NCBI GenBank assembly: GCA_902601705.1
Contig: CACKNV010000003.1
Coordinates: forward strand, 62,001 to 126,000
Source: an uncultured Pelagibacteraceae bacterium
Lineage (GTDB): Bacteria > Pseudomonadota > Alphaproteobacteria > Pelagibacterales > Pelagibacteraceae
Reading direction: 5' to 3'
DNA: 64,000 bases
The notes under the pieces are model-generated. The model was not told the DNA's origin. It did no database searches and saw only the letters and a program-made list of their open reading frames with translations. Both the position numbers and the translations under genes were made by a program. The number at the start of each line of letters is the position of its first letter. The first letter of the stretch is position 1. Below are positions 1 to 64,000 of this stretch, in pieces.

Positions 1-3
1 TTA

Positions 4-780
4 ATGAAAGGCAAAAAAGGCTTAATTATGGGAGTAGCTAACGAAAGATCAATTGCTTGGGGAATTTCTCAAAAACTTGCAGAAGCGGGCGCAGAGCTAG
101 CTTTTACTTATCTTGGTGATGCTTTGAAAAAAAGAGTAGTTCCCTTAGCAGAAAAATTGAATTCAAAAGTAACTTTTAGTTGTGACGTCGAAAAGAAAGA
201 AGAGATTGTTAAACTTTTTAAAGATATTAGAACAAAATGGGGTGAAATTGACTTTGTAGTTCATGCTGTAGCTTTCTCTGATAAATCAGAACTATCTGGA
301 GAATACTTAAACACTACGAGAGAGAATTTTCTTAGAAGTATGCTTATATCATGTTTCTCATTCACAGAAGTTTCAAAAGAAGCATCTAAAATAATGAAAG
401 ATGGTGGAAGTTTGTTAACTCTTACTTACGAGTCAACAAAAGCTATTCCAAATTACAATGTTATGGGAGTTTGTAAATCAGCATTAGAAGCTAGTGTGAA
501 ATATTTAGCAAGAGATCTTGGTAAAAAAAAAATCAGAGTAAATGCTATTAGCGCAGGTCCGATTAAGACCTTAGCTGCATCAGCTATAGGAGATGCAAAA
601 TTTTTATACAAATGGAATGAGGATCACTCATTCTTAAAAAGAAACGTAGACATCCATGATGTTGGTAATTCTGCTTTATATTTACTAAGTGACTTGGCTG
701 GAGGAGTCACCGGTGAAATTCACTATGTGGACGCAGGTTATAATAAAGTAGGTATGCCGGATCCAAAGAATATCATCTAA
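4..780 (+). CDS. fabI: Enoyl-[acyl-carrier-protein] reductase (NADH)
   Basis: MKGKKGLIMGVANERSIAWGI N-terminus and SDR fold typical of FabI. Confidence 0.95.
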   Translation: MKGKKGLIMGVANERSIAWGISQKLAEAGAELAFTYLGDALKKRVVPLAEKLNSKVTFSCDVEKKEEIVKLFKDIRTKWGEIDFVVHAVAFSDKSELSGEYLNTTRENFLRSMLISCFSFTEVSKEASKIMKDGGSLLTLTYESTKAIPNYNVMGVCKSALEASVKYLARDLGKKKIRVNAISAGPIKTLAASAIGDAKFLYKWNEDHSFLKRNVDIHDVGNSALYLLSDLAGGVTGEIHYVDAGYNKVGMPDPKNII

Positions 781-1558
781 ATACTCTTAAAGTTTTTAAA
801 GTTTTTTCTACGCAGAAATTAGTAAGATTTTGAATTATGTTTGGATTAGTCAAACTAATTATATAATTTAAATTAACTATTTTTTTATAATTTGACTCAA
901 TAAAAGATTCAAAATTTTTAAAACGATTAAAATCCCACTCATTTATATGCATTTGAGTTGATTGGATGCCAAATGGTAAAAAAATTTCTTTATAAAATAG
1001 TTGAGGAATAAATAAAATTTCACGCTTATAATATGGAAATAAACCGTAACCATCTATAACAATTTTAATTTGGGACTCTTTAAGTGCTTTTAAAGTATTT
1101 TCATCGTAAATATGGTTGGGAGCAAAGAAGCTTCTAATTTTAATATTTTCCCCCTCAAATTTTTTCAAACCAATTTTAATTTTTTTAAGTTGTGTATCAA
1201 AATCTAAACCGTAAAACTCTGAGTTTCCTCCGTAATTAAAGAAATCTTTTTTTTTTTCAGACTTTTGAGTATAAAGATGGTGACAACCATGCATTGCTAT
1301 TTCCCAGCCTTTGTTTTTCCAGCTCCTCACTCTTTCCCAAAATTTATTATTCCTTGAATGTTTTAATAGTTCTGGATCTTGATTAATAGGAATCACACCG
1401 AGTAAAGGTTTAATTTCATATTTATCAAATAACGACTCACATTTATCCATTAATTGCCAATTCATATTTTCGCAAATATCATCCATTCTTATAAGTAAGC
1501 CTGTATATTTTGAGAATTTTTTTTTTAAAAGATTAGTCATTATGTAATTATAGAACAA
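773..1558 (-). CDS. Polysaccharide deacetylase-like protein (DUF2334-type)
   Basis: IRMDDI, HGCHH and FAPNH motifs resemble a DUF2334/NodB-like deacetylase fold. Confidence 0.65.
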   Translation of the reverse strand: MFYNYIMTNLLKKKFSKYTGLLIRMDDICENMNWQLMDKCESLFDKYEIKPLLGVIPINQDPELLKHSRNNKFWERVRSWKNKGWEIAMHGCHHLYTQKSEKKKDFFNYGGNSEFYGLDFDTQLKKIKIGLKKFEGENIKIRSFFAPNHIYDENTLKALKESQIKIVIDGYGLFPYYKREILFIPQLFYKEIFLPFGIQSTQMHINEWDFNRFKNFESFIESNYKKIVNLNYIISLTNPNIIQNLTNFCVEKTLKTLRVFR

Positions 1559-1569
1559 TTTTAAAAAAT

Positions 1570-2478
1570 TTAAAGAATTAGATCAGAATTAAGAATATCA
1601 AAATTTTCTATATATTGAATATTATTACAATATAAATTTCTAGTTTTTGAAAATCCTACATATTTTTTTTTAAAAAAAAAGATATCTTCTTTATTCAGGA
1701 AATATTTAGATATTAGAAATACTTTAAAAGTTCTGCTTATAATATTTAAGATAATTTTAGAATTTTTTTCAAATAATTTCATATTAGAAATATATAATAA
1801 TTTAAAGATATTTAAGCCTTTTTTCTTTGCCTTCGTTCCTATGATTAAAATACTTTCACCAAAATCATCTTTCAGAAGAAGTTTTAAATAAATGTCATCT
1901 AGATAATTTTTTAGTACATCCCTTTTTTTTTCATCTAAATTTGAGAGTATTTCATCAACATTTCTAAAAATGGAAAATTTATTTTTTTTCCAAAAAAATA
2001 AATTCGTATTTAATATGAAATATTCTTTTATAGAAAATTTATTAAATCCAAGTTTTAGTAAAAGTCCTTTTAATGATTCCACTGGTGTAAAGGCAGTTAA
2101 TGAAATACTTTTATTTAAAAAATCAGATATTAAATAATATGAATACAATCTAAATGATTTAATTACTATCCAACTATGAATATTACAGACAATTATCTTT
2201 TCATTCTTACCTGGTCTATTTGAAAAATAGGTTCCTACGAAACCAACTATTTTTTTACTTTCTTTATTAATCATTGCAATTCCAATTGGAAAATTTTTAT
2301 TGCCTGATAAATGAAGTAATTTTGTAATATGATGAAAAGGTTGTAAATTTTGTTCTTTTATGAACTTAACTACGTCCCTGAAAAAATTTTCTTTCAAATA
2401 AACTTTTTTGAGGTCAAAAATTTTTGATGCTCTCAGATTCAATTGATCTATTTTTTTTATATCTATTTTTTCTTTCAA
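1570..2478 (-). CDS. Hypothetical protein, possible GNAT-like acyltransferase
   Basis: 302-aa ORF; N-terminal half has GNAT-like segments (GIAMINKESKKIVGFVGTYFS, LLLKLGFNKF). Confidence 0.5.
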   Translation of the reverse strand: MKEKIDIKKIDQLNLRASKIFDLKKVYLKENFFRDVVKFIKEQNLQPFHHITKLLHLSGNKNFPIGIAMINKESKKIVGFVGTYFSNRPGKNEKIIVCNIHSWIVIKSFRLYSYYLISDFLNKSISLTAFTPVESLKGLLLKLGFNKFSIKEYFILNTNLFFWKKNKFSIFRNVDEILSNLDEKKRDVLKNYLDDIYLKLLLKDDFGESILIIGTKAKKKGLNIFKLLYISNMKLFEKNSKIILNIISRTFKVFLISKYFLNKEDIFFFKKKYVGFSKTRNLYCNNIQYIENFDILNSDLIL

Positions 2479-2494
2479 TACCGAATACGCACAA

Positions 2495-4561
2495 TTATAC
2501 TTGCTTCATTGAAAGTTTAACTTTTCCTCTGTCAAAACCAACAACTTTTACGGAAACTTCATCGCCCTCTTTTACTACATCATTCACTTTTGCAACTCTT
2601 TTAGCAGCTAATTCTGAAATATGTACCAATCCATCTTGTTTTCCCAAAAAGTTAACAAAAGCACCAAATTCCATTATTTTTACAACTTTTCCTTTATAAA
2701 TTTTTCCCATTTCAGGCTTTGCTATTAAGTTTTTGATAAATTCGATTGCTCTATTTCTTGAAGCTTCATCTGGAGCAGCAACAGTTACCTCACCGGTATC
2801 TTTGACATCAACTTTAGCCCCAGATGTTTCTACTATTTCTCTTATTGTTGCTCCGCCCTTGCCAATTACCGTTGCAATATCTTTTTTATCAACTTTTATG
2901 GTCTCCATTTTTGGCGTATGTTTTGAAAATTCTTTTCTTGAGGTTTTAATTGCTTTATTCATCTCTTTAAGAATATATTCCCTTCCACTCTTAGCTTGAT
3001 TTAGAGCCTTTTCCATGATCTCAAAAGTAATACCTGTAATTTTAATATCCATTTGAAGAGAAGTAATTCCATCTTTCGTCCCTGCAACTTTAAAATCCAT
3101 ATCTCCCAAATGATCTTCGTCACCTAAAATATCTGATAGAACAGAGAAATCATCGCCTTCTTTAATCAACCCCATTGCTATTCCGGCAACAGGTTCTTTA
3201 ATAGGAACACCTGCATCCATCAATGAGAGTGAAGTTCCACAAACTGTAGCCATAGAAGAAGAACCATTCGACTCTGTTATTTCAGAAACTACTCTTAAAG
3301 TATAAGGAAAGTCCTCTTTTAAAGGTAATGAAGAGTTTATAGCTCTCCATGCTAATTTACCATGCCCGATCTCTCTTCTTCCAGTTCCGATCCTTCCACA
3401 TTCTCCTACTGAAAAAGGTGGAAAATTATAATGCAGCATAAAGTTTGATCTCTGCATACCATCAAGGCTTTCTAATCTTTGTTCATCGTCTGACATTCCA
3501 AGAGTCGTCACTACTAGTGCTTGTGTTTCTCCTCTTGTGAAAAGAGCTGATCCGTGTGTTCTAGGAAGCACACCTACTTCACATTTGATTTGTCTTACAT
3601 CAGCTAAACCTCTTCCATCTATTCTTTTTTTATCTTTTAAAATCGCTGTCCTAACAATATCTTTTTCAAGAGATTTTAACTGTGCCATTGATTGATTTTC
3701 AGTGACATTTTCGTCTTCCGCAAATATCTCTTTACATTGAGTCTCTATTTCAGAGATAGCTGTAGATCTTTTTTTCTTATCTATTTCTTTAAAAGCACTT
3801 CTTAAACCTTTTTCAAATTTATCAGATATTTTCTTTTTAACTTCAGAATGATCAATCTCTTCTACTTCCCACTTAGGTTTTCCAGCTTTTTTAGCTAATT
3901 TTTCAATCGCTTCGATTACAGGTATAAACTTCTCATGACCAAATTTTACTGCATCTAACATTATTTTTTCAGACAATCCTGATGTTTCGGACTCAACCAT
4001 TAAAACTGCATCTTTAGTTCCAGCAACAACTAGATCTAGCTTTGACTCTTTTAATTCCTCTATTGATGGATTTAATAAATATTTCCCATCTTTATATCCA
4101 ACTCTACTTGCAGCAATAGGTCCTTGAAATGGTAACCCTGATATTGCTAATGCTGCTGAAGATGCAATTATTGATAATATATCAGGTTGGTTTTCTCCAT
4201 CGTACGATAATACTGTGGGTAATATTTGTACTTCATTTAAGAAACTTGAGGGGAATAAAGGCCTAATAGGTCTGTCTATCAATCTTGAAATTAAAGTTTC
4301 AGCTTCTGTAGGTCTAGCCTCTCTTTTAAAATATCCTCCTGGAATTTTACCAGCTGCGTAATATTTCTCTTGGTAATTAACTGATAATGGAAAATAATCT
4401 TGTCCATCGTTTAATTTTTTTGCTCCCACAGCAGTTGCTATTACAACTGTTTCACCTAATGTAGCTATTATAGCTCCATCCGCTTGTCGGGCAACTTTGC
4501 CTGTCTCTAGAGTTAATTTTTTACCATTAACTTCTAATTCTTCTTTATGTATTTTAAACAT
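2495..4561 (-). CDS. pnp: Polyribonucleotide nucleotidyltransferase
   Basis: Full-length PNPase with KH ([12 protein letters not shown]) and S1 domains; downstream of rpsO. Confidence 0.98.
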
Positions 4562-4818
4562 TATTTCCTTAAATTTAATTGTTTGATAACCTTTTGATAG
4601 GACTCAACATTTTTCTTTTTAAGGTAAGTAAGTAGTTTTTTTCTTTTATTTACTGATTTAGTTAAGCCTAAAGTTGAATGTTTGTCCTTTTTAAATTTTT
4701 TAAAATGCTCCGATAATTTTATTATTTTATCAGTAAGTAAACCTATTTGGACCTCTGTTGAGCCAACATCTTTACCATGTAAACCAAGAGATTTAATTGT
4801 ATCTTTTTTTTTTATCAT
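4561..4818 (-). CDS. rpsO: 30S ribosomal protein S15
   Basis: [16 protein letters not shown] and [15 protein letters not shown] motifs. Confidence 0.97.
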
Positions 4819-5191
4819 TCTCTTTATTTTTTTTTATTATCTTTTCAATCTTTTCAGCATATTCAAATGAGTTATCTTCTACAAAATTGAGTTTAGGAAG
4901 AAACTTAATATCAAGCCTTTTAGATAAAGCTCTTCTAACAAGATGTGAGTTCTCCGTCAAGATCCTAACTGTTTCCTTGGTATCAACACCTCCAAGGGGA
5001 ATTATATAAACCCTTGCTGTTTTTAAATCTGGAGTCATTCTTACTTCAGTCACAGTAACTAACTTCGAGTTAATAGAGGGTATTTTCGCCTCATTTCTAA
5101 TAAATAATTCTCCAAGATTTTGTTTTACTAACTCACCAACTCTCAGTTGTCTTTGGCTATATGCTCTTTGTGATGTTTGATTGCTAGACAT
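4793..5191 (-). CDS. rbfA: Ribosome-binding factor A
   Basis: RVGELVKQNLGELF..VTVTEVRMTPDLKTARVYI; synteny with infB. Confidence 0.95.
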   Translation of the reverse strand: MSSNQTSQRAYSQRQLRVGELVKQNLGELFIRNEAKIPSINSKLVTVTEVRMTPDLKTARVYIIPLGGVDTKETVRILTENSHLVRRALSKRLDIKFLPKLNFVEDNSFEYAEKIEKIIKKNKENDKKKRYN

Positions 5192-7372
5192 TTAAATTGA
5201 TCTTTGAATTTTTTCTGCGAGATAAGATTCTATTACGTCTTTTTCTTTAAAATCTATAAAATCCTTAATACTTATACCACATTCTAACCCTGTCCCCACT
5301 TCTTTGACTTGATTTTTTTCTCTAAAGATAGATAAAATTTCTCCACTGTAAACAACTACTCCATCTCTTATAATCCTTGCTTTAGATTTGCTTTTTATTT
5401 CACCACTAATTACTTTTGAGCCAGCAATTTTTCCTGCATTTGATACTTTAAATATCTTTTGAATTTCAGCAGACCCGAGAACTGTCTCTTTGATATCCGG
5501 TTCCAGAAGTCCAGATAATGACTTTTCAACGTAATCTAGTGCTTCATAAATTATATTAAAATATTTAATATCAACTTTTTGCTCTTCAGCTAATTTTTTA
5601 GCCTCTCTGTTAGGTTTTACATTAAAACCCAATAAAATTGCATTGGATGCCTTAGCTAAAGATACATCTGTTTCATTGATCATTCCAATATCTGATAAAA
5701 TAATTTTTGCCTCGACTTCTTTGTGTTCAATCTTATTAATTGCCATTTTTAATGCTTCACTTGAGCCTTGTACATCAGATTTAATAATTATATTTAGCTC
5801 ATCTTTATCTTTAACATCTTCAAATAAAGTTGTTTTATCTTTTGCTAAAACTTTGTTTTGAGCTGTATTATTCCTTTTAAATTCGGATAATTTTTTAGCT
5901 TCATCCTCATCATCTGTCACTAAAAATTCAGCTCCTGCATTAGCTGAATTGTTCATACCGAGAATTTCAACCGGCATAGAAGGCAAGGCTTCGTTTACCA
6001 TTTTTCCCTCGTAGTCAATCATGGCTCTTATTTTTCCCCAGGTGTCGCCACATATAAAATAATCCCCTCTTTTTAATTTTCCATTGCTAATTAAAATTGT
6101 AGATACAGGTCCTTTGCCCTTATCGATTTTTGACTCAATAACCACACCTCTAGCTTTATCACTAAAAGACGCTTTTAAATCCAAAATCTCCGATTGTAAA
6201 AGTATAGACTCCTTGAGTTTGTCTAGATTCATTTTTTTTAATGCTGAAACTTCAACAAATAAAGTATCGCCGCTTAAATCCTCTGCTATCAGTTCATATT
6301 GCATCATTTCATTTTTAATTTTACTTATATTCTTTTCAGGCAAATCACATTTATTAATTGCTACAATTATTGGCACCTTTGCCGCTTTTGCGTGTTTTAT
6401 AGCTTCGACTGTTTGAGGTTTAATTCCATCGTCTGCTGCCACTACTAAAACAACAATATCTGTTATTTTAGAGCCTCTAGCTCTCATTTCAGTGAATGCT
6501 GCGTGACCTGGTGTATCAATAAAAGTAATTAATTTGTTATCCTCTGTTTTAACCTGGTACGCTCCAATATGTTGTGTGATTCCTCCATGTTCACCTGACA
6601 CTACATTTGTCTCTCTCAGAGAGTCTAATAATGAAGTTTTTCCATGGTCAACGTGTCCCATAATGGTAACTACTGGTGGCCTGCTTTTAATAATACCGCC
6701 AAAAGTCTCCTTGGATTTGCTTTTTTCTATCGATAACTTTTCCTCTAAAATAGGCTTATGACCAAACTCTTTTACAATATATTCAGCAGTATCTTTGTCT
6801 ATATTATGATTAATCGTTGCTACAACTTTCATGTTGAATAAAAACTTTATAATATCACTCGATTTTTCTGCCATTCTATTTGAAAGCTCTTGAATAGTAA
6901 TTTGTTCTGGTATTTTTACCTCTTTAATTACTTTTTTAAATTCTTTCTTTTCTTCACCCTCTGGTTTTTTCTTTTCTTTTAATCTTGCACGTTTCACTGA
7001 GGCTAAACTTCTTTGCTTAATCTCAATTTCTTCAACGTTTAAAGCCCTAGCAACAGTCAATTTAAAATCACGCTTGTCAACTGGGCCCTTTAATTTTAAT
7101 TTACTTTTTCCAGTAGGCTTATTATCTTTTTTAATAAAATCTTTAGTGGCTTTCTCCTCTGCAAACTTTCTTGCAAAGTTTTTTTTCTTTGGCTCATTAT
7201 TAAAGTTTATATTTGTCAAAGGTGATGTCTTATTTTGTGATTTATTAGATCTAAAGGACTTTTTTTTTTCTACAGAAAAAGATTTCTTGCCAGATGTGGA
7301 AATGGAGCTTGTATCAATTTTCTTTTTTAAGTTAGATGAAATAGTAAGTGTTTTTTTTTTATCTTTATCCAT
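5192..7372 (-). CDS. infB: Translation initiation factor IF-2
   Basis: GHVDHGKTSLLD, DTPGHAAF, NKCD GTPase motifs. Confidence 0.98.
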   Translation of the reverse strand: MDKDKKKTLTISSNLKKKIDTSSISTSGKKSFSVEKKKSFRSNKSQNKTSPLTNINFNNEPKKKNFARKFAEEKATKDFIKKDNKPTGKSKLKLKGPVDKRDFKLTVARALNVEEIEIKQRSLASVKRARLKEKKKPEGEEKKEFKKVIKEVKIPEQITIQELSNRMAEKSSDIIKFLFNMKVVATINHNIDKDTAEYIVKEFGHKPILEEKLSIEKSKSKETFGGIIKSRPPVVTIMGHVDHGKTSLLDSLRETNVVSGEHGGITQHIGAYQVKTEDNKLITFIDTPGHAAFTEMRARGSKITDIVVLVVAADDGIKPQTVEAIKHAKAAKVPIIVAINKCDLPEKNISKIKNEMMQYELIAEDLSGDTLFVEVSALKKMNLDKLKESILLQSEILDLKASFSDKARGVVIESKIDKGKGPVSTILISNGKLKRGDYFICGDTWGKIRAMIDYEGKMVNEALPSMPVEILGMNNSANAGAEFLVTDDEDEAKKLSEFKRNNTAQNKVLAKDKTTLFEDVKDKDELNIIIKSDVQGSSEALKMAINKIEHKEVEAKIILSDIGMINETDVSLAKASNAILLGFNVKPNREAKKLAEEQKVDIKYFNIIYEALDYVEKSLSGLLEPDIKETVLGSAEIQKIFKVSNAGKIAGSKVISGEIKSKSKARIIRDGVVVYSGEILSIFREKNQVKEVGTGLECGISIKDFIDFKEKDVIESYLAEKIQRSI

Positions 7373-7376
7373 AACA

Positions 7377-8927
7377 TTACTTGTACGCTATCTCTCTAGC
7401 TGACATAATTAAGTCATCAGCTTCTTTTCTTGAGAGAGAAAATTCTTCAAGATAACCTTCAATTCTAATTTTTTTTCCTTTAATCTCATCGTATCCGCCA
7501 ATTAGTTCATCTGAGGAAAGATCAGCAAAATCACTTAGTTTTTTAATATTTTTTTGTCCTAAAATTACCAACATCCCTTGAGTCATGCCTTTAAGATTTA
7601 TTAACTTTTCTTCAACACCCAAATCTTTTAATTTAAGTGCAACTGCCTCTTTTTCCTTTATAAGAGTTTCTTTAGACCTATTAATTAATTCTTTTGCTGT
7701 TTCATCATCAATAGCATCAATTTTGGAAATATCCTCTGGATTAGACTGAGCTATTTCATCTATTGATATAAATCCCTCTGATACCAAAAGTTGGCCCAAC
7801 GTCTCATCTACTTCTAAATTTTTAATTAAAGTCTCTGTTCTTTCTTTAAACTCAGCTTGTCTTCTTTCTGAGTCTTCCTTGTCTGTAAGAATATCAATTT
7901 CATAGTTTGTAAGCTTTGAGGCTAATCTTACATTTTGACCTCTTCTACCAATTGCTTTGCTTAAATTTTCCTCTGTTAAAATTATGTCAATTCTTTTGTT
8001 GTCTTGATCTATTAGAACTCTTTGTATTTCTGCAGGAGATAGGGACTCTGAAATTAAGGTTGGAAGATCCTCTGTCCACTTTATGATATCAATTTTTTCG
8101 CCATGTAGCTCGTTTACAATAGTTTGAACTCTACTTCCTCTCATACCAACACAAGCACCCACTGGATCAATTGATGAATCTTGCGAATGTACACAAATTT
8201 TAGCTCTACTTCCCGGGTCTCTAGCAACAGATTTAATTTCAATAGTTCCCTCGTAAATTTCAGGAACCTCTTGAAAAAACAACCTTGCAAGAAATTGTGG
8301 ATGTGCTCTAGACAAAAATATTTGATGGCCCTTCAATTCTTTTCTGACTTCATAACAATAAGCCTTTACCCTATCTCCTGTTTTTAATATTTCTCTCGGG
8401 ATAAGTTCATCTTTTTTTATTACTCCTTCAGCTTTTCCTAAATCAATTATAACGTTTCCGTACTCTAGTCTTTTTATAATACCGCTGAGTATTTGACCTT
8501 GTTTATCTATAAAATCAGCATACTGTCTATTTTTTTCTGCCTCCCTTACTCTAGTGCTTATTACTTGCTTGGCGCTTTGTGCAGCAATACGTCCAAAATC
8601 TATTTGTGGCAACTCTTCAAAAATTTTTTCACCAACTTTCAAATCTTTATTTTTAGGATTATTTTTTTTTGCATCTTCAAGTGTAATTTCTCTAGCTGAA
8701 TCTTCAACTTTTTCAACAACATCTAATACTTTTTGTATTTTAATATCTCCACTTTCTCTATCAATAACAACCTCAATGTTGTTATCATTACCGAATTTAG
8801 TGAGTGCTGCTTTTTGAATAGCACTTTCCATCGAACCAATTACAAGTTCTTTATCGATAGATTTTTCATTAGCGACAGCTTCTACTATTCTTAAAAGTTC
8901 TAATTTGTCTAAACCTCTATTTAACAT
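7377..8927 (-). CDS. nusA: Transcription termination/antitermination protein NusA
   Basis: S1/KH domains (GACVGMRGSRVQ, AIGRRGQNVRLA). The ORF track extends to 8963, but those extra codons translate the terminator hairpin; ATG at 8927 (MLNRGLDKLELL) with AGGA SD is preferred. Confidence 0.96.
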   Translation of the reverse strand: MLNRGLDKLELLRIVEAVANEKSIDKELVIGSMESAIQKAALTKFGNDNNIEVVIDRESGDIKIQKVLDVVEKVEDSAREITLEDAKKNNPKNKDLKVGEKIFEELPQIDFGRIAAQSAKQVISTRVREAEKNRQYADFIDKQGQILSGIIKRLEYGNVIIDLGKAEGVIKKDELIPREILKTGDRVKAYCYEVRKELKGHQIFLSRAHPQFLARLFFQEVPEIYEGTIEIKSVARDPGSRAKICVHSQDSSIDPVGACVGMRGSRVQTIVNELHGEKIDIIKWTEDLPTLISESLSPAEIQRVLIDQDNKRIDIILTEENLSKAIGRRGQNVRLASKLTNYEIDILTDKEDSERRQAEFKERTETLIKNLEVDETLGQLLVSEGFISIDEIAQSNPEDISKIDAIDDETAKELINRSKETLIKEKEAVALKLKDLGVEEKLINLKGMTQGMLVILGQKNIKKLSDFADLSSDELIGGYDEIKGKKIRIEGYLEEFSLSRKEADDLIMSAREIAYK

Positions 8928-8940
8928 TTTGTTATTCCTA

Positions 8941-8966
8941 AAAAAAAATGGGCTTAAGCCCATTTT
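8941..8966 (-). terminator. Rho-independent terminator/attenuator between metK and nusA
   Basis: AAAATGGGCTTAAGCCCATTTT perfect palindrome (9-bp stem, TTAA loop) followed on the minus strand by a T tract. Confidence 0.85.
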
Positions 8967-9019
8967 GAAAAGTTTAATTATTTATTAATTTTTAGAAGAA
9001 AATTATGGTTTTTTCAAGA

Positions 9020-10183
9020 TTACACTTTAAATAAATCTATTTTATCAGTCTTTTCCCAAGTAAATTCGCCCTTATCTGTAGGCTTCCTGCCAAAATGACC
9101 GTATGCAGACGTAATTTCATATATGGGGTTGTTAAGATTTAGCATTTCTCTAATACCTCTAGGAGATAAGTTAAAATTGTCCTCTATTAATTTTTTCACT
9201 TTATTGACTTTAGATTCATCCCCGCTTGCTAATTTAACAAAGATTGATAAAGGTTTGGATACCCCAATAGCATATGCTAGCTGTATCAAACATTTTTCTG
9301 AAACTCCCGCTGCTACAATATTTTTTGCTAAATATCTTGAAGCATAAGCTGCTGACCTATCAACTTTTGTGGGATCTTTGCCTGAAAATGCTCCTCCACC
9401 ATGTGGCGCTGCTCCTCCATAAGTATCAACAATTATCTTTCTACCAGTTAATCCCGTATCACCATCTGGCCCACCTATTATAAATTGGCCAGTAGGATTT
9501 ATATAAATTTCATTGGGATCAAGATCGGTTAAAAGATTTTCGGGAATTGATTTTTTTATATATGGAATAACTGATTCTCGTACATTTTCTTGATTAAGAT
9601 CTTTAGAGTGTTGAGTTGAAATAACAACAGAAGTTACTTTTACAGGTTTTTCATTTTCGTATAACATTGTTACTTGGCTTTTTGAGTCTGGTTCAATACC
9701 TTTTAAGGTTCCTTTTTTTCTATCCTCCGCCATTAATCTTAAAATTTTGTGAGAATAATGAATGGGAGCTGGCATTAGTTCGTCTGTTTCGTTGCATGCA
9801 TATCCAAACATAATACCTTGGTCGCCAGCTCCTTCATCCTTGTTATCTTTGGAGTCAACGCCCATTGCTATATCTGCAGATTGTTCATGAAGAAATGTTT
9901 CAATATTAGCAGTTTTCCAACTAAAACCATCCTGATCATAACCAATATCTTTGATACAATCTTTAACTTTAGAAATTAGTTCCTCTTTATTAATTTTAGG
10001 TCCTCTAGTTTCTCCAGCAAGAACAACCTTGTTGGTAGTTGTAAGTGTTTCACAAGCAACTCTTGAAACAGGGTCTTTTGATAAATAAGAGTCGACAACC
10101 ATATCTGAAATTCTGTCACATACTTTATCTGGGTGTCCCTCAGAGACCGACTCACTAGTGAATAAATAATTATTATTTTCCAT
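9020..10183 (-). CDS. metK: S-adenosylmethionine synthetase
   Basis: [47 protein letters not shown] motifs. Confidence 0.98.
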
Positions 10184-11738
10184 TTTGTTTATTGTAAATT
10201 AAAAAGATAAAAAGATATGTAATTAAAAGTGCAAAAAAGATCAAATCATTTTTAATTTTATTTGATTTTATTAAAGGTACTTCAAATTCTATACTTCCAG
10301 CCTCATTTCTGTTTAATGTTTTTACAATATTGCCCTTATTATCTATAATTGCACTTATACCTCGATTTGCTGATCTCAATAAAAAAGTATTATTCTCTAT
10401 GGCTCTAAAAATTGATTTTACAAAATGCTGGTCCGGCCCTATAGATTGACCAAACCAACCGTCTTCAGAAATATTTATTAAAAGATTAGTATTTTCATCT
10501 GACTTTTGTATTAAGTCTGTAAAAATTATTTCATAGCAAATTAATGGTAAAATATTTAGATTTTCAATAATTAGATTGTTATCTTCAATGCCTTTTAAAT
10601 AAGAACCATGTCCCTCAGTAATTTTCTTAAGACCTAATTTCTTAAGCGCAGTTTCGAAGGGTAAAAACTCTCCAAACGGGACAAGCTTCCTTTTATTATA
10701 GCTTTTGATAATATCAAAGTTGTTATTAACCACTATCATGCTGTTGTAAAATTTACCCGATAAAATATCCATTTTATTTGTTCCAAATACTATAAAATGT
10801 TTCTCAGAAAAATTATTTAAGATTAGTTCTTTAAAAGAAATAATTTCATTGTAACTATATCCACTAAATACACCTTCAGGCCAGATAAATAATGTTTTTT
10901 TATTTTTGTCTGGATCGCTATATTTTATTAATTTATCAAATCTTTCTTGTATCTCTTTAGGTTCAAGTCCATATTTTAAATTAAAATTTGGGCCAATAAT
11001 TTTTACATATATCTTTTCTTTTACTGTGCCTAAGTAAAAATTATTTTTATTTATTAAGTAATTTCCATAAATGTATAAAAACAAAATAGCTGTAAAAATA
11101 CTTACAGATATAAATACCTTTTTAATTGAACTTAGCCTATAAAAGAAAATTACTGGCAAAGTAAAAAATGTTATTACTAAAAGATTATAAGAATATAATC
11201 CAATAAAGTTTATGATTTGTAAAATTTCAATAGCACTTGACGTACTGTAAGCCCATAAGTTCCAAGGAAAACCTGTTAGCAAAATACCTCTCAAATAATC
11301 CGAAAAGGCTAAACTGCTGGCAAAAATTAATAATGAGGAAAAATCTAATTTCAAATATTGTCCTACAAACAATGTAACAAAACCAATAAACAAACTTAAA
11401 AATAGTGGAATTAATATAAGCGCGAAAGGAATTAAAATCGCAAAATTTTCATCAAATGTAAGTGAGTTTGTAATCCAAGAAATTCCACTTAAATAAAATG
11501 CAAAGCCAAAAGTTGATCCAAATATGAATAGATTTTTCTTATAAGGTTTTTGTCGGTAAACAGACTTAGATTTTTTATTTATATAAACTAATAAGTAAAA
11601 GAAAATAGGAAAAATAATAAAATTTATTAATGTAAAATTAAATGGAGCAAAAGATAATATACTTAATGAACCAAGAGCAAAAGGGGCTATGTATAAAATA
11701 AAAAAACGATTATTTAAATATTTTTCAAGCATTAACAA
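10173..11738 (-). CDS. lnt: Apolipoprotein N-acyltransferase
   Basis: Multi-TM N-terminus plus nitrilase-like domain; FVIFGTNK, FGEFLPF, ICYEIIF. Confidence 0.9.
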
Positions 11739-12195
11739 AATTTAAATATTTTTTTTCAATTCTTCGCATAATTTTAAAATCATTGTCGCTTTTATGATCA
11801 TATCCAAACAAATGAACTAATCCATGTATCCATAGATTATCAAATTGTAATTTAAAATTTTTTTTAACATTTTTACTTTTTATCTTGTTTAAATTAATAA
11901 TTATGTCTCCTAGATAAATTTCTTCTTTTAATTTTAATTTTTTTTTTAGCTCTTTTTTGGTTTGAAATGGAAATGACAATATATCTGTTGCTTTACTTTT
12001 TTTTCTAAATTTTTTGTTAAGGCTTTTAATTTCTTTATTTCCAGAGAGTAATAAAGTACAAAAAATTTTATTTCTTTTAAATTTTTTTTCTTTTAGGTTT
12101 AATTTAACAATTTTTCGATCTAGATAATCATTTGGTTTTTTTAAATAGTTAAACCAATTATTATTACTTGTAATAACATTAATCTTTATCATCAA
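11725..12195 (-). CDS. ybeY: Endoribonuclease YbeY (16S rRNA maturation)
   Basis: ATDILSFPF and HGLVHLFGYDH motifs. Confidence 0.95.
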   Translation of the reverse strand: MMIKINVITSNNNWFNYLKKPNDYLDRKIVKLNLKEKKFKRNKIFCTLLLSGNKEIKSLNKKFRKKSKATDILSFPFQTKKELKKKLKLKEEIYLGDIIINLNKIKSKNVKKNFKLQFDNLWIHGLVHLFGYDHKSDNDFKIMRRIEKKYLNFVNA

Positions 12196-13183
12196 TGCTT
12201 TTATTTTGATAAGCTTTAATGATTTTTGAAACTAGTGGATGCCTTACTACATCATGGTGATCAAATTCAATTACTTTAATTTCTTTAAGATCTTGAAGGA
12301 TATTTCTTGATTTAATCAAACCAGAGTCTCTCTTGTTTATTAAATCTACTTGGCTTGGATCTCCATTAACAACTAATTTAGAATTCTCACCTATTCTTGT
12401 GAGAAACATTTTGATTTGAGTTTCTGTCGCATTTTGCGCTTCATCTAAAATCGCAAAGCAATTTTTTAAAGTTCTACCTCTCATAAATGCTAATGGAGCT
12501 ATTTCTATTTCACCCATTTCAATTTTTTTATCTATTTTATCAGCACCAAAAAGTTCATAAAGAGCATCATATAGAGGTCTTAAATATGGATCGACTTTTT
12601 CCTTCATATCACCTGGCAAAAAACCTAATTTTTCACCAGCTTCAACTGCTGGCCTAGATAAAATTACTCTATCAATTTTTTTTTCCATTAATAAAGTTAC
12701 TGCAACAGATACAGCTAGAAAACTTTTCCCTGTACCCGCTGGCCCAAGTGACATAATGATATCACTTTCTTTTAAAGCCTTAATATATTCTGATTGTTTT
12801 TCAGATCTTGCGATTACTGACTTTTTTGGAGTCTTTATTAATTGTTTGAAACTTTTAACATTGGACTCCTCAATCTCTAAATTTTTTTTCACAGACAGAA
12901 CTATATCCTCTTTTTCAATTATATTCGTTAAAAAATATTTATTAATTAAAAATTTAATAGCGTCACAAAATATTGATAATTTTTCTTTACCACCCTTACA
13001 AGTAATTGAATTTCCTCTAAAAAAAACATTGGTATCAGTTAACTTAGATAAACTTTTAAGATTCTGATCAAATTGACCAACTATTGCCATTAACATTTCA
13101 TTGTCATTTATTGAAATGTTTACTGTTTCTTTATCAATCTTTTTTATAACAAGGCTTTGCTCTAATTTGCTTATTTCTGACAT
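12179..13183 (-). CDS. ybeZ: PhoH-like ATPase (YbeZ)
   Basis: SLGPAGTGKSFLAV Walker A, LDEAQNAT, GDPSQVDL. Confidence 0.93.
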   Translation of the reverse strand: MSEISKLEQSLVIKKIDKETVNISINDNEMLMAIVGQFDQNLKSLSKLTDTNVFFRGNSITCKGGKEKLSIFCDAIKFLINKYFLTNIIEKEDIVLSVKKNLEIEESNVKSFKQLIKTPKKSVIARSEKQSEYIKALKESDIIMSLGPAGTGKSFLAVSVAVTLLMEKKIDRVILSRPAVEAGEKLGFLPGDMKEKVDPYLRPLYDALYELFGADKIDKKIEMGEIEIAPLAFMRGRTLKNCFAILDEAQNATETQIKMFLTRIGENSKLVVNGDPSQVDLINKRDSGLIKSRNILQDLKEIKVIEFDHHDVVRHPLVSKIIKAYQNKSIDDKD

Positions 13184-13187
13184 TTAT

Positions 13188-14522
13188 TTAAGCAGCATAA
13201 TTGGTTTGACTTGAATTTAATATAACTTCACCAAATAATGTGTTCTGGTTTACTTTTACAATATTAACATTTTTAATCTTCCCTGTTAAATCATTATTAC
13301 TTTCAACAATTACTGAATTGAAATGTTCATCTCGTCCAAAATATTTATTCCCACTTTTCATTTTATTTTCAAATAATACATTTACTGTTTTATTTATTAA
13401 CTTTTTTCTATAATTAGATTTGATATCCTCACCTACTTGTTGGAACTCTAGTAGTCTATTTTTTGCGTCTTTTTCATTTATTTTATCTAATTTAAAAGCT
13501 GGAGTGCCTGGCCTTGCGCTAAATATAAAAGAGAATGAATTAATAAACCTAATTTTAGTCATCAGTTTGACAGTTTTTTTAAAGTCATCATATGTTTCAC
13601 CAGGATAACCAATTATGAAATCGCTTGAAAATTTAATATCTGGTTTAACTTTAATTAATTTTCTTACAATCTCTAAATATTCTTCAATAGTGTGTTTTCT
13701 ATTCATTGCCTTCAATATTTTATTTGATCCACTCTGTACAGGTAAATGTATTAAAGGCATTAACTTTTCACATTTTTGATGTACTTCAATTAAATCTTCC
13801 GAAAAATCTATTGGATGAGATGTTGTATATCTAATTCTTTTTAAATTTTTTATTTTAGATATTTCTTTTATCAAATCTGAAAGTTTCTTTCCCTTAAAAT
13901 TATAAGCATTAACATTTTGCCCAAGTAAATTAATTTCTCTTGCGCCATTTTTAACTAATTGATTTGCCTCTGATACTAATTCTTCCATTGATCTTGAATA
14001 TTCTGCTCCCCGGGTGTAAGGAACAACACAAAATTTACAAAATTTATCACATCCCTCTTGAATAGTTAAAAATGATGAAATTCTATTATCTGTATTTTTT
14101 AATATATTTAAACTGTCGAATTTTTCTATAACATCAAATTCTGTAATATTAATAGGATTTAATTTTTTTTCTAATTTTGAAATCGTATCATTAATTTGAT
14201 GATATGACTGTGGACCTATAATTGCGTCTATATATTTTTCCTTTTTTAAAAGAATATTGCCTTCTGCTTGTGCAACACAACCAACTATCAAAACAATGGG
14301 TTTAGGTTTATTTTTAAACTTCTTTTTGACTCTTCCAATGTCATGATAAACTTTGTCTGTAGCTTTTTCTCTTATATGACAAGTGTTTAAAATATAGCAG
14401 TCTGCTTCACACAAATTATCTGTATGCGTGTAATTAATCTTCTTTGTCAAATCCAAAATACGATTACTATCGTACTCATTCATTTGACATCCAAAAGTTT
14501 TGATATAAATTTTTTTTTGCAA
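13188..14522 (-). CDS. miaB: tRNA-2-methylthio-N6-dimethylallyladenosine synthase
   Basis: TFGCQMNEYDS; radical-SAM CDKFCKFC; TRAM-like C-terminus. Confidence 0.96.
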   Translation of the reverse strand: MQKKIYIKTFGCQMNEYDSNRILDLTKKINYTHTDNLCEADCYILNTCHIREKATDKVYHDIGRVKKKFKNKPKPIVLIVGCVAQAEGNILLKKEKYIDAIIGPQSYHQINDTISKLEKKLNPINITEFDVIEKFDSLNILKNTDNRISSFLTIQEGCDKFCKFCVVPYTRGAEYSRSMEELVSEANQLVKNGAREINLLGQNVNAYNFKGKKLSDLIKEISKIKNLKRIRYTTSHPIDFSEDLIEVHQKCEKLMPLIHLPVQSGSNKILKAMNRKHTIEEYLEIVRKLIKVKPDIKFSSDFIIGYPGETYDDFKKTVKLMTKIRFINSFSFIFSARPGTPAFKLDKINEKDAKNRLLEFQQVGEDIKSNYRKKLINKTVNVLFENKMKSGNKYFGRDEHFNSVIVESNNDLTGKIKNVNIVKVNQNTLFGEVILNSSQTNYAA

Positions 14523-14523
14523 A

Positions 14524-14949
14524 TTATTTTTTTATCTTTGAACCATAAAGCTCTAACTTATGATCAACTAATTTATAACCTAATTTTTTTGCAACCTCAT
14601 TCTGCAGTTTTTCTATATCTTTATCGACAAATTCTATAATTTCTCCACTATTTATATCTATAAGATGATCATGATGTTCATCAAGGGATGGTTCGTACCT
14701 TGCTTTACCTCCTTTAAAATCATGTTTCTCTAAAATACCTGACTCCTCAAATAATTTTACTGTTCGATAAACTGTAGCAATACTAATTTTTTTATCTATT
14801 TCTGAGACTCTCTTGTGTAATTCATCTACATCTGGATGATCTTTTGAACCATAAACTTCTTTAGACTCTGATAAGACTTTTGCTATTATCTTTCTTTGAT
14901 CAGTGAGTCTCACACCCTTTAGTTGACATTTTTGCTCGATTGCATTCAT
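14524..14949 (-). CDS. fur: Fur-family transcriptional regulator
   Basis: RLTDQRKIIAKVL, ISIATVYRTVKLFEESGIL, EHHDHL. Confidence 0.9.
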   Translation of the reverse strand: MNAIEQKCQLKGVRLTDQRKIIAKVLSESKEVYGSKDHPDVDELHKRVSEIDKKISIATVYRTVKLFEESGILEKHDFKGGKARYEPSLDEHHDHLIDINSGEIIEFVDKDIEKLQNEVAKKLGYKLVDHKLELYGSKIKK

Positions 14950-14959
14950 ATTTCTTAAT

Positions 14960-15340
14960 TTAACTTAAATATATTGGTTTAATCAAATTTTTTTGTATTA
15001 ATTTTTTTTTAATTAAAAGTTCAATATTAACAAGGTTAAATTGCCCTAAATCTGAATTTTTATATCCAAATAAATTAATTTTTTTTGATATTTTTATACC
15101 TTTCGCTACTGCTAAAGAAACTCTCGTGGATGAAAAGCTGCCCGGTCCATTATTAACCAACACTGAAAAATTCTTGCAAAGATTTACTTTGTGTTTTTTT
15201 ATCATATTTAATATGCTGGCTACTAACTGTTCGTTATCAGTTTTTTGATCAAAATCATGAATATAAAAATTATTATTTATTTTCAAACCAATTTTGTTTT
15301 CTTTGCCTATGAGATTTATAATTAAGAAATCTTTAATCAT
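14960..15340 (-). CDS. tsaB: Short TsaB-like protein (tRNA t6A biosynthesis)
   Basis: NNGPGSFSSTRVSLAVAKGI corresponds to the TsaB motif GPGSFTGLR..AKGL; only 126 aa; synteny with fur/miaB. Confidence 0.75.
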   Translation of the reverse strand: MIKDFLIINLIGKENKIGLKINNNFYIHDFDQKTDNEQLVASILNMIKKHKVNLCKNFSVLVNNGPGSFSSTRVSLAVAKGIKISKKINLFGYKNSDLGQFNLVNIELLIKKKLIQKNLIKPIYLS

Positions 15341-16364
15341 TTATTTTGTTATATCTATTTTATCTTTTCAAAACAATTTGTATTCAAATTCTCCAAAAGA
15401 AAAGATCGACGATTTTGGTATTATTTCTCTTATGTATCACAGATTTGAAGAAAATAAGTATCCTTCTACTAATATAAGAATAAACAATTTTAAAGAACAT
15501 TTAAAAATTATCGAAGGAAATAATATAAAATTTATAAATCCTAAAAATTTTGAAAATGAACTAAAAAATAATAAGTTACAAAGAAAAATACTTTTAACTA
15601 TCGATGATGGCTTTCTATCATTTTATAAAAATGCTTGGCCAATTCTTAAAAACAAAAAAATACCTTTTATTTTGTTTATAAGTACTCGCGAAGTAGGAGC
15701 ATTTAATTACATGTCATGGGAACAGATTAAAGAAATAAGTAAAGAGGACTTTGTAGAAATAGGTAATCATAGCCACACGCACGAATACTTAGCAGATGAA
15801 AATAGTGAAACTATAAAAAAAGATATTGAAAAATCAATATCAATTTTTAAAAAAAACCTAGGTAAAAATTCTATTTTTTTTTCATATCCTTTTGGTGAAT
15901 ATAGTAATGATTTCAAAAACATAATAAAAAATTTTAATTTTAAATATGCGTTTGGCCAACATTCTGGTGTAATAGATGAAACAAAAGATTTTTATGAATT
16001 GCCCAGATACCCTATTAATGAAAAATATGGAGAAATTAAGAGATTTTCATCTTTAACAAAAACTTTACCTTTTAAATACAAGAAAATTTATCCTGATGAA
16101 AAATATCTTTCTCAAAATAAAAACCCACCAAACGTAAAAATACAATTTTATGAAAATATTGAAAATCTTAAATCTGTCGGATGTTACTCTAATGAAGGAA
16201 ATAATTGGAGGAAGTCAGATATCAAATTTGAGAATTCCAATACGCTTTTAATTAATATTTCTGAGAAATTTGTTGGGGAAAGAGGAAGAATTAATTGTTC
16301 GCTGAGAGATCCTAGTGGTTTATGGCGATGGTTAGGGATTCAATTTGTAATAGGCGAAAATTAA
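15309..16364 (+). CDS. Polysaccharide deacetylase (NodB-like), secreted
   Basis: Signal-peptide N-terminus MRFIIKKSLIIYFVISILS; LTIDDGFLSFYKNAWPIL; IGNHSHTHEYL. Track gives TTG start at 15294; ATG at 15309 preferred. Confidence 0.85.
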   Translation: MRFIIKKSLIIYFVISILSFQNNLYSNSPKEKIDDFGIISLMYHRFEENKYPSTNIRINNFKEHLKIIEGNNIKFINPKNFENELKNNKLQRKILLTIDDGFLSFYKNAWPILKNKKIPFILFISTREVGAFNYMSWEQIKEISKEDFVEIGNHSHTHEYLADENSETIKKDIEKSISIFKKNLGKNSIFFSYPFGEYSNDFKNIIKNFNFKYAFGQHSGVIDETKDFYELPRYPINEKYGEIKRFSSLTKTLPFKYKKIYPDEKYLSQNKNPPNVKIQFYENIENLKSVGCYSNEGNNWRKSDIKFENSNTLLINISEKFVGERGRINCSLRDPSGLWRWLGIQFVIGEN

Positions 16365-16365
16365 C

Positions 16366-17892
16366 TTAAGAGGATAGTTCAATTTTTTTAACAGAGTTTA
16401 CTAATCTTACTGGTTCAAAATCCGTTAATCTATTTTGTTTAATTATCTGATTTAATATTTTTGTATATTCAGCTCCTGTTTGTGCATAGTTATTTAATGT
16501 TTCTGTTAACTCTAATCCTTTAATAATTTTGTTTTTATCTCTAAGGTCTAATCTTTTTTGTCTAAATTTAGAGTAACTTTTGTGAGTATTAAGATTATTT
16601 TGGTAAGCTTTTACGGAAGCTCTTAAAATTGGAAATTTTAGGATTTTATGATTTTTATTACTTTCTCTGTCTAACGGTGCGATTCCTTGTCCGCTCCAAG
16701 TCCATTGTCCAAAAATAGCATTCCCTTCTAAAGCAAATCTTGAAGTACCCCATCCGCTTTCTTTAGCTGCTTGGGCAAGAGCTATTGATGTTGGTATAAT
16801 ATCCATTCGAACAATTAATTCTTTTAAATCACCTTTTTTAACTTTATATTCTAATAGTTTTTGTCTTAACCATTGTTTTTCTAAATCTGTGGTAAATTTC
16901 TTTTTACTTACTGTTAATAATTTTTCTCTATCCGCCAGTATTCTTTCATTTTCAGCAACAATTAAAGGTAAGACAATTTTTATAAATGTTTCTTTCTTTA
17001 ATTTTGTATTTTGTAAAGCATCAAGATCTCTTGGAAACTGAGTAAAATATATAGGTTTAACGACTTTTTGCACTCTAACTTTACCCAAATCATATTCGAC
17101 ATCTTTAAAAAGATTCAAAACTGTCTCTGTTTTCAAATTTAAATTAGGTAAAATAACTTCATCTACACTTTTTCTTTTTACTTCAAGCTTAGGTTTTTCC
17201 TTTGATTTATTTACTTCTTTTTTAATATCTGGTTTCTTAATTTCTTGTTTTTTTACCTCTTTTTTGATTTCTGGCTTTTTAACATCTTTTTTAATTTCTG
17301 GCTTTTTCACCTCTTTTTTAATTTCTGGTTTATTTGATAATTCGCCTTCATAAAAATAATTTGCACCACTAAAGCCGATCGTTGTTATAACGACAACAGA
17401 TGCAATGCCAATAATCCCTTTTTTAGCTTTTTGAGGTTCTATTTGTTGTTTATAAATGCCATGGAACAAATCAGTAAAGAGATTTCCAAAAAATCCATAA
17501 ACTACTTTTCCTAACATCGGAATAATATTTAAGAAATTTAAACCTATTTTACCAAGTTGGATCCATAAATCTTTAAAGGCTCGGCTGATTTTTCTATTTG
17601 TATCAAGTTTAAAATTTTCAAACTTTCTTATCGCTCTATTTTTATCTTTTATTTTATTGTCTTTAAATTCCTTTAAATTGGTTTTAAATTTTCCAACAGG
17701 TTTAATAATATTATCTCTTAAAAAATTTGATTTAAAATCTTTCGGAATAGTAATTTTATTTTTTTTTAATATTAGTTCTAATTGACCAGAAGTTAGATTC
17801 TTTCTACTTTTTTCATAGTCTTTAATCTCTTTAACATCATAGATATATGCAAGTTCTACTAATTTATCTCTATAGCTTAATTTTTTTTTCAT
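16366..17892 (-). CDS. Glucosaminidase / Bax-like peptidoglycan hydrolase with KPEIKKEVK repeat linker
   Basis: LAQAAKESGWGTSRFALEGNAIFGQWTW motif; TM segment; low-complexity repeats. Confidence 0.85.
   Translation of the reverse strand: MKKKLSYRDKLVELAYIYDVKEIKDYEKSRKNLTSGQLELILKKNKITIPKDFKSNFLRDNIIKPVGKFKTNLKEFKDNKIKDKNRAIRKFENFKLDTNRKISRAFKDLWIQLGKIGLNFLNIIPMLGKVVYGFFGNLFTDLFHGIYKQQIEPQKAKKGIIGIASVVVITTIGFSGANYFYEGELSNKPEIKKEVKKPEIKKDVKKPEIKKEVKKQEIKKPDIKKEVNKSKEKPKLEVKRKSVDEVILPNLNLKTETVLNLFKDVEYDLGKVRVQKVVKPIYFTQFPRDLDALQNTKLKKETFIKIVLPLIVAENERILADREKLLTVSKKKFTTDLEKQWLRQKLLEYKVKKGDLKELIVRMDIIPTSIALAQAAKESGWGTSRFALEGNAIFGQWTWSGQGIAPLDRESNKNHKILKFPILRASVKAYQNNLNTHKSYSKFRQKRLDLRDKNKIIKGLELTETLNNYAQTGAEYTKILNQIIKQNRLTDFEPVRLVNSVKKIELSS
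17205..17330 (-). repeat. Degenerate ~27-bp tandem repeat encoding (P-E-I-K-K-E/D-V-K-K)n
   Basis: Repeated PEIKKEVKK/PEIKKDVKK/PEIKKEVKK/QEIKKPDIKKEVNK inside the Bax-like CDS; approximate bounds. Confidence 0.8.
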
Positions 17893-18440
17893 TGTTCAGC
17901 CTCAACCGAATTTACCTCTTTTACGTAGTGTTTTAAAAGATTTTGAACACCTTGTTTAAGAGTCATCAAAGAACTAGGGCAACCTGAACAGCTTCCTTGT
18001 AGCTGTACTTTTACAACTCCATTTTCAAAAGATATAAACTTTATATCTCCTCCATCTCTTGCCACAGCTGGACGTATTTTTGTATCTAGAACTTCAACAA
18101 TTTTATTCACAATTTCGTTATCGGTATGGCTATTTTCCCCTTTTTTTTTAATTTCTTTTAGTATCGGCTCATCATTTTTTTCAAAATAATCATTCAGGTG
18201 TGAAATCACCATAGGTTTTAGCTCATTCCATGAAACTTCTTTAGTTTTTTTAACTGAGATAAATTTCTCTGATAACAAAATCAATTCTACACCTTTAAAA
18301 TTTAATAATTCTTTGACAAAAGGAATTTTTATTTCATTTTCTTTCTCCTTCTTAAACTCCTCAGTTCCGACAGCTGATAATGTTCTCTCTGACAAAAACT
18401 TTAAAGAATCCGGATTGGGTGTGTTTTCTGTTTGTATCAT
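17889..18440 (-). CDS. NifU-like Fe-S scaffold protein (Nfu)
   Basis: MIQTENTPNPDSLKFL; GSCSGCPSSLMTLKQGVQNLL. Confidence 0.93.
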   Translation of the reverse strand: MIQTENTPNPDSLKFLSERTLSAVGTEEFKKEKENEIKIPFVKELLNFKGVELILLSEKFISVKKTKEVSWNELKPMVISHLNDYFEKNDEPILKEIKKKGENSHTDNEIVNKIVEVLDTKIRPAVARDGGDIKFISFENGVVKVQLQGSCSGCPSSLMTLKQGVQNLLKHYVKEVNSVEAEQ

Positions 18441-18452
18441 AAAAGTTTTATA

Positions 18453-19460
18453 TTATATCAAGCCTACTTTTTCACGTATATTCTTTAGGTTTTCCTCAGC
18501 AATTATGTTAGCTTTTTCGCTACCTTTTTTAAGAATATTTTTTAAATGCGACTTATCTTCAAGTAATTTTTGAATTTCTTTACCAACCGGCGTTATTTCA
18601 TTGATTAAAGCTTCAGCTAATTTTTTTTTTAAAAAAGAATATTCCTTACCAGCCATTTCTGAGATAATTTTTTCTAAACTACTTTTAGTTAATTCAGAAT
18701 AAATAGTAAGAAGATTTAAAGCTTCTGGTTTTTTTTCTAATGATTTAACCTCTCCAGGAATTGAGTCGGAATCTGACTTTGCTTTTTTTATTTTTTTATT
18801 AATTTCGTCAGCACTATCCCTTAAATTGATTCTTGAATAATCAGATTCTTCAGATTTGCTCATTTTTTTTGTCCCTTCTCTTAAACTCATAACTCTAGAA
18901 ATATGTTTAGGTATCAATGGTTCTGGTAAAGGAAAGAAATCTTTGCAATTAAAGTCTTTATTAAATTTTTGGGCTATATCACGAGATAATTCTAAGTGCT
19001 GTTTTTGGTCTGCTCCAACTGGCACATGAGTAGCTTTGTAAAGCAAAATATCTGCAGCCATCAAATTTGGATAGATGTAAAGTCCGACACTAGCTTTTTC
19101 TTTATCTGATCCAGCTTTGTCTTTGAATTGTGTCATTCTATTCAACCAACCAATTCTTGAAACGCAGTTTAAAATCCAAGCCAGCTCTGCATGCCCAGAA
19201 ACTGAAGATTGATTAAAAATTATACTTTTATTAGGATCTAAACCAGTTGCTAAAAAACTTGCCGTGGTTTCTAACACGTTTTCATGTAATTGATTAGGTT
19301 CTTGAAAAATAGTAATCGCATGTAAATCAACAACGCAATAAATACATTCCATCTCTTTTTGTAACGAAACAAAGTTTTTAAGCGCTCCTAAATAATTTCC
19401 CAAATGAAGATTTCCTGTTGGTTGAACACCTGAAAATACTAATTTATTTTTGCTCATCAA
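18453..19460 (-). CDS. trpS: Tryptophanyl-tRNA synthetase
   Basis: [22 protein letters not shown]. Confidence 0.97.
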
Positions 19461-20983
19461 TTTGTTTTATAATTTTTAAGTTTTAATATTCCCAATAAAT
19501 AACATGATAATAAATAAAACATACCCACAAAACTAACAATTGAAATTAAATAAACAGCTTTATAATCGTAACTATATTCTAAATAAACTGCGAACTTTTC
19601 CAAAGATAGAAGCAATATTGACGTCATAATGATTGTTGAAATCAATATCTTGATAAAATTAGTTATTAATTGATTTTCTAATAATAAAATTTTTTTACTA
19701 TTTAATAAATAGATATAAATAAAAACACCAACCCAAGTTGAAAGCGATGTAGCTATTGGGATAATTACGAATCCAATTTTCTTAAAGAAAAAGACACTAA
19801 TCAAAATATTTAGAAAGACAATAAATGAGGAAATGTAAAAAGGTGTTTTTGTGTTATTTCTTGCAAAAAAGAAATTTGATAAAATTTTTATTAATGCAAA
19901 GGCTGGCACTCCGTATCCAAAGAACTTTAATGCAGCCGCTGTCATTTCAACATCATTTGGAGAAAAAGATCCGTATCCGAATAACGCATTTACTATCTGT
20001 TTTGAAGCTAATATTAATCCAAAACTTGCAGGAATTGAAAATAAAAGAGAAAGCTCAAAAGATTTGTTTTGAATATCAGAAATTTTTTTAACATCTTTCA
20101 TTTTAAAAGCTTTGGAAAGAACTGGTAAAGAAACAGTTCCAACTGCTATTCCTGCTATGGCAAGATTGATTTGGTAAACTCTATCAGCATAATATAAATA
20201 AGATACGGCTCCTGTTTGAAAAGAAGCAATTATTGTTCCAACTAAAATATTTATTTGTGTTACTCCTGAAGATAAGACGCTTGGTAAAAGTTTTTTAAAA
20301 AAAAACTTCACTTTATTACTTAACCTTAAGTTAAAATTAAAACCTGGTTTATAAAATTTTTTTGTTACATAAATCAAAAATACTAATTGTATAATACCTG
20401 CTAAAGTTACACCAAATGAAAGCTGTTTTGTGTAATCTAATTTATACATAAAAGAAAAAATTAAGCTTATTATCAAAACTAAATTTAAAATAATTGGCGC
20501 TGCAGCAGCGGCTGCAAATTTATTATTAGAATTAAGAATACCTGCAAAGAAAGAGGATAAACTTACGAATAATAAAAATGGAAATGTGATCCTAGTTAGT
20601 TCAACAGCTAAATTAAATGTGAATTGATCAGCTGAAAAGCCGGGGGCAATGATATAAATTAAATAAGGTGTAAATATCTCTACAACAGTAACTATTAACA
20701 TTAATACTATCAATAATGAACTTAAAATGTCATCTGCAAATTTTTTCCCTTTTTTTTTATTCTCTATTTTTGCAGATGTATAACTTGGAATGAAAGCTGC
20801 GTTAAATGTTCCCTCAGCAAATAATCTTCTAAAAGTATTTGGCAATCTAAACGCTACGAAAAAAGCATCTGCAAAAATTGTTGCTCCAAGAAATATTGCA
20901 ATCAAAATATCTCTTATATAGCCCAAAATTCTGCTGATTAAGGTAAAAAGACTAAATACAGATGCTGAGGATAATAGGTTCAT
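19457..20983 (-). CDS. murJ: Lipid II flippase MurJ/MviN
   Basis: [40 protein letters not shown]. Confidence 0.95.
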
Positions 20984-21053
20984 AAATATTCTTAATTAGG
21001 CCATAAATTTTTAGTGAATTATTATTTTTTATATTACATACTCATTTAACTAA

Positions 21054-23336
21054 ATGCCAAAAAAAACAGAAATAGATCACTATACTGACAAAGAAGCACT
21101 TGATTTTCACATAAAGGGAAAGTCGGGCAAAATTGAGATAGGTTCTTCTAAACCTTTAACTACAAAAAGAGATCTGTCGCTAGCTTATTCACCTGGTGTA
21201 GCTGCGCCTGTTAAAGAAATATCAAAAAATCCAGAACTTGCATATGATTATACAAGCAAAGGAAATTTAGTTGCAGTAATTAGTAATGGATCTGCAATAT
21301 TGGGTTTAGGAAATCTTGGTTCATTAGCATCAAAACCTGTGATGGAAGGTAAGTCAGTTTTATTTAAACGTTTTGCTGATATCGATTCTATTGACATTGA
21401 GATTGATAATAGCGATACAAACTCAATTATAGAAACTATAAAAAATATTAGTGGAACTTTTGGTGGAATAAATCTTGAGGATATTGCTGCACCAGACTGC
21501 TTTATTATTGAACAAAAATTAAAAGAAACATTAAACATACCAGTTTTTCATGATGATCAACATGGAACTGCTATTATCACGACAGCTGCTTTGATAAACG
21601 CTTTAGATATTTCTGGAAAAAAGATTTCAGAGGTTAAAGTAGTCGTCAACGGTGCTGGGGCTTCAGCTCAAGCTTGTGCAAATTTATTTAAAAGCTCTGG
21701 TGTAAAAAATGAAAATATAATTATGTGTGACAGTAAAGGAGTGATTTATGAAGGAAGAAAAAATATTGATCAATTCAAATCTGCTTTTGCTGTTAATACA
21801 AAACTAAGAACTCTTGGGGAAGCAATGAAGAACGCTGACGTTTTTCTTGGTTTGTCAGCTAAAGATGTAGTTAACAAGGAAATGGTAAAATCTATGTCTA
21901 AAAATCCGATAATATTTGCTTGTGCTAATCCTGATCCTGAAATTAAACCAGAGTTAATTCAAGAAGCTAGGGATGATGCAATCGTTGCGACGGGCCGCTC
22001 TGACTATCCTAATCAAGTAAATAATCTAATTGGTTTTCCTTATATTTTCAGAGGCGCTCTTGATGTGAGGGCTAAAGCGATTAATGAGGAAATGAAAGTT
22101 GCTGCTGCAAATGCAATAGCTTTATTGGCAAGAGAAAACGTACCAGATGAAGTTGTTGCAGCCTATGGTGGAGATCGACCAAGATACGGAAGAAATTATA
22201 TTATACCCTCAACTTTTGATCCAAGATTAATAAGTGTTATTCCTGCAGCGGTTGCTAAAGCTGCGATGAAAAGTGGTGCAGCTAGAAAAAAAATTGAAGA
22301 TATAGAGCTGTATAAAGATCAATTATCAAATCGTTTAGACCCATCAATGTCAATAATGCAAGGTATTAACGCCAAAATAAGAAAAAATCTTAAAAGAGTA
22401 ATTTTCGCTGAGGGCGAAGATGAAAATATGCTTAAGGCAGCAATTGAATTTGGAAGAAATAGACTTGGAATACCAATTCTAATAGGTGCAGAAAATAGAG
22501 TCAAAGAGCAGTTAAGAAAAATAGGTTTAGATGAAAATTATAAGATTCAAATAGTTAATTCTACAGATAAAGAAAAGAGAGAGAAATATGTCAAACACCT
22601 TTACAAAAAACTTCAAAGAGAAGGCCAATTAGAAAGAGATGTAGATCGTCTAGTAAGGAATGATAGAATTGCTTGGGGGTCTTCAATGATTGCTTGCAAA
22701 GATGCTGATGCAATGGTTACTGGAAATATAAGGCATTACGCTGCCTCAATAGAAAAATTAAAAAAGGTTGTGGATGCAAGACCAGGTGAAGAAATTTTTG
22801 GTATGACAATGATTGTTTCAAAAGGAAAAACAATACTCGTGGCAGATACTAACGTAACTGAATTGCCCTCTGCTGAAAGATTGATAAACATATCTAAATC
22901 ATGCGTACGGATTGCTCGTCTATTTGGTTTTCAGCCTAAAGTAGCTTTCTTATCACATTCAACTTTCGGAAAACCTTTGTCTAGAAATACTAGACACGTA
23001 AGAGAAGCTATTGAAAAATTAAAAAAGGAAAAAGTTAACTTTGATTTTGATGGTGAAATGCAGCCTGATGTGGCCCTTAACCCTATCTATAAAGAGATTT
23101 ATCCATTTTCAAAAATAGTTGGTAATGCAAATGTTTTAATAATGCCTGCTTTACATAGTGCAGCTATATCAACCAAATTAATGAAAGTTTTCGGTGGAGG
23201 CAAAACCATCGGACCTTTATTAATTGGATTAGGCCAGCCTATAGAAGTTGCACCTTTACGTGCTAGTACTTCAGAAATTTTAAACCTTGCGTCAATAGCC
23301 GCTTACTCGTCAGATGTTATTGATTATTCAAATTAA
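21054..23336 (+). CDS. maeB: NADP-dependent malic enzyme (malic-phosphotransacetylase fusion)
   Basis: LSLAYSPGVAAPVKEI, FHDDQHGTA; C-terminal PTA-like domain. Confidence 0.95.
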   Translation: MPKKTEIDHYTDKEALDFHIKGKSGKIEIGSSKPLTTKRDLSLAYSPGVAAPVKEISKNPELAYDYTSKGNLVAVISNGSAILGLGNLGSLASKPVMEGKSVLFKRFADIDSIDIEIDNSDTNSIIETIKNISGTFGGINLEDIAAPDCFIIEQKLKETLNIPVFHDDQHGTAIITTAALINALDISGKKISEVKVVVNGAGASAQACANLFKSSGVKNENIIMCDSKGVIYEGRKNIDQFKSAFAVNTKLRTLGEAMKNADVFLGLSAKDVVNKEMVKSMSKNPIIFACANPDPEIKPELIQEARDDAIVATGRSDYPNQVNNLIGFPYIFRGALDVRAKAINEEMKVAAANAIALLARENVPDEVVAAYGGDRPRYGRNYIIPSTFDPRLISVIPAAVAKAAMKSGAARKKIEDIELYKDQLSNRLDPSMSIMQGINAKIRKNLKRVIFAEGEDENMLKAAIEFGRNRLGIPILIGAENRVKEQLRKIGLDENYKIQIVNSTDKEKREKYVKHLYKKLQREGQLERDVDRLVRNDRIAWGSSMIACKDADAMVTGNIRHYAASIEKLKKVVDARPGEEIFGMTMIVSKGKTILVADTNVTELPSAERLINISKSCVRIARLFGFQPKVAFLSHSTFGKPLSRNTRHVREAIEKLKKEKVNFDFDGEMQPDVALNPIYKEIYPFSKIVGNANVLIMPALHSAAISTKLMKVFGGGKTIGPLLIGLGQPIEVAPLRASTSEILNLASIAAYSSDVIDYSN

Positions 23337-23911
23337 AATTTGGATCTACTCAATTCTGAAGCTAGATAAATTGAAGGAATTATTTCTTCAACATCATAAA
23401 TCTTATTAGCTTCATTGATAACTTCCTTTTTTTCTTCTGCATCCATTGCAATTCCAAAAATATAAATTTTTTTATTAACTGTTTCTAAAGTGTAATTTCT
23501 AGCTTTTGTTTTTTTATTAAAGATAAGAGCTGTCCTTAATTGGCTGGTTATTAAAATATCTTTTGCTGTACTTTTAAAATTACTTTGACCTTTAATGGTT
23601 ATAGTATTTTTCACAGCTCGAGCTCCATTAGTTTCCCAAGCCATTTTTGTTATCTTTATTTTTTCCTCTGGTTCATCCACTTTGCCCGATAAAAAAATTC
23701 TTCCATCAAGAACCTCCGATTGTATGGACAAAAAGTATTTTTTATCAGCAAGTGCTAATCTCGCAGAAAGGTTTTTTTGCATAATAGTATCATCAATTTG
23801 CATTCCAATAGTTCTTGGATCAAAAGTAATGTTCACACCTGCCCCGAATTGAGAGGCTGATGTACAAGACATTAAAAATAGTATTATTAGTAAACTAAAA
23901 ATTTTTTTCAT
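23333..23911 (-). CDS. BON-domain lipoprotein
   Basis: Lipobox LFLMSCTS; two BON-like repeats (DGRIFLSGKVDEPEEK; NKKIYIFGIAMDAEEKKEVINEA). Confidence 0.85.
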   Translation of the reverse strand: MKKIFSLLIILFLMSCTSASQFGAGVNITFDPRTIGMQIDDTIMQKNLSARLALADKKYFLSIQSEVLDGRIFLSGKVDEPEEKIKITKMAWETNGARAVKNTITIKGQSNFKSTAKDILITSQLRTALIFNKKTKARNYTLETVNKKIYIFGIAMDAEEKKEVINEANKIYDVEEIIPSIYLASELSRSKF

Positions 23912-24734
23912 TCTTAATTTTTAAGCATAAATTATAAACTTTATTTTTGTTAATTTTTTCGGTTTCTAAAATTAAATTAACAGTATCTTTCAAACTATAT
24001 TTCTTTAAATATTTTTTAATTTTATTCACAATTTTTTTTTCATCGAAGATTTTGGTGTGAGTATTTTTATCTGAAATTACTATTGTCAACTCTCCTTTAG
24101 TAAGAGATTTTGATGTTTTTAAATTATCTATATTTTCTCTGATAAAAGTCTCATGTATCTTGGAAATTTCTTTTGCTATTAAAATTTTTCTTCCAGAAAA
24201 GTACTTCTTAAAGTTATCAATATAGAAATCGTATTTCTTTGAAGGAATAAAAAACACTAGGGTAAATTTGTTCTGAGATAAATTAGCCAGGACTTTGTCT
24301 ATCTCATTTTGTGTTTTTGGTAAAAATCCGTAAAATAAAAATTGATCTTTAAAACCTGAAACGCTTAAAGATGCAGTAATTGAAGAAACACCAGGAATGG
24401 GTGTTACTTGTATTCCATTTTTTACACATTCGTTTACCAATATTCTTCCTGGATCTGATAATAATGGAGTGCCTGCGTCTGATACAAGTGACAAAATTTT
24501 GCCTTCTTTAGAATATTTTATGATTTTTGCTAATTGTTTTTGTTCATTAAATTTATGGTAAGAAATTAACTTCTTTTTAATTTTATAATGACTTAATAAT
24601 TTAATTGATCGCCTTGTATCTTCACAAAGAATTATGTCTGAATTTTTTAAGACCTCAAGAGCCCTTAAAGTGATATCATCAAGGTTTCCAATAGGAGTAG
24701 AAACAATATATAAGTAGTTTGAAAGTAGTTTCAT
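23895..24734 (-). CDS. rsmI: 16S rRNA 2'-O-methyltransferase RsmI
   Basis: YIVSTPIGNLDDITLRALEVLK; LVSDAGTPLLSDPG. The track start at 25016 is antisense extension; ATG at 24734 chosen. Confidence 0.95.
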   Translation of the reverse strand: MKLLSNYLYIVSTPIGNLDDITLRALEVLKNSDIILCEDTRRSIKLLSHYKIKKKLISYHKFNEQKQLAKIIKYSKEGKILSLVSDAGTPLLSDPGRILVNECVKNGIQVTPIPGVSSITASLSVSGFKDQFLFYGFLPKTQNEIDKVLANLSQNKFTLVFFIPSKKYDFYIDNFKKYFSGRKILIAKEISKIHETFIRENIDNLKTSKSLTKGELTIVISDKNTHTKIFDEKKIVNKIKKYLKKYSLKDTVNLILETEKINKNKVYNLCLKIKNEKNF

Positions 24735-24735
24735 A

Positions 24736-25890
24736 ATGAAAAGTAAAATTTTATTACCAATTTTTTTTATACTATTTTTTTTAAATTCTAATTTATCAAG
24801 TAACGAAAATAATAAAACACTCAAGGTTGGATTGCTAGCACCTCTTTCAGGTCCGCATAGTGAAATCGGCACTTCTCTTCTATATTCTTTACAGTTAGCT
24901 TTGGAGGAAATTAATGACAAGAGCGTAATAATTGTACCTAAAGACTCAGGCTTTAATGATAAAGAAAAAATTGAACTAGCCATTGATGAAATGAGATCAT
25001 CAGGTGTTAAAATCATAATTGGTCCAACTACTTTTGCAGAATTTGCTCTAGTTAAAAAATATAATGATTTAATATTTATTTCTCCATCAAATATAGACCC
25101 GAAGTTTTCTAATAATATAATTAGTATAGGAGTGAGTTTAGAGTCTCAACTAATTGCTTTAATGGAATTTATAAAAAAAAAGAAAAAAACTAAGACAATA
25201 ATTATGTATCCGAAAAACAATTATTTGAAATTCATTGAGGAAAAGTTGGAAATCCTGAATTTAAAAAATATGAAAACTTTTACATACAGTTCAAACCCTG
25301 AAATTCTTACTGGTGAAATTGAAACCTTAACCAATTACTCTCAAAGAAAAAGAAGCTTGGAATTAAGAAAAAAAATGTTTGAGGATAAAGAAGATGATCA
25401 ATCAATAAAAGAATTAGAGCGTTTGGAACAATTATATACTTTAGGAAACGTTAATTTTGACTCAGTGATTATTATTGACTTTGGAAACAATCTTAAAAGT
25501 GTTTTAACATCTTTAGTCTATACAGACGTTAACCAGGAAAATGTTTTGTTTACCACAATTAATCAATGGTTTGATGAAAGTATATTTTATGAAAATACTA
25601 TTAAAAATTTATATTATCCATCAGTAAACTATAAAGAATTTAAAAAGTATAATACTAAATATTTTGAAAAATTTAAAATTTACCCGAATGAAATCACGAT
25701 ACTTGCTTACGATGCTTTGGGTTTAATTTATTACGCTTGGAAAAAAAATGGAGAGATTAATTCAATAAATGACTTTTCTTTTAAAAATGAAATTAAAGGT
25801 AAGATTGGAACTTTTAGTTTTAAAAATGGAAAAGTAATACAAAAATTAGATATTTACAAAACTGATAATAAAAAATTTATTAAATTTTAA
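24736..25890 (+). CDS. Penicillin-binding-protein activator / periplasmic ligand-binding protein (LpoA-like)
   Basis: Signal peptide; KVGLLAPLSGPHSEIGTSLLYSLQLAL type 1 PBP fold. Confidence 0.8.
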   Translation: MKSKILLPIFFILFFLNSNLSSNENNKTLKVGLLAPLSGPHSEIGTSLLYSLQLALEEINDKSVIIVPKDSGFNDKEKIELAIDEMRSSGVKIIIGPTTFAEFALVKKYNDLIFISPSNIDPKFSNNIISIGVSLESQLIALMEFIKKKKKTKTIIMYPKNNYLKFIEEKLEILNLKNMKTFTYSSNPEILTGEIETLTNYSQRKRSLELRKKMFEDKEDDQSIKELERLEQLYTLGNVNFDSVIIIDFGNNLKSVLTSLVYTDVNQENVLFTTINQWFDESIFYENTIKNLYYPSVNYKEFKKYNTKYFEKFKIYPNEITILAYDALGLIYYAWKKNGEINSINDFSFKNEIKGKIGTFSFKNGKVIQKLDIYKTDNKKFIKF

Positions 25891-26452
25891 TTTTTTTTTT
25901 CATTTTTTTAAATGCAATAAATCGATGATCCATTTTAATTTTTCTTTTTTTTGACATTTGACCAAAAGTTATTTTTTCTTTATTCGGAATAAAAATTGGG
26001 TCATATCCAAATCCATTATTACCTAAGATTTTCGTTGATATTTTTCCTTTCAATCTCCCTTCAACACTAGTTATCTTGCCTTTATTCTTATAAGAAAGAC
26101 TACATACAAAGGTGGCCTTTCTTATCTTTTTTTTTTCTAATTTTTTTAAAATAAATTTCATCGCATTTAAAAAACTGCCATGCTTTTTAGCCAAACGTGC
26201 AGAGTAAATTCCTGGTTTACCCTTCAATGATTGAATACATAATCCAGAGTCATCCGATATAACTGGATAGTTTACATATTTTGCGAAGAAATTTACCTTG
26301 AGCTTTGAATTAGAGCTAAACGTTTTGCCTGTTTCTTTTGGACTTTTAATTTTTAAAGAAATGGGAGATATTTTTTTGTATTTTTTTGAAATTAAATAGG
26401 CAATTTCTCTAAATTTTCCTTTATTATGGGTGCCTATTAAAATTTTTTTCAT
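25880..26452 (-). CDS. rdgB: dITP/XTP pyrophosphatase (RdgB/HAM1)
   Basis: IGTHNKGKFREI; VISDDSGLCIQSLKGKPGIYSARLA; GFGYDPIF. Confidence 0.95.
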   Translation of the reverse strand: MKKILIGTHNKGKFREIAYLISKKYKKISPISLKIKSPKETGKTFSSNSKLKVNFFAKYVNYPVISDDSGLCIQSLKGKPGIYSARLAKKHGSFLNAMKFILKKLEKKKIRKATFVCSLSYKNKGKITSVEGRLKGKISTKILGNNGFGYDPIFIPNKEKITFGQMSKKRKIKMDHRFIAFKKMKKKIKI

Positions 26453-26460
26453 GTATAGCC

Positions 26461-26484
26461 TAGTAATTTAATAAGTAATTACTA
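26461..26484. promoter_or_regulatory. Inverted repeat TAGTAATT-N8-AATTACTA in the rdgB/grpE divergent gap
   Basis: Perfect 8-bp arms within a 45-bp divergent intergenic region. Confidence 0.4.
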
Positions 26485-26497
26485 TATAGCAAGTTGA

Positions 26498-27109
26498 ATG
26501 AGCTCAAACAATAAAGAAGAAAACATAAAAAAAAAACAAAATACGGATGAAGAAAGCAGTTTAAAAGAAGCTAAATCATCTGATGAGGGTCAAAAAGAGG
26601 AAGTTAAGGAAAAGACCGTTGAGGAAAAACTTAAAGTCTCAGAAGAAAAACTACTACGTTCATTAGCCGAAATTGAAAATCAAAGAAGAAGATTTGAGAA
26701 AGAAATTAAAGACGCTTTTGAATTTGGATCTTACAATTTTGCAAAAGAAAGTTTAGCCATTTTAGATAATCTTCAGAGAGCTAAAGAAGCTATTAAGAAT
26801 GATGAAAAACTTAAAATTAACAAAGATTTAGATAGGTTTATAGAGAATATTAATATTATTGAAAAAGATTTAATTTCTATATTTGAAAAAAATAATATTA
26901 AAAAAATTGAGTCCCAAAATAAAAAGTTTGATCCAAATTTTCATCAAGCTATGTCAGAGGTAGAAGACGATAAATTAGATCCCGGCACTATTCTTCAAGA
27001 AATACAAGCTGGTTATTTACTTGGTGAAAGGTTATTAAGACCGGCATTGGTAAGTGTTTCAAAGAGAAAAAACCACAAAGACCAAGAAAATAAGGATAAA
27101 AAAGGATGA
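26498..27109 (+). CDS. grpE: Nucleotide exchange factor GrpE
   Basis: LAEIENQRRRFEKE; FDPNFHQAMSEV; upstream of dnaK. Confidence 0.95.
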   Translation: MSSNNKEENIKKKQNTDEESSLKEAKSSDEGQKEEVKEKTVEEKLKVSEEKLLRSLAEIENQRRRFEKEIKDAFEFGSYNFAKESLAILDNLQRAKEAIKNDEKLKINKDLDRFIENINIIEKDLISIFEKNNIKKIESQNKKFDPNFHQAMSEVEDDKLDPGTILQEIQAGYLLGERLLRPALVSVSKRKNHKDQENKDKKG

Positions 27110-27169
27110 AAAATAGCCTTGTAGATGGGGAAATAACACCCATATCTAATAGCAAATAGGAATTAAATA

Positions 27170-29098
27170 ATGAGCAAAGTAATAGGAATAGATTTAGGAA
27201 CAACAAATTCATGTGTGGCAATCATGGATGGTTCTCAAGCGAAGGTTTTAGAGAATGTAGAAGGAGCTAGAACAACTCCGTCTGTAGTAGCTTTCTTGGA
27301 GAATGAGGAAAAATTAGTTGGCCAACCCGCAAAAAGACAGGCAGTAACTAATGCAGGCGACACTATATTTGCTGCTAAAAGACTTATAGGAAGAAAATTT
27401 GATGGACCTTCAGTCCAAAAAGACATTTCAAAAGTTCCTTACAAAATTGTAAAATCTGATAATGGTGATGCTTGGGTAGAAGGAAAAGGAAAAAAATATT
27501 CACCAGCTCAAATTTCAGCTTTTGTGTTGCAAAAGATGAAAGAAACAGCTGAAAAATATTTGGGGCAGTCTGTAACAAAAGCTGTGATAACTGTTCCTGC
27601 ATATTTTAATGACTCTCAAAGACAAGCTACCAAAGATGCTGGAAAAATAGCTGGACTTGAAGTTTTAAGAATAATTAATGAACCTACTGCAGCTTCACTT
27701 GCCTATGGATTGGATAAAAAGGGTGGAAAAAAAATTGCTGTGTACGATTTAGGTGGTGGTACATTTGATATTTCAATTCTAGAAATTGGAGACGGTGTGT
27801 TTGAAGTTAAATCTACTAACGGTGATACTTTTCTTGGTGGTGAAGATTTTGACGATGCTATTGTTGAGTACCTTGCTAATGAATTTAAAAAAGATAATGG
27901 TATAGATTTAAAATCTGATAAGCTTGCTCTTCAGAGATTAAAGGAAGCAGCAGAAAAAGCAAAAATAGAACTTTCTTCAGCTGCACAGACTGAAATAAAT
28001 TTACCATTTATTACAGCTGATAAAACTGGTCCAAAACATTTGAATTTAAAATTTACTAGAGCAAAATTAGAAGCTTTAGTTCAAGGATTGGTAGATAGAA
28101 CTTTAGAACCATGTAAAACTGCTCTTAAAGACTCAGGTTTTTCAGCAGCAGAAATCAATGAAGTAGTGCTTGTAGGCGGAATGACGAGAATGCCTAAAAT
28201 TATTGAGACTGTAAAAAACTTTTTTGGCAAAGAACCTAACAAGAGTGTTAATCCTGATGAGGTTGTAGCTATGGGCGCAGCTATACAAGGTGGTGTACTT
28301 CAAGGTGATGTAAAAGATGTATTGCTTTTAGATGTAACTCCTCTCTCTTTAGGAATTGAAACTTTAGGTGGTGTTTCTACAAAGTTAATTGAAAAAAATA
28401 CAACTATACCTACTAAAAAAAGTCAGGTTTTTTCTACTGCAGAAGATAATCAACCTGCTGTATCTATTAGAGTTCTTCAAGGTGAAAGAGAAATGGCTGC
28501 AGATAATAAAATTTTAGGCAATTTTGAATTGGTAGGCATACCTCCTGCTGCAAGAGGAACACCTCAAATTGAAGTTACATTTGACATCGACGCAAACGGT
28601 ATAGTGAACGTTTCTGCTAAAGACAAAGGAACAGGAAAAGAGCAAAAGATACAAATTCAGGCTTCTGGAGGACTTTCTGAAGAAGAAATTAATAAAATGG
28701 TTAAAGACGCTGAAGCAAATAAAGAAGCAGATAAAAAGAAAAGAGAAAATGTTGATGCTAGAAATCAAGCAGATAGTTTAGTTTTCTCTACAGAAAAAAG
28801 TTTAAAAGAGCATGGAGATAAAATATCGGCTGACGAGAAAAAAGCAATCGAAGCTGGTATTGCTGATCTTAAAAAATCTTTAGAAGGTACAGACTCAGAA
28901 GATATTAAGAAAAAAACACAAAGTTTAATTCAAGTTTCTATGAAATTAGGTGAAGCAGTTTATAAAAGCCAACAAAAACCTGGAGCTGGTAAAACCGAAG
29001 GTCCAAAAGATGCCAAACCTGAAGACAAAGACAACGTAGTTGACGCGGATTTTGAAGACGTAAAAGAAAAAGAAGAAGATAAAGAAAAAAGCGCCTAA
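27170..29098 (+). CDS. dnaK: Chaperone DnaK (Hsp70)
   Basis: [17 protein letters not shown]; full Hsp70 signatures. Confidence 0.99.
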
Positions 29099-29119
29099 GA
29101 AAAATAAAGGAGACGTCCT

Positions 29120-30238
29120 GTGGCTAAAAGAGATTGTTATGATGTCTTAGGTGTACCAAGATCTGCATCCAAAGACGATATTAAAAAAGCTTATAGAAAG
29201 CTTGCGCTTAAATATCACCCCGACAAAACCAAAGGTGACAAGACCTCCGAGGAGAAATTTAAAGAAGCGAGTGAAGCGTATCACATTCTCTCAGATGAAA
29301 AGAGAAAAGCAAATTACGATCAATTCGGCCACGCAGCCTTCGAGGGAGGTGGTGCAGGTCAAGGGTTTAGTGGATTTGATACGTCCTCCTTTTCAGATAT
29401 TTTTGAAGACTTTTTCAGTGATTTTGGTGGAGGTGGTTCCACTAGAAGGTCAAGCAATAGAGGTAATGACTTAAGGTATGATGTAAGTATAGATTTAGAA
29501 GAAGCTTACAAGGGTATTCAAAAAAACGTTAAGTATACTACTTATAAATCATGCTCTTCTTGTTCCGGAAGCGGTGCTGCAAAAGGTTCGAAACCTATTA
29601 GATGTGACTATTGTTCAGGAAGAGGTAAAGTAAGAACTAACCAAGGATTTTTTACTGTTCAACAAACTTGTCCTCAATGTAGTGGATACGGAGAAATGAT
29701 TGGTAATCCCTGTAACAAATGCAGTGGTAATGGAAAAGTACAATCAAATGAAAATGTAACAGTAAAAATACCAAAAGGTGTTGATGATGGTACAAGAATT
29801 AGAGTGTCTGGTAAAGGTGAAGCAGGAACAAAAGGTGGTTCTAGTGGAGACTTATACTTATTTATTTCTATAGATAATCACGATATTTTCAAAAGAGCTG
29901 ACGAGAATTTGTACTATGAACTACCAATTTCATTTACAAACGCAGCACTTGGAACATCAGTTGAAGTCCCATCAATTGATGGAGGTAAATCTAAGATTAA
30001 GATTCCTGCTGGTACACAGCATGGTAAACAATTCAGACTTAGAGGAAAAGGGATGCCAGCTTTAAGAGGAAATGCTTTTGGAGATTTATACATTAGAATA
30101 AATACTCAGGTTCCTACCTCATTGACAAAAAAACAAAAAGAAATTCTTGAAGAGTTCAATGATATTGAAATTAATAAACCTGATCCTGTCATAAAAAGTT
30201 TTTTTGACAAAGCTAAAAAATTTTGGAGAAATTCATAA
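29120..30238 (+). CDS. dnaJ: Chaperone DnaJ
   Basis: J domain with HPD; CxxCxGxG zinc repeats; GTG start in the nucleotide sequence. Confidence 0.98.
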   Translation: MAKRDCYDVLGVPRSASKDDIKKAYRKLALKYHPDKTKGDKTSEEKFKEASEAYHILSDEKRKANYDQFGHAAFEGGGAGQGFSGFDTSSFSDIFEDFFSDFGGGGSTRRSSNRGNDLRYDVSIDLEEAYKGIQKNVKYTTYKSCSSCSGSGAAKGSKPIRCDYCSGRGKVRTNQGFFTVQQTCPQCSGYGEMIGNPCNKCSGNGKVQSNENVTVKIPKGVDDGTRIRVSGKGEAGTKGGSSGDLYLFISIDNHDIFKRADENLYYELPISFTNAALGTSVEVPSIDGGKSKIKIPAGTQHGKQFRLRGKGMPALRGNAFGDLYIRINTQVPTSLTKKQKEILEEFNDIEINKPDPVIKSFFDKAKKFWRNS

Positions 30239-30243
30239 TATAA

Positions 30244-30414
30244 ATGAGCACTGATCAAATTATGTCCGCAATTTTTCTGATTGCTGTGCTAATTTTAATT
30301 TTACCCAATTTTCTTTCTACAAATTATAAGTTAAAAGAATTTTTAAAAAATTTATCTATTTGGACTATAATTACGCTAGTTATTATTGTAATCATTTATT
30401 TTATTAGTTTATGA
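30244..30414 (+). CDS. Small hydrophobic membrane protein (56 aa)
   Basis: MSTDQIMSAIFLIAVLILILPNFLSTNYKLKEFLKNLSIWTIITLVIIVIIYFISL; fills the dnaJ-dapB gap; ATGA overlap with dapB; not in the ORF track. Confidence 0.7.
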   Translation: MSTDQIMSAIFLIAVLILILPNFLSTNYKLKEFLKNLSIWTIITLVIIVIIYFISL

Positions 30415-31187
30415 GAAAAATAAATTTATCTATTTCTGGATGTATGGGAAAAATGGGTCAACAACTTATTAAATCCTCAAAAAATAATAGAAATTTTAAA
30501 TTAGTTTCTTTAACAGAGAATAGATTAATAAATAAGAAAATTGCAGGGATAAAACCTTCAAGAAATAGCGCTGATGCATTTAAAAAATCAAATGTGATAA
30601 TAGACTTTACTGTACCTAAATGCACATTAGAGATATTAAAAATTGCATCTAAATTAAAAAAAAAAGTTGTTATTGGAACGACAGGTTTTTCAAAAAAAGA
30701 AGAAAATTTAATAAAAAAGTTTTCCAGAGAAATTCCTATACTTAAAGCAGGTAATATGAGTTTAGGAGTAAATTTACTTGTGCATTTAACTGAAATTGCT
30801 TCGAAATCTCTAGGAAATAATTTTTTAAGTAAGGTCTATGAAGTTCATCATAAACATAAAATTGATTATCCGTCAGGCACAGCTTTAATGTTAGGTAGAG
30901 GAATAGCTAGTGGAAAAAATAAAAATTTTTACAATTTAATTGGTAGAAAATATTTAAATAAAAAATCATTTCCTTATTCAAGAAAAATTAATTTCAATTC
31001 TATTCGAAAAGGTGAGGTGATAGGTGAACATGAGGTCAGATTTTCTAGTGGAAAAGAAATTATAAAACTCAATCACGAGTCTTTTGATAGAGCTTTATAT
31101 TCTGAGGGTGCTTTGACTGCTGCAATTTGGTTAATGACTAAAAAAGCTGGACTTTATTCTATGAGAGATCTCTTGAATTTTAAATAA
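30411..31187 (+). CDS. dapB: 4-hydroxy-tetrahydrodipicolinate reductase
   Basis: ISGCMGKMGQQLI; EVHHKHKIDYPSGTAL. Confidence 0.96.
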   Translation: MRKINLSISGCMGKMGQQLIKSSKNNRNFKLVSLTENRLINKKIAGIKPSRNSADAFKKSNVIIDFTVPKCTLEILKIASKLKKKVVIGTTGFSKKEENLIKKFSREIPILKAGNMSLGVNLLVHLTEIASKSLGNNFLSKVYEVHHKHKIDYPSGTALMLGRGIASGKNKNFYNLIGRKYLNKKSFPYSRKINFNSIRKGEVIGEHEVRFSSGKEIIKLNHESFDRALYSEGALTAAIWLMTKKAGLYSMRDLLNFK

Positions 31188-31196
31188 ATTAATTTT

Positions 31197-31655
31197 GTGA
31201 AAATAATAAATTTTTTATTAATTTTTTTATTTTTATTTTCTTGTGCAACACCTGAAGTTGTCACTATCAAAAATCCATCTGATGAGAAAAAAAATTGTAA
31301 AGAATTAGAGAATTTGGTGGCTGAAACCCAAAAATTTAAAAGGGATGCTTTATACGAAAAAGAAAATACAGGAGGAAACATGGCGAGATTGATTCTTTTT
31401 TGGCCAGCTATGGCTACAACCTTTTACAATGCAGATAAAGCTATTAGAGCTGCAAATGATAGAACCTATCACTTAGTAAATATTATGGAAAAAAAAAATT
31501 GTCAAAATGTCGACATTGTTAATTCAGAAATTTTAAAAAGCTCAACACTTAACGTTGCTGGTCAACTAAATATGTTAAGAGAAATGTTTAGATCTGGAGA
31601 TCTAACTAAAGAAGAATTTACAAAAGCAAAAAAAAAAGTTTTAGAAGGTGAATAA
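31197..31655 (+). CDS. Lipoprotein with SHOCT-like C-terminal domain
   Basis: Lipobox FLFSCATP; C-terminal LREMFRSGDLTKEEFTKAKKKVL; GTG start. Confidence 0.7.
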   Translation: MKIINFLLIFLFLFSCATPEVVTIKNPSDEKKNCKELENLVAETQKFKRDALYEKENTGGNMARLILFWPAMATTFYNADKAIRAANDRTYHLVNIMEKKNCQNVDIVNSEILKSSTLNVAGQLNMLREMFRSGDLTKEEFTKAKKKVLEGE

Positions 31656-32337
31656 AAAAAAAAAATCAAAAATTATTTTAAGAGTTCTAAATAAAATTTA
31701 TCCTGAAGTTCCTATACCACTCAATTACAAAAATACATTTACTCTTTTAGTTTCTGTGTTGCTCTCAGCACAATGTACAGATGTAAATGTTAATAATGTT
31801 ACAAAAGATATCTATCCAAAATACAATAAGCCAGCTCATTTTGTAAAACTTGGAAGAAGAAAAATTGAACGATTAATAAAAAGAATAGGAATATTCAGAG
31901 TTAAAGCTAAAAGTATTTTTTATTTATCGAAAACTTTAGTTGAAAAATATAAAGGTAAAGTTCCAAATACTTATGCAGAATTAGAGCAATTGCCTGGCGT
32001 AGGTCATAAAACTGCAAGTGTTGTTATGTCTCAAGGTTTTGGTTTTCCTGCTTTCCCAGTAGACACTCATATTCATAGATTAGCTCAAAGATGGGGTTTA
32101 ACGGATGGTAAAAATGTTGTGCAAACTGAAAAAGATTTAAAAGCAGCTTTCCCAAAAAAATACTGGAACAGACTTCACCTCCAAATAATTTGGTACGGCA
32201 GGGAATATTGTAAGGCTAGAGATTGTTATGGAATTACTTGTAAAATTTGCAAAAGCTGTTATCCAAATAGAAAAAAAACCTGTAAAAACAAAGAAAGCTT
32301 AAATGAAAGTCTTAGGAATCGGCAATGCTATTGTTGA
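31648..32337 (+). CDS. nth: Endonuclease III
   Basis: LLSAQCTDVNVN; LEQLPGVGHKTASVV HhH; FPVDTHIHRLAQRWGL. Confidence 0.95.
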   Translation: MNKKKKSKIILRVLNKIYPEVPIPLNYKNTFTLLVSVLLSAQCTDVNVNNVTKDIYPKYNKPAHFVKLGRRKIERLIKRIGIFRVKAKSIFYLSKTLVEKYKGKVPNTYAELEQLPGVGHKTASVVMSQGFGFPAFPVDTHIHRLAQRWGLTDGKNVVQTEKDLKAAFPKKYWNRLHLQIIWYGREYCKARDCYGITCKICKSCYPNRKKTCKNKESLNESLRNRQCYC

Positions 32338-33235
32338 TGTAATTTGTAAAGTTGAAGACAAATTTATCACTCAAAATAATTTAATCAAAAGCACAATGAA
32401 GCTTGTAGATGAAACTGAGTTTAAAAAACTTTTATCCACTCTCAAAATAGAAGAAACTGTTTCTGGTGGGTCAGTAGCAAACTCTATAGTAGGTCTTTCT
32501 CAACTTGGTGACGATGTAGGATTTATTGGAAAGGTTTGTGATGATGATTTAGGCAAAAAGTATGAAAATGGTTTAAAAAAAGAAAATGTAAGTTTTTTTT
32601 ACTCAAAAAAAAAAGAAAAAATACCAACTGGTACTTGTTTAATATTGATTACTCCTGACTCGGAAAGAACAATGGTAACCTTTTTAGGAACAGCAGGAAA
32701 AATCAATGAAAATGACATTGATACAAGTGCGGTTAAAAATAGTAACATCTTATTTCTCGAGGGCTATCTTTGGGACGAAGGTGAGCCTAAAAAAGCATTT
32801 GAGAAAGCTATAAATAATTCTAACAGAGTCGCAATGTCACTATCAGACTTGTTTTGTGTCGAGAGGCATAAACCTCATTTTCTAGAGATAGTAAAAAATA
32901 AATTAGATATCACGTTTGCTAATGAGCAAGAAATCATGTCACTAATTGACGCTAAAAAGTTTGATGATGTGATCAATTTTGCAAAAGAAATTAATAAATT
33001 AATTGTTATTACTCGAGGAGAAAAAGGCGCTATAGCAATAAGTAAAAATGAAATTCAAGAATGCTCTGCAAAAAAAAATCTTAGAATTATAGATCTAACT
33101 GGTGCGGGAGATTTATTTGCAGGTGGCTTTTTACATGGAATAATTAACAAAAAATCTTTAAAAGAAAGCTTAGAAACTGGCACTGAAATGTCCTCAAAAG
33201 TAATTCAAATTATTGGCGCTAGACTTAAAAAATAA
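32303..33235 (+). CDS. PfkB-family carbohydrate/adenosine kinase
   Basis: GGSVANSIVGLSQLG; DLTGAGDLFAGGFLHG. Confidence 0.9.
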   Translation: MKVLGIGNAIVDVICKVEDKFITQNNLIKSTMKLVDETEFKKLLSTLKIEETVSGGSVANSIVGLSQLGDDVGFIGKVCDDDLGKKYENGLKKENVSFFYSKKKEKIPTGTCLILITPDSERTMVTFLGTAGKINENDIDTSAVKNSNILFLEGYLWDEGEPKKAFEKAINNSNRVAMSLSDLFCVERHKPHFLEIVKNKLDITFANEQEIMSLIDAKKFDDVINFAKEINKLIVITRGEKGAIAISKNEIQECSAKKNLRIIDLTGAGDLFAGGFLHGIINKKSLKESLETGTEMSSKVIQIIGARLKK

Positions 33236-33236
33236 T

Positions 33237-33344
33237 TTATTTTTTTTTTCTTTTAAAGCTTCCCTTGCCCTTTTTAGGTTTAACAACTCTTTTTCTATAT
33301 TTTGATGTAAAAAGATCTTTGGCTATCTTATTTCTTTTTTTCAT
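33237..33344 (-). CDS. Mini-ArfA-like ribosome rescue factor (35 aa)
   Basis: Own translation: MKKRNKIAKDLFTSKYRKRVVKPKKGKGSFKRKKK*. RKRVVKPKKGKGSFKRK aligns with E. coli ArfA RQRVEKNKKGKGSYMRK (recalled sequence). ATGA overlap with the upstream regulator; not in the ORF track. Confidence 0.75.
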   Translation of the reverse strand: MKKRNKIAKDLFTSKYRKRVVKPKKGKGSFKRKKK

Positions 33345-33946
33345 AGATAATAACCATCTTTATTATTATAGATAAAATTATTATCCATAAATTTATCAGC
33401 AATTTTTTTTCTTAATCTATAAATATGTGTCTCAACTGTATGAGTATCTGCGTCAGTAGAATAGTTCCAAACAGTAGACAAAATCTTATCTTTTGAAATT
33501 GGTCTTTTTATATTTAATAATAATTCAAGAAGTTGAACTTCTTTTTCTGTAAGAGTAATAAAATTATCTAATTGAGATAGTTTTCTTTCATTTTTGTTCA
33601 GAAAATAATTTTTAATTTCTATTGAAGAGTTCTTATTAAATTTTTTTTTTACTGCTGAATTCTCTACTATTAGGTTAATTTCTTTTAATGTCGCTGGTAA
33701 ATTTAAATAACCATCAAAATTTTTTAATGTACCGCTTGTTTCTCCAGCACATATTTTTATATAATTGTTATTCTCAATAAGTTCCTTTTGTTTTTTATCT
33801 TTTAAAGCATCAATATGAAATAAAATAATATTATAATTTTCATTTATATTTTTGGATAAAGCGTTAAACTTTAAAAAAGGTTTTAATTCATCTAATGTCG
33901 ATATGAAGGAGGCAGGACCTAAGATTAATACATTTAATTTATGCAT
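33341..33946 (-). CDS. OmpR/PhoB-type winged-helix regulator with degenerate N-terminal receiver-like domain
   Basis: C-terminal LTEKEVQLLELLLNIKRPISKDKILSTVWNY...THTVETHIYRLRKKI wHTH. Confidence 0.85.
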   Translation of the reverse strand: MHKLNVLILGPASFISTLDELKPFLKFNALSKNINENYNIILFHIDALKDKKQKELIENNNYIKICAGETSGTLKNFDGYLNLPATLKEINLIVENSAVKKKFNKNSSIEIKNYFLNKNERKLSQLDNFITLTEKEVQLLELLLNIKRPISKDKILSTVWNYSTDADTHTVETHIYRLRKKIADKFMDNNFIYNNKDGYYL

Positions 33947-34441
33947 ATTATTATAAACAAAAATTTCTTAACTTATAAGAACTATAAAGCAAAATGCTCT
34001 GTAGGTAAAAGGGGAATTGGTTATAAAAAAAAAGAGGGCGATCTAATTACGCCAAAAGGACTGTATAGGATTAAGTGTGTTTTGTATAGAAAAGATAGAA
34101 TAAAAAAAGTTATATCTAAAATCAAAAAAATTATTATTAAAAAAAATATGGGATGGTGTGATGATCCCAGATCCAAAGCATATAATAAACTTATTAAATT
34201 GCCTTCCAACTTTAGTTATGAAAAGTTATATAGAGAGAATAATATCTACGATATAATTTTAGTGTTAAATTATAATATGAATCCTATTATAAAAAATAAA
34301 GGTAGTGCAATTTTTATTCATGTTTCAAAAGAAAACTATAAAAAAACTGAAGGTTGCATTGGATTAAAAAAAATACATCTTCTCAAAATTTTAGAAATCA
34401 TAAAAAAGAATACAAAAGTTAAGATCGTGAGCCAAAGATAG
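33941..34441 (+). CDS. L,D-transpeptidase family (YkuD-type) protein
   Basis: GxxxxGDLITPKGLYRI; SAIFIHVSKENYKKTEGCIGL (catalytic HxxxxxxxxxxxGC). Confidence 0.85.
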   Translation: MHIIINKNFLTYKNYKAKCSVGKRGIGYKKKEGDLITPKGLYRIKCVLYRKDRIKKVISKIKKIIIKKNMGWCDDPRSKAYNKLIKLPSNFSYEKLYRENNIYDIILVLNYNMNPIIKNKGSAIFIHVSKENYKKTEGCIGLKKIHLLKILEIIKKNTKVKIVSQR

Positions 34442-35069
34442 AGCTTCCAATTCTTACAAAATTTGATCCATGTTTAATAGCTGCTATATAATCTGCGGAC
34501 ATACCCATACTTAAATTTTCCAGAGCTAAAGATTTATTTAAAGTATTGGTTGTTTTAAAAAAATTATCTACGTTTTGGTCTATAGGAGGAATTACCATTA
34601 AACCTAAAATATTAAGATTAATTTCATTTACACAATAATTATAAAATGCATCTAGTTCTCCAACTGGTATACCTGATTTTTGAATTTCATTACCAACATT
34701 TACTTGTATGAAATAATTTAAATTTTTATTTAAGCTTTTTTGATATTTTGCAAGAGCGTCAGCAAGTTTGGGGTTATCTAGTGAATGGATATAATCAAAA
34801 AGCTTCACCGCATCCTTAGCCTTGTTTGTTTGTAATTTTCCAACCATATGAAGTTTCAAATTTTGATTTTCTTTTTTAGTCTCTAACCATTTTACTTGGG
34901 CTTCTTGAACTTTATTTTCACCAAAATGTAAATGACCATGATCTATTAAAGGTTTTATATAATCTAAAGAAAAAGTTTTGCTTACTGCGATAATATTAAT
35001 TGGCTTATTAAATCCTAATGAAGTTATTTTAGATTTTATTTTTTCAAATCTTTCAATTATTGTGCTCAT
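34419..35069 (-). CDS. YggS-family PLP homeostasis protein
   Basis: INIIAVSKTF; HFGENKVQEA; LSMGMSADYIAAIKHGSNFVRIGSSIFG. Start trimmed from 35090 to ATG at 35069. Confidence 0.93.
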   Translation of the reverse strand: MSTIIERFEKIKSKITSLGFNKPINIIAVSKTFSLDYIKPLIDHGHLHFGENKVQEAQVKWLETKKENQNLKLHMVGKLQTNKAKDAVKLFDYIHSLDNPKLADALAKYQKSLNKNLNYFIQVNVGNEIQKSGIPVGELDAFYNYCVNEINLNILGLMVIPPIDQNVDNFFKTTNTLNKSLALENLSMGMSADYIAAIKHGSNFVRIGSSIFGSRS

Positions 35070-35642
35070 ATGTTTACAAAAAAAAATCAATATTTTTTAT
35101 TAATAGAAAATATCAAAGATATAGATTTTAAAAACATAAAAACAAGGAATAAATTTTCAATAATTTATAGAAATAATAAAAAGGCTGATAAATTAGAGGA
35201 TCTTCTTAAATTTAGGCGAAAATGCAAATTAAAAGGCGTAATGTTTTATGTTGCTAATAATATCTCACTTGCAGTTACTCTAAATTCTGATGGTATTTTC
35301 TTGTCATCTTTTAATAAAAGACTTGATATTCTAAATTATAGAAAATTAAATTATAAAATAATTGGCTCGGCACACAATTTTAAAGAAATTATATTTAAGA
35401 AAAAGCAAGGATGCTCATTTATTTTATTGTCTAAGCTTTTTACTGTTGATTATAATAAAGACGCTCCGCATTTAGGTATTGTGAAATTTAATAACTACTC
35501 CAGAATTTTAAAAAAACTGATTCCGTTAGGAGGGATTAAAGAAAAAAATCTTAACAATTTAAAAAATGTTCTCTGTGAGGGATTTGCTATTTTATCTGAG
35601 GTAAAAAAAAAGCCGGCTAATATAATTAACCGGCTTTTTTAA
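35070..35642 (+). CDS. Divergent ThiE/TenI-like TIM-barrel protein
   Basis: DGIFLSS, IIGSAHNFKEI, LIPLGGIKEKNL align with the ThiE scaffold but several motif positions are altered. Confidence 0.65.
   Translation: MFTKKNQYFLLIENIKDIDFKNIKTRNKFSIIYRNNKKADKLEDLLKFRRKCKLKGVMFYVANNISLAVTLNSDGIFLSSFNKRLDILNYRKLNYKIIGSAHNFKEIIFKKKQGCSFILLSKLFTVDYNKDAPHLGIVKFNNYSRILKKLIPLGGIKEKNLNNLKNVLCEGFAILSEVKKKPANIINRLF
35603..35641. terminator. Bidirectional intrinsic terminator between the ThiE-like gene and the porin
   Basis: AAAAAAAGCCGG...CCGGCTTTTTT; A/T tracts on both sides; overlaps the final ThiE-like codons. Confidence 0.85.
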
Positions 35643-35662
35643 ATTTTTAACTATTGCTTAAA

Positions 35663-36706
35663 TTAGAAAGCAATCGCTAATGAAATTATAGTTTGGTTTT
35701 CGTCTGAACCTTCTGTGTAGTCAGAATTGCTAACTTCAGCTTGAGCTACACCAATTGTAGCACCACCTGTAGTGTATGCTATCTGAATAGATTTTTGTTC
35801 CATTTCTACTTCAGTTGTAGTTCCAGCTGTTGCACCTGCAGCAACTGTATTTCTAGCTACTTTGTTAGATTCATCTATGTTGTAAGACACAGAAACAGCT
35901 TCATTTACATCAAATTGAATTCCGATGAAGTTGTTTTCATAGTAAGTGATCTCACCAGATTCTACTGCTGGTTGGTATCCACCTTCTACATAACCAACTG
36001 TCACTGGACCCATTGTGTATTTAGCACCAATGTTTGCAGATACACCTTCTTCTGTCGAAATAGCTACGCCAGTTTCGTTAGAAGTTTGTGCAGCATCTGC
36101 TTGAAGTGATAAACCATCAATTGGAGAAGCTGTAACGTTAATTTGCGTTAAGTTTCTTCCAGTTGAGTGTGATGCTGGATTGCTGTTAGCATCTTTTGCT
36201 GACATTTGAGCTGTATCGTTCATATCTGGCACATAACCAAGTTTGATTTGCGCACCGAATGGAAGAGCATCAGCTGGTGAATGGTATTGGATATTTCCAT
36301 AACCATCTACATCATAACCAGTTTGGAAAGTTGCTGGAGAGTGGTAATCAAAACCAGGTCCCATAGCACCTACACCGTGCAATTCTTTAGACATTCCACC
36401 TTCTGTAATGTATAAACCAATAGCACCCATGTCAGTTCCAATTTCTAATCTAGTGTCATCGTTATTAGCTGCAGCGTTATCTAATTGTACTTGGTATTTC
36501 CAAGTGAAACCATTGTCTAACTCACCGCTAGCTGTAAAGTCTAACTCGTTAGAGATACCTAGTGTTTTTCCAGAGCCAGAACTATCACCTCCGATAGAGT
36601 ATGTAGCTGTAGCGCCACCAGTTACACTCATTTCACCTGCGTAAGATGGAGCGATAACTAATGCTGAAAATAAGATACCTACTAATAATTTAGATATTTT
36701 TTTCAT
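35663..36706 (-). CDS. Outer-membrane porin
   Basis: Signal peptide MKKISKLLVGILFSALVIAPSYA; beta-barrel repeats; terminal aromatic residue (..SLAIAF). Confidence 0.88.
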   Translation of the reverse strand: MKKISKLLVGILFSALVIAPSYAGEMSVTGGATATYSIGGDSSGSGKTLGISNELDFTASGELDNGFTWKYQVQLDNAAANNDDTRLEIGTDMGAIGLYITEGGMSKELHGVGAMGPGFDYHSPATFQTGYDVDGYGNIQYHSPADALPFGAQIKLGYVPDMNDTAQMSAKDANSNPASHSTGRNLTQINVTASPIDGLSLQADAAQTSNETGVAISTEEGVSANIGAKYTMGPVTVGYVEGGYQPAVESGEITYYENNFIGIQFDVNEAVSVSYNIDESNKVARNTVAAGATAGTTTEVEMEQKSIQIAYTTGGATIGVAQAEVSNSDYTEGSDENQTIISLAIAF

Positions 36707-36731
36707 TGTGTTTCCTTTGTTTGTTTTAAAT

Positions 36732-36749
36732 AAATTGTAATTACAATTT
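36732..36749. promoter_or_regulatory. 18-bp perfect palindrome AAATTGTAATTACAATTT upstream of the porin
   Basis: Read directly; centred about 34 bp upstream of the porin start. Confidence 0.5.
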
Positions 36750-36922
36750 GAACGAAAATTACTACAATTGCGTTTTTTTTCACTATTTAAGGCTTTTTTT
36801 TAGCTTAATTTTTCATTATGTTGCAAAAATGTCACTATATTTTTATTAAAAATAGCATTATTTCAATGATTTTAATGATTTTAGTCTAAACTAATATATT
36901 ACTTAATTATTACCTTTTTTTT

Positions 36923-37438
36923 ATGAAAAACTTCAAAATTTTTATCATATTAATTACTAGTTCATTAATTCTGCTCACAAGCTGTAATAACAAAAAAATG
37001 GATCCTAATAGGCCAATAAGTGCAGAGGATAAAAGAAGAAAAAATATAGAGGAAGGTAGAGGTGCATCTATTGGATCAATATTAGGCTCTAGAAGGGGAA
37101 CCAATTATGAATTTAGTACTTCCAATCCTTTATGGAGAGCTACTCTAGAAACATTAGATTTTTTACCTTTAAGCACTGTTGATTATTCTGGTGGAGTAGT
37201 AATCACAGATTGGTATTCAGAGCAAAGTAGCGGTGAGGCAATTAAGATAACAGTTAGGTTTATGTCAAATGAAATAAGAAGTGACTCATTAAAAATAATT
37301 GTACACAAAAAAAGTTGCACGAAAAGTCTTGAATGCACAACGTCACTATCATCGAACGACAAAATTAAAAATGAATTGCTATCTGTTATTTTAAAAAAAG
37401 CAGCAGTTTTTGGAAAAGAAAAGAAAAAGAAAAAATAA
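36923..37438 (+). CDS. DUF3576-like lipoprotein
   Basis: Lipobox [38 protein letters not shown]; upstream of leuS. Confidence 0.85.
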
Positions 37439-37443
37439 CAGCG

Positions 37444-39948
37444 ATGGAGAGATATAATTTTCAAGTAATTGAAAAAAAATGGCAAATAGAATTTTCAAAA
37501 AAAAAATTATATAGAGAAAAAGGTAACAAATTTTATTGCCTAGAAATGTTTCCGTATCCTTCAGGAAAAATTCATATGGGGCACGTTAGAAACTACACAA
37601 TTGGAGATGTGATAGCTCGCTATAAATATTTAAATGGCTACAATGTTTTACATCCAATGGGTTGGGATGCTTTTGGTTTACCAGCAGAAAATGCTTCAAA
37701 ACAAAACAATTTACATCCGAAAGATTGGACTAATCAAAATATTAAAAATATGAAATCACAACTAAAAATGCTTGGTTTATCAATTGATTGGGATCTAGAA
37801 TTCTCTACTTGTGATAAAGATTATTACAAGCATCAACAAGAGATATTCATTGACTTTTTTAATCAAGGTTTGGTCTCCAGAAAAGAGACATATGTAAATT
37901 GGGATCCTGTTGAAAAAACTGTTTTAGCTAATGAACAAGTAATAGATGGCAAAGGGTGGAGATCTAATGCCATAGTAGAAAGAAAGAAATTATCGCAATG
38001 GTTTTTAAATATAACAAAATTTTCTGATGAACTTTTAGAAGATTTAGAAAAGTTAGAAGGTTGGCCTGAAAAGGTTAAACTCATGCAAAAAAATTGGATT
38101 GGAAAATCTTTTGGATGTGAAATTGACTTTCAAATAGACAGTGAAAAGGAATTTGTTAAAATTTTTACGACCAGACCAGACACAATTTTTGGTGCAAGTT
38201 TTATAGCTTTATCTGTCGACCATCCATTAAGTAAAAATTTTCAAAGTAATGGAAATTTTAATGAGTTTAAGAAAGAGTGTAACAAAACTGGAACGACCGA
38301 AGAAGCTCTAGCGCATGCGGAAAAAATAGGTTTCGATACTGGGCTTTTTGTAAAACACCCTTTTCTCGATAAGAAAATTCCAATTTATTTTGCAAATTTT
38401 GTATTGATGGATTACGGAACTGGAGCCATATTTGGATGCCCTGCACACGATCAGCGTGATTTTGATTTTGCTAAAAAATATAATCTAGGAATAATAAAAG
38501 TTGTTGATGATAGTAAACTAGGAGAGCTAGAGGAGGCATATACGGGTAGTGGAAAATTGATTAACTCAGATTTTTTAAACGGTTTAGATGTATCTGCAGC
38601 TAAAGAAAAAATAATTAGCGAAATCGAAAGTAAAAATATCGGAGTGAGAAAAACTCTATATCGATTAAAAGATTGGGGGGTTTCTAGACAAAGATATTGG
38701 GGTTGCCCAATACCAATGATTTATCTTGAAGATGGAAGTGTTGTTCCTGTTGAGAAAAATGAATTACCCGTAGAATTACCTGATGATATAGATTTAAACT
38801 CTCAAGGTAATCCATTGGAATCTCATCCAAAATGGAAGTACACGACTCATAAAGCTACTGGTGAAAAAGCAATTAGAGAAACCGACACGCTTGATACCTT
38901 TGTTGATTCCTCGTGGTACTTTTTGAGATTTTGTTCACCAAATCATCAAAAGTCTCCCTTTGATGAGGAAAAAATTAATTATTGGATGCCTGTTGATCAA
39001 TATATTGGTGGAATTGAACATGCCATACTTCACTTATTATATTCTCGTTTTTTCACAAAAGGCTTAAATAAATTTAATAATAAAATTGGAATTTCAGAAC
39101 CTTTTAAAAATCTTTTCACACAAGGTATGGTCTGTCATGAGTCTTATAAAGATAAAAATGGCAATTGGCTTTATCCTAATGAAATAATTAAGGTAGATTC
39201 TAAAACTGTTGTTAAAAAAACTGATAAATCAAAAGTCACAGTTTTTCCACCAGAGTCAATGTCTAAATCCAAAAAAAATACAATTGATCCTGAAATTATG
39301 ATTAAGGATTATGGTGCCGATGCCGTAAGATGGTTTATATTGTCTGACAGTCCGCCTGAAAAAGATGTCCAATGGTCCGATAGCGGAGTTGTTTCATCAA
39401 ACAAGTTTCTTCAAAAAATTTGGGATTTAAATTACTCAATAAATAATAGAAAAGAAAAGAAAATAAACCAAAAAAATGAGAAAGAGTTTATTTCAACTAT
39501 TAATAGTTATATTAATAAAATAAATAATTCGATAAATGACTTCAGATTTAATGTCTCTATAGCTGCTTTTTATGAAATTTATAATCATTTTACTAGTTTC
39601 ATGAAAAAAGATTTGAGCAACAGTACTCTAAAAGAATATATAATTAAAATAAATAAGTTAATGATACCTTTTGTACCTCATTTGGCTCATGAATGTTTAA
39701 ATTTATTAAAATGTAAAAGTATAAATGAATGGCCCAAGATAGAAAAAAGTTTTTTAGAAGAAATAAATTTTGCTATTCAAATTAATGGCAAAACAAGAGA
39801 TATAATTAAAATCAAAAAAAACTCTAAAGTAGAGACAATTAATAAAATCGTTCTTAGTGGATCAAAAGCAAAGAAATACCTTGAAGATAAAAAAATTATT
39901 AAAACTATATTTGTAAATAATAAAATAATTAATTACATAATAAAATAA
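37444..39948 (+). CDS. leuS: Leucyl-tRNA synthetase
   Basis: [16 protein letters not shown] (HIGH), SMSKSKKN (KMSKS). Confidence 0.98.
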
Positions 39949-39951
39949 ATT

Positions 39952-40419
39952 ATGACAAAAAAACTAAATATAATTATTATATTTCTTCTTATAAGCGCAT
40001 GTGGCTTTAAAGTAGTGAAACAATCAGAGTTAAAAAATTATTATATTTCAAATGTAAAGACAAATGGAGATAAAAGGATCAGCTATCTAATTAAGAATAA
40101 TCTTTTAAATTCAATTAAAGACCAAAGTAAAGAACCGCTAAACATAGAATTGAGTATTAAAAAAACAAAAGGAATTAAAGAAAAAAATATTAAAAATGAG
40201 GTAACTAAATATCAAATTTCAATCAATGTGATTGTCGAAATTAAAAATAAAGATTTCACTAAAAATGACCAAATAATTATAGTAAAAACAGGCGAATATA
40301 TTGTGAGTGATCAGTATTCTAAAACTATCAACAATGAAAAAAAATTAATAGATATTTTAACAAACGACTTATCAGACGAGATAATATTTAAACTCTCTGA
40401 AAGGATTAATGATTTATAA
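39952..40419 (+). CDS. lptE: LPS assembly lipoprotein LptE-like
   Basis: ISACGFKVV lipobox; position between leuS and holA. Confidence 0.8.
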   Translation: MTKKLNIIIIFLLISACGFKVVKQSELKNYYISNVKTNGDKRISYLIKNNLLNSIKDQSKEPLNIELSIKKTKGIKEKNIKNEVTKYQISINVIVEIKNKDFTKNDQIIIVKTGEYIVSDQYSKTINNEKKLIDILTNDLSDEIIFKLSERINDL

Positions 40420-41398
40420 AAGTTATACAATAGAGCAAAATATAAACACTTTTAAAAATAATATTGTTCTCTTTTATGGTGAGAACCTGGGGATGAAAAA
40501 CGATTTTAAAGATCAAATTAAGAAAGCCAATAACAAAATATTTATAAAAAAATTCTCTCAAGACGAAATACTTGCTAACAAGAATTTTTTTTTTTCAGAA
40601 ATTTTAAATCAGAGTCTTTTTGAAACTAAAAAGATTTGCTTTATAGATCAGGCATCTGATAAACTTTTAGAGGTAATTAAGGAAATTGAGAAAGATTTAG
40701 ATACACAAAAAATTTTTATATTTTCTGAAATATTAGAAAAAAAATCTAAACTAAGGAATTATTTTGAAAAATCTAACAAGTTAGATATCGTAGCCTGTTA
40801 TCACGATAATGATATAATTATACGAAAAATAATTCAGGAGAAGTTAAAAGGCTACACTGGTATGTCACAACAAATTTTAAATATAATAGTTGAAAATTGT
40901 AAATTAGATAGATCCAAACTAAATAATGAACTCAATAAAATTACTAGTTTTTTTACAAACAAGATTATTGAAAAAGAAAAGCTTGAGTTGTTATTAAATA
41001 TTACAGTAAATGAAAACTTCAATAATCTCAAAGACGAAGCGTTAAATGGAAATAAGCTTAAAACTAACGAGCTAATTAATGACACAGTTTTAGAGGTAGA
41101 AAAAAATTCTCTATATTTAAGCTTGATAAATCAAAGATTAATCAAACTTGCTGAGATACAAGAAAAAAATAGACAAGATAATTTAGAAATAGCTTTAAAC
41201 AATGTTAAACCGCCAATTTTCTGGAAAGATAAACCTGCTTTTTTAACACAATCAAAAAAATGGAATAAAAAAAAAATTAGAGTGATTTTAAATGAAACTC
41301 AAAGGGTAGAATTAAGAATGAAGTCTGACTCAAATGTGGATGGAAGTATTCTTATTAAAAAACTGATAGTTGATATATGCAATTTAGCTAATGCTTAG
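40409..41398 (+). CDS. holA: DNA polymerase III subunit delta
   Basis: HolA-like N-terminus IVLFYGENLGMKNDF; synteny leuS-lptE-holA. Confidence 0.85.
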   Translation: MIYKSYTIEQNINTFKNNIVLFYGENLGMKNDFKDQIKKANNKIFIKKFSQDEILANKNFFFSEILNQSLFETKKICFIDQASDKLLEVIKEIEKDLDTQKIFIFSEILEKKSKLRNYFEKSNKLDIVACYHDNDIIIRKIIQEKLKGYTGMSQQILNIIVENCKLDRSKLNNELNKITSFFTNKIIEKEKLELLLNITVNENFNNLKDEALNGNKLKTNELINDTVLEVEKNSLYLSLINQRLIKLAEIQEKNRQDNLEIALNNVKPPIFWKDKPAFLTQSKKWNKKKIRVILNETQRVELRMKSDSNVDGSILIKKLIVDICNLANA

Positions 41399-42239
41399 TA
41401 AGCAAATCAGAAATAAAATCAAATTGTTCAAGATCTTTATATTCAATAACAATTTTACCTGAATTATTTTTTTTATTCAAAATATTGACTTTGAGTCCAA
41501 GTATTTTTTCAATTCTTTCTTGAGCCTTTAATATATTGGCATCTATTTGTTTTCCATTAAAATTTCCTTTTTTATTTCTTGTTAAATATTCTACTTTTCT
41601 AGCGCTATAATTTTTAGCTACGATCTCTTCAGCAATAGAAGAAGCGTTAGATATTCCAATTAATGGTCTAGCTTGGCCAGATGTTAATGTCCCTTCTTCT
41701 AACATTGCAATGACATCTTTTGGTAATGTTAATAATCTTAACGTGTTACTAATATGGCTCCTGCTTTTAGACATTAATTTAGAAATACTTTCATGATCGT
41801 ATTTAAATTCTTCGTTTAGTCTTTTATAGCCACGCGCTTCTTCTATAGGATTTAGATCATCTCTTTGAATATTTTCAACTATAGCTACTTCCAAAGATTC
41901 AACGTCACTTAAATCTAAAATTGTAACCGGGATTTCATGAAGTCCAGCTTTTTGAGCAGCAATCCATCTTCTTTCACCTGCAACGATCTCATATTTTCCA
42001 TTCTCAATTTTATTTGGACGAACCGCTATTGGTTGGATTATGCCATTTTTCTTTATAGAATTAGCCAATTCTTGAAGCTTTTCTTCGCTAAAATACTGTC
42101 TTGGTTGATAGGGATTTCTGCTCAAATCACTAATTGAAACTGTGTTAGATTGCTTAAGTTTTTGTGGTTTATCTCTAGGTTTTTCATCACCAAACAGTGC
42201 AGAAAGACCTCTACCTAGCCCCTTTTTTTTTCCACTCAT
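41388..42239 (-). CDS. parB: Chromosome partitioning protein ParB
   Basis: KKGLGRGLSALFGD; GERRWIAAQKAG; ENIQRDDLNPIEEA. Confidence 0.98.
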   Translation of the reverse strand: MSGKKKGLGRGLSALFGDEKPRDKPQKLKQSNTVSISDLSRNPYQPRQYFSEEKLQELANSIKKNGIIQPIAVRPNKIENGKYEIVAGERRWIAAQKAGLHEIPVTILDLSDVESLEVAIVENIQRDDLNPIEEARGYKRLNEEFKYDHESISKLMSKSRSHISNTLRLLTLPKDVIAMLEEGTLTSGQARPLIGISNASSIAEEIVAKNYSARKVEYLTRNKKGNFNGKQIDANILKAQERIEKILGLKVNILNKKNNSGKIVIEYKDLEQFDFISDLLTKH

Positions 42240-43021
42240 GCAGCACTCACTATTTTATTTTTAAATTCTTCAGCTAATTTGAAATATGATTTGCTTCCAA
42301 CACAACTTTTATCATAAATAACACAAGGTAACCCATGTGAAGGTGCTTCTGACAATCTTACATTTCTTTGAATGACTGTTTTATAAACTTTGTCTTTGAA
42401 GTAATTTCTTGCTTCTCTATCAACTTCTGATGAAAGTTTATTTCTTTTATCAAACATAGTTAAAAGTATTCCTCTTATTGAAAGTGTTGGATTTAGGTTT
42501 TCTTTTATTCTATCTATTGTTTTTACTAACTGTGTAATTCCTTCCAAGGCAAAGAACTCTGTTTGTAAAGGAACTAGTAATTCGTCTGAGGCTACTAAAG
42601 ACATAATAGTGAGCAAGCTTAAAGAAGGAGGGCAATCAATAAATATGTTGTCATACTTTTTTAATATCCCTGACATTTCTGAAGATAATAATTCTTTTAA
42701 TACAAATGCTCTCTTAGAGTCACTAGCAGTTTCAACTTCTAAACCTGACAGATTTACATGTGATCCTATGATATCTAAATTTTGTATGTTTGTTTTTTGT
42801 ATTACCTGACCAAGACTAATTTTTTTTATTAATAAATTATAAATATTTTTTTCTTCATCATTATTACTTTTGCCGAATCCTGTTGTAGCGTTTCCTTGAG
42901 GATCTAAATCAATAACAAGATTTTTTTGACCCATAATGGACAGTGAAGCAGCCAAATTTATTACCGTTGTTGTTTTCCCTACTCCACCCTTTTGATTTAT
43001 CACCGAAATAGTTGTCGTCAT
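42236..43021 (-). CDS. parA: Chromosome partitioning protein ParA
   Basis: NQKGGVGKTTTVINLAA deviant Walker A. Confidence 0.98.
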   Translation of the reverse strand: MTTTISVINQKGGVGKTTTVINLAASLSIMGQKNLVIDLDPQGNATTGFGKSNNDEEKNIYNLLIKKISLGQVIQKTNIQNLDIIGSHVNLSGLEVETASDSKRAFVLKELLSSEMSGILKKYDNIFIDCPPSLSLLTIMSLVASDELLVPLQTEFFALEGITQLVKTIDRIKENLNPTLSIRGILLTMFDKRNKLSSEVDREARNYFKDKVYKTVIQRNVRLSEAPSHGLPCVIYDKSCVGSKSYFKLAEEFKNKIVSAA

Positions 43022-43632
43022 TTTTTAAAGTCGACTAAAATTATTTTAGATTTTTCATTTGTAATGCTATTTTCAAGTTTATAATGGTATTTTTCCTTAT
43101 TGAAAGCTTTTTTTAGATCTTCCTGTGCGTTTTCACCTTTTAGAATTATTAATTTATGGGACTTTTTAGCGATTTCACGTGAAACTTGTATTATTGTCTC
43201 TAATTTCTTAAAAGCTCTACTCACTATGTAGTCTGTATCGATAGATTCATTGTAAATATTACCGCAGATTTCTATTTTAAGAGATAATCTATCACTTATA
43301 TTCCTCAAAAAAGCTCTTTTAACAGGTGATTTTTCATATAATTTCACGTGAAAGTCCTTATTTTTGTTAAACAAAGCTAAAATCAAACCTGGAAAACCAG
43401 CTCCAGAGCCTAAATCTGACAAAGATCCTTTCGAAAAGTCGATAAATTTTACTAATTGGGCTGAGTCAAGGATATGTCGATGCCAAATAACGGTTTCAGT
43501 GTTTTTAGAGATAAAATTATGCTTTGTATTCGCCTTAAGCAATTCATTTTTAAATATTTCAAGGTCAGATATATTCTCAGAACTAAAACCAAGCTGATTT
43601 AGGAGAATATTTATTGCTTCATTGTCCTGCAT
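43018..43632 (-). CDS. rsmG: 16S rRNA (guanine527-N7)-methyltransferase
   Basis: SLSDLGSGAGFPGLILAL; VSRAFKKLETI. Confidence 0.95.
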   Translation of the reverse strand: MQDNEAINILLNQLGFSSENISDLEIFKNELLKANTKHNFISKNTETVIWHRHILDSAQLVKFIDFSKGSLSDLGSGAGFPGLILALFNKNKDFHVKLYEKSPVKRAFLRNISDRLSLKIEICGNIYNESIDTDYIVSRAFKKLETIIQVSREIAKKSHKLIILKGENAQEDLKKAFNKEKYHYKLENSITNEKSKIILVDFKK

Positions 43633-45500
43633 TAAGCAGTAGCTTTAAATTTCAGCTTTTTAATATGAGATAATAAGATAATTATGGCTGCTGGAGTGAT
43701 ACCGTCTATTCTGATAGCCTGTCCTAACGTTTTTGGCCTTATAGAAATAAGCTTCGACTTAACTTCGTTAGACAAACCACTTAAATTTTCATAATTTATA
43801 TCTTTAGGTATGATAACTGACTCATCTTTCTTAAAAGATTTAATATCTCGCTCTTGTCTCTTAAGGTAACCCATATAGTGAGCGTCTGTTACAACCTGCT
43901 TTTCTATAGAGGCTGGAAAAAGTGGTATGTCCCTAAATATTTGCCTTATTTTTACCATATTTACTTTTCGTTGACCCATAACTTCTAGACACGATCTTTT
44001 GACCCCATCCATAGCAATTTTAATATCGTATTTTTTTGCTTCATTAGGAGTTAAGAATTTCGATTCTAAAAAATTATTTAGAGCATAAATATTTTTTTTC
44101 TTTTCTGTAAATATTTTTTTTCTTTCAAGTCCAACTAAATTTAAATGTAAACCTAGATCTGTTAATCTCTGATCTGCGTTATCAGCTCTTAAAGTTAATC
44201 TATATTCTGCTCTAGAAGTAAACATACGATAAGGTTCCGTAACACCTTTGGTTATTAAGTCATCAATCATCACGCCAATGTAAGAAGTTGATCTATCTAA
44301 TACAAACTCAGATTTTTTTTTGATTTTTAAAGCAGCATTTATTCCAGCAATCAAACCTTGGGCTGCTGCCTCTTCATAACCAGTAGTACCGTTAATTTGT
44401 CCTGCTAAAAATAATGACTTAATTTTTTTGGTTTCTAAAGTGGCATTAAGCTCTCTTGGGTCTACATAATCGTATTCTATAGCATACCCTGCTCTTTTCA
44501 TCTTAACCTGCTCTAAACCCTTGATTTTAGCTAATATTTTAAGCTGAATCTCTTCTGGAAGGGAAGTAGATATACCATTTGGGTAAATAGTATTGTCCTT
44601 TAATCCCTCAGGTTCAAGAAAGATTTGATGCTGTTGTTTCTCTTTGAACTTTACAATTTTGTCTTCAATGGAGGGACAATAACGAGGTCCAACACCTTTA
44701 ATGTTTCCTGAATACATAGCACTTCTAGAAATATTATCACTTATAATTTTATGGACTTCATTGTTTGTATAAGTCATTCCGCATTTGATTTGTTTGTTAT
44801 CAATTTTGTTTGTAAGGAAAGAAAAGTAATAATGATCATCATCAGCTGGCTGCATTTCTAAATCATTATAATTAATTGTGCTACCATCAAGTCTAGGTGG
44901 TGTTCCTGTCTTCAATCTACCTATTTGCATTTTAAATTTAGCTAATTGTTCACTTAAGCCTGTAGATGGTTTCTCATCATATCTTCCTGCTGGTATTTGA
45001 GTTTCACCAATATGTATTAATCCATTAAGAAAAGTACCAGTAGTTAATATAAGCTCCTTGGTTCTCACTTCTATTCCGCTTTGACATACAAAACCTATAA
45101 TTTTATCTCCCTCAAATGAAAATTTAATAACTGGATCTGCAATTACCTCTAAGTTTTTGTAATTTAGTAAAAACTTTTGCATATGTTCTTTATAGAGAGC
45201 TCTATCTGACTGAGTTCGTGGACCCTGCACTGCTGGACCTCTACTTCTATTTAATAATCTGAATTGAATACCTGATTTGTCGGCTACAACACCCATAACA
45301 CCATCTAAAGCATCTATTTCTCTTACAAGGTGCCCTTTTCCAAGTCCTCCAATAGCAGGATTGCAGGACATCTCACCAATAGTCTCTATTTTATGTGTAA
45401 AAAGAGCTGTATTTACGCCCATTCTAGCGGATGCTGCTGCTGCTTCACATCCAGCATGTCCACCCCCTATTACTACGACATCATAGCTTTGTTTATTCAT
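43632..45500 (-). CDS. mnmG: tRNA uridine-5-carboxymethylaminomethyl modification enzyme MnmG
   Basis: [37 protein letters not shown]. Confidence 0.98.
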
Positions 45501-45542
45501 AAAATGAATGTAACGCTGTATATCAGGAATACAAGAGGTATT

Positions 45543-46871
45543 TTATTTACCTATACAAAAGTCTTTAAATATAGATCCAAGGATTTCCTCGACATCGACC
45601 TTACCAACAATACTTCCAAGATGTTGTGTAGCCATTCTTAGGTCTTCTGCAGCAAGTTCAAGGTCTTTGGTTGGATCTTTCTTAAGAAACTTTTCTATCT
45701 CTTTAAGACATTCTTTAAGCTTAATTCTATGCCTTTCTCTGGTAATTAAAGCACTATTATTGGATGTGAATTTTTTACTCAGCTTCGCTTTTACTAAATT
45801 TATCAATTTATCGATATTATTATTATTTTTTACTGAAGCTAAAACAGTATCAACATCAAATTTATGATTTTGCTTATCTGAAACATCTGATTTATTTAAG
45901 ACAATTATAGTATCTTTATTAATCATACTCTGTATTTCTTTATTAATTTTTTTAGATGAATTATCTATTACTACAATATTTAAATCTGCTTCTTTTGATT
46001 TGCCTAAAGCTAAAAAAATACCTTTTTTTTCAACCTCGTTTTTAGCTTCCCTTATACCAGCGGTATCAGCTAAAATTACAGGATAACCATCTAAATTTAA
46101 ATAGGTTTCTATAACATCTCTTGTTGTACCGGCTTCATCTGAAACAATTGCCACTTCTCTTTTTGAAAGCAAGTTCAACAAAGATGATTTACCTGCGTTT
46201 ACCTCTCCTGTAATTGAAACTCTAAACCCATCCCTAATTTTTTCTCCAACTTTATTATCTTCAATAATTTTAGATATTTCTGAATGAATATCTTTTATTG
46301 AATTGTGAGCATCTTTTAAAACCTTTTCAGGTAAATCTTCCTCACCAAAATCTATTTTAGCTTCTATAATAGCCAGAGATTTTATTATTTTTTCTCTTAA
46401 ATCATTATAGTAATTTGAAGCATTACCTTGAACTAGTTTAACAGCTTGATCTCTCTGAAGTTCTGTTTCTGCGTGAATTAAATCACCTATACTTTCAGCT
46501 TTTAAAAGATCAATTTTATCATTTTGAAAAGCTATCTTTGTAAATTCACCTGGTTCAGCTAATCTACAGTTTTCTTGTTCTGAAAGTGCCTTCAATAAAG
46601 CATTGATAACAGCATTACTTCCATGGACCTGAAACTCAGCTAAATCATCACCAGTATAACTATTAGGCCCGGGAAACCACAATAATAGAGCCTCTGGGTC
46701 TATGACTTTATCGTTTTTTGGATCGTAAAATTTACAGTAATTCACTTCATTTGAACTAATTTCTTTTAGTTTAGTTAAATTCTTACAAACTTTAAGAGTG
46801 TCTTTACCTGAGACTCTAACGATGGCTATTCCTGACGGACCTCTGCCTGATGAAAGCGCATAAATATTCAT
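45543..46871 (-). CDS. mnmE: tRNA modification GTPase MnmE
   Basis: SGRGPSGIAIVRVSG; GEVNAGKSSLLNLL; C-terminal FCIGK. Confidence 0.98.
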   Translation of the reverse strand: MNIYALSSGRGPSGIAIVRVSGKDTLKVCKNLTKLKEISSNEVNYCKFYDPKNDKVIDPEALLLWFPGPNSYTGDDLAEFQVHGSNAVINALLKALSEQENCRLAEPGEFTKIAFQNDKIDLLKAESIGDLIHAETELQRDQAVKLVQGNASNYYNDLREKIIKSLAIIEAKIDFGEEDLPEKVLKDAHNSIKDIHSEISKIIEDNKVGEKIRDGFRVSITGEVNAGKSSLLNLLSKREVAIVSDEAGTTRDVIETYLNLDGYPVILADTAGIREAKNEVEKKGIFLALGKSKEADLNIVVIDNSSKKINKEIQSMINKDTIIVLNKSDVSDKQNHKFDVDTVLASVKNNNNIDKLINLVKAKLSKKFTSNNSALITRERHRIKLKECLKEIEKFLKKDPTKDLELAAEDLRMATQHLGSIVGKVDVEEILGSIFKDFCIGK

Positions 46872-46875
46872 TGAA

Positions 46876-47973
46876 TTAAATTGATAAACCTTGATTAGAA
46901 ATGAATTTGCTTATTTTTTTAAGAGTATCATTTTTCGAAATATTTTTCAAAATTGTTTCTTTAAAAGGGTCTAATAATTTATTTTGTTTAAAGAAATTAT
47001 GAGTTAGATCAATTCCTATACCAGTAATAATATTCTCAGATTTTCTATTACTTGTAAATTCTTCAAGGGCAGGAGTGCTTTTTAAAGACATGCCTAATTC
47101 TGTGTAATATTTAAAAATTTTTTGTAACTTATTAATATCTCTTAATACAAGATTAAAACCTTGACCTGCTACGGGATGAACAGTGTGCAATCCTTCACCT
47201 AGAATAAGAATATCATTTTTGTAATATGTTCTTTTTAAATTTAGCATCAGCGGATAAGATTGCTGATTTGAGATCTTAATTTTATTTGTTTTTAAAACTT
47301 TGCAAATTTTTGATTTAACAGCTGAAATAGCATCTTTTTTTAAAAACTCTTTATTTACACTCCACACAAATGAAAAATTATTTTTTGAAAAAGGGAGTAT
47401 AGCTAACGGTCCCTCTTTTAAAAAATATTGGGCAGTATTCAAATTCTTTAGGTTGTGTTTAATGTAACCAGTAATAGCGATTTCTTTATAATCTTTATTT
47501 AACGATCTCTTATCAATTATACTTTTATAGATTTTTGAAGATCTACCTAAGCATAGTATTTTAATATCATAACCATCTAAATCTTTTAATTCATTAATAT
47601 TTTTTTGGAGAGTTTTTATTTTTTTCTTTTTAATTTCTTTAATTAGAATTTCTTTGATTTTATCATTCTCAAAAACGTACATGAGATTTCTACTATCCTC
47701 GTTAAAGTTTAAGAAATTCATATTCTGATCTTTTGTTTCGTAGAAAAGATCAATCTTTTTGGAAGGCCAAAATAACTTTTTGTCGAGTTTATCTATGACT
47801 TTATTAAAAAAATCATAATTAGTGGCAGAAATAGCTGTTGTTCGTTTATCTTTAGAATGCTTGTTTTTTCTAGATATTAAGTGGACTTCTAAACCTTCTA
47901 ATTTATTTAACGCTAAAGCAGTCATTAAACCTGAAAGACCATCTCCAACTATGCAAATTCTCTGTTTTTTCAT
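46876..47973 (-). CDS. UbiH-like FAD-dependent monooxygenase
   Basis: CIVGDGLSGLMTALAL; LILGEGLHTVHPVAGQGFNLVLRDI. Confidence 0.85.
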   Translation of the reverse strand: MKKQRICIVGDGLSGLMTALALNKLEGLEVHLISRKNKHSKDKRTTAISATNYDFFNKVIDKLDKKLFWPSKKIDLFYETKDQNMNFLNFNEDSRNLMYVFENDKIKEILIKEIKKKKIKTLQKNINELKDLDGYDIKILCLGRSSKIYKSIIDKRSLNKDYKEIAITGYIKHNLKNLNTAQYFLKEGPLAILPFSKNNFSFVWSVNKEFLKKDAISAVKSKICKVLKTNKIKISNQQSYPLMLNLKRTYYKNDILILGEGLHTVHPVAGQGFNLVLRDINKLQKIFKYYTELGMSLKSTPALEEFTSNRKSENIITGIGIDLTHNFFKQNKLLDPFKETILKNISKNDTLKKISKFISNQGLSI

Positions 47974-48029
47974 ATTAAAATTTTTCTCACTTTCATAAAA
48001 ATGGTAAAAAGTACGTAAAACGATTCGTT

Positions 48030-50126
48030 ATGAATACAAACTTTTTAAATAGTGTAACAAATTTTTTAAAAAAACGAACCTTTGAATTTATAGGGTTAAT
48101 CTTAATTTCTACGAGTATCGGTCTAGCAATAGCTTTTACGACATATTCGCCAGAAGATCCGTCATTTGTCTATGGTGATAGGGAATTTGAGATCAAAAAT
48201 TTCTTTGGAATCTATGGAAGTAGTATTGCTGATTTTCTCTTACAAAGTTTTGGTCTCGTTTCATTTTTAATTTTGGCAAATTTCTTATTTTGGGGAATTA
48301 ATTTAATCATTCAAAAAGAAATTAAAAGAATAGTTTTAAAATTATTTCTAGTAGTTTCATATTTAGTCTTAGGTACCATTTTTATTTATATTACCTTTAA
48401 TAATTCGTTCTGGCTTATCGATAACGGTAACTCCGGTTTTGTTGGAAAGATTGGTTATGAGTTTTTAAGCACATGGTTTCCATATATTGATAACACTTAC
48501 TCTGCTTATGGTTTGTTATTGCTTACTTTAATCTTTTTTATTTTTTCTGCTGATTTAAATGTAAAGAAAATTTTTACTGGAACTTTTTCTATAATAGCTT
48601 CACTGTTTAGAAGAAAAAAAAATGCTATTCCTGATATAAATTTAGAAGCAGATCCTATAGAGGAGAAGAGTGAAATCATTGAAAGACCCCAACAATCATT
48701 TTCTTTTGGTGACTTAACTCAATCAGAAAAACCAACAACTAATTTAAGATCAAAATATAAACTTCCAGCAATAGATTATTTAGACAAAAGTTCTACAAAA
48801 CTTAGTGCAGCAGAATTGAATAAAAATCGTCCTGATGGTGAGTTTATGGAAAAAATTCTTTTAGATTTCGGTATTGATGGAAAAATTAAGGCTATTAACA
48901 ACGGTCCTGTTGTTAGTTTGTATGAATTTGAACCAGCACCAGGTGTAAAAGTTTCCAAGATAATAAATTTATCTGAAGATTTAGCCCGAAATACTAGTTC
49001 AACATCAGCAAGGGTTTCGGTAATTCCTGGAAAAAATACAGTTGGTATCGAGATACCAAACGAGACAAGAGAGAGTGTATCGCTTCGAGAAATTATCTCT
49101 TATGAAAAGTTTCAAAAGAAAGATATAAAATTACCTATAGCACTTGGAAAAAGTATATCTGGCATGCCTATCGTTGGAGATCTTACGTCAATGCCTCACT
49201 TATTAATTGCTGGAACAACAGGTTCAGGTAAGTCGGTATGTATTAATACAATTATTGTTTCATTGCTTTACAAATTAAATCCTGATCTTTGTAAATTTAT
49301 TTTAATTGATCCTAAGATGTTAGAACTATCAACTTACGAAGGTATTCCTCATTTATTAACTCCGGTAATCACCGATGCTAAGAAAGCAACATCTGCTTTA
49401 GCTTGGACAGTGAAAGAAATGAATAGCAGATACAAACTAATGAGTAAGGTGGGGGTAAGAAATATTGATGGTTACAATGCTAAACATAAATTAAAGATGC
49501 CTTACATCGTTGTAGTAGTTGATGAGATGTCTGATCTAATGCTTGTTGCTGGTAAAGAAATCGAAAACTACATTCAAAAATTATCACAAATGGCTAGAGC
49601 TGCAGGAATACATATTATTATGGCAACGCAAAGACCAAGTGTTGATGTTATTACTGGAACAATTAAAGCAAACTTTCCAACAAGAGTTTCTTTTCAAGTG
49701 AGCTCTAAAATAGATAGTAGAACAATCTTAGGTGAGCAGGGTGCAGAACAGCTATTAGGTAAAGGTGATATGTTATTCATGTCATCAGCAAATAGAATTG
49801 TTAGAATTCACGGCCCATTTGTTTCAGAGAATGAGATAGAAAAAATTGTTAGCTCCATTAGAGCGCAAGGTGAACCAGATTATATGGATGAAATAACTGC
49901 ACATACAAGTAGTGAAGTTTCTTCTACAACAGAAGGAGACGGCGATGAAGACGAACTATATTCACAAGCGGTTGATATAATTAAATCAGAAGGAAAAGCT
50001 TCGACGAGTTTCTTGCAAAGAAAATTACAAATTGGCTATAATAGAGCAGCTAGAATTATTGATATGATGGAAGAAAAAGGTATTGTCAGTAAAGCAAATC
50101 ATGTTGGTAAACGTGAAGTTCTATAA
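48030..50126 (+). CDS. ftsK: DNA translocase FtsK
   Basis: 4 TM N-terminus; GTTGSGKSVCIN; gamma domain at the C-terminus. Confidence 0.97.
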   Translation: MNTNFLNSVTNFLKKRTFEFIGLILISTSIGLAIAFTTYSPEDPSFVYGDREFEIKNFFGIYGSSIADFLLQSFGLVSFLILANFLFWGINLIIQKEIKRIVLKLFLVVSYLVLGTIFIYITFNNSFWLIDNGNSGFVGKIGYEFLSTWFPYIDNTYSAYGLLLLTLIFFIFSADLNVKKIFTGTFSIIASLFRRKKNAIPDINLEADPIEEKSEIIERPQQSFSFGDLTQSEKPTTNLRSKYKLPAIDYLDKSSTKLSAAELNKNRPDGEFMEKILLDFGIDGKIKAINNGPVVSLYEFEPAPGVKVSKIINLSEDLARNTSSTSARVSVIPGKNTVGIEIPNETRESVSLREIISYEKFQKKDIKLPIALGKSISGMPIVGDLTSMPHLLIAGTTGSGKSVCINTIIVSLLYKLNPDLCKFILIDPKMLELSTYEGIPHLLTPVITDAKKATSALAWTVKEMNSRYKLMSKVGVRNIDGYNAKHKLKMPYIVVVVDEMSDLMLVAGKEIENYIQKLSQMARAAGIHIIMATQRPSVDVITGTIKANFPTRVSFQVSSKIDSRTILGEQGAEQLLGKGDMLFMSSANRIVRIHGPFVSENEIEKIVSSIRAQGEPDYMDEITAHTSSEVSSTTEGDGDEDELYSQAVDIIKSEGKASTSFLQRKLQIGYNRAARIIDMMEEKGIVSKANHVGKREVL

Positions 50127-50661
50127 AATTTTCACAATATTTATTTTATTATCAGTAAATCTTTCTGCCGATGAAAAAGATCAAATAGTCACTCAATTAA
50201 ATAATTTAAAATCATTAGAATTTACCTTTAATCAAGTGGTGAATGACAAAACTGAGAAGGGAAGTTGCCTTTTAGAATTTCCTGGAAAATTAAAGTGTGA
50301 TTATTTTGATGACAAGAAAAAAGAATTAATAATTAATAAAAAAAGATTAGCAATTACACAAAAGAGGTATGACAAGACTTACTATTATCCCATTTCAAAA
50401 TCTCCATTCCTAAATATTTTATATAAAGATAAACTATTGGAAATTGTAAAATCTGGAAAGTTAGAATTATCTGATCGAATTATAAAGTTAGTTTATTTAG
50501 AAGAGAACGAGATAACAGTTTTCTTTGACAAGAAAACATTAGATTTAAAAGGTTGGCAGATCATTGATCAGTATAATAACAATATAAATTTTTCTTTAAA
50601 CATTGTCGCAAAAAATGATGTCTTTAAAAAAGGAACTTTTAAAATTCCAGAGATGAATTAA
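50113..50661 (+). CDS. lolA: Outer-membrane lipoprotein carrier protein LolA-like
   Basis: LKSLEFTFNQVV; signal peptide from GTG at 50113 (alternatives ATG 50101, TTG 50083). Confidence 0.8.
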   Translation: MKFYKIFTIFILLSVNLSADEKDQIVTQLNNLKSLEFTFNQVVNDKTEKGSCLLEFPGKLKCDYFDDKKKELIINKKRLAITQKRYDKTYYYPISKSPFLNILYKDKLLEIVKSGKLELSDRIIKLVYLEENEITVFFDKKTLDLKGWQIIDQYNNNINFSLNIVAKNDVFKKGTFKIPEMN

Positions 50662-51164
50662 GCAACGAAATCGATTTCTTCTTCTTTAAATATTTCAAAA
50701 CCTTTTGATTTATAATTTTGCAGCGCGTGTTTATGATCTAAGCTACACGTATGAACCCACATTCTCTCTGGATTCTTTCTCGATGCACTAGCGATTGCAT
50801 GATTAACAAGAGTTGAACCTAATTTTAAACCTCTAAATTCTTTTAATACTCCTAAATTTATTAATTCTACTTCATTAGAACCCGGATGATATTCTTGTTC
50901 GTAATAACCAACAAGATCTTCTCCTTTTTTTAATACATGAGTTTCTAAATTTTTGTTTGTTACATAGTTAACCCATTCACTATCTGACCATAACAACCTA
51001 TCTCTCCAAAAATGATCTAAACCTATTTGCTTGTAAAAAAATTTATTTAAATGAAAATTATCTTTATTGTCCAAAACAATTTTATAATTTTCAGGGAGAT
51101 TTAGATCTATAGTTTTTGAAAAATCTTTAATCTCTAAAAAATATCTTTTAACTCTAGAAACCAT
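50658..51164 (-). CDS. GNAT-family N-acetyltransferase
   Basis: LGVLKEFRGLKLGSTLVNHAI acetyl-CoA-binding motif. Confidence 0.85.
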   Translation of the reverse strand: MVSRVKRYFLEIKDFSKTIDLNLPENYKIVLDNKDNFHLNKFFYKQIGLDHFWRDRLLWSDSEWVNYVTNKNLETHVLKKGEDLVGYYEQEYHPGSNEVELINLGVLKEFRGLKLGSTLVNHAIASASRKNPERMWVHTCSLDHKHALQNYKSKGFEIFKEEEIDFVA

Positions 51165-51520
51165 TAGCTAACCATCTTTCCTATCTTTTCACCTGCAAAA
51201 ATATGATAATGCAAATGAGGAACTTCTTGCCCTCCATCGCTACCAATATTTGTAAGAGCTCGGTAACCTTTATCTTTTGAACCAATTAAATTTGCTACAT
51301 GTGTGACAGCTTTATTTAATTCAACTATCTCTTTATCAGAAGCTTTTTTGTTGAAATGATCTAAATCAACATACTCGCCTTTTGGTATTACTAATACGTG
51401 CACTTTCTTTTGAGGATTAATGTCATGAAAAGCTAAAACATGATCGTTTTCATAAACTTTCTTGCAAGGAATTTCTCCTCTAAGAATTTTTGCAAATATA
51501 TTATTTTTATCGTAGCTCAT
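51164..51520 (-). CDS. HIT-family nucleotide-binding protein
   Basis: IFAKILRGEIPCKKVYE; HLHYHIFAG. Confidence 0.95.
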   Translation of the reverse strand: MSYDKNNIFAKILRGEIPCKKVYENDHVLAFHDINPQKKVHVLVIPKGEYVDLDHFNKKASDKEIVELNKAVTHVANLIGSKDKGYRALTNIGSDGGQEVPHLHYHIFAGEKIGKMVS

Positions 51521-51789
51521 TTTTGTCTTTTTTTTAGTTCACTCATGACATCTTCAATCTTGATATTATTAGCTTCAAGATAAACCATCAAATGATAAAT
51601 TACATCTGCTGCTTCGTGTATTTTATTAGAGTTTTGTTCAACGGCCTCGATTAATTCTCCTATTTCCTCTTTAACTTTTGCAACACTTAAACTTTTATCG
51701 TTGAGAAGTTTGTTCGTATAAGATTTATCAGGAGAAGAATTTTTTCTCTCTCTAATAATTTTCATTAACTGTTCTAAGTTTTCAAGCAT
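51517..51789 (-). CDS. hisE: Phosphoribosyl-ATP pyrophosphatase
   Basis: KVKEEIGELIEAV..EAADVIYHLMVYL. Confidence 0.93.
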   Translation of the reverse strand: MLENLEQLMKIIRERKNSSPDKSYTNKLLNDKSLSVAKVKEEIGELIEAVEQNSNKIHEAADVIYHLMVYLEANNIKIEDVMSELKKRQK

Positions 51790-51790
51790 A

Positions 51791-52549
51791 TTATAATCTT
51801 ACTGATACATTCTTAGAATTCAAATATTCTTTGGCTTCTTTGATTTTATATTCTCCATAGTGAAAAATAGAAGCTGCTAGAACTGCACTCGCTCCACCTT
51901 TAACTATACCATCGTAGAAATGATCTAAAGTTCCTACACCGCCAGAAGCAATTACAGGAATATTAGTTTTATCTGTAATTACTTTTAGTAATTCAACGTC
52001 GTAACCAGATTTTGTTCCATCTCTATCCATAGAAGTTAATAAAATTTCTCCAGCTCCATTTGTTTCCACCTGTTTAGCAAATTCTACGGCATCAATACCT
52101 GTTTTATTTCTTCCACCGTGAGTAAAAACTTCCCATTTATTGTCTGAAATTTTTTTGGCATCGATAGCCACAACAATACATTGAGAGCCAAATTTTTTAG
52201 ACGCCTCTTTTACAAAACTAACATCTTTAACTGCTGCTGTATTAATAGAAACTTTATCTGCACCGGCTAATAATAAATCAGTTATATTTTGAATAGTTCG
52301 AACTCCACCACCAACAGTCAAAGGAACAAAACATTCTTTTGCAGTTTTTCTTACAATATCAATAATTGTCTCTCTGTTTTCATTTGATGCAGTAATGTCT
52401 AAAAAACAAATCTCATCAGCTCCACCATCACTGTAAATCTTAGCTTGTTCAACTGGATCTCCAGCATCTTTCAATTCGACAAAGTTAATGCCCTTAACTA
52501 CTCTTCCATTCTTAACATCTAAACAAGGTATAATTCTATTTTTAAGCAC
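51791..52549 (-). CDS. hisF: Imidazole glycerol phosphate synthase subunit HisF
   Basis: [32 protein letters not shown]. Confidence 0.98.
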
Positions 52550-53267
52550 TGATTTCCTTCGCTAGCTCATCTAGTTTGATATCACCATCATAAATAGCTT
52601 TACCAACAATGATACCTTCAATTTTTTTATTATTTAATTCTCTAGCTTTCTTAATATCATTTATCGAGGAAACCCCTCCCGAAATAACTACAGGACAATT
52701 AGATAGTTCTGTAATTTTTACAGTCTCGTCAAAATTAGGGCTTGTTTTCATTCCATCTCTATTTATATCTGTATAAATAATTCTGCTCACTCCATAACTG
52801 TTGACTTCTTTTAGAAAGTCTAAAGTTTTAATATTAAGATTTTCTTTCCAACCTGATACCGAAAGATTTCCATCCTTTGCGTCTAATCCTAAAGCAATTT
52901 GACCTTTAAACTTTTCACAAGCCTCTTTTAAAAATTCTTTATTTTTAATCGCACCACTACCTAAAATAACTTTCTCGACGCCTGCATTGATATATTGCTG
53001 AATACTATTCAATGATCTAACACCACCTCCTATTTCGATTTTTATATCGTATTTACTTACAATTTCCTGAATGATATTTAAATTAACTGTCTTACCGGTC
53101 AGCGCTCCATCTAAATCTACAATGTGTAAATTTTTAAAGCCGTGGTCTTTATATTTTCTTGCTTGATCAATAGGTGAGGTTTTATATTCAGTTTTGTTCT
53201 CAAAATCTCCTTTGATTAATCTCACACACTTTTTGTCTTTTATATCTATAGCTGGGAATATTTTCAT
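52542..53267 (-). CDS. hisA: Phosphoribosylformimino-5-aminoimidazole carboxamide ribotide isomerase
   Basis: [33 protein letters not shown]. Confidence 0.97.
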
Positions 53268-53896
53268 TATAGTTTTATAAAATTATCAATTATTTTTAGT
53301 CCAACTTTATCACTTTTCTCAGGGTGAAATTGAGTTCCAAACAAATTATCTCTTTCAACAGAACAGACAATTTTTGAAGAATAATCAGTTGTTGCCGAAA
53401 TTACTGATTTATCATTTGGAATAAACTCGTAACTGTGTACGAAATACATATGAGATTTGTTTTTTATATCTTTAAATATTTTACTTTCTTTTTGAATTTC
53501 AATTTCATTCCAGCCAATATGTGGAAGTTTAAACTTTCCGCTTTGATTGTTGATTTTGGAAACTTTACCAGAAATCCAACCTAGTCCTTTTGTTTCCGCT
53601 TCTTCATAACCTACATCTGCAAACATTTGTAAGCCTACACAGATTCCTAATAGTGGTTTCTTGTCTGTGATTGCAAATTTATTTAGAGTATCTTTTAATC
53701 CGTTAATCTTATTAAGAGAGTCTACACAACTTTTAAATGAACCTTGTCCAGGTAAAACTATTTTATCACTAGATTTAATTTTCTTTATATCCGAAGTTAC
53801 TTCTATATTAACTTTACCTTTAGCCACCTCTTTAAAAGAGTTAATGACTGAGCTTATATTGCCCGATTGGTAGTCAACAATTGTGACGTTCATCAA
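53267..53896 (-). CDS. hisH: Imidazole glycerol phosphate synthase subunit HisH
   Basis: IVLPGQGSFKSC; LLGICVGLQMFAD; GTQFHPEKS. Confidence 0.97.
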   Translation of the reverse strand: MMNVTIVDYQSGNISSVINSFKEVAKGKVNIEVTSDIKKIKSSDKIVLPGQGSFKSCVDSLNKINGLKDTLNKFAITDKKPLLGICVGLQMFADVGYEEAETKGLGWISGKVSKINNQSGKFKLPHIGWNEIEIQKESKIFKDIKNKSHMYFVHSYEFIPNDKSVISATTDYSSKIVCSVERDNLFGTQFHPEKSDKVGLKIIDNFIKL

Positions 53897-53898
53897 TT

Positions 53899-54489
53899 TT
53901 AAATAGAGCCTTTGGTCGAAGGTATTGAGTTTTTAATTCTTTTATCAACTTCTAGAGCATCTTTTAGTGATCTAGCTAAACCTTTGTAACAAGACTCAAT
54001 TTTGTGGTGACTGTTTTCACCATAAATATTTTCAACGTGTAAAGTAACACCAGCGGACTGTGAAAAAGCTTGGAACCACTCCTTGAATAATTCTGTATCC
54101 ATCTCACCAAGTTTCTCAACAGGTAAATTTACTTTCCAAATTAGATACGGTCTATTAGACACATCAATTGAAACTCGACTTAAAGTTTCATCCATTGGAA
54201 TCATTGTTGAAGCATATCTTTTTATACCTTTTCGGTTGCCAGCTGCTTTTTTAATAGCTTCGCCGATAGCTATGCCTGTATCTTCTGTAGTGTGGTGTAA
54301 GTCAATATGAGTATCACCTTTAGCACTTACCTCTAAATCGATTAGAGAATGCTTAGAAAGTTGTTCTAACATATGATCAAGAAAACCAATCCCAGTTTTA
54401 ATTTTATATTTACCTTTACCGTCTAAATTAACGGAAACAGAAATACTAGTTTCTTTTGTTTTTCTACTGATTTTTGCTTTTCTTGCCAT
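53899..54489 (-). CDS. hisB: Imidazoleglycerol-phosphate dehydratase
   Basis: [40 protein letters not shown]. Confidence 0.98.
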
Positions 54490-54591
54490 AAATTAACTCT
54501 GAATTATCTTTGATATATATATAATCGGTCATTTTATCAATAAATCAGATTTACTATTGAAGATCTAAAAATAATCTCCACATATAACACC

Positions 54592-55131
54592 ATGAATACA
54601 GCTGAAAAGTGGCATGGAACAACGATTGTCTTGCTTAGAAAAAATGGTGAAACTGTTGTGGCTGGTGACGGTCAAGTTAGCTTAGGTAATACTGTTTTAA
54701 AAAGTAAAGCCAAGAAGGTAAGAAAAATTGAGAGTAGAGGGGTAATTGCAGGATTTGCAGGTTCAACTGCAGATGCACTTACCTTGTTTGAAAGATTAGA
54801 GGCAAAATTAGAAAAACACGCAGGTAATTTACAGAGAGCAGCAGTAGAACTAGCAAAAGATTGGAGGAGCGATAAATTTTTAAGAAGATTAGAAGCTTTG
54901 ATGGCTGTAGCAGATAAAAAGCATAGTTTTATAATTTCTGGAACAGGAGATGTTTTAGAACCAGAGGATGGAATAATCGGAATTGGATCAGGTGGAAATT
55001 ACGCTCTTGCGGCTGCAAAGGTGTTAACTGAAACTGATATGAGTGCTGAGGATATAGCTAGAAAATCAATTAAAGTTGCATCAGACATATGTGTGTTTAC
55101 TAATAACAACGTTACAGTAGAAAAAATTTAA
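54592..55131 (+). CDS. hslV: ATP-dependent protease subunit HslV
   Basis: [24 protein letters not shown]. Confidence 0.98.
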
Positions 55132-55132
55132 T

Positions 55133-56506
55133 ATGGCACCAACTAATAAAATTACAAATTTAAAAGTATTAAAAAAAAATGAAGAGAATTCAAAAGTCAG
55201 CGCTTTATCACCTAGAGAAATTGTTTCTGAATTAGACAGATACGTTATTGGTCAAAAAGATGCAAAAAAAGCTGTAGCTGTGGCCTTGAGAAACAGATGG
55301 AGAAGACAAGCTTTATCAGATGAAATGAGAGATGAAGTTCTTCCAAAAAATATTTTAATGATAGGACCAACAGGGGTTGGTAAAACAGAAATTTCTAGAA
55401 GGCTTTCTAAATTGGCGGAGGCTCCTTTTATAAAAGTTGAAGCTACTAGATTTACAGAAGTTGGTTATGTAGGGAGAGATGTAGAACAAATTATCAGAGA
55501 TTTAATTGAAATTGCAATTGCTATGGAGAGGGAGAAAAAAAGAAAAGAAGTTAAAGCTAAGGCAGAATTGAAAGCAGAAGAAAAAGTATTAGATGCACTT
55601 GTGGGTAATAAAGCAAGTGTTGCTACAAGAGAGAGTTTTAGGAAAAGATTAAGGACAGGTGACCTAGATAACAATGAAATTGAAATAGAAGTTCAAAATT
55701 CCTCTAATCCTCTTCAAAATTTCGAAATTCCAGGAATGCCAGGTGGTAATGTCGGAATGGTAAATCTCGGAGACATCCTAGGAAAATCTATGGGAGGTAA
55801 GAAAGGTAAAAAGAAAAAAATGACCGTAAAAGAGTCTCATGACATTTTAGTTGCACAAGAATCAGACAAAATGATTGAAGAGGATAAAATTATTTTAGAA
55901 GCAAAAAAAGCTACCGAAGAAAACGGAATTGTTTTTTTAGATGAGATTGATAAAGTTTCCGCAAGAAGTGACAGAGTTGGTGGTGACGTTTCAAGGGAAG
56001 GCGTGCAGAGAGATCTTTTACCACTTATAGAAGGTACAACTGTGAGTACTAAACACGGTCCTATTAAAACCGATCATATCTTATTTATAGCATCTGGAGC
56101 TTTTCAATTAGCTAAACCTTCTGATCTGTTGCCTGAGTTACAAGGTAGATTGCCAATAAGAGTTGAGCTTGACGCACTTAAAGAGGAAGATTTCAAAAGA
56201 ATTCTAAAAGAACCTGATAACAGTTTAATTAAACAATATATTGAATTGTTGAAAACTGAAAATGTAAATCTTGAATTTACAGATGATGGAATTGATATGC
56301 TTGCTAAAATTTCCGCAGAAGTTAATTCTTCTGTTGAAAATATCGGTGCAAGGAGACTCCATACTATTATTGAAAAAGTATTAGATGATATTAGTTTTAA
56401 TGCTACTGACAAAGCTGGGGAAACAGTTACTGTAGATCGGAAATATGTCCAAAATAATTTAGGAAATTTAGTTAAAGATACAGATCTTTCAAAGTTTATA
56501 TTATAA
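55133..56506 (+). CDS. hslU: ATP-dependent protease ATPase subunit HslU
   Basis: [15 protein letters not shown]-terminal DLSKFIL. Confidence 0.98.
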
Positions 56507-56923
56507 ATTCCTTAGCTTAATTATTATTGCACCACTTCCACCGTCTATTTTTTCAGCGTCATTTATTGAAACAATAAATTTATTTAACTCTGAATTTTTT
56601 TTTATAAATTCGGGAACAGAATATTTTAATCTCCCTAAATCCCTAGACACATATACATCAGTATTATTAGAAGAATGTAACCCTTTTCCGGTAATAAGTA
56701 ATAATTCTTTAAATTTATTTTTAATACAATGTTTTATAATTTCTTGAACTTTGATATTTGCCTCATCTAAAGTAAATCCGTGCAAATCAAATTTGTAGCG
56801 ATTTTTTCTTTCAACTTCCTCAGGGACATTTTTTTTTTCTTTATCATAAATATCTGTTGGATTTTTTATGTATTCTTCCCAGGTTTTTTTATCTTTTTGG
56901 TTTGTGTCTTTTTTTTTAATCAC
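56501..56923 (-). CDS. Smr-domain protein
   Basis: [29 protein letters not shown]. Confidence 0.88.
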
Positions 56924-57540
56924 TTGCTGATAATTTCAGACAAATACCAATTAGGACCTTTTTGCTTTATGTTTCTTGTAAATTTCCAGCTGTCAGTTAC
57001 AAACTTAATTTTATCGGGGTTTCCCTCTATTATTTTGTTTTCTTTATCTTTCTTCACAGAGATAACTTCTGCAACAAATTTAACTGTAGCGAATAAATCA
57101 TCTCTTACTTTCTCATATTTTTCTACGGAAGATTCTTTTATTCCAATAAATGTAAACTCAGATTTAATACCCTCTTTATTTCTTGATTTTATAGCGTCAG
57201 AAAAATTTGAAAACATATTTGATGATAATAAACTTTTTAATTTTATTAAATCGCCAACAGCAAATGATGTTAAGATGCTCTCGTAAGCTATTTCAGCACC
57301 TCTTAAAAACTCTTTTTTATCTTTTCCTTCTAAAATATCCAGATTTTCCTTAATAGGTTTTGTTTCATTTTTCGGTATGCTAAATTCTTTTTCAGCAAAA
57401 GAAGGGTATACTTTGGACTCGTGTCCTGTTTTCCTACCCAATATACTTCTCAATCGCAAGATGATGAATCCCGCTATCATACCCAAAAGAATTATATCTA
57501 AATAACCAAAACTATTACTCATAATTTGATAAATATACAT
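56920..57540 (-). CDS. Tim44/TimA-family protein
   Basis: N-terminal TM, C-terminal Tim44-like domain; next to smr, fxsA and secB. Confidence 0.85.
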   Translation of the reverse strand: MYIYQIMSNSFGYLDIILLGMIAGFIILRLRSILGRKTGHESKVYPSFAEKEFSIPKNETKPIKENLDILEGKDKKEFLRGAEIAYESILTSFAVGDLIKLKSLLSSNMFSNFSDAIKSRNKEGIKSEFTFIGIKESSVEKYEKVRDDLFATVKFVAEVISVKKDKENKIIEGNPDKIKFVTDSWKFTRNIKQKGPNWYLSEIISK

Positions 57541-57566
57541 TAATCATATATTTTTGTATCAGACAA

Positions 57567-57986
57567 ATGAACCCATTTTTTATAATATTTATTGGGATAC
57601 CCGCTATAGAAATATTCTTATTAATTAAAATAGGAGGCAAATTAGGTGCCTTAAACACCGTTGCTTTAATATTTATCACCGCAGTAATCGGTATTTATTT
57701 TGCAAAACTACAAGGAATTCAAACATTAAGGTCAGGTATGATAAATCTATATCAAAATAAAATGCCAATTTATGAAATTATTTCAGGAGCATCAATTGCT
57801 GTAGCGGCGTTATTGTTAATCATACCTGGTTTCTTCACAGATACTATCGGTTTTTTATTATTAATTCCTTTTACAAGAAAAATCTTGTTTAGTTTGACTT
57901 TCAAAAGTGGAATAAAAAAAGAAAAAGAAAATAAAAATAGGACTATTGAAGGTGAAATAATAGATCAAGAAAAAGATGAACTATAA
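57567..57986 (+). CDS. fxsA: FxsA-family membrane protein
   Basis: GIPAIEIFLLIKIGGKLGALNTVALIFITAVIGIYFAKLQGIQTL. Confidence 0.9.
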   Translation: MNPFFIIFIGIPAIEIFLLIKIGGKLGALNTVALIFITAVIGIYFAKLQGIQTLRSGMINLYQNKMPIYEIISGASIAVAALLLIIPGFFTDTIGFLLLIPFTRKILFSLTFKSGIKKEKENKNRTIEGEIIDQEKDEL

Positions 57987-58395
57987 AATTATTGGAAAAT
58001 ATATAAAGGAATGTAAATTTAATATTCCTAATCCAAAAACTTTTTTTCTTCTTACAAAAAATATCGAAAATTACAAAATAAATGTTGATATTAAAAGTAT
58101 ACAAGTAAAACAGAACATAATCGAAGTTTTAACAAGTCTAAAACTTTCTTCCGATAGAAATGATTTTGAAAAGATTGATGCAAAGATTATTTTTTCTGTG
58201 ATAGTCGAGTTAAGTAATAATAAGTTAGCAAAAGAAGAAATTGAAAAAATTATTTTAATAGAAGTTCCATCAGAAGTTTACCCTGAGTTAAGAAGGATTT
58301 TTGTTTTTTTATTTGAAAATTCTGGATTTAAAGATATAAAAATCAGTAAATCTGTTGATTTTAAAAAATTATATCAAAATAGAAAAACTCAGTAG
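57976..58395 (+). CDS. secB: SecB-like export chaperone
   Basis: Divergent SecB-type beta pattern; syntenic with fxsA/dnaQ/coaE/aroE. Confidence 0.75.
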   Translation: MNYKIIGKYIKECKFNIPNPKTFFLLTKNIENYKINVDIKSIQVKQNIIEVLTSLKLSSDRNDFEKIDAKIIFSVIVELSNNKLAKEEIEKIILIEVPSEVYPELRRIFVFLFENSGFKDIKISKSVDFKKLYQNRKTQ

Positions 58396-59048
58396 AAATT
58401 TTTTTTTAGATGAAGTTTCAAAAATTCTTTATGTTTTTTTATTTCATTGTCTGAAACATTTATTATTGCTTTACTATAATCCTTAGTTTTATTGATGCCT
58501 TGGTCGGCTGTGTTATTAGAAAGATTGAACTTAGGTTCCTTCGCATCTAATAGATTTATGTAAACTTCTCTTAATAATTCACAATCTAACAATGCATTAT
58601 GTTTTGTTCTGCGAGATAAATCTATATTAAATTTTTTACAAAGTGCATCTAAAGAATTTGAAGTTCCTGGAAATTTATTCCGTGCAACTTCCAATGAGTC
58701 GACTATAAATTCTCTGTTAATCTTATTCTTTTTTAATGCATTCAACTCTCCATCTAAGAATCCTAGATCAAAAGGTGCGTTATGAATTATAATTTTTTTG
58801 TTTTTAATAAAATCCAAAAATTCATCAGCTATCTGGTCAAATGTTTCTTTGTCTTTTAAATATTCATCCGAAAAGCCGTGAATCTTAAAAGCTTCTTCTG
58901 GCATGGTTCTTTTTGGATTTAATATTTTATGAAAAATTTTACCAGTAGCAATTAAATCTTTGGTTTCAACACACGCTATTTCAACAACTTTATGTCCATC
59001 CTTAAAGGATAGTCCAGTAGTTTCTGTATCAAGAAAAACTTCATACAT
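58389..59048 (-). CDS. dnaQ: DNA polymerase III subunit epsilon
   Basis: VFLDTETTGLSFKDGHKVVEI; HNAPFDLGFL. Confidence 0.95.
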   Translation of the reverse strand: MYEVFLDTETTGLSFKDGHKVVEIACVETKDLIATGKIFHKILNPKRTMPEEAFKIHGFSDEYLKDKETFDQIADEFLDFIKNKKIIIHNAPFDLGFLDGELNALKKNKINREFIVDSLEVARNKFPGTSNSLDALCKKFNIDLSRRTKHNALLDCELLREVYINLLDAKEPKFNLSNNTADQGINKTKDYSKAIINVSDNEIKKHKEFLKLHLKKNFY

Positions 59049-59607
59049 AATTTTTAATTATAGAGGATAAATTTTTTTTTAGAATATTTAAATTTTTTTC
59101 ATTAACAACTACATAATCGCAGAAAATAGTTTTTTTATTATCTTTCATTTGCTTGTTGTTAAGCATTGTGAACAGTTTTTCGCTTCCTTTTTTCAACTTG
59201 AATCTTTTCAATCTAAGTTTTTTATTAGCTTTAATAAAAATTATTACATTGAAATATTTTATTAATTTACTCTCAATTAGAAGAGGTATCTCATAAAAAA
59301 GGAGTTTTTTATTTTTGTTTCTAAAAGTAAATACTTTCATTCTTTTTCTTACTAAAGGATGAATTAACCTCTCCAGTTTTGTAATATTTTCTTTTTTTTC
59401 TAATATCTTTTTTTTTAGAGATTTTTTTAGTTGCGCATTGTTTGTTATGTTAAATTTTTTACTAATTAAAGATCTAAACCGAGAGTTATTGTATATATCT
59501 CTAACAGCTTTATCAGCGCTAAATAATGGACCACGTTTATAAGACAAAATCTTACTAGCTGTTGATTTTCCTGATGCTAAAGACCCTGTTATACCAATTT
59601 TTATCAT
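59041..59607 (-). CDS. coaE: Dephospho-CoA kinase
   Basis: IGITGSLASGKSTASKIL; YEIPLLIES. Confidence 0.93.
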   Translation of the reverse strand: MIKIGITGSLASGKSTASKILSYKRGPLFSADKAVRDIYNNSRFRSLISKKFNITNNAQLKKSLKKKILEKKENITKLERLIHPLVRKRMKVFTFRNKNKKLLFYEIPLLIESKLIKYFNVIIFIKANKKLRLKRFKLKKGSEKLFTMLNNKQMKDNKKTIFCDYVVVNEKNLNILKKNLSSIIKNYV

Positions 59608-60425
59608 TACAGTTTGGAATTTAATAATTCTATTAATTTATCATCAATTTCTGGGTTAATTTTATTCCATAGATAAAAAGACTTTTGTCCCTGGTAAATA
59701 AACATATCGAGGCCATTAAAAACCTTTCTTCCATCTTCTCTTAAATATTTAAAAGTCTTTGTCTCAAGAGGATTGTAAATAGTATCGATATAAATAAGTT
59801 CATTTTTTGTATTAGCAAAGTCAAAATTAAAATCATCACCGTCTTTAAGCCCCAAGCTTGTGGCGTTTATAATTATATCAAAATTTTTAATTTCAGATTT
59901 TAGATTAGACCAGGGAATTATATTTAAAAAATTAAATTTTTTTTTTAAAAAAATACATTTTTCATTTGTTCTATTTGTTATAGAAATATTTTTAATACCT
60001 GATTTTTTTATTGATAAAATAACTGATGGCGCAACACCGCCTGCACCAACTATCAAAGCTTTTTTGTCTAATCTATTGTCAATTTCTTTAAGATAAGCGG
60101 CCTGCAATCCATACACGTCGGTATTTTCTCCAATTACACTGTCATCATTATCTAAAAGAACTGTGTTCACTGATCCGGTAAGTTCTGCATCATTAACTAC
60201 CTTGTCGATATAATTAATAATTTTTTGTTTAAAGGGAAGCGTTACATTATATCCAGAAAAGTTACCTTGTTTTATTTTTTTTATTATTTCTGGCAATTCT
60301 TTATCTACAGCTTCTACAATTACATAATCAGCATCTATATCATACTTATTAAACCAGTATTTGTGCAGAACTGGCGATAAAGAATGATTAATAGGATTCC
60401 CGATTATTCCAAATTTTTTTTTCAT
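59607..60425 (-). CDS. aroE: Shikimate dehydrogenase
   Basis: GIIGNPINHSLSPVLHKYWF; YNVTLPFKQKI; VGAGGVAPSVI. Confidence 0.96.
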   Translation of the reverse strand: MKKKFGIIGNPINHSLSPVLHKYWFNKYDIDADYVIVEAVDKELPEIIKKIKQGNFSGYNVTLPFKQKIINYIDKVVNDAELTGSVNTVLLDNDDSVIGENTDVYGLQAAYLKEIDNRLDKKALIVGAGGVAPSVILSIKKSGIKNISITNRTNEKCIFLKKKFNFLNIIPWSNLKSEIKNFDIIINATSLGLKDGDDFNFDFANTKNELIYIDTIYNPLETKTFKYLREDGRKVFNGLDMFIYQGQKSFYLWNKINPEIDDKLIELLNSKL

Positions 60426-61006
60426 TTATTTAATTCTCTAATATAGTTAATGATTTCCTTAATAGGTAGACCCATAATTGAATCTTTATCTCCTTTAATA
60501 TATTCAAATAGTTCTAAGCCATCAGCCTCTATTTGGTAAACTCCATATGCCAACAAGGTTTTTGTATCTATCTTATTTAAATATAAGGATAATTCATTGT
60601 CATTAAAATTCTTCATTTTAAGCTCGGATGAGTCTGTGTGATTCCATATCATTGCTCCGTTTAATGAAATACATACTGAACTAATCAAAAAATGTTTCGA
60701 GTTATTAAGTTTTTTTAAAATATTAAATGCCTCCTCTCTAGAATTTGGCTTATTTATTAATTCTTTATTAAGTGAAATAACACTATCAGCACCTAGTACG
60801 TAACGGTCCGGATTTTTATTGCTCACTTTAACAGATTTTATTTCAGCAAGGCTTTTTGATATGGAGAGAGGATCGGCTCCTTCATTTAATAAAGACTCTT
60901 TTACCTCTTCTTCATCAACATTAGAAACTATAACTTCATTTTCAATATTATATTTGTCTAAAATTTTCTTTCTGACACCGCTTTTAGAGGCTAGTATTAT
61001 TTTCAT
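60422..61006 (-). CDS. maf: Maf-family nucleotide pyrophosphatase
   Basis: IILASKSGVRKKIL; LGADSVISLN; DKDSIMGLPI. Confidence 0.92.
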   Translation of the reverse strand: MKIILASKSGVRKKILDKYNIENEVIVSNVDEEEVKESLLNEGADPLSISKSLAEIKSVKVSNKNPDRYVLGADSVISLNKELINKPNSREEAFNILKKLNNSKHFLISSVCISLNGAMIWNHTDSSELKMKNFNDNELSLYLNKIDTKTLLAYGVYQIEADGLELFEYIKGDKDSIMGLPIKEIINYIRELNK

Positions 61007-61821
61007 CTTTTTTTTTTAATCTCAATCATTTTTAGTATTGAAGCAGCCGTTTCCTCAACAGATCTTCTTGTAACATCAATAATAGGCCAATTATTTTTTT
61101 TGAATAAATTTTTTGAGTCTTCAACTTCTTTTTTAATAGAATTCAAATCGGTATATTCTTTTAGATTTTGGTCTTTCATAATAGCTACTCTATTACGTCT
61201 TATGTCCGATAATCTTTCTGGGTCAGCTATTAATCCAATTATACAAGATGTTTTGTTTGTTATTAGATCTTTCGGTATTTTTTGATCTAATACTAATGGT
61301 ATATTTACAGTTTTATAACCTCTATTAGCCAAGTAAATAGAAGTAGGAGTTTTACTTGTTCTGCTTACTCCTAATAAAATTACATCCGCATCGTTAATAT
61401 CATCGACTTTCTTTCCGTCATCGTGAATCATTGTAAACTGAATAGCCTCCATTCTTTTATAATAATCATCATCTAAAACATGTTGAGCGCTTGGTTTATG
61501 AATGGCTTTTTGATTAAGCAGCTTTGAGAAACTTAAAATTAAATTTCCTAGTACACCAAAACAAGGTACTGAGTTTTTTTCACTTTGATTAGCAAGATAT
61601 TTGGCTAGTTTCGTTTCTACAATTGTATATAATATAATTGAATTGTCGATAAGATTACATTCTTTAATGATCTTATCTACTTGTTGCTCCGTTCGTATAA
61701 AAGCAAATTCTTTTTTCTCGTATTCAAAATTAGCAAACTGTGATTTTAATGATAAAAATATTCTATCAAGGGTTTCACCCGTAGAGTCAGACACAAGATA
61801 TACATTGTATTTTTCGTTCAT
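61003..61821 (-). CDS. Pyruvate, phosphate dikinase regulatory protein family (PpsR/DUF299)
   Basis: NVYLVSDSTGETLDRI; LGVSRTSKTPTSIYLANRGYKTVNIPLV; start trimmed from 61893 to ATG at 61821. Confidence 0.93.
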   Translation of the reverse strand: MNEKYNVYLVSDSTGETLDRIFLSLKSQFANFEYEKKEFAFIRTEQQVDKIIKECNLIDNSIILYTIVETKLAKYLANQSEKNSVPCFGVLGNLILSFSKLLNQKAIHKPSAQHVLDDDYYKRMEAIQFTMIHDDGKKVDDINDADVILLGVSRTSKTPTSIYLANRGYKTVNIPLVLDQKIPKDLITNKTSCIIGLIADPERLSDIRRNRVAIMKDQNLKEYTDLNSIKKEVEDSKNLFKKNNWPIIDVTRRSVEETAASILKMIEIKKKR

Positions 61822-62091
61822 ATCTTTGTTAATAAAGTTATAATAAATTAATGTTGTACATGTTTCTTTTAAATTGGAAAAAATAATCAACACTAATTAA
61901 CATTATTTAAACAAGTTATTGATTGTTAATAATAATGTTTTTTTAATGTTTATAAAATGAATAAAATCTAAAAATTCAATAGAATATATAAAACTTATTA
62001 AATTCATCATGTATAAAAGTTGTAAAAATCGTTATATAACTAATTAACAGAGCCAATAACTATTATTACACTTATAAACTTAAATTATTAA
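61822..62091. other. Candidate chromosomal replication origin (oriC) region
   Basis: 270-bp very AT-rich non-coding gap in the conserved ppsR/hemE arrangement; TGTTAATAA at 61827 and 61924, TGTTTATAA at 61947. Confidence 0.6.
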
Positions 62092-63096
62092 ATGAATAAT
62101 CTTGAAGAAATATTAATAAATAAAAAAATTTGTAAATCTATCTGGTTTATGAGACAAGCAGGTAGATATTTGCCTGAATTTAGAAAAATACGATCTCAAA
62201 ATCAAAATTTCATCAATCTTTGTTTAGATAGTGAACTAAGTTCTGAAATAACTTTACAGCCAATCACAAGATTCGATTTAGACTCTGCTATTATTTTTTC
62301 TGACATTTTAATTGTTCCTTATGCATTAAATCAAAAAGTAGAATTTTTAAAAAATCAAGGACCATTATTAGAGGAATTTAATTTTAAAAAATTCTTAAAA
62401 AACGATACAAATTCTTTTACTCAAAAATTACAACCAGTTTATAAAGCAATCCAAAAAACAAGGGAGAAATTAGATAAAAAAAAATCTTTAATAGGATTTG
62501 TTGGAGCCCCATGGACACTGTTAATCTATATGTTAGGTGCAAAAGAGAGTAAAAAAGAGATTAACTATAGTAAAATTAAGATAAAAGAATCTGAAATAAA
62601 TCTAATTCTTGATAAACTTCACGATTATCTCTGTGCTCATATTGAAAGTCAAATTAATGCTGGAGCTGATGTAATACAAATTTTTGACTCTTGGGCGGGA
62701 TTAATTTTACCGGATGATTTGTCAAATTATTGTTACACTCCAAATTTGAAAATCGTTGAATTTTGTAAAGAAAAAAGGATTCCTGTAATATGTTTCCCAC
62801 GCGGCATAAATAAAAATTACAAAGAATTTAATAGTGTAGTAAAACCTGATGGGATTAATTTAGATTATGATGTTGATCCTTATTGGGCGAAGCAAAATTT
62901 ATTAAACGTAGTTTTACAAGGAGGTTTAGATCCAAAGATATTATTGCTTGATGAAAATGAAATTTTTGATGCCACAAAAAAATATTTGGATATATTTAAA
63001 GACTTGCCTTATATTTTTAATTTGGGTCACGGTTTGCTTCCTGAAACAGATCCAAATAAAGTAAGTAAATTAGTTAAATTTTATAGAGAATACTAG
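62092..63096 (+). CDS. hemE: Uroporphyrinogen decarboxylase
   Basis: IWFMRQAGRYLPEFR; GFVGAPWTLLIYML; INLDYDVDPYWAK. Confidence 0.98.
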   Translation: MNNLEEILINKKICKSIWFMRQAGRYLPEFRKIRSQNQNFINLCLDSELSSEITLQPITRFDLDSAIIFSDILIVPYALNQKVEFLKNQGPLLEEFNFKKFLKNDTNSFTQKLQPVYKAIQKTREKLDKKKSLIGFVGAPWTLLIYMLGAKESKKEINYSKIKIKESEINLILDKLHDYLCAHIESQINAGADVIQIFDSWAGLILPDDLSNYCYTPNLKIVEFCKEKRIPVICFPRGINKNYKEFNSVVKPDGINLDYDVDPYWAKQNLLNVVLQGGLDPKILLLDENEIFDATKKYLDIFKDLPYIFNLGHGLLPETDPNKVSKLVKFYREY

Positions 63097-63097
63097 A

Positions 63098-64000
63098 ATG
63101 AAAAATGATCACCCAGAAGTAAGGTTTGGTAAAACTGGAATTTTGCTAATCAATTTAGGCACACCAGACTCTACAAGTTGGTGGGACATAAGAAAATATT
63201 TAAAGGAATTTTTATCTGATAGGCGTGTCATCGAGGTTAATCCATTGATATGGCAAATTATTTTAAATTTATTTATTCTCACTTTAAGGCCATCTAAAAC
63301 AGCACATGCTTACAAAAAAATATGGAGGAAGGATACTAACGAATCTCCGTTGTTATATTTCACTAGAAGCCAAGCCGAGAAACTAAAAAGCAAAATTGGA
63401 AATAACAAGATTATTGTTGATTTTGCAATGAGATACGGAAATCCTAGCATTAGATCTAAACTGAGTTCTCTTAAAAGCCTTGGGTGTGAGAATATTATAG
63501 TTTTGCCTCTTTACCCGCAATACGCTGCAGCAACGACCGCAACAGTATGTGATGAAGTTTACAGATGTTTAATGAGTATGAGATGGCAACCTAGTTTACA
63601 AGTGATCCCTCATTACGAAAGTGAGCCTTTTTACATAAGTGCGCTTATTAAAAGTATAGAAAAAAAAGTTTCCACAATTAATTGGAAGCCTGATCTAATC
63701 ATTTCATCCTACCATGGTATTCCAAAAAAGTATTTTGATAAAGGAGATCCGTACCACTGTTATTGTCATAAAACTACAAGACTAATGAAAGAAAAATACA
63801 AATCAATAAATATTGAAACAACATTTCAATCTAGATTTGGCCCACAGGAATGGCTCACACCTTATACAGACAAGACACTAGAAAATCTTCCTAAAAAAGG
63901 TGTTAAAAATCTTTTAGTTATCTGTCCAGGTTTTGCATCAGACTGCGTGGAGACACTAGAGGAAATTAATATTCAGGGAAGAGAAAGTTTTTTGAGTCAA
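63098..64000 (+). CDS. hemH: Ferrochelatase (truncated by window end)
   Basis: MKNDHPEVRFGKTGILLINLGTPDS...; SYHGIPKKYFDKGDPYHC; FQSRFGPQEWL. Confidence 0.95.
   Translation, partial: MKNDHPEVRFGKTGILLINLGTPDSTSWWDIRKYLKEFLSDRRVIEVNPLIWQIILNLFILTLRPSKTAHAYKKIWRKDTNESPLLYFTRSQAEKLKSKIGNNKIIVDFAMRYGNPSIRSKLSSLKSLGCENIIVLPLYPQYAAATTATVCDEVYRCLMSMRWQPSLQVIPHYESEPFYISALIKSIEKKVSTINWKPDLIISSYHGIPKKYFDKGDPYHCYCHKTTRLMKEKYKSINIETTFQSRFGPQEWLTPYTDKTLENLPKKGVKNLLVICPGFASDCVETLEEINIQGRESFLSQ

Follow-up and report, generated by a model that had tools for sequence, protein, structure and literature searches.

A terminator hairpin before the SAR11 nusA operon as a probable rimP-less derivative of the rimP-leader attenuator

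Introduction

The start of the nusA operon in SAR11 bacteria raises a simple question: what is the role of an apparent intrinsic terminator placed directly before the start codon of a gene that must be transcribed through it? The example considered here lies in a 64,000-nt stretch of DNA (the window) that is part of a 1.08-Mb SAR11 genome. A first-pass annotation, made from the letters alone, had placed a hairpin and U tract directly before the Shine-Dalgarno sequence and ATG of nusA on the minus strand, and had found no room for a promoter between the hairpin and the start codon. It also allowed for a promoter within 8967-9019 and suggested that NusA might control the hairpin as an attenuator.

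The hairpin and its surroundings

The identities of lnt, metK, nusA, infB, rbfA, rpsO and pnp were confirmed with Pfam and NCBIfam models, and their spacing suggests that nusA is co-transcribed with infB-rbfA-rpsO-pnp. The relevant features of the window are as follows.

2495-7372, minus strand: infB-rbfA-rpsO-pnp, the downstream genes of the presumed operon (Pfam)
7377-8927, minus strand: nusA, 516 aa (TIGR01953, 4e-121; NusA_N, S1 and KH domains)
8936-8939, minus strand: AGGA, the Shine-Dalgarno-like sequence of nusA
8940-8948, minus strand: T9 tract, its first four T residues paired at the base of the stem (T9 in 148 of 149 loci, T10 in the other)
8945-8966, minus strand: terminator hairpin AAAATGGGC-TTAA-GCCCATTTT, 9 bp with a 4-nt loop, supported by its stem, its fold, its presence at 149 of 149 loci and cross-family covariation (AAAATGGGC 8966-8958, TTAA loop 8957-8954, GCCCATTTT 8953-8945)
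8967-8988, minus strand: short variable stretch, judged by column conservation, with a predicted transcription start at about 8982
8989-8994, minus strand: predicted -10 element TAAAAA, weak in this species, after a 17-nt spacer
9012-9017, minus strand: predicted -35 element TTGAAA, beginning 3 nt after the metK stop codon
9020-10183, minus strand: metK, the upstream gene in the same direction (TIGR01034, 4e-148)

The hairpin and T tract are thus where they had been described (8966-8945 and 8948-8940). The perfect 9-bp stem forms a 22-bp palindrome in the window, begins 53 nt past the metK stop codon and is the sole terminator there. The nusA ATG (8927-8925) follows 17 nt after the end of the stem and 12 nt after T9, which leaves no room for a promoter downstream of the hairpin and rules out that placement, as the annotation had held. 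The 35-nt element has a minimum free energy of -11.4 kcal/mol, and equal stability was reached in none of 200 shuffles. Within positions 1-20000 of the window this is the top terminator-like site; however, a generic terminator scan of the same region yielded no overall excess (7 found, 6.0 expected), and conservation is therefore the real test of the hairpin.

By coincidence, an ATG inside the stem (position 8963) is in frame in the window, such that the called open reading frame is 528 aa instead of 516 aa. We reject this extended nusA start as a product of chance because the spacing between hairpin and ATG differs among relatives. Gene callers may nevertheless choose the in-stem ATG.

Conservation among the Pelagibacterales

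The nusA loci represent the genus itself, its sister genera and a second family of the order. A few species entered twice because they are present in two collections, and set g1 also contains other genera. At each of the 149 Pelagibacterales loci that extend to the nusA 5' end, the hairpin is in the same place, an outcome opposite to the absence or lack of conservation that would have spoken against the first-pass proposal. A 24-base pattern, AATGGGCNNNNGCCCATTTTTTTT, occurs as one copy per genome in 62 genomes, always at the nusA locus. It is absent from all second-family genomes, where the stem is of the type AAAGTGGGTTAAGCCCACTTT; the stem of family f1 is TGGGC..GCCCA.

This conservation can be set against that of the adjoining gene. 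Among 46 loci with nusA of equal length and a mean protein identity of 88.5%, fourfold-degenerate sites are saturated (identity 0.382, with 0.356 expected), none of the 86 fourfold sites is invariant, and the longest unvarying run in nusA is 5 nt. In the same 46 loci, GGGC and GCCCA plus T9 are identical throughout, and the loop is variable.

Compensatory changes between families, another check proposed at the outset, were sought in 48 distinct sequences from SAR11 and other Alphaproteobacteria. Overall, 98.4% of cells are paired, and there are 26 double-change cells compared with 8.9 in shuffles, a number matched in none of 500 shuffles. Most of the double changes are exchanges of G-C for A-U at one pair, G-U pairs are tolerated at several positions of the stem, and sliding the partner strand abolishes the signal. 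The stem pairing is real. Three G-C pairs never vary, and the next pair after GGG/CCC is C-G in 39 of the 48 sequences. The invariant GGG/CCC exceeds what pairing needs, although it arises partly by construction since the rows from outside SAR11 were picked by a GGG..CCC search.

The gene upstream of nusA is metK in some genera and a different gene elsewhere (g6, g8, g9 and f2), and the hairpin stays with nusA in either case. In the latter genera and family (loci L152, L154-L161 and L112-L131), the extra gene between metK and nusA is probably trmB. It is gone from that place in g1, g7 and g10.

A predicted promoter upstream of the hairpin

A promoter between metK and the hairpin is supported by a recurrent -35-like element. 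TTGA lies 55-66 nt upstream of GGG in 137 of the 149 loci, compared with a mean of 10.4 and a maximum of 22 in shuffles, and an A/T-rich hexamer usually follows 16-18 nt beyond it in the SAR11 loci. The counterparts of the weak -10 element in other genera read TATATT, TATAGA or TAGAAT. In this AT-rich DNA the total promoter score is no better than that of shuffles, so positional conservation is the sole support for the promoter. About 50 SAR11 loci (e.g. L138 and L044) have a second recurrent TTGA, often as TTGAAATTTCAA, 14-16 nt ahead of GGG and near the predicted start site.

The bases from the predicted start or -10 element to the hairpin are mostly variable, and we saw no sign there of an antiterminator, an aptamer or riboswitch, or a leader peptide, for which the stretch before the hairpin is too short. 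We reject an antiterminator or riboswitch reading for this lack of a conserved upstream element.

Other terminators of the same genome

A strict search of 464 kb of the same genome, taken as stretches, returned ten intergenic terminator matches. Several of the other terminators also stand directly before a start codon, most of them after a transporter binding-protein gene and one in the metX leader. One position-matched control, before the amino-acid permease gene of an ABC-transporter operon, is well conserved in the genus with a constant T8, which means that conservation within a genus is by itself no proof of regulation, and we have softened the argument from invariance accordingly. In the second family this control terminator has unrelated stems with T6-T7. 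The special feature of the nusA hairpin is that stem and T length are kept across families, not that it is tightly conserved within the genus.

The nusA hairpin is the weakest of seven folded terminators of this genome (-11.4 compared with -15.9 to -22.8 kcal/mol). Two other terminators in the genome have stems of the GGGGGC..GCCCCC type; the full nusA motif occurs once per genome.

The survey also yielded two observations on other genes. Strong terminators separate a solute-binding-protein gene from the gene that follows, at 10-25 nt from the start of the latter (L169:8797, L172:16434, L173:13666 and L184:11116); these are likely intra-operon attenuators that would set the binding protein above the permease. 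Upstream of metX (L183:11994-12111, minus strand), a SAM_alpha match of 25.5 bits, below the cut-off of 36, stands ahead of GCCCAGTTTAGCTGGGC-T9, which overlaps the start region, and both are kept in the genus. This leader probably combines a SAM riboswitch with a terminator and has diverged too far to pass the Rfam cut-off.

The hairpin in other Alphaproteobacteria and the apparent loss of rimP

In a wider sample of one genome per family across the Alphaproteobacteria (77 representatives), a GGG..CCC hairpin with a T run precedes rimP or nusA in 42 families, mostly 500-700 nt upstream of nusA. The corresponding controls were 7 of 77 on the opposite strand and 5 of 77 with CCC..GGG. GTGGG is found within 37 of the 42 stems, and the common form outside SAR11 is GTGGGC-loop-GCCCAC with a T run, placed ahead of rimP where this gene opens rimP-nusA-infB. 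Where the genes between hairpin and nusA were tested, they encode RimP in ten of ten cases.

By contrast, rimP was undetected in all 148 Pelagibacterales genomes that are at least 90% complete, by a search that does recover the gene from Caulobacter and from most of the class. It was likewise undetected in seven other alphaproteobacterial families, mostly with small genomes (G365, G374, G377, G383, G401, G415 and G418). Two of these keep a GGG..CCC terminator before nusA: GGTGGG-TTAT-CCCGCC-T9 directly before the gene at locus L326, and a GGGCGGGG-type terminator at L334. No such motif precedes nusA in the other five, and retention of the leader is therefore not universal after rimP loss.

Discussion

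A functional terminator is very likely present in the nusA leader, and we believe that it is probably the alphaproteobacterial form of the rimP-leader, acting as a transcription attenuator through which NusA feeds back on its own operon. RNA polymerase would start about 15-20 nt upstream of the hairpin and make the GGGC hairpin and T9. A fraction of rounds would stop there, with release of an RNA of roughly 40-45 nt, and the remaining polymerases would read on into nusA-infB-rbfA-rpsO-pnp. NusA would make stopping at this comparatively weak hairpin more frequent, such that more NusA would give less nusA transcription with no need for an antiterminator, riboswitch or leader peptide. Transcripts arriving from metK would be ended by the same hairpin. 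With rimP apparently lost in SAR11, the leader now lies directly against nusA. For SAR11 in particular, feedback by NusA through the hairpin is likely, if less assured than termination itself. A further idea, which we offer tentatively and consider rather doubtful, is that NusA on the paused polymerase reads the GGGC stem as sequence, in which case the hairpin would be terminator and binding site at once and the feedback loop would have outlived rimP throughout SAR11.

Several observations count against this reading. The terminators of Bacillus subtilis that depend strongly on NusA are described as weak and/or as having interrupted U-tracts, whereas T9 is a good, uninterrupted one. The predicted -10 element is weak in this species, and only two of the seven other rimP-less families keep the terminator.

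The most serious alternative, though an unlikely one, is that the hairpin is a plain terminator of the upstream unit and that nusA is expressed without feedback, through constitutive leakage or read-through. Its distance from metK, with no other terminator there, agrees with this, as do the other terminators of this compact genome that stand directly before a downstream start, mostly between binding-protein and permease genes. However, from one family to another the control terminator stays in position but changes in stem and T length, whereas the nusA hairpin retains TGGG..CCCA and T9. Between the upstream gene and the hairpin there is a conserved -35-like element, and the hairpin precedes rimP-nusA across the class. 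Because it stays with nusA where the upstream gene differs, it is not merely a metK terminator, and we reject that reading in its exclusive form.

Another reading, less probable still, retains the attenuator and assigns the GGGC stem to a different factor, such as NusG, Rho-linked factors, S15, IF2 or another RNA-binding protein. The invariant GGGC/CCC beyond pairing needs would suit this, and Naville and Gautheret (PMC2965389) also argue for a protein that reads the sequence. Set against it, the leader follows nusA, NusA autoregulation is reported in Escherichia coli and B. subtilis (PMC2965389, PMC12288461), and RimP itself would be excluded as the SAR11 effector if it is truly absent. It is very improbable that the 22-bp palindrome is instead a DNA operator bound by a dimeric repressor, even though it is perfect in the window and sits beside the predicted promoter: T9 is strand-specific, and the G-U pairs and compensatory A-U/G-C exchanges fit RNA pairing rather than a symmetric DNA site.

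The proposed effectors of the most frequent predicted bacterial attenuator are RimP and NusA. SAR11 amounts to a natural, order-wide rimP deletion with a nearly unchanged leader, and it can thereby separate the two candidates. Since the leader is kept directly against nusA though rimP is undetected, its persistence argues for NusA and against RimP. The finding suggests that NusA feedback control has been kept in a regulatory repertoire that ranks among the most reduced of free-living organisms, and the SAR11 leader offers a minimal, single-hairpin test template.

Comparison with known systems

The proposal of an attenuator is supported as to kind and was already known in outline, because the element belongs to a previously described class-wide leader and matches the rimP-leader (PMC2965389) as well as the mechanism reported for B. 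subtilis (PMC12288461). What our comparison adds is that SAR11 seems to keep the leader without rimP. In the main text of Meyer 2009, neither nusA nor metK is mentioned among the candidate structured RNAs of Pelagibacter. Rfam models gave nothing above cut-off in the window or in 15 alphaproteobacterial loci; RF01770, which models the gammaproteobacterial form of the rimP-leader, reached 15.3 bits at low threshold compared with a cut-off of 47, and did so on the other strand.

Of all predicted attenuators, the rimP-leader is described as the most ubiquitous: a terminator before rimP-nusA-infB whose GGGc..gCCC stem is conserved and unusual, which lacks an antiterminator and for which NusA, or perhaps RimP, is suspected to be the effector (Naville and Gautheret 2010, PMC2965389). 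The SAR11 element likewise lies in the 5' leader of the nusA-infB operon near the start codon. It has the GGGC/GCCC stem in 46 of 46 g1 loci, has T residues directly after the stem (T9 in 148 of 149), and stands within the described 4-130 nt of the first operon gene (17 nt from the stem, 12 nt from T9). A larger conserved element or antiterminator is absent from SAR11 too. A further trait of the rimP-leader is a stem motif not shared with other terminators; in this genome, GGGGGC..GCCCCC-type stems occur in two other terminators. Among the features of stem, tail, distance, antiterminator and gene order, the sole departure is that the SAR11 operon begins with nusA rather than rimP. The f1 stem, TGGGC..GCCCA, also differs from the GTGGGC..GCCCAC common in other Alphaproteobacteria, and its T9 is nearly invariant. 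Given that the same hairpin precedes rimP in the rimP-bearing members of the class, we describe the SAR11 leader as a putative rimP-less derivative of the rimP-leader, not as a full member.

Several Gammaproteobacteria have a tandem terminator/antiterminator, in contrast to the one hairpin of SAR11. Autoregulation of nusA is also reported for B. subtilis, by way of termination that NusA stimulates in the 5' leader (Mondal et al. 2016, as reported in PMC12288461). The effect of NusA is greatest on suboptimal terminators. In B. subtilis, as proposed for SAR11, the amount of transcription that enters the operon depends on termination in the leader, although the B. subtilis leader is about 180 nt long (PMC2965389) and that of SAR11 would be about 55 nt. 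In E. coli, NusA represses its own nusA-infB operon (Plumbridge 1985 and Nakamura 1985, cited in PMC2965389), and the same relation between NusA and its operon is what we propose for SAR11.
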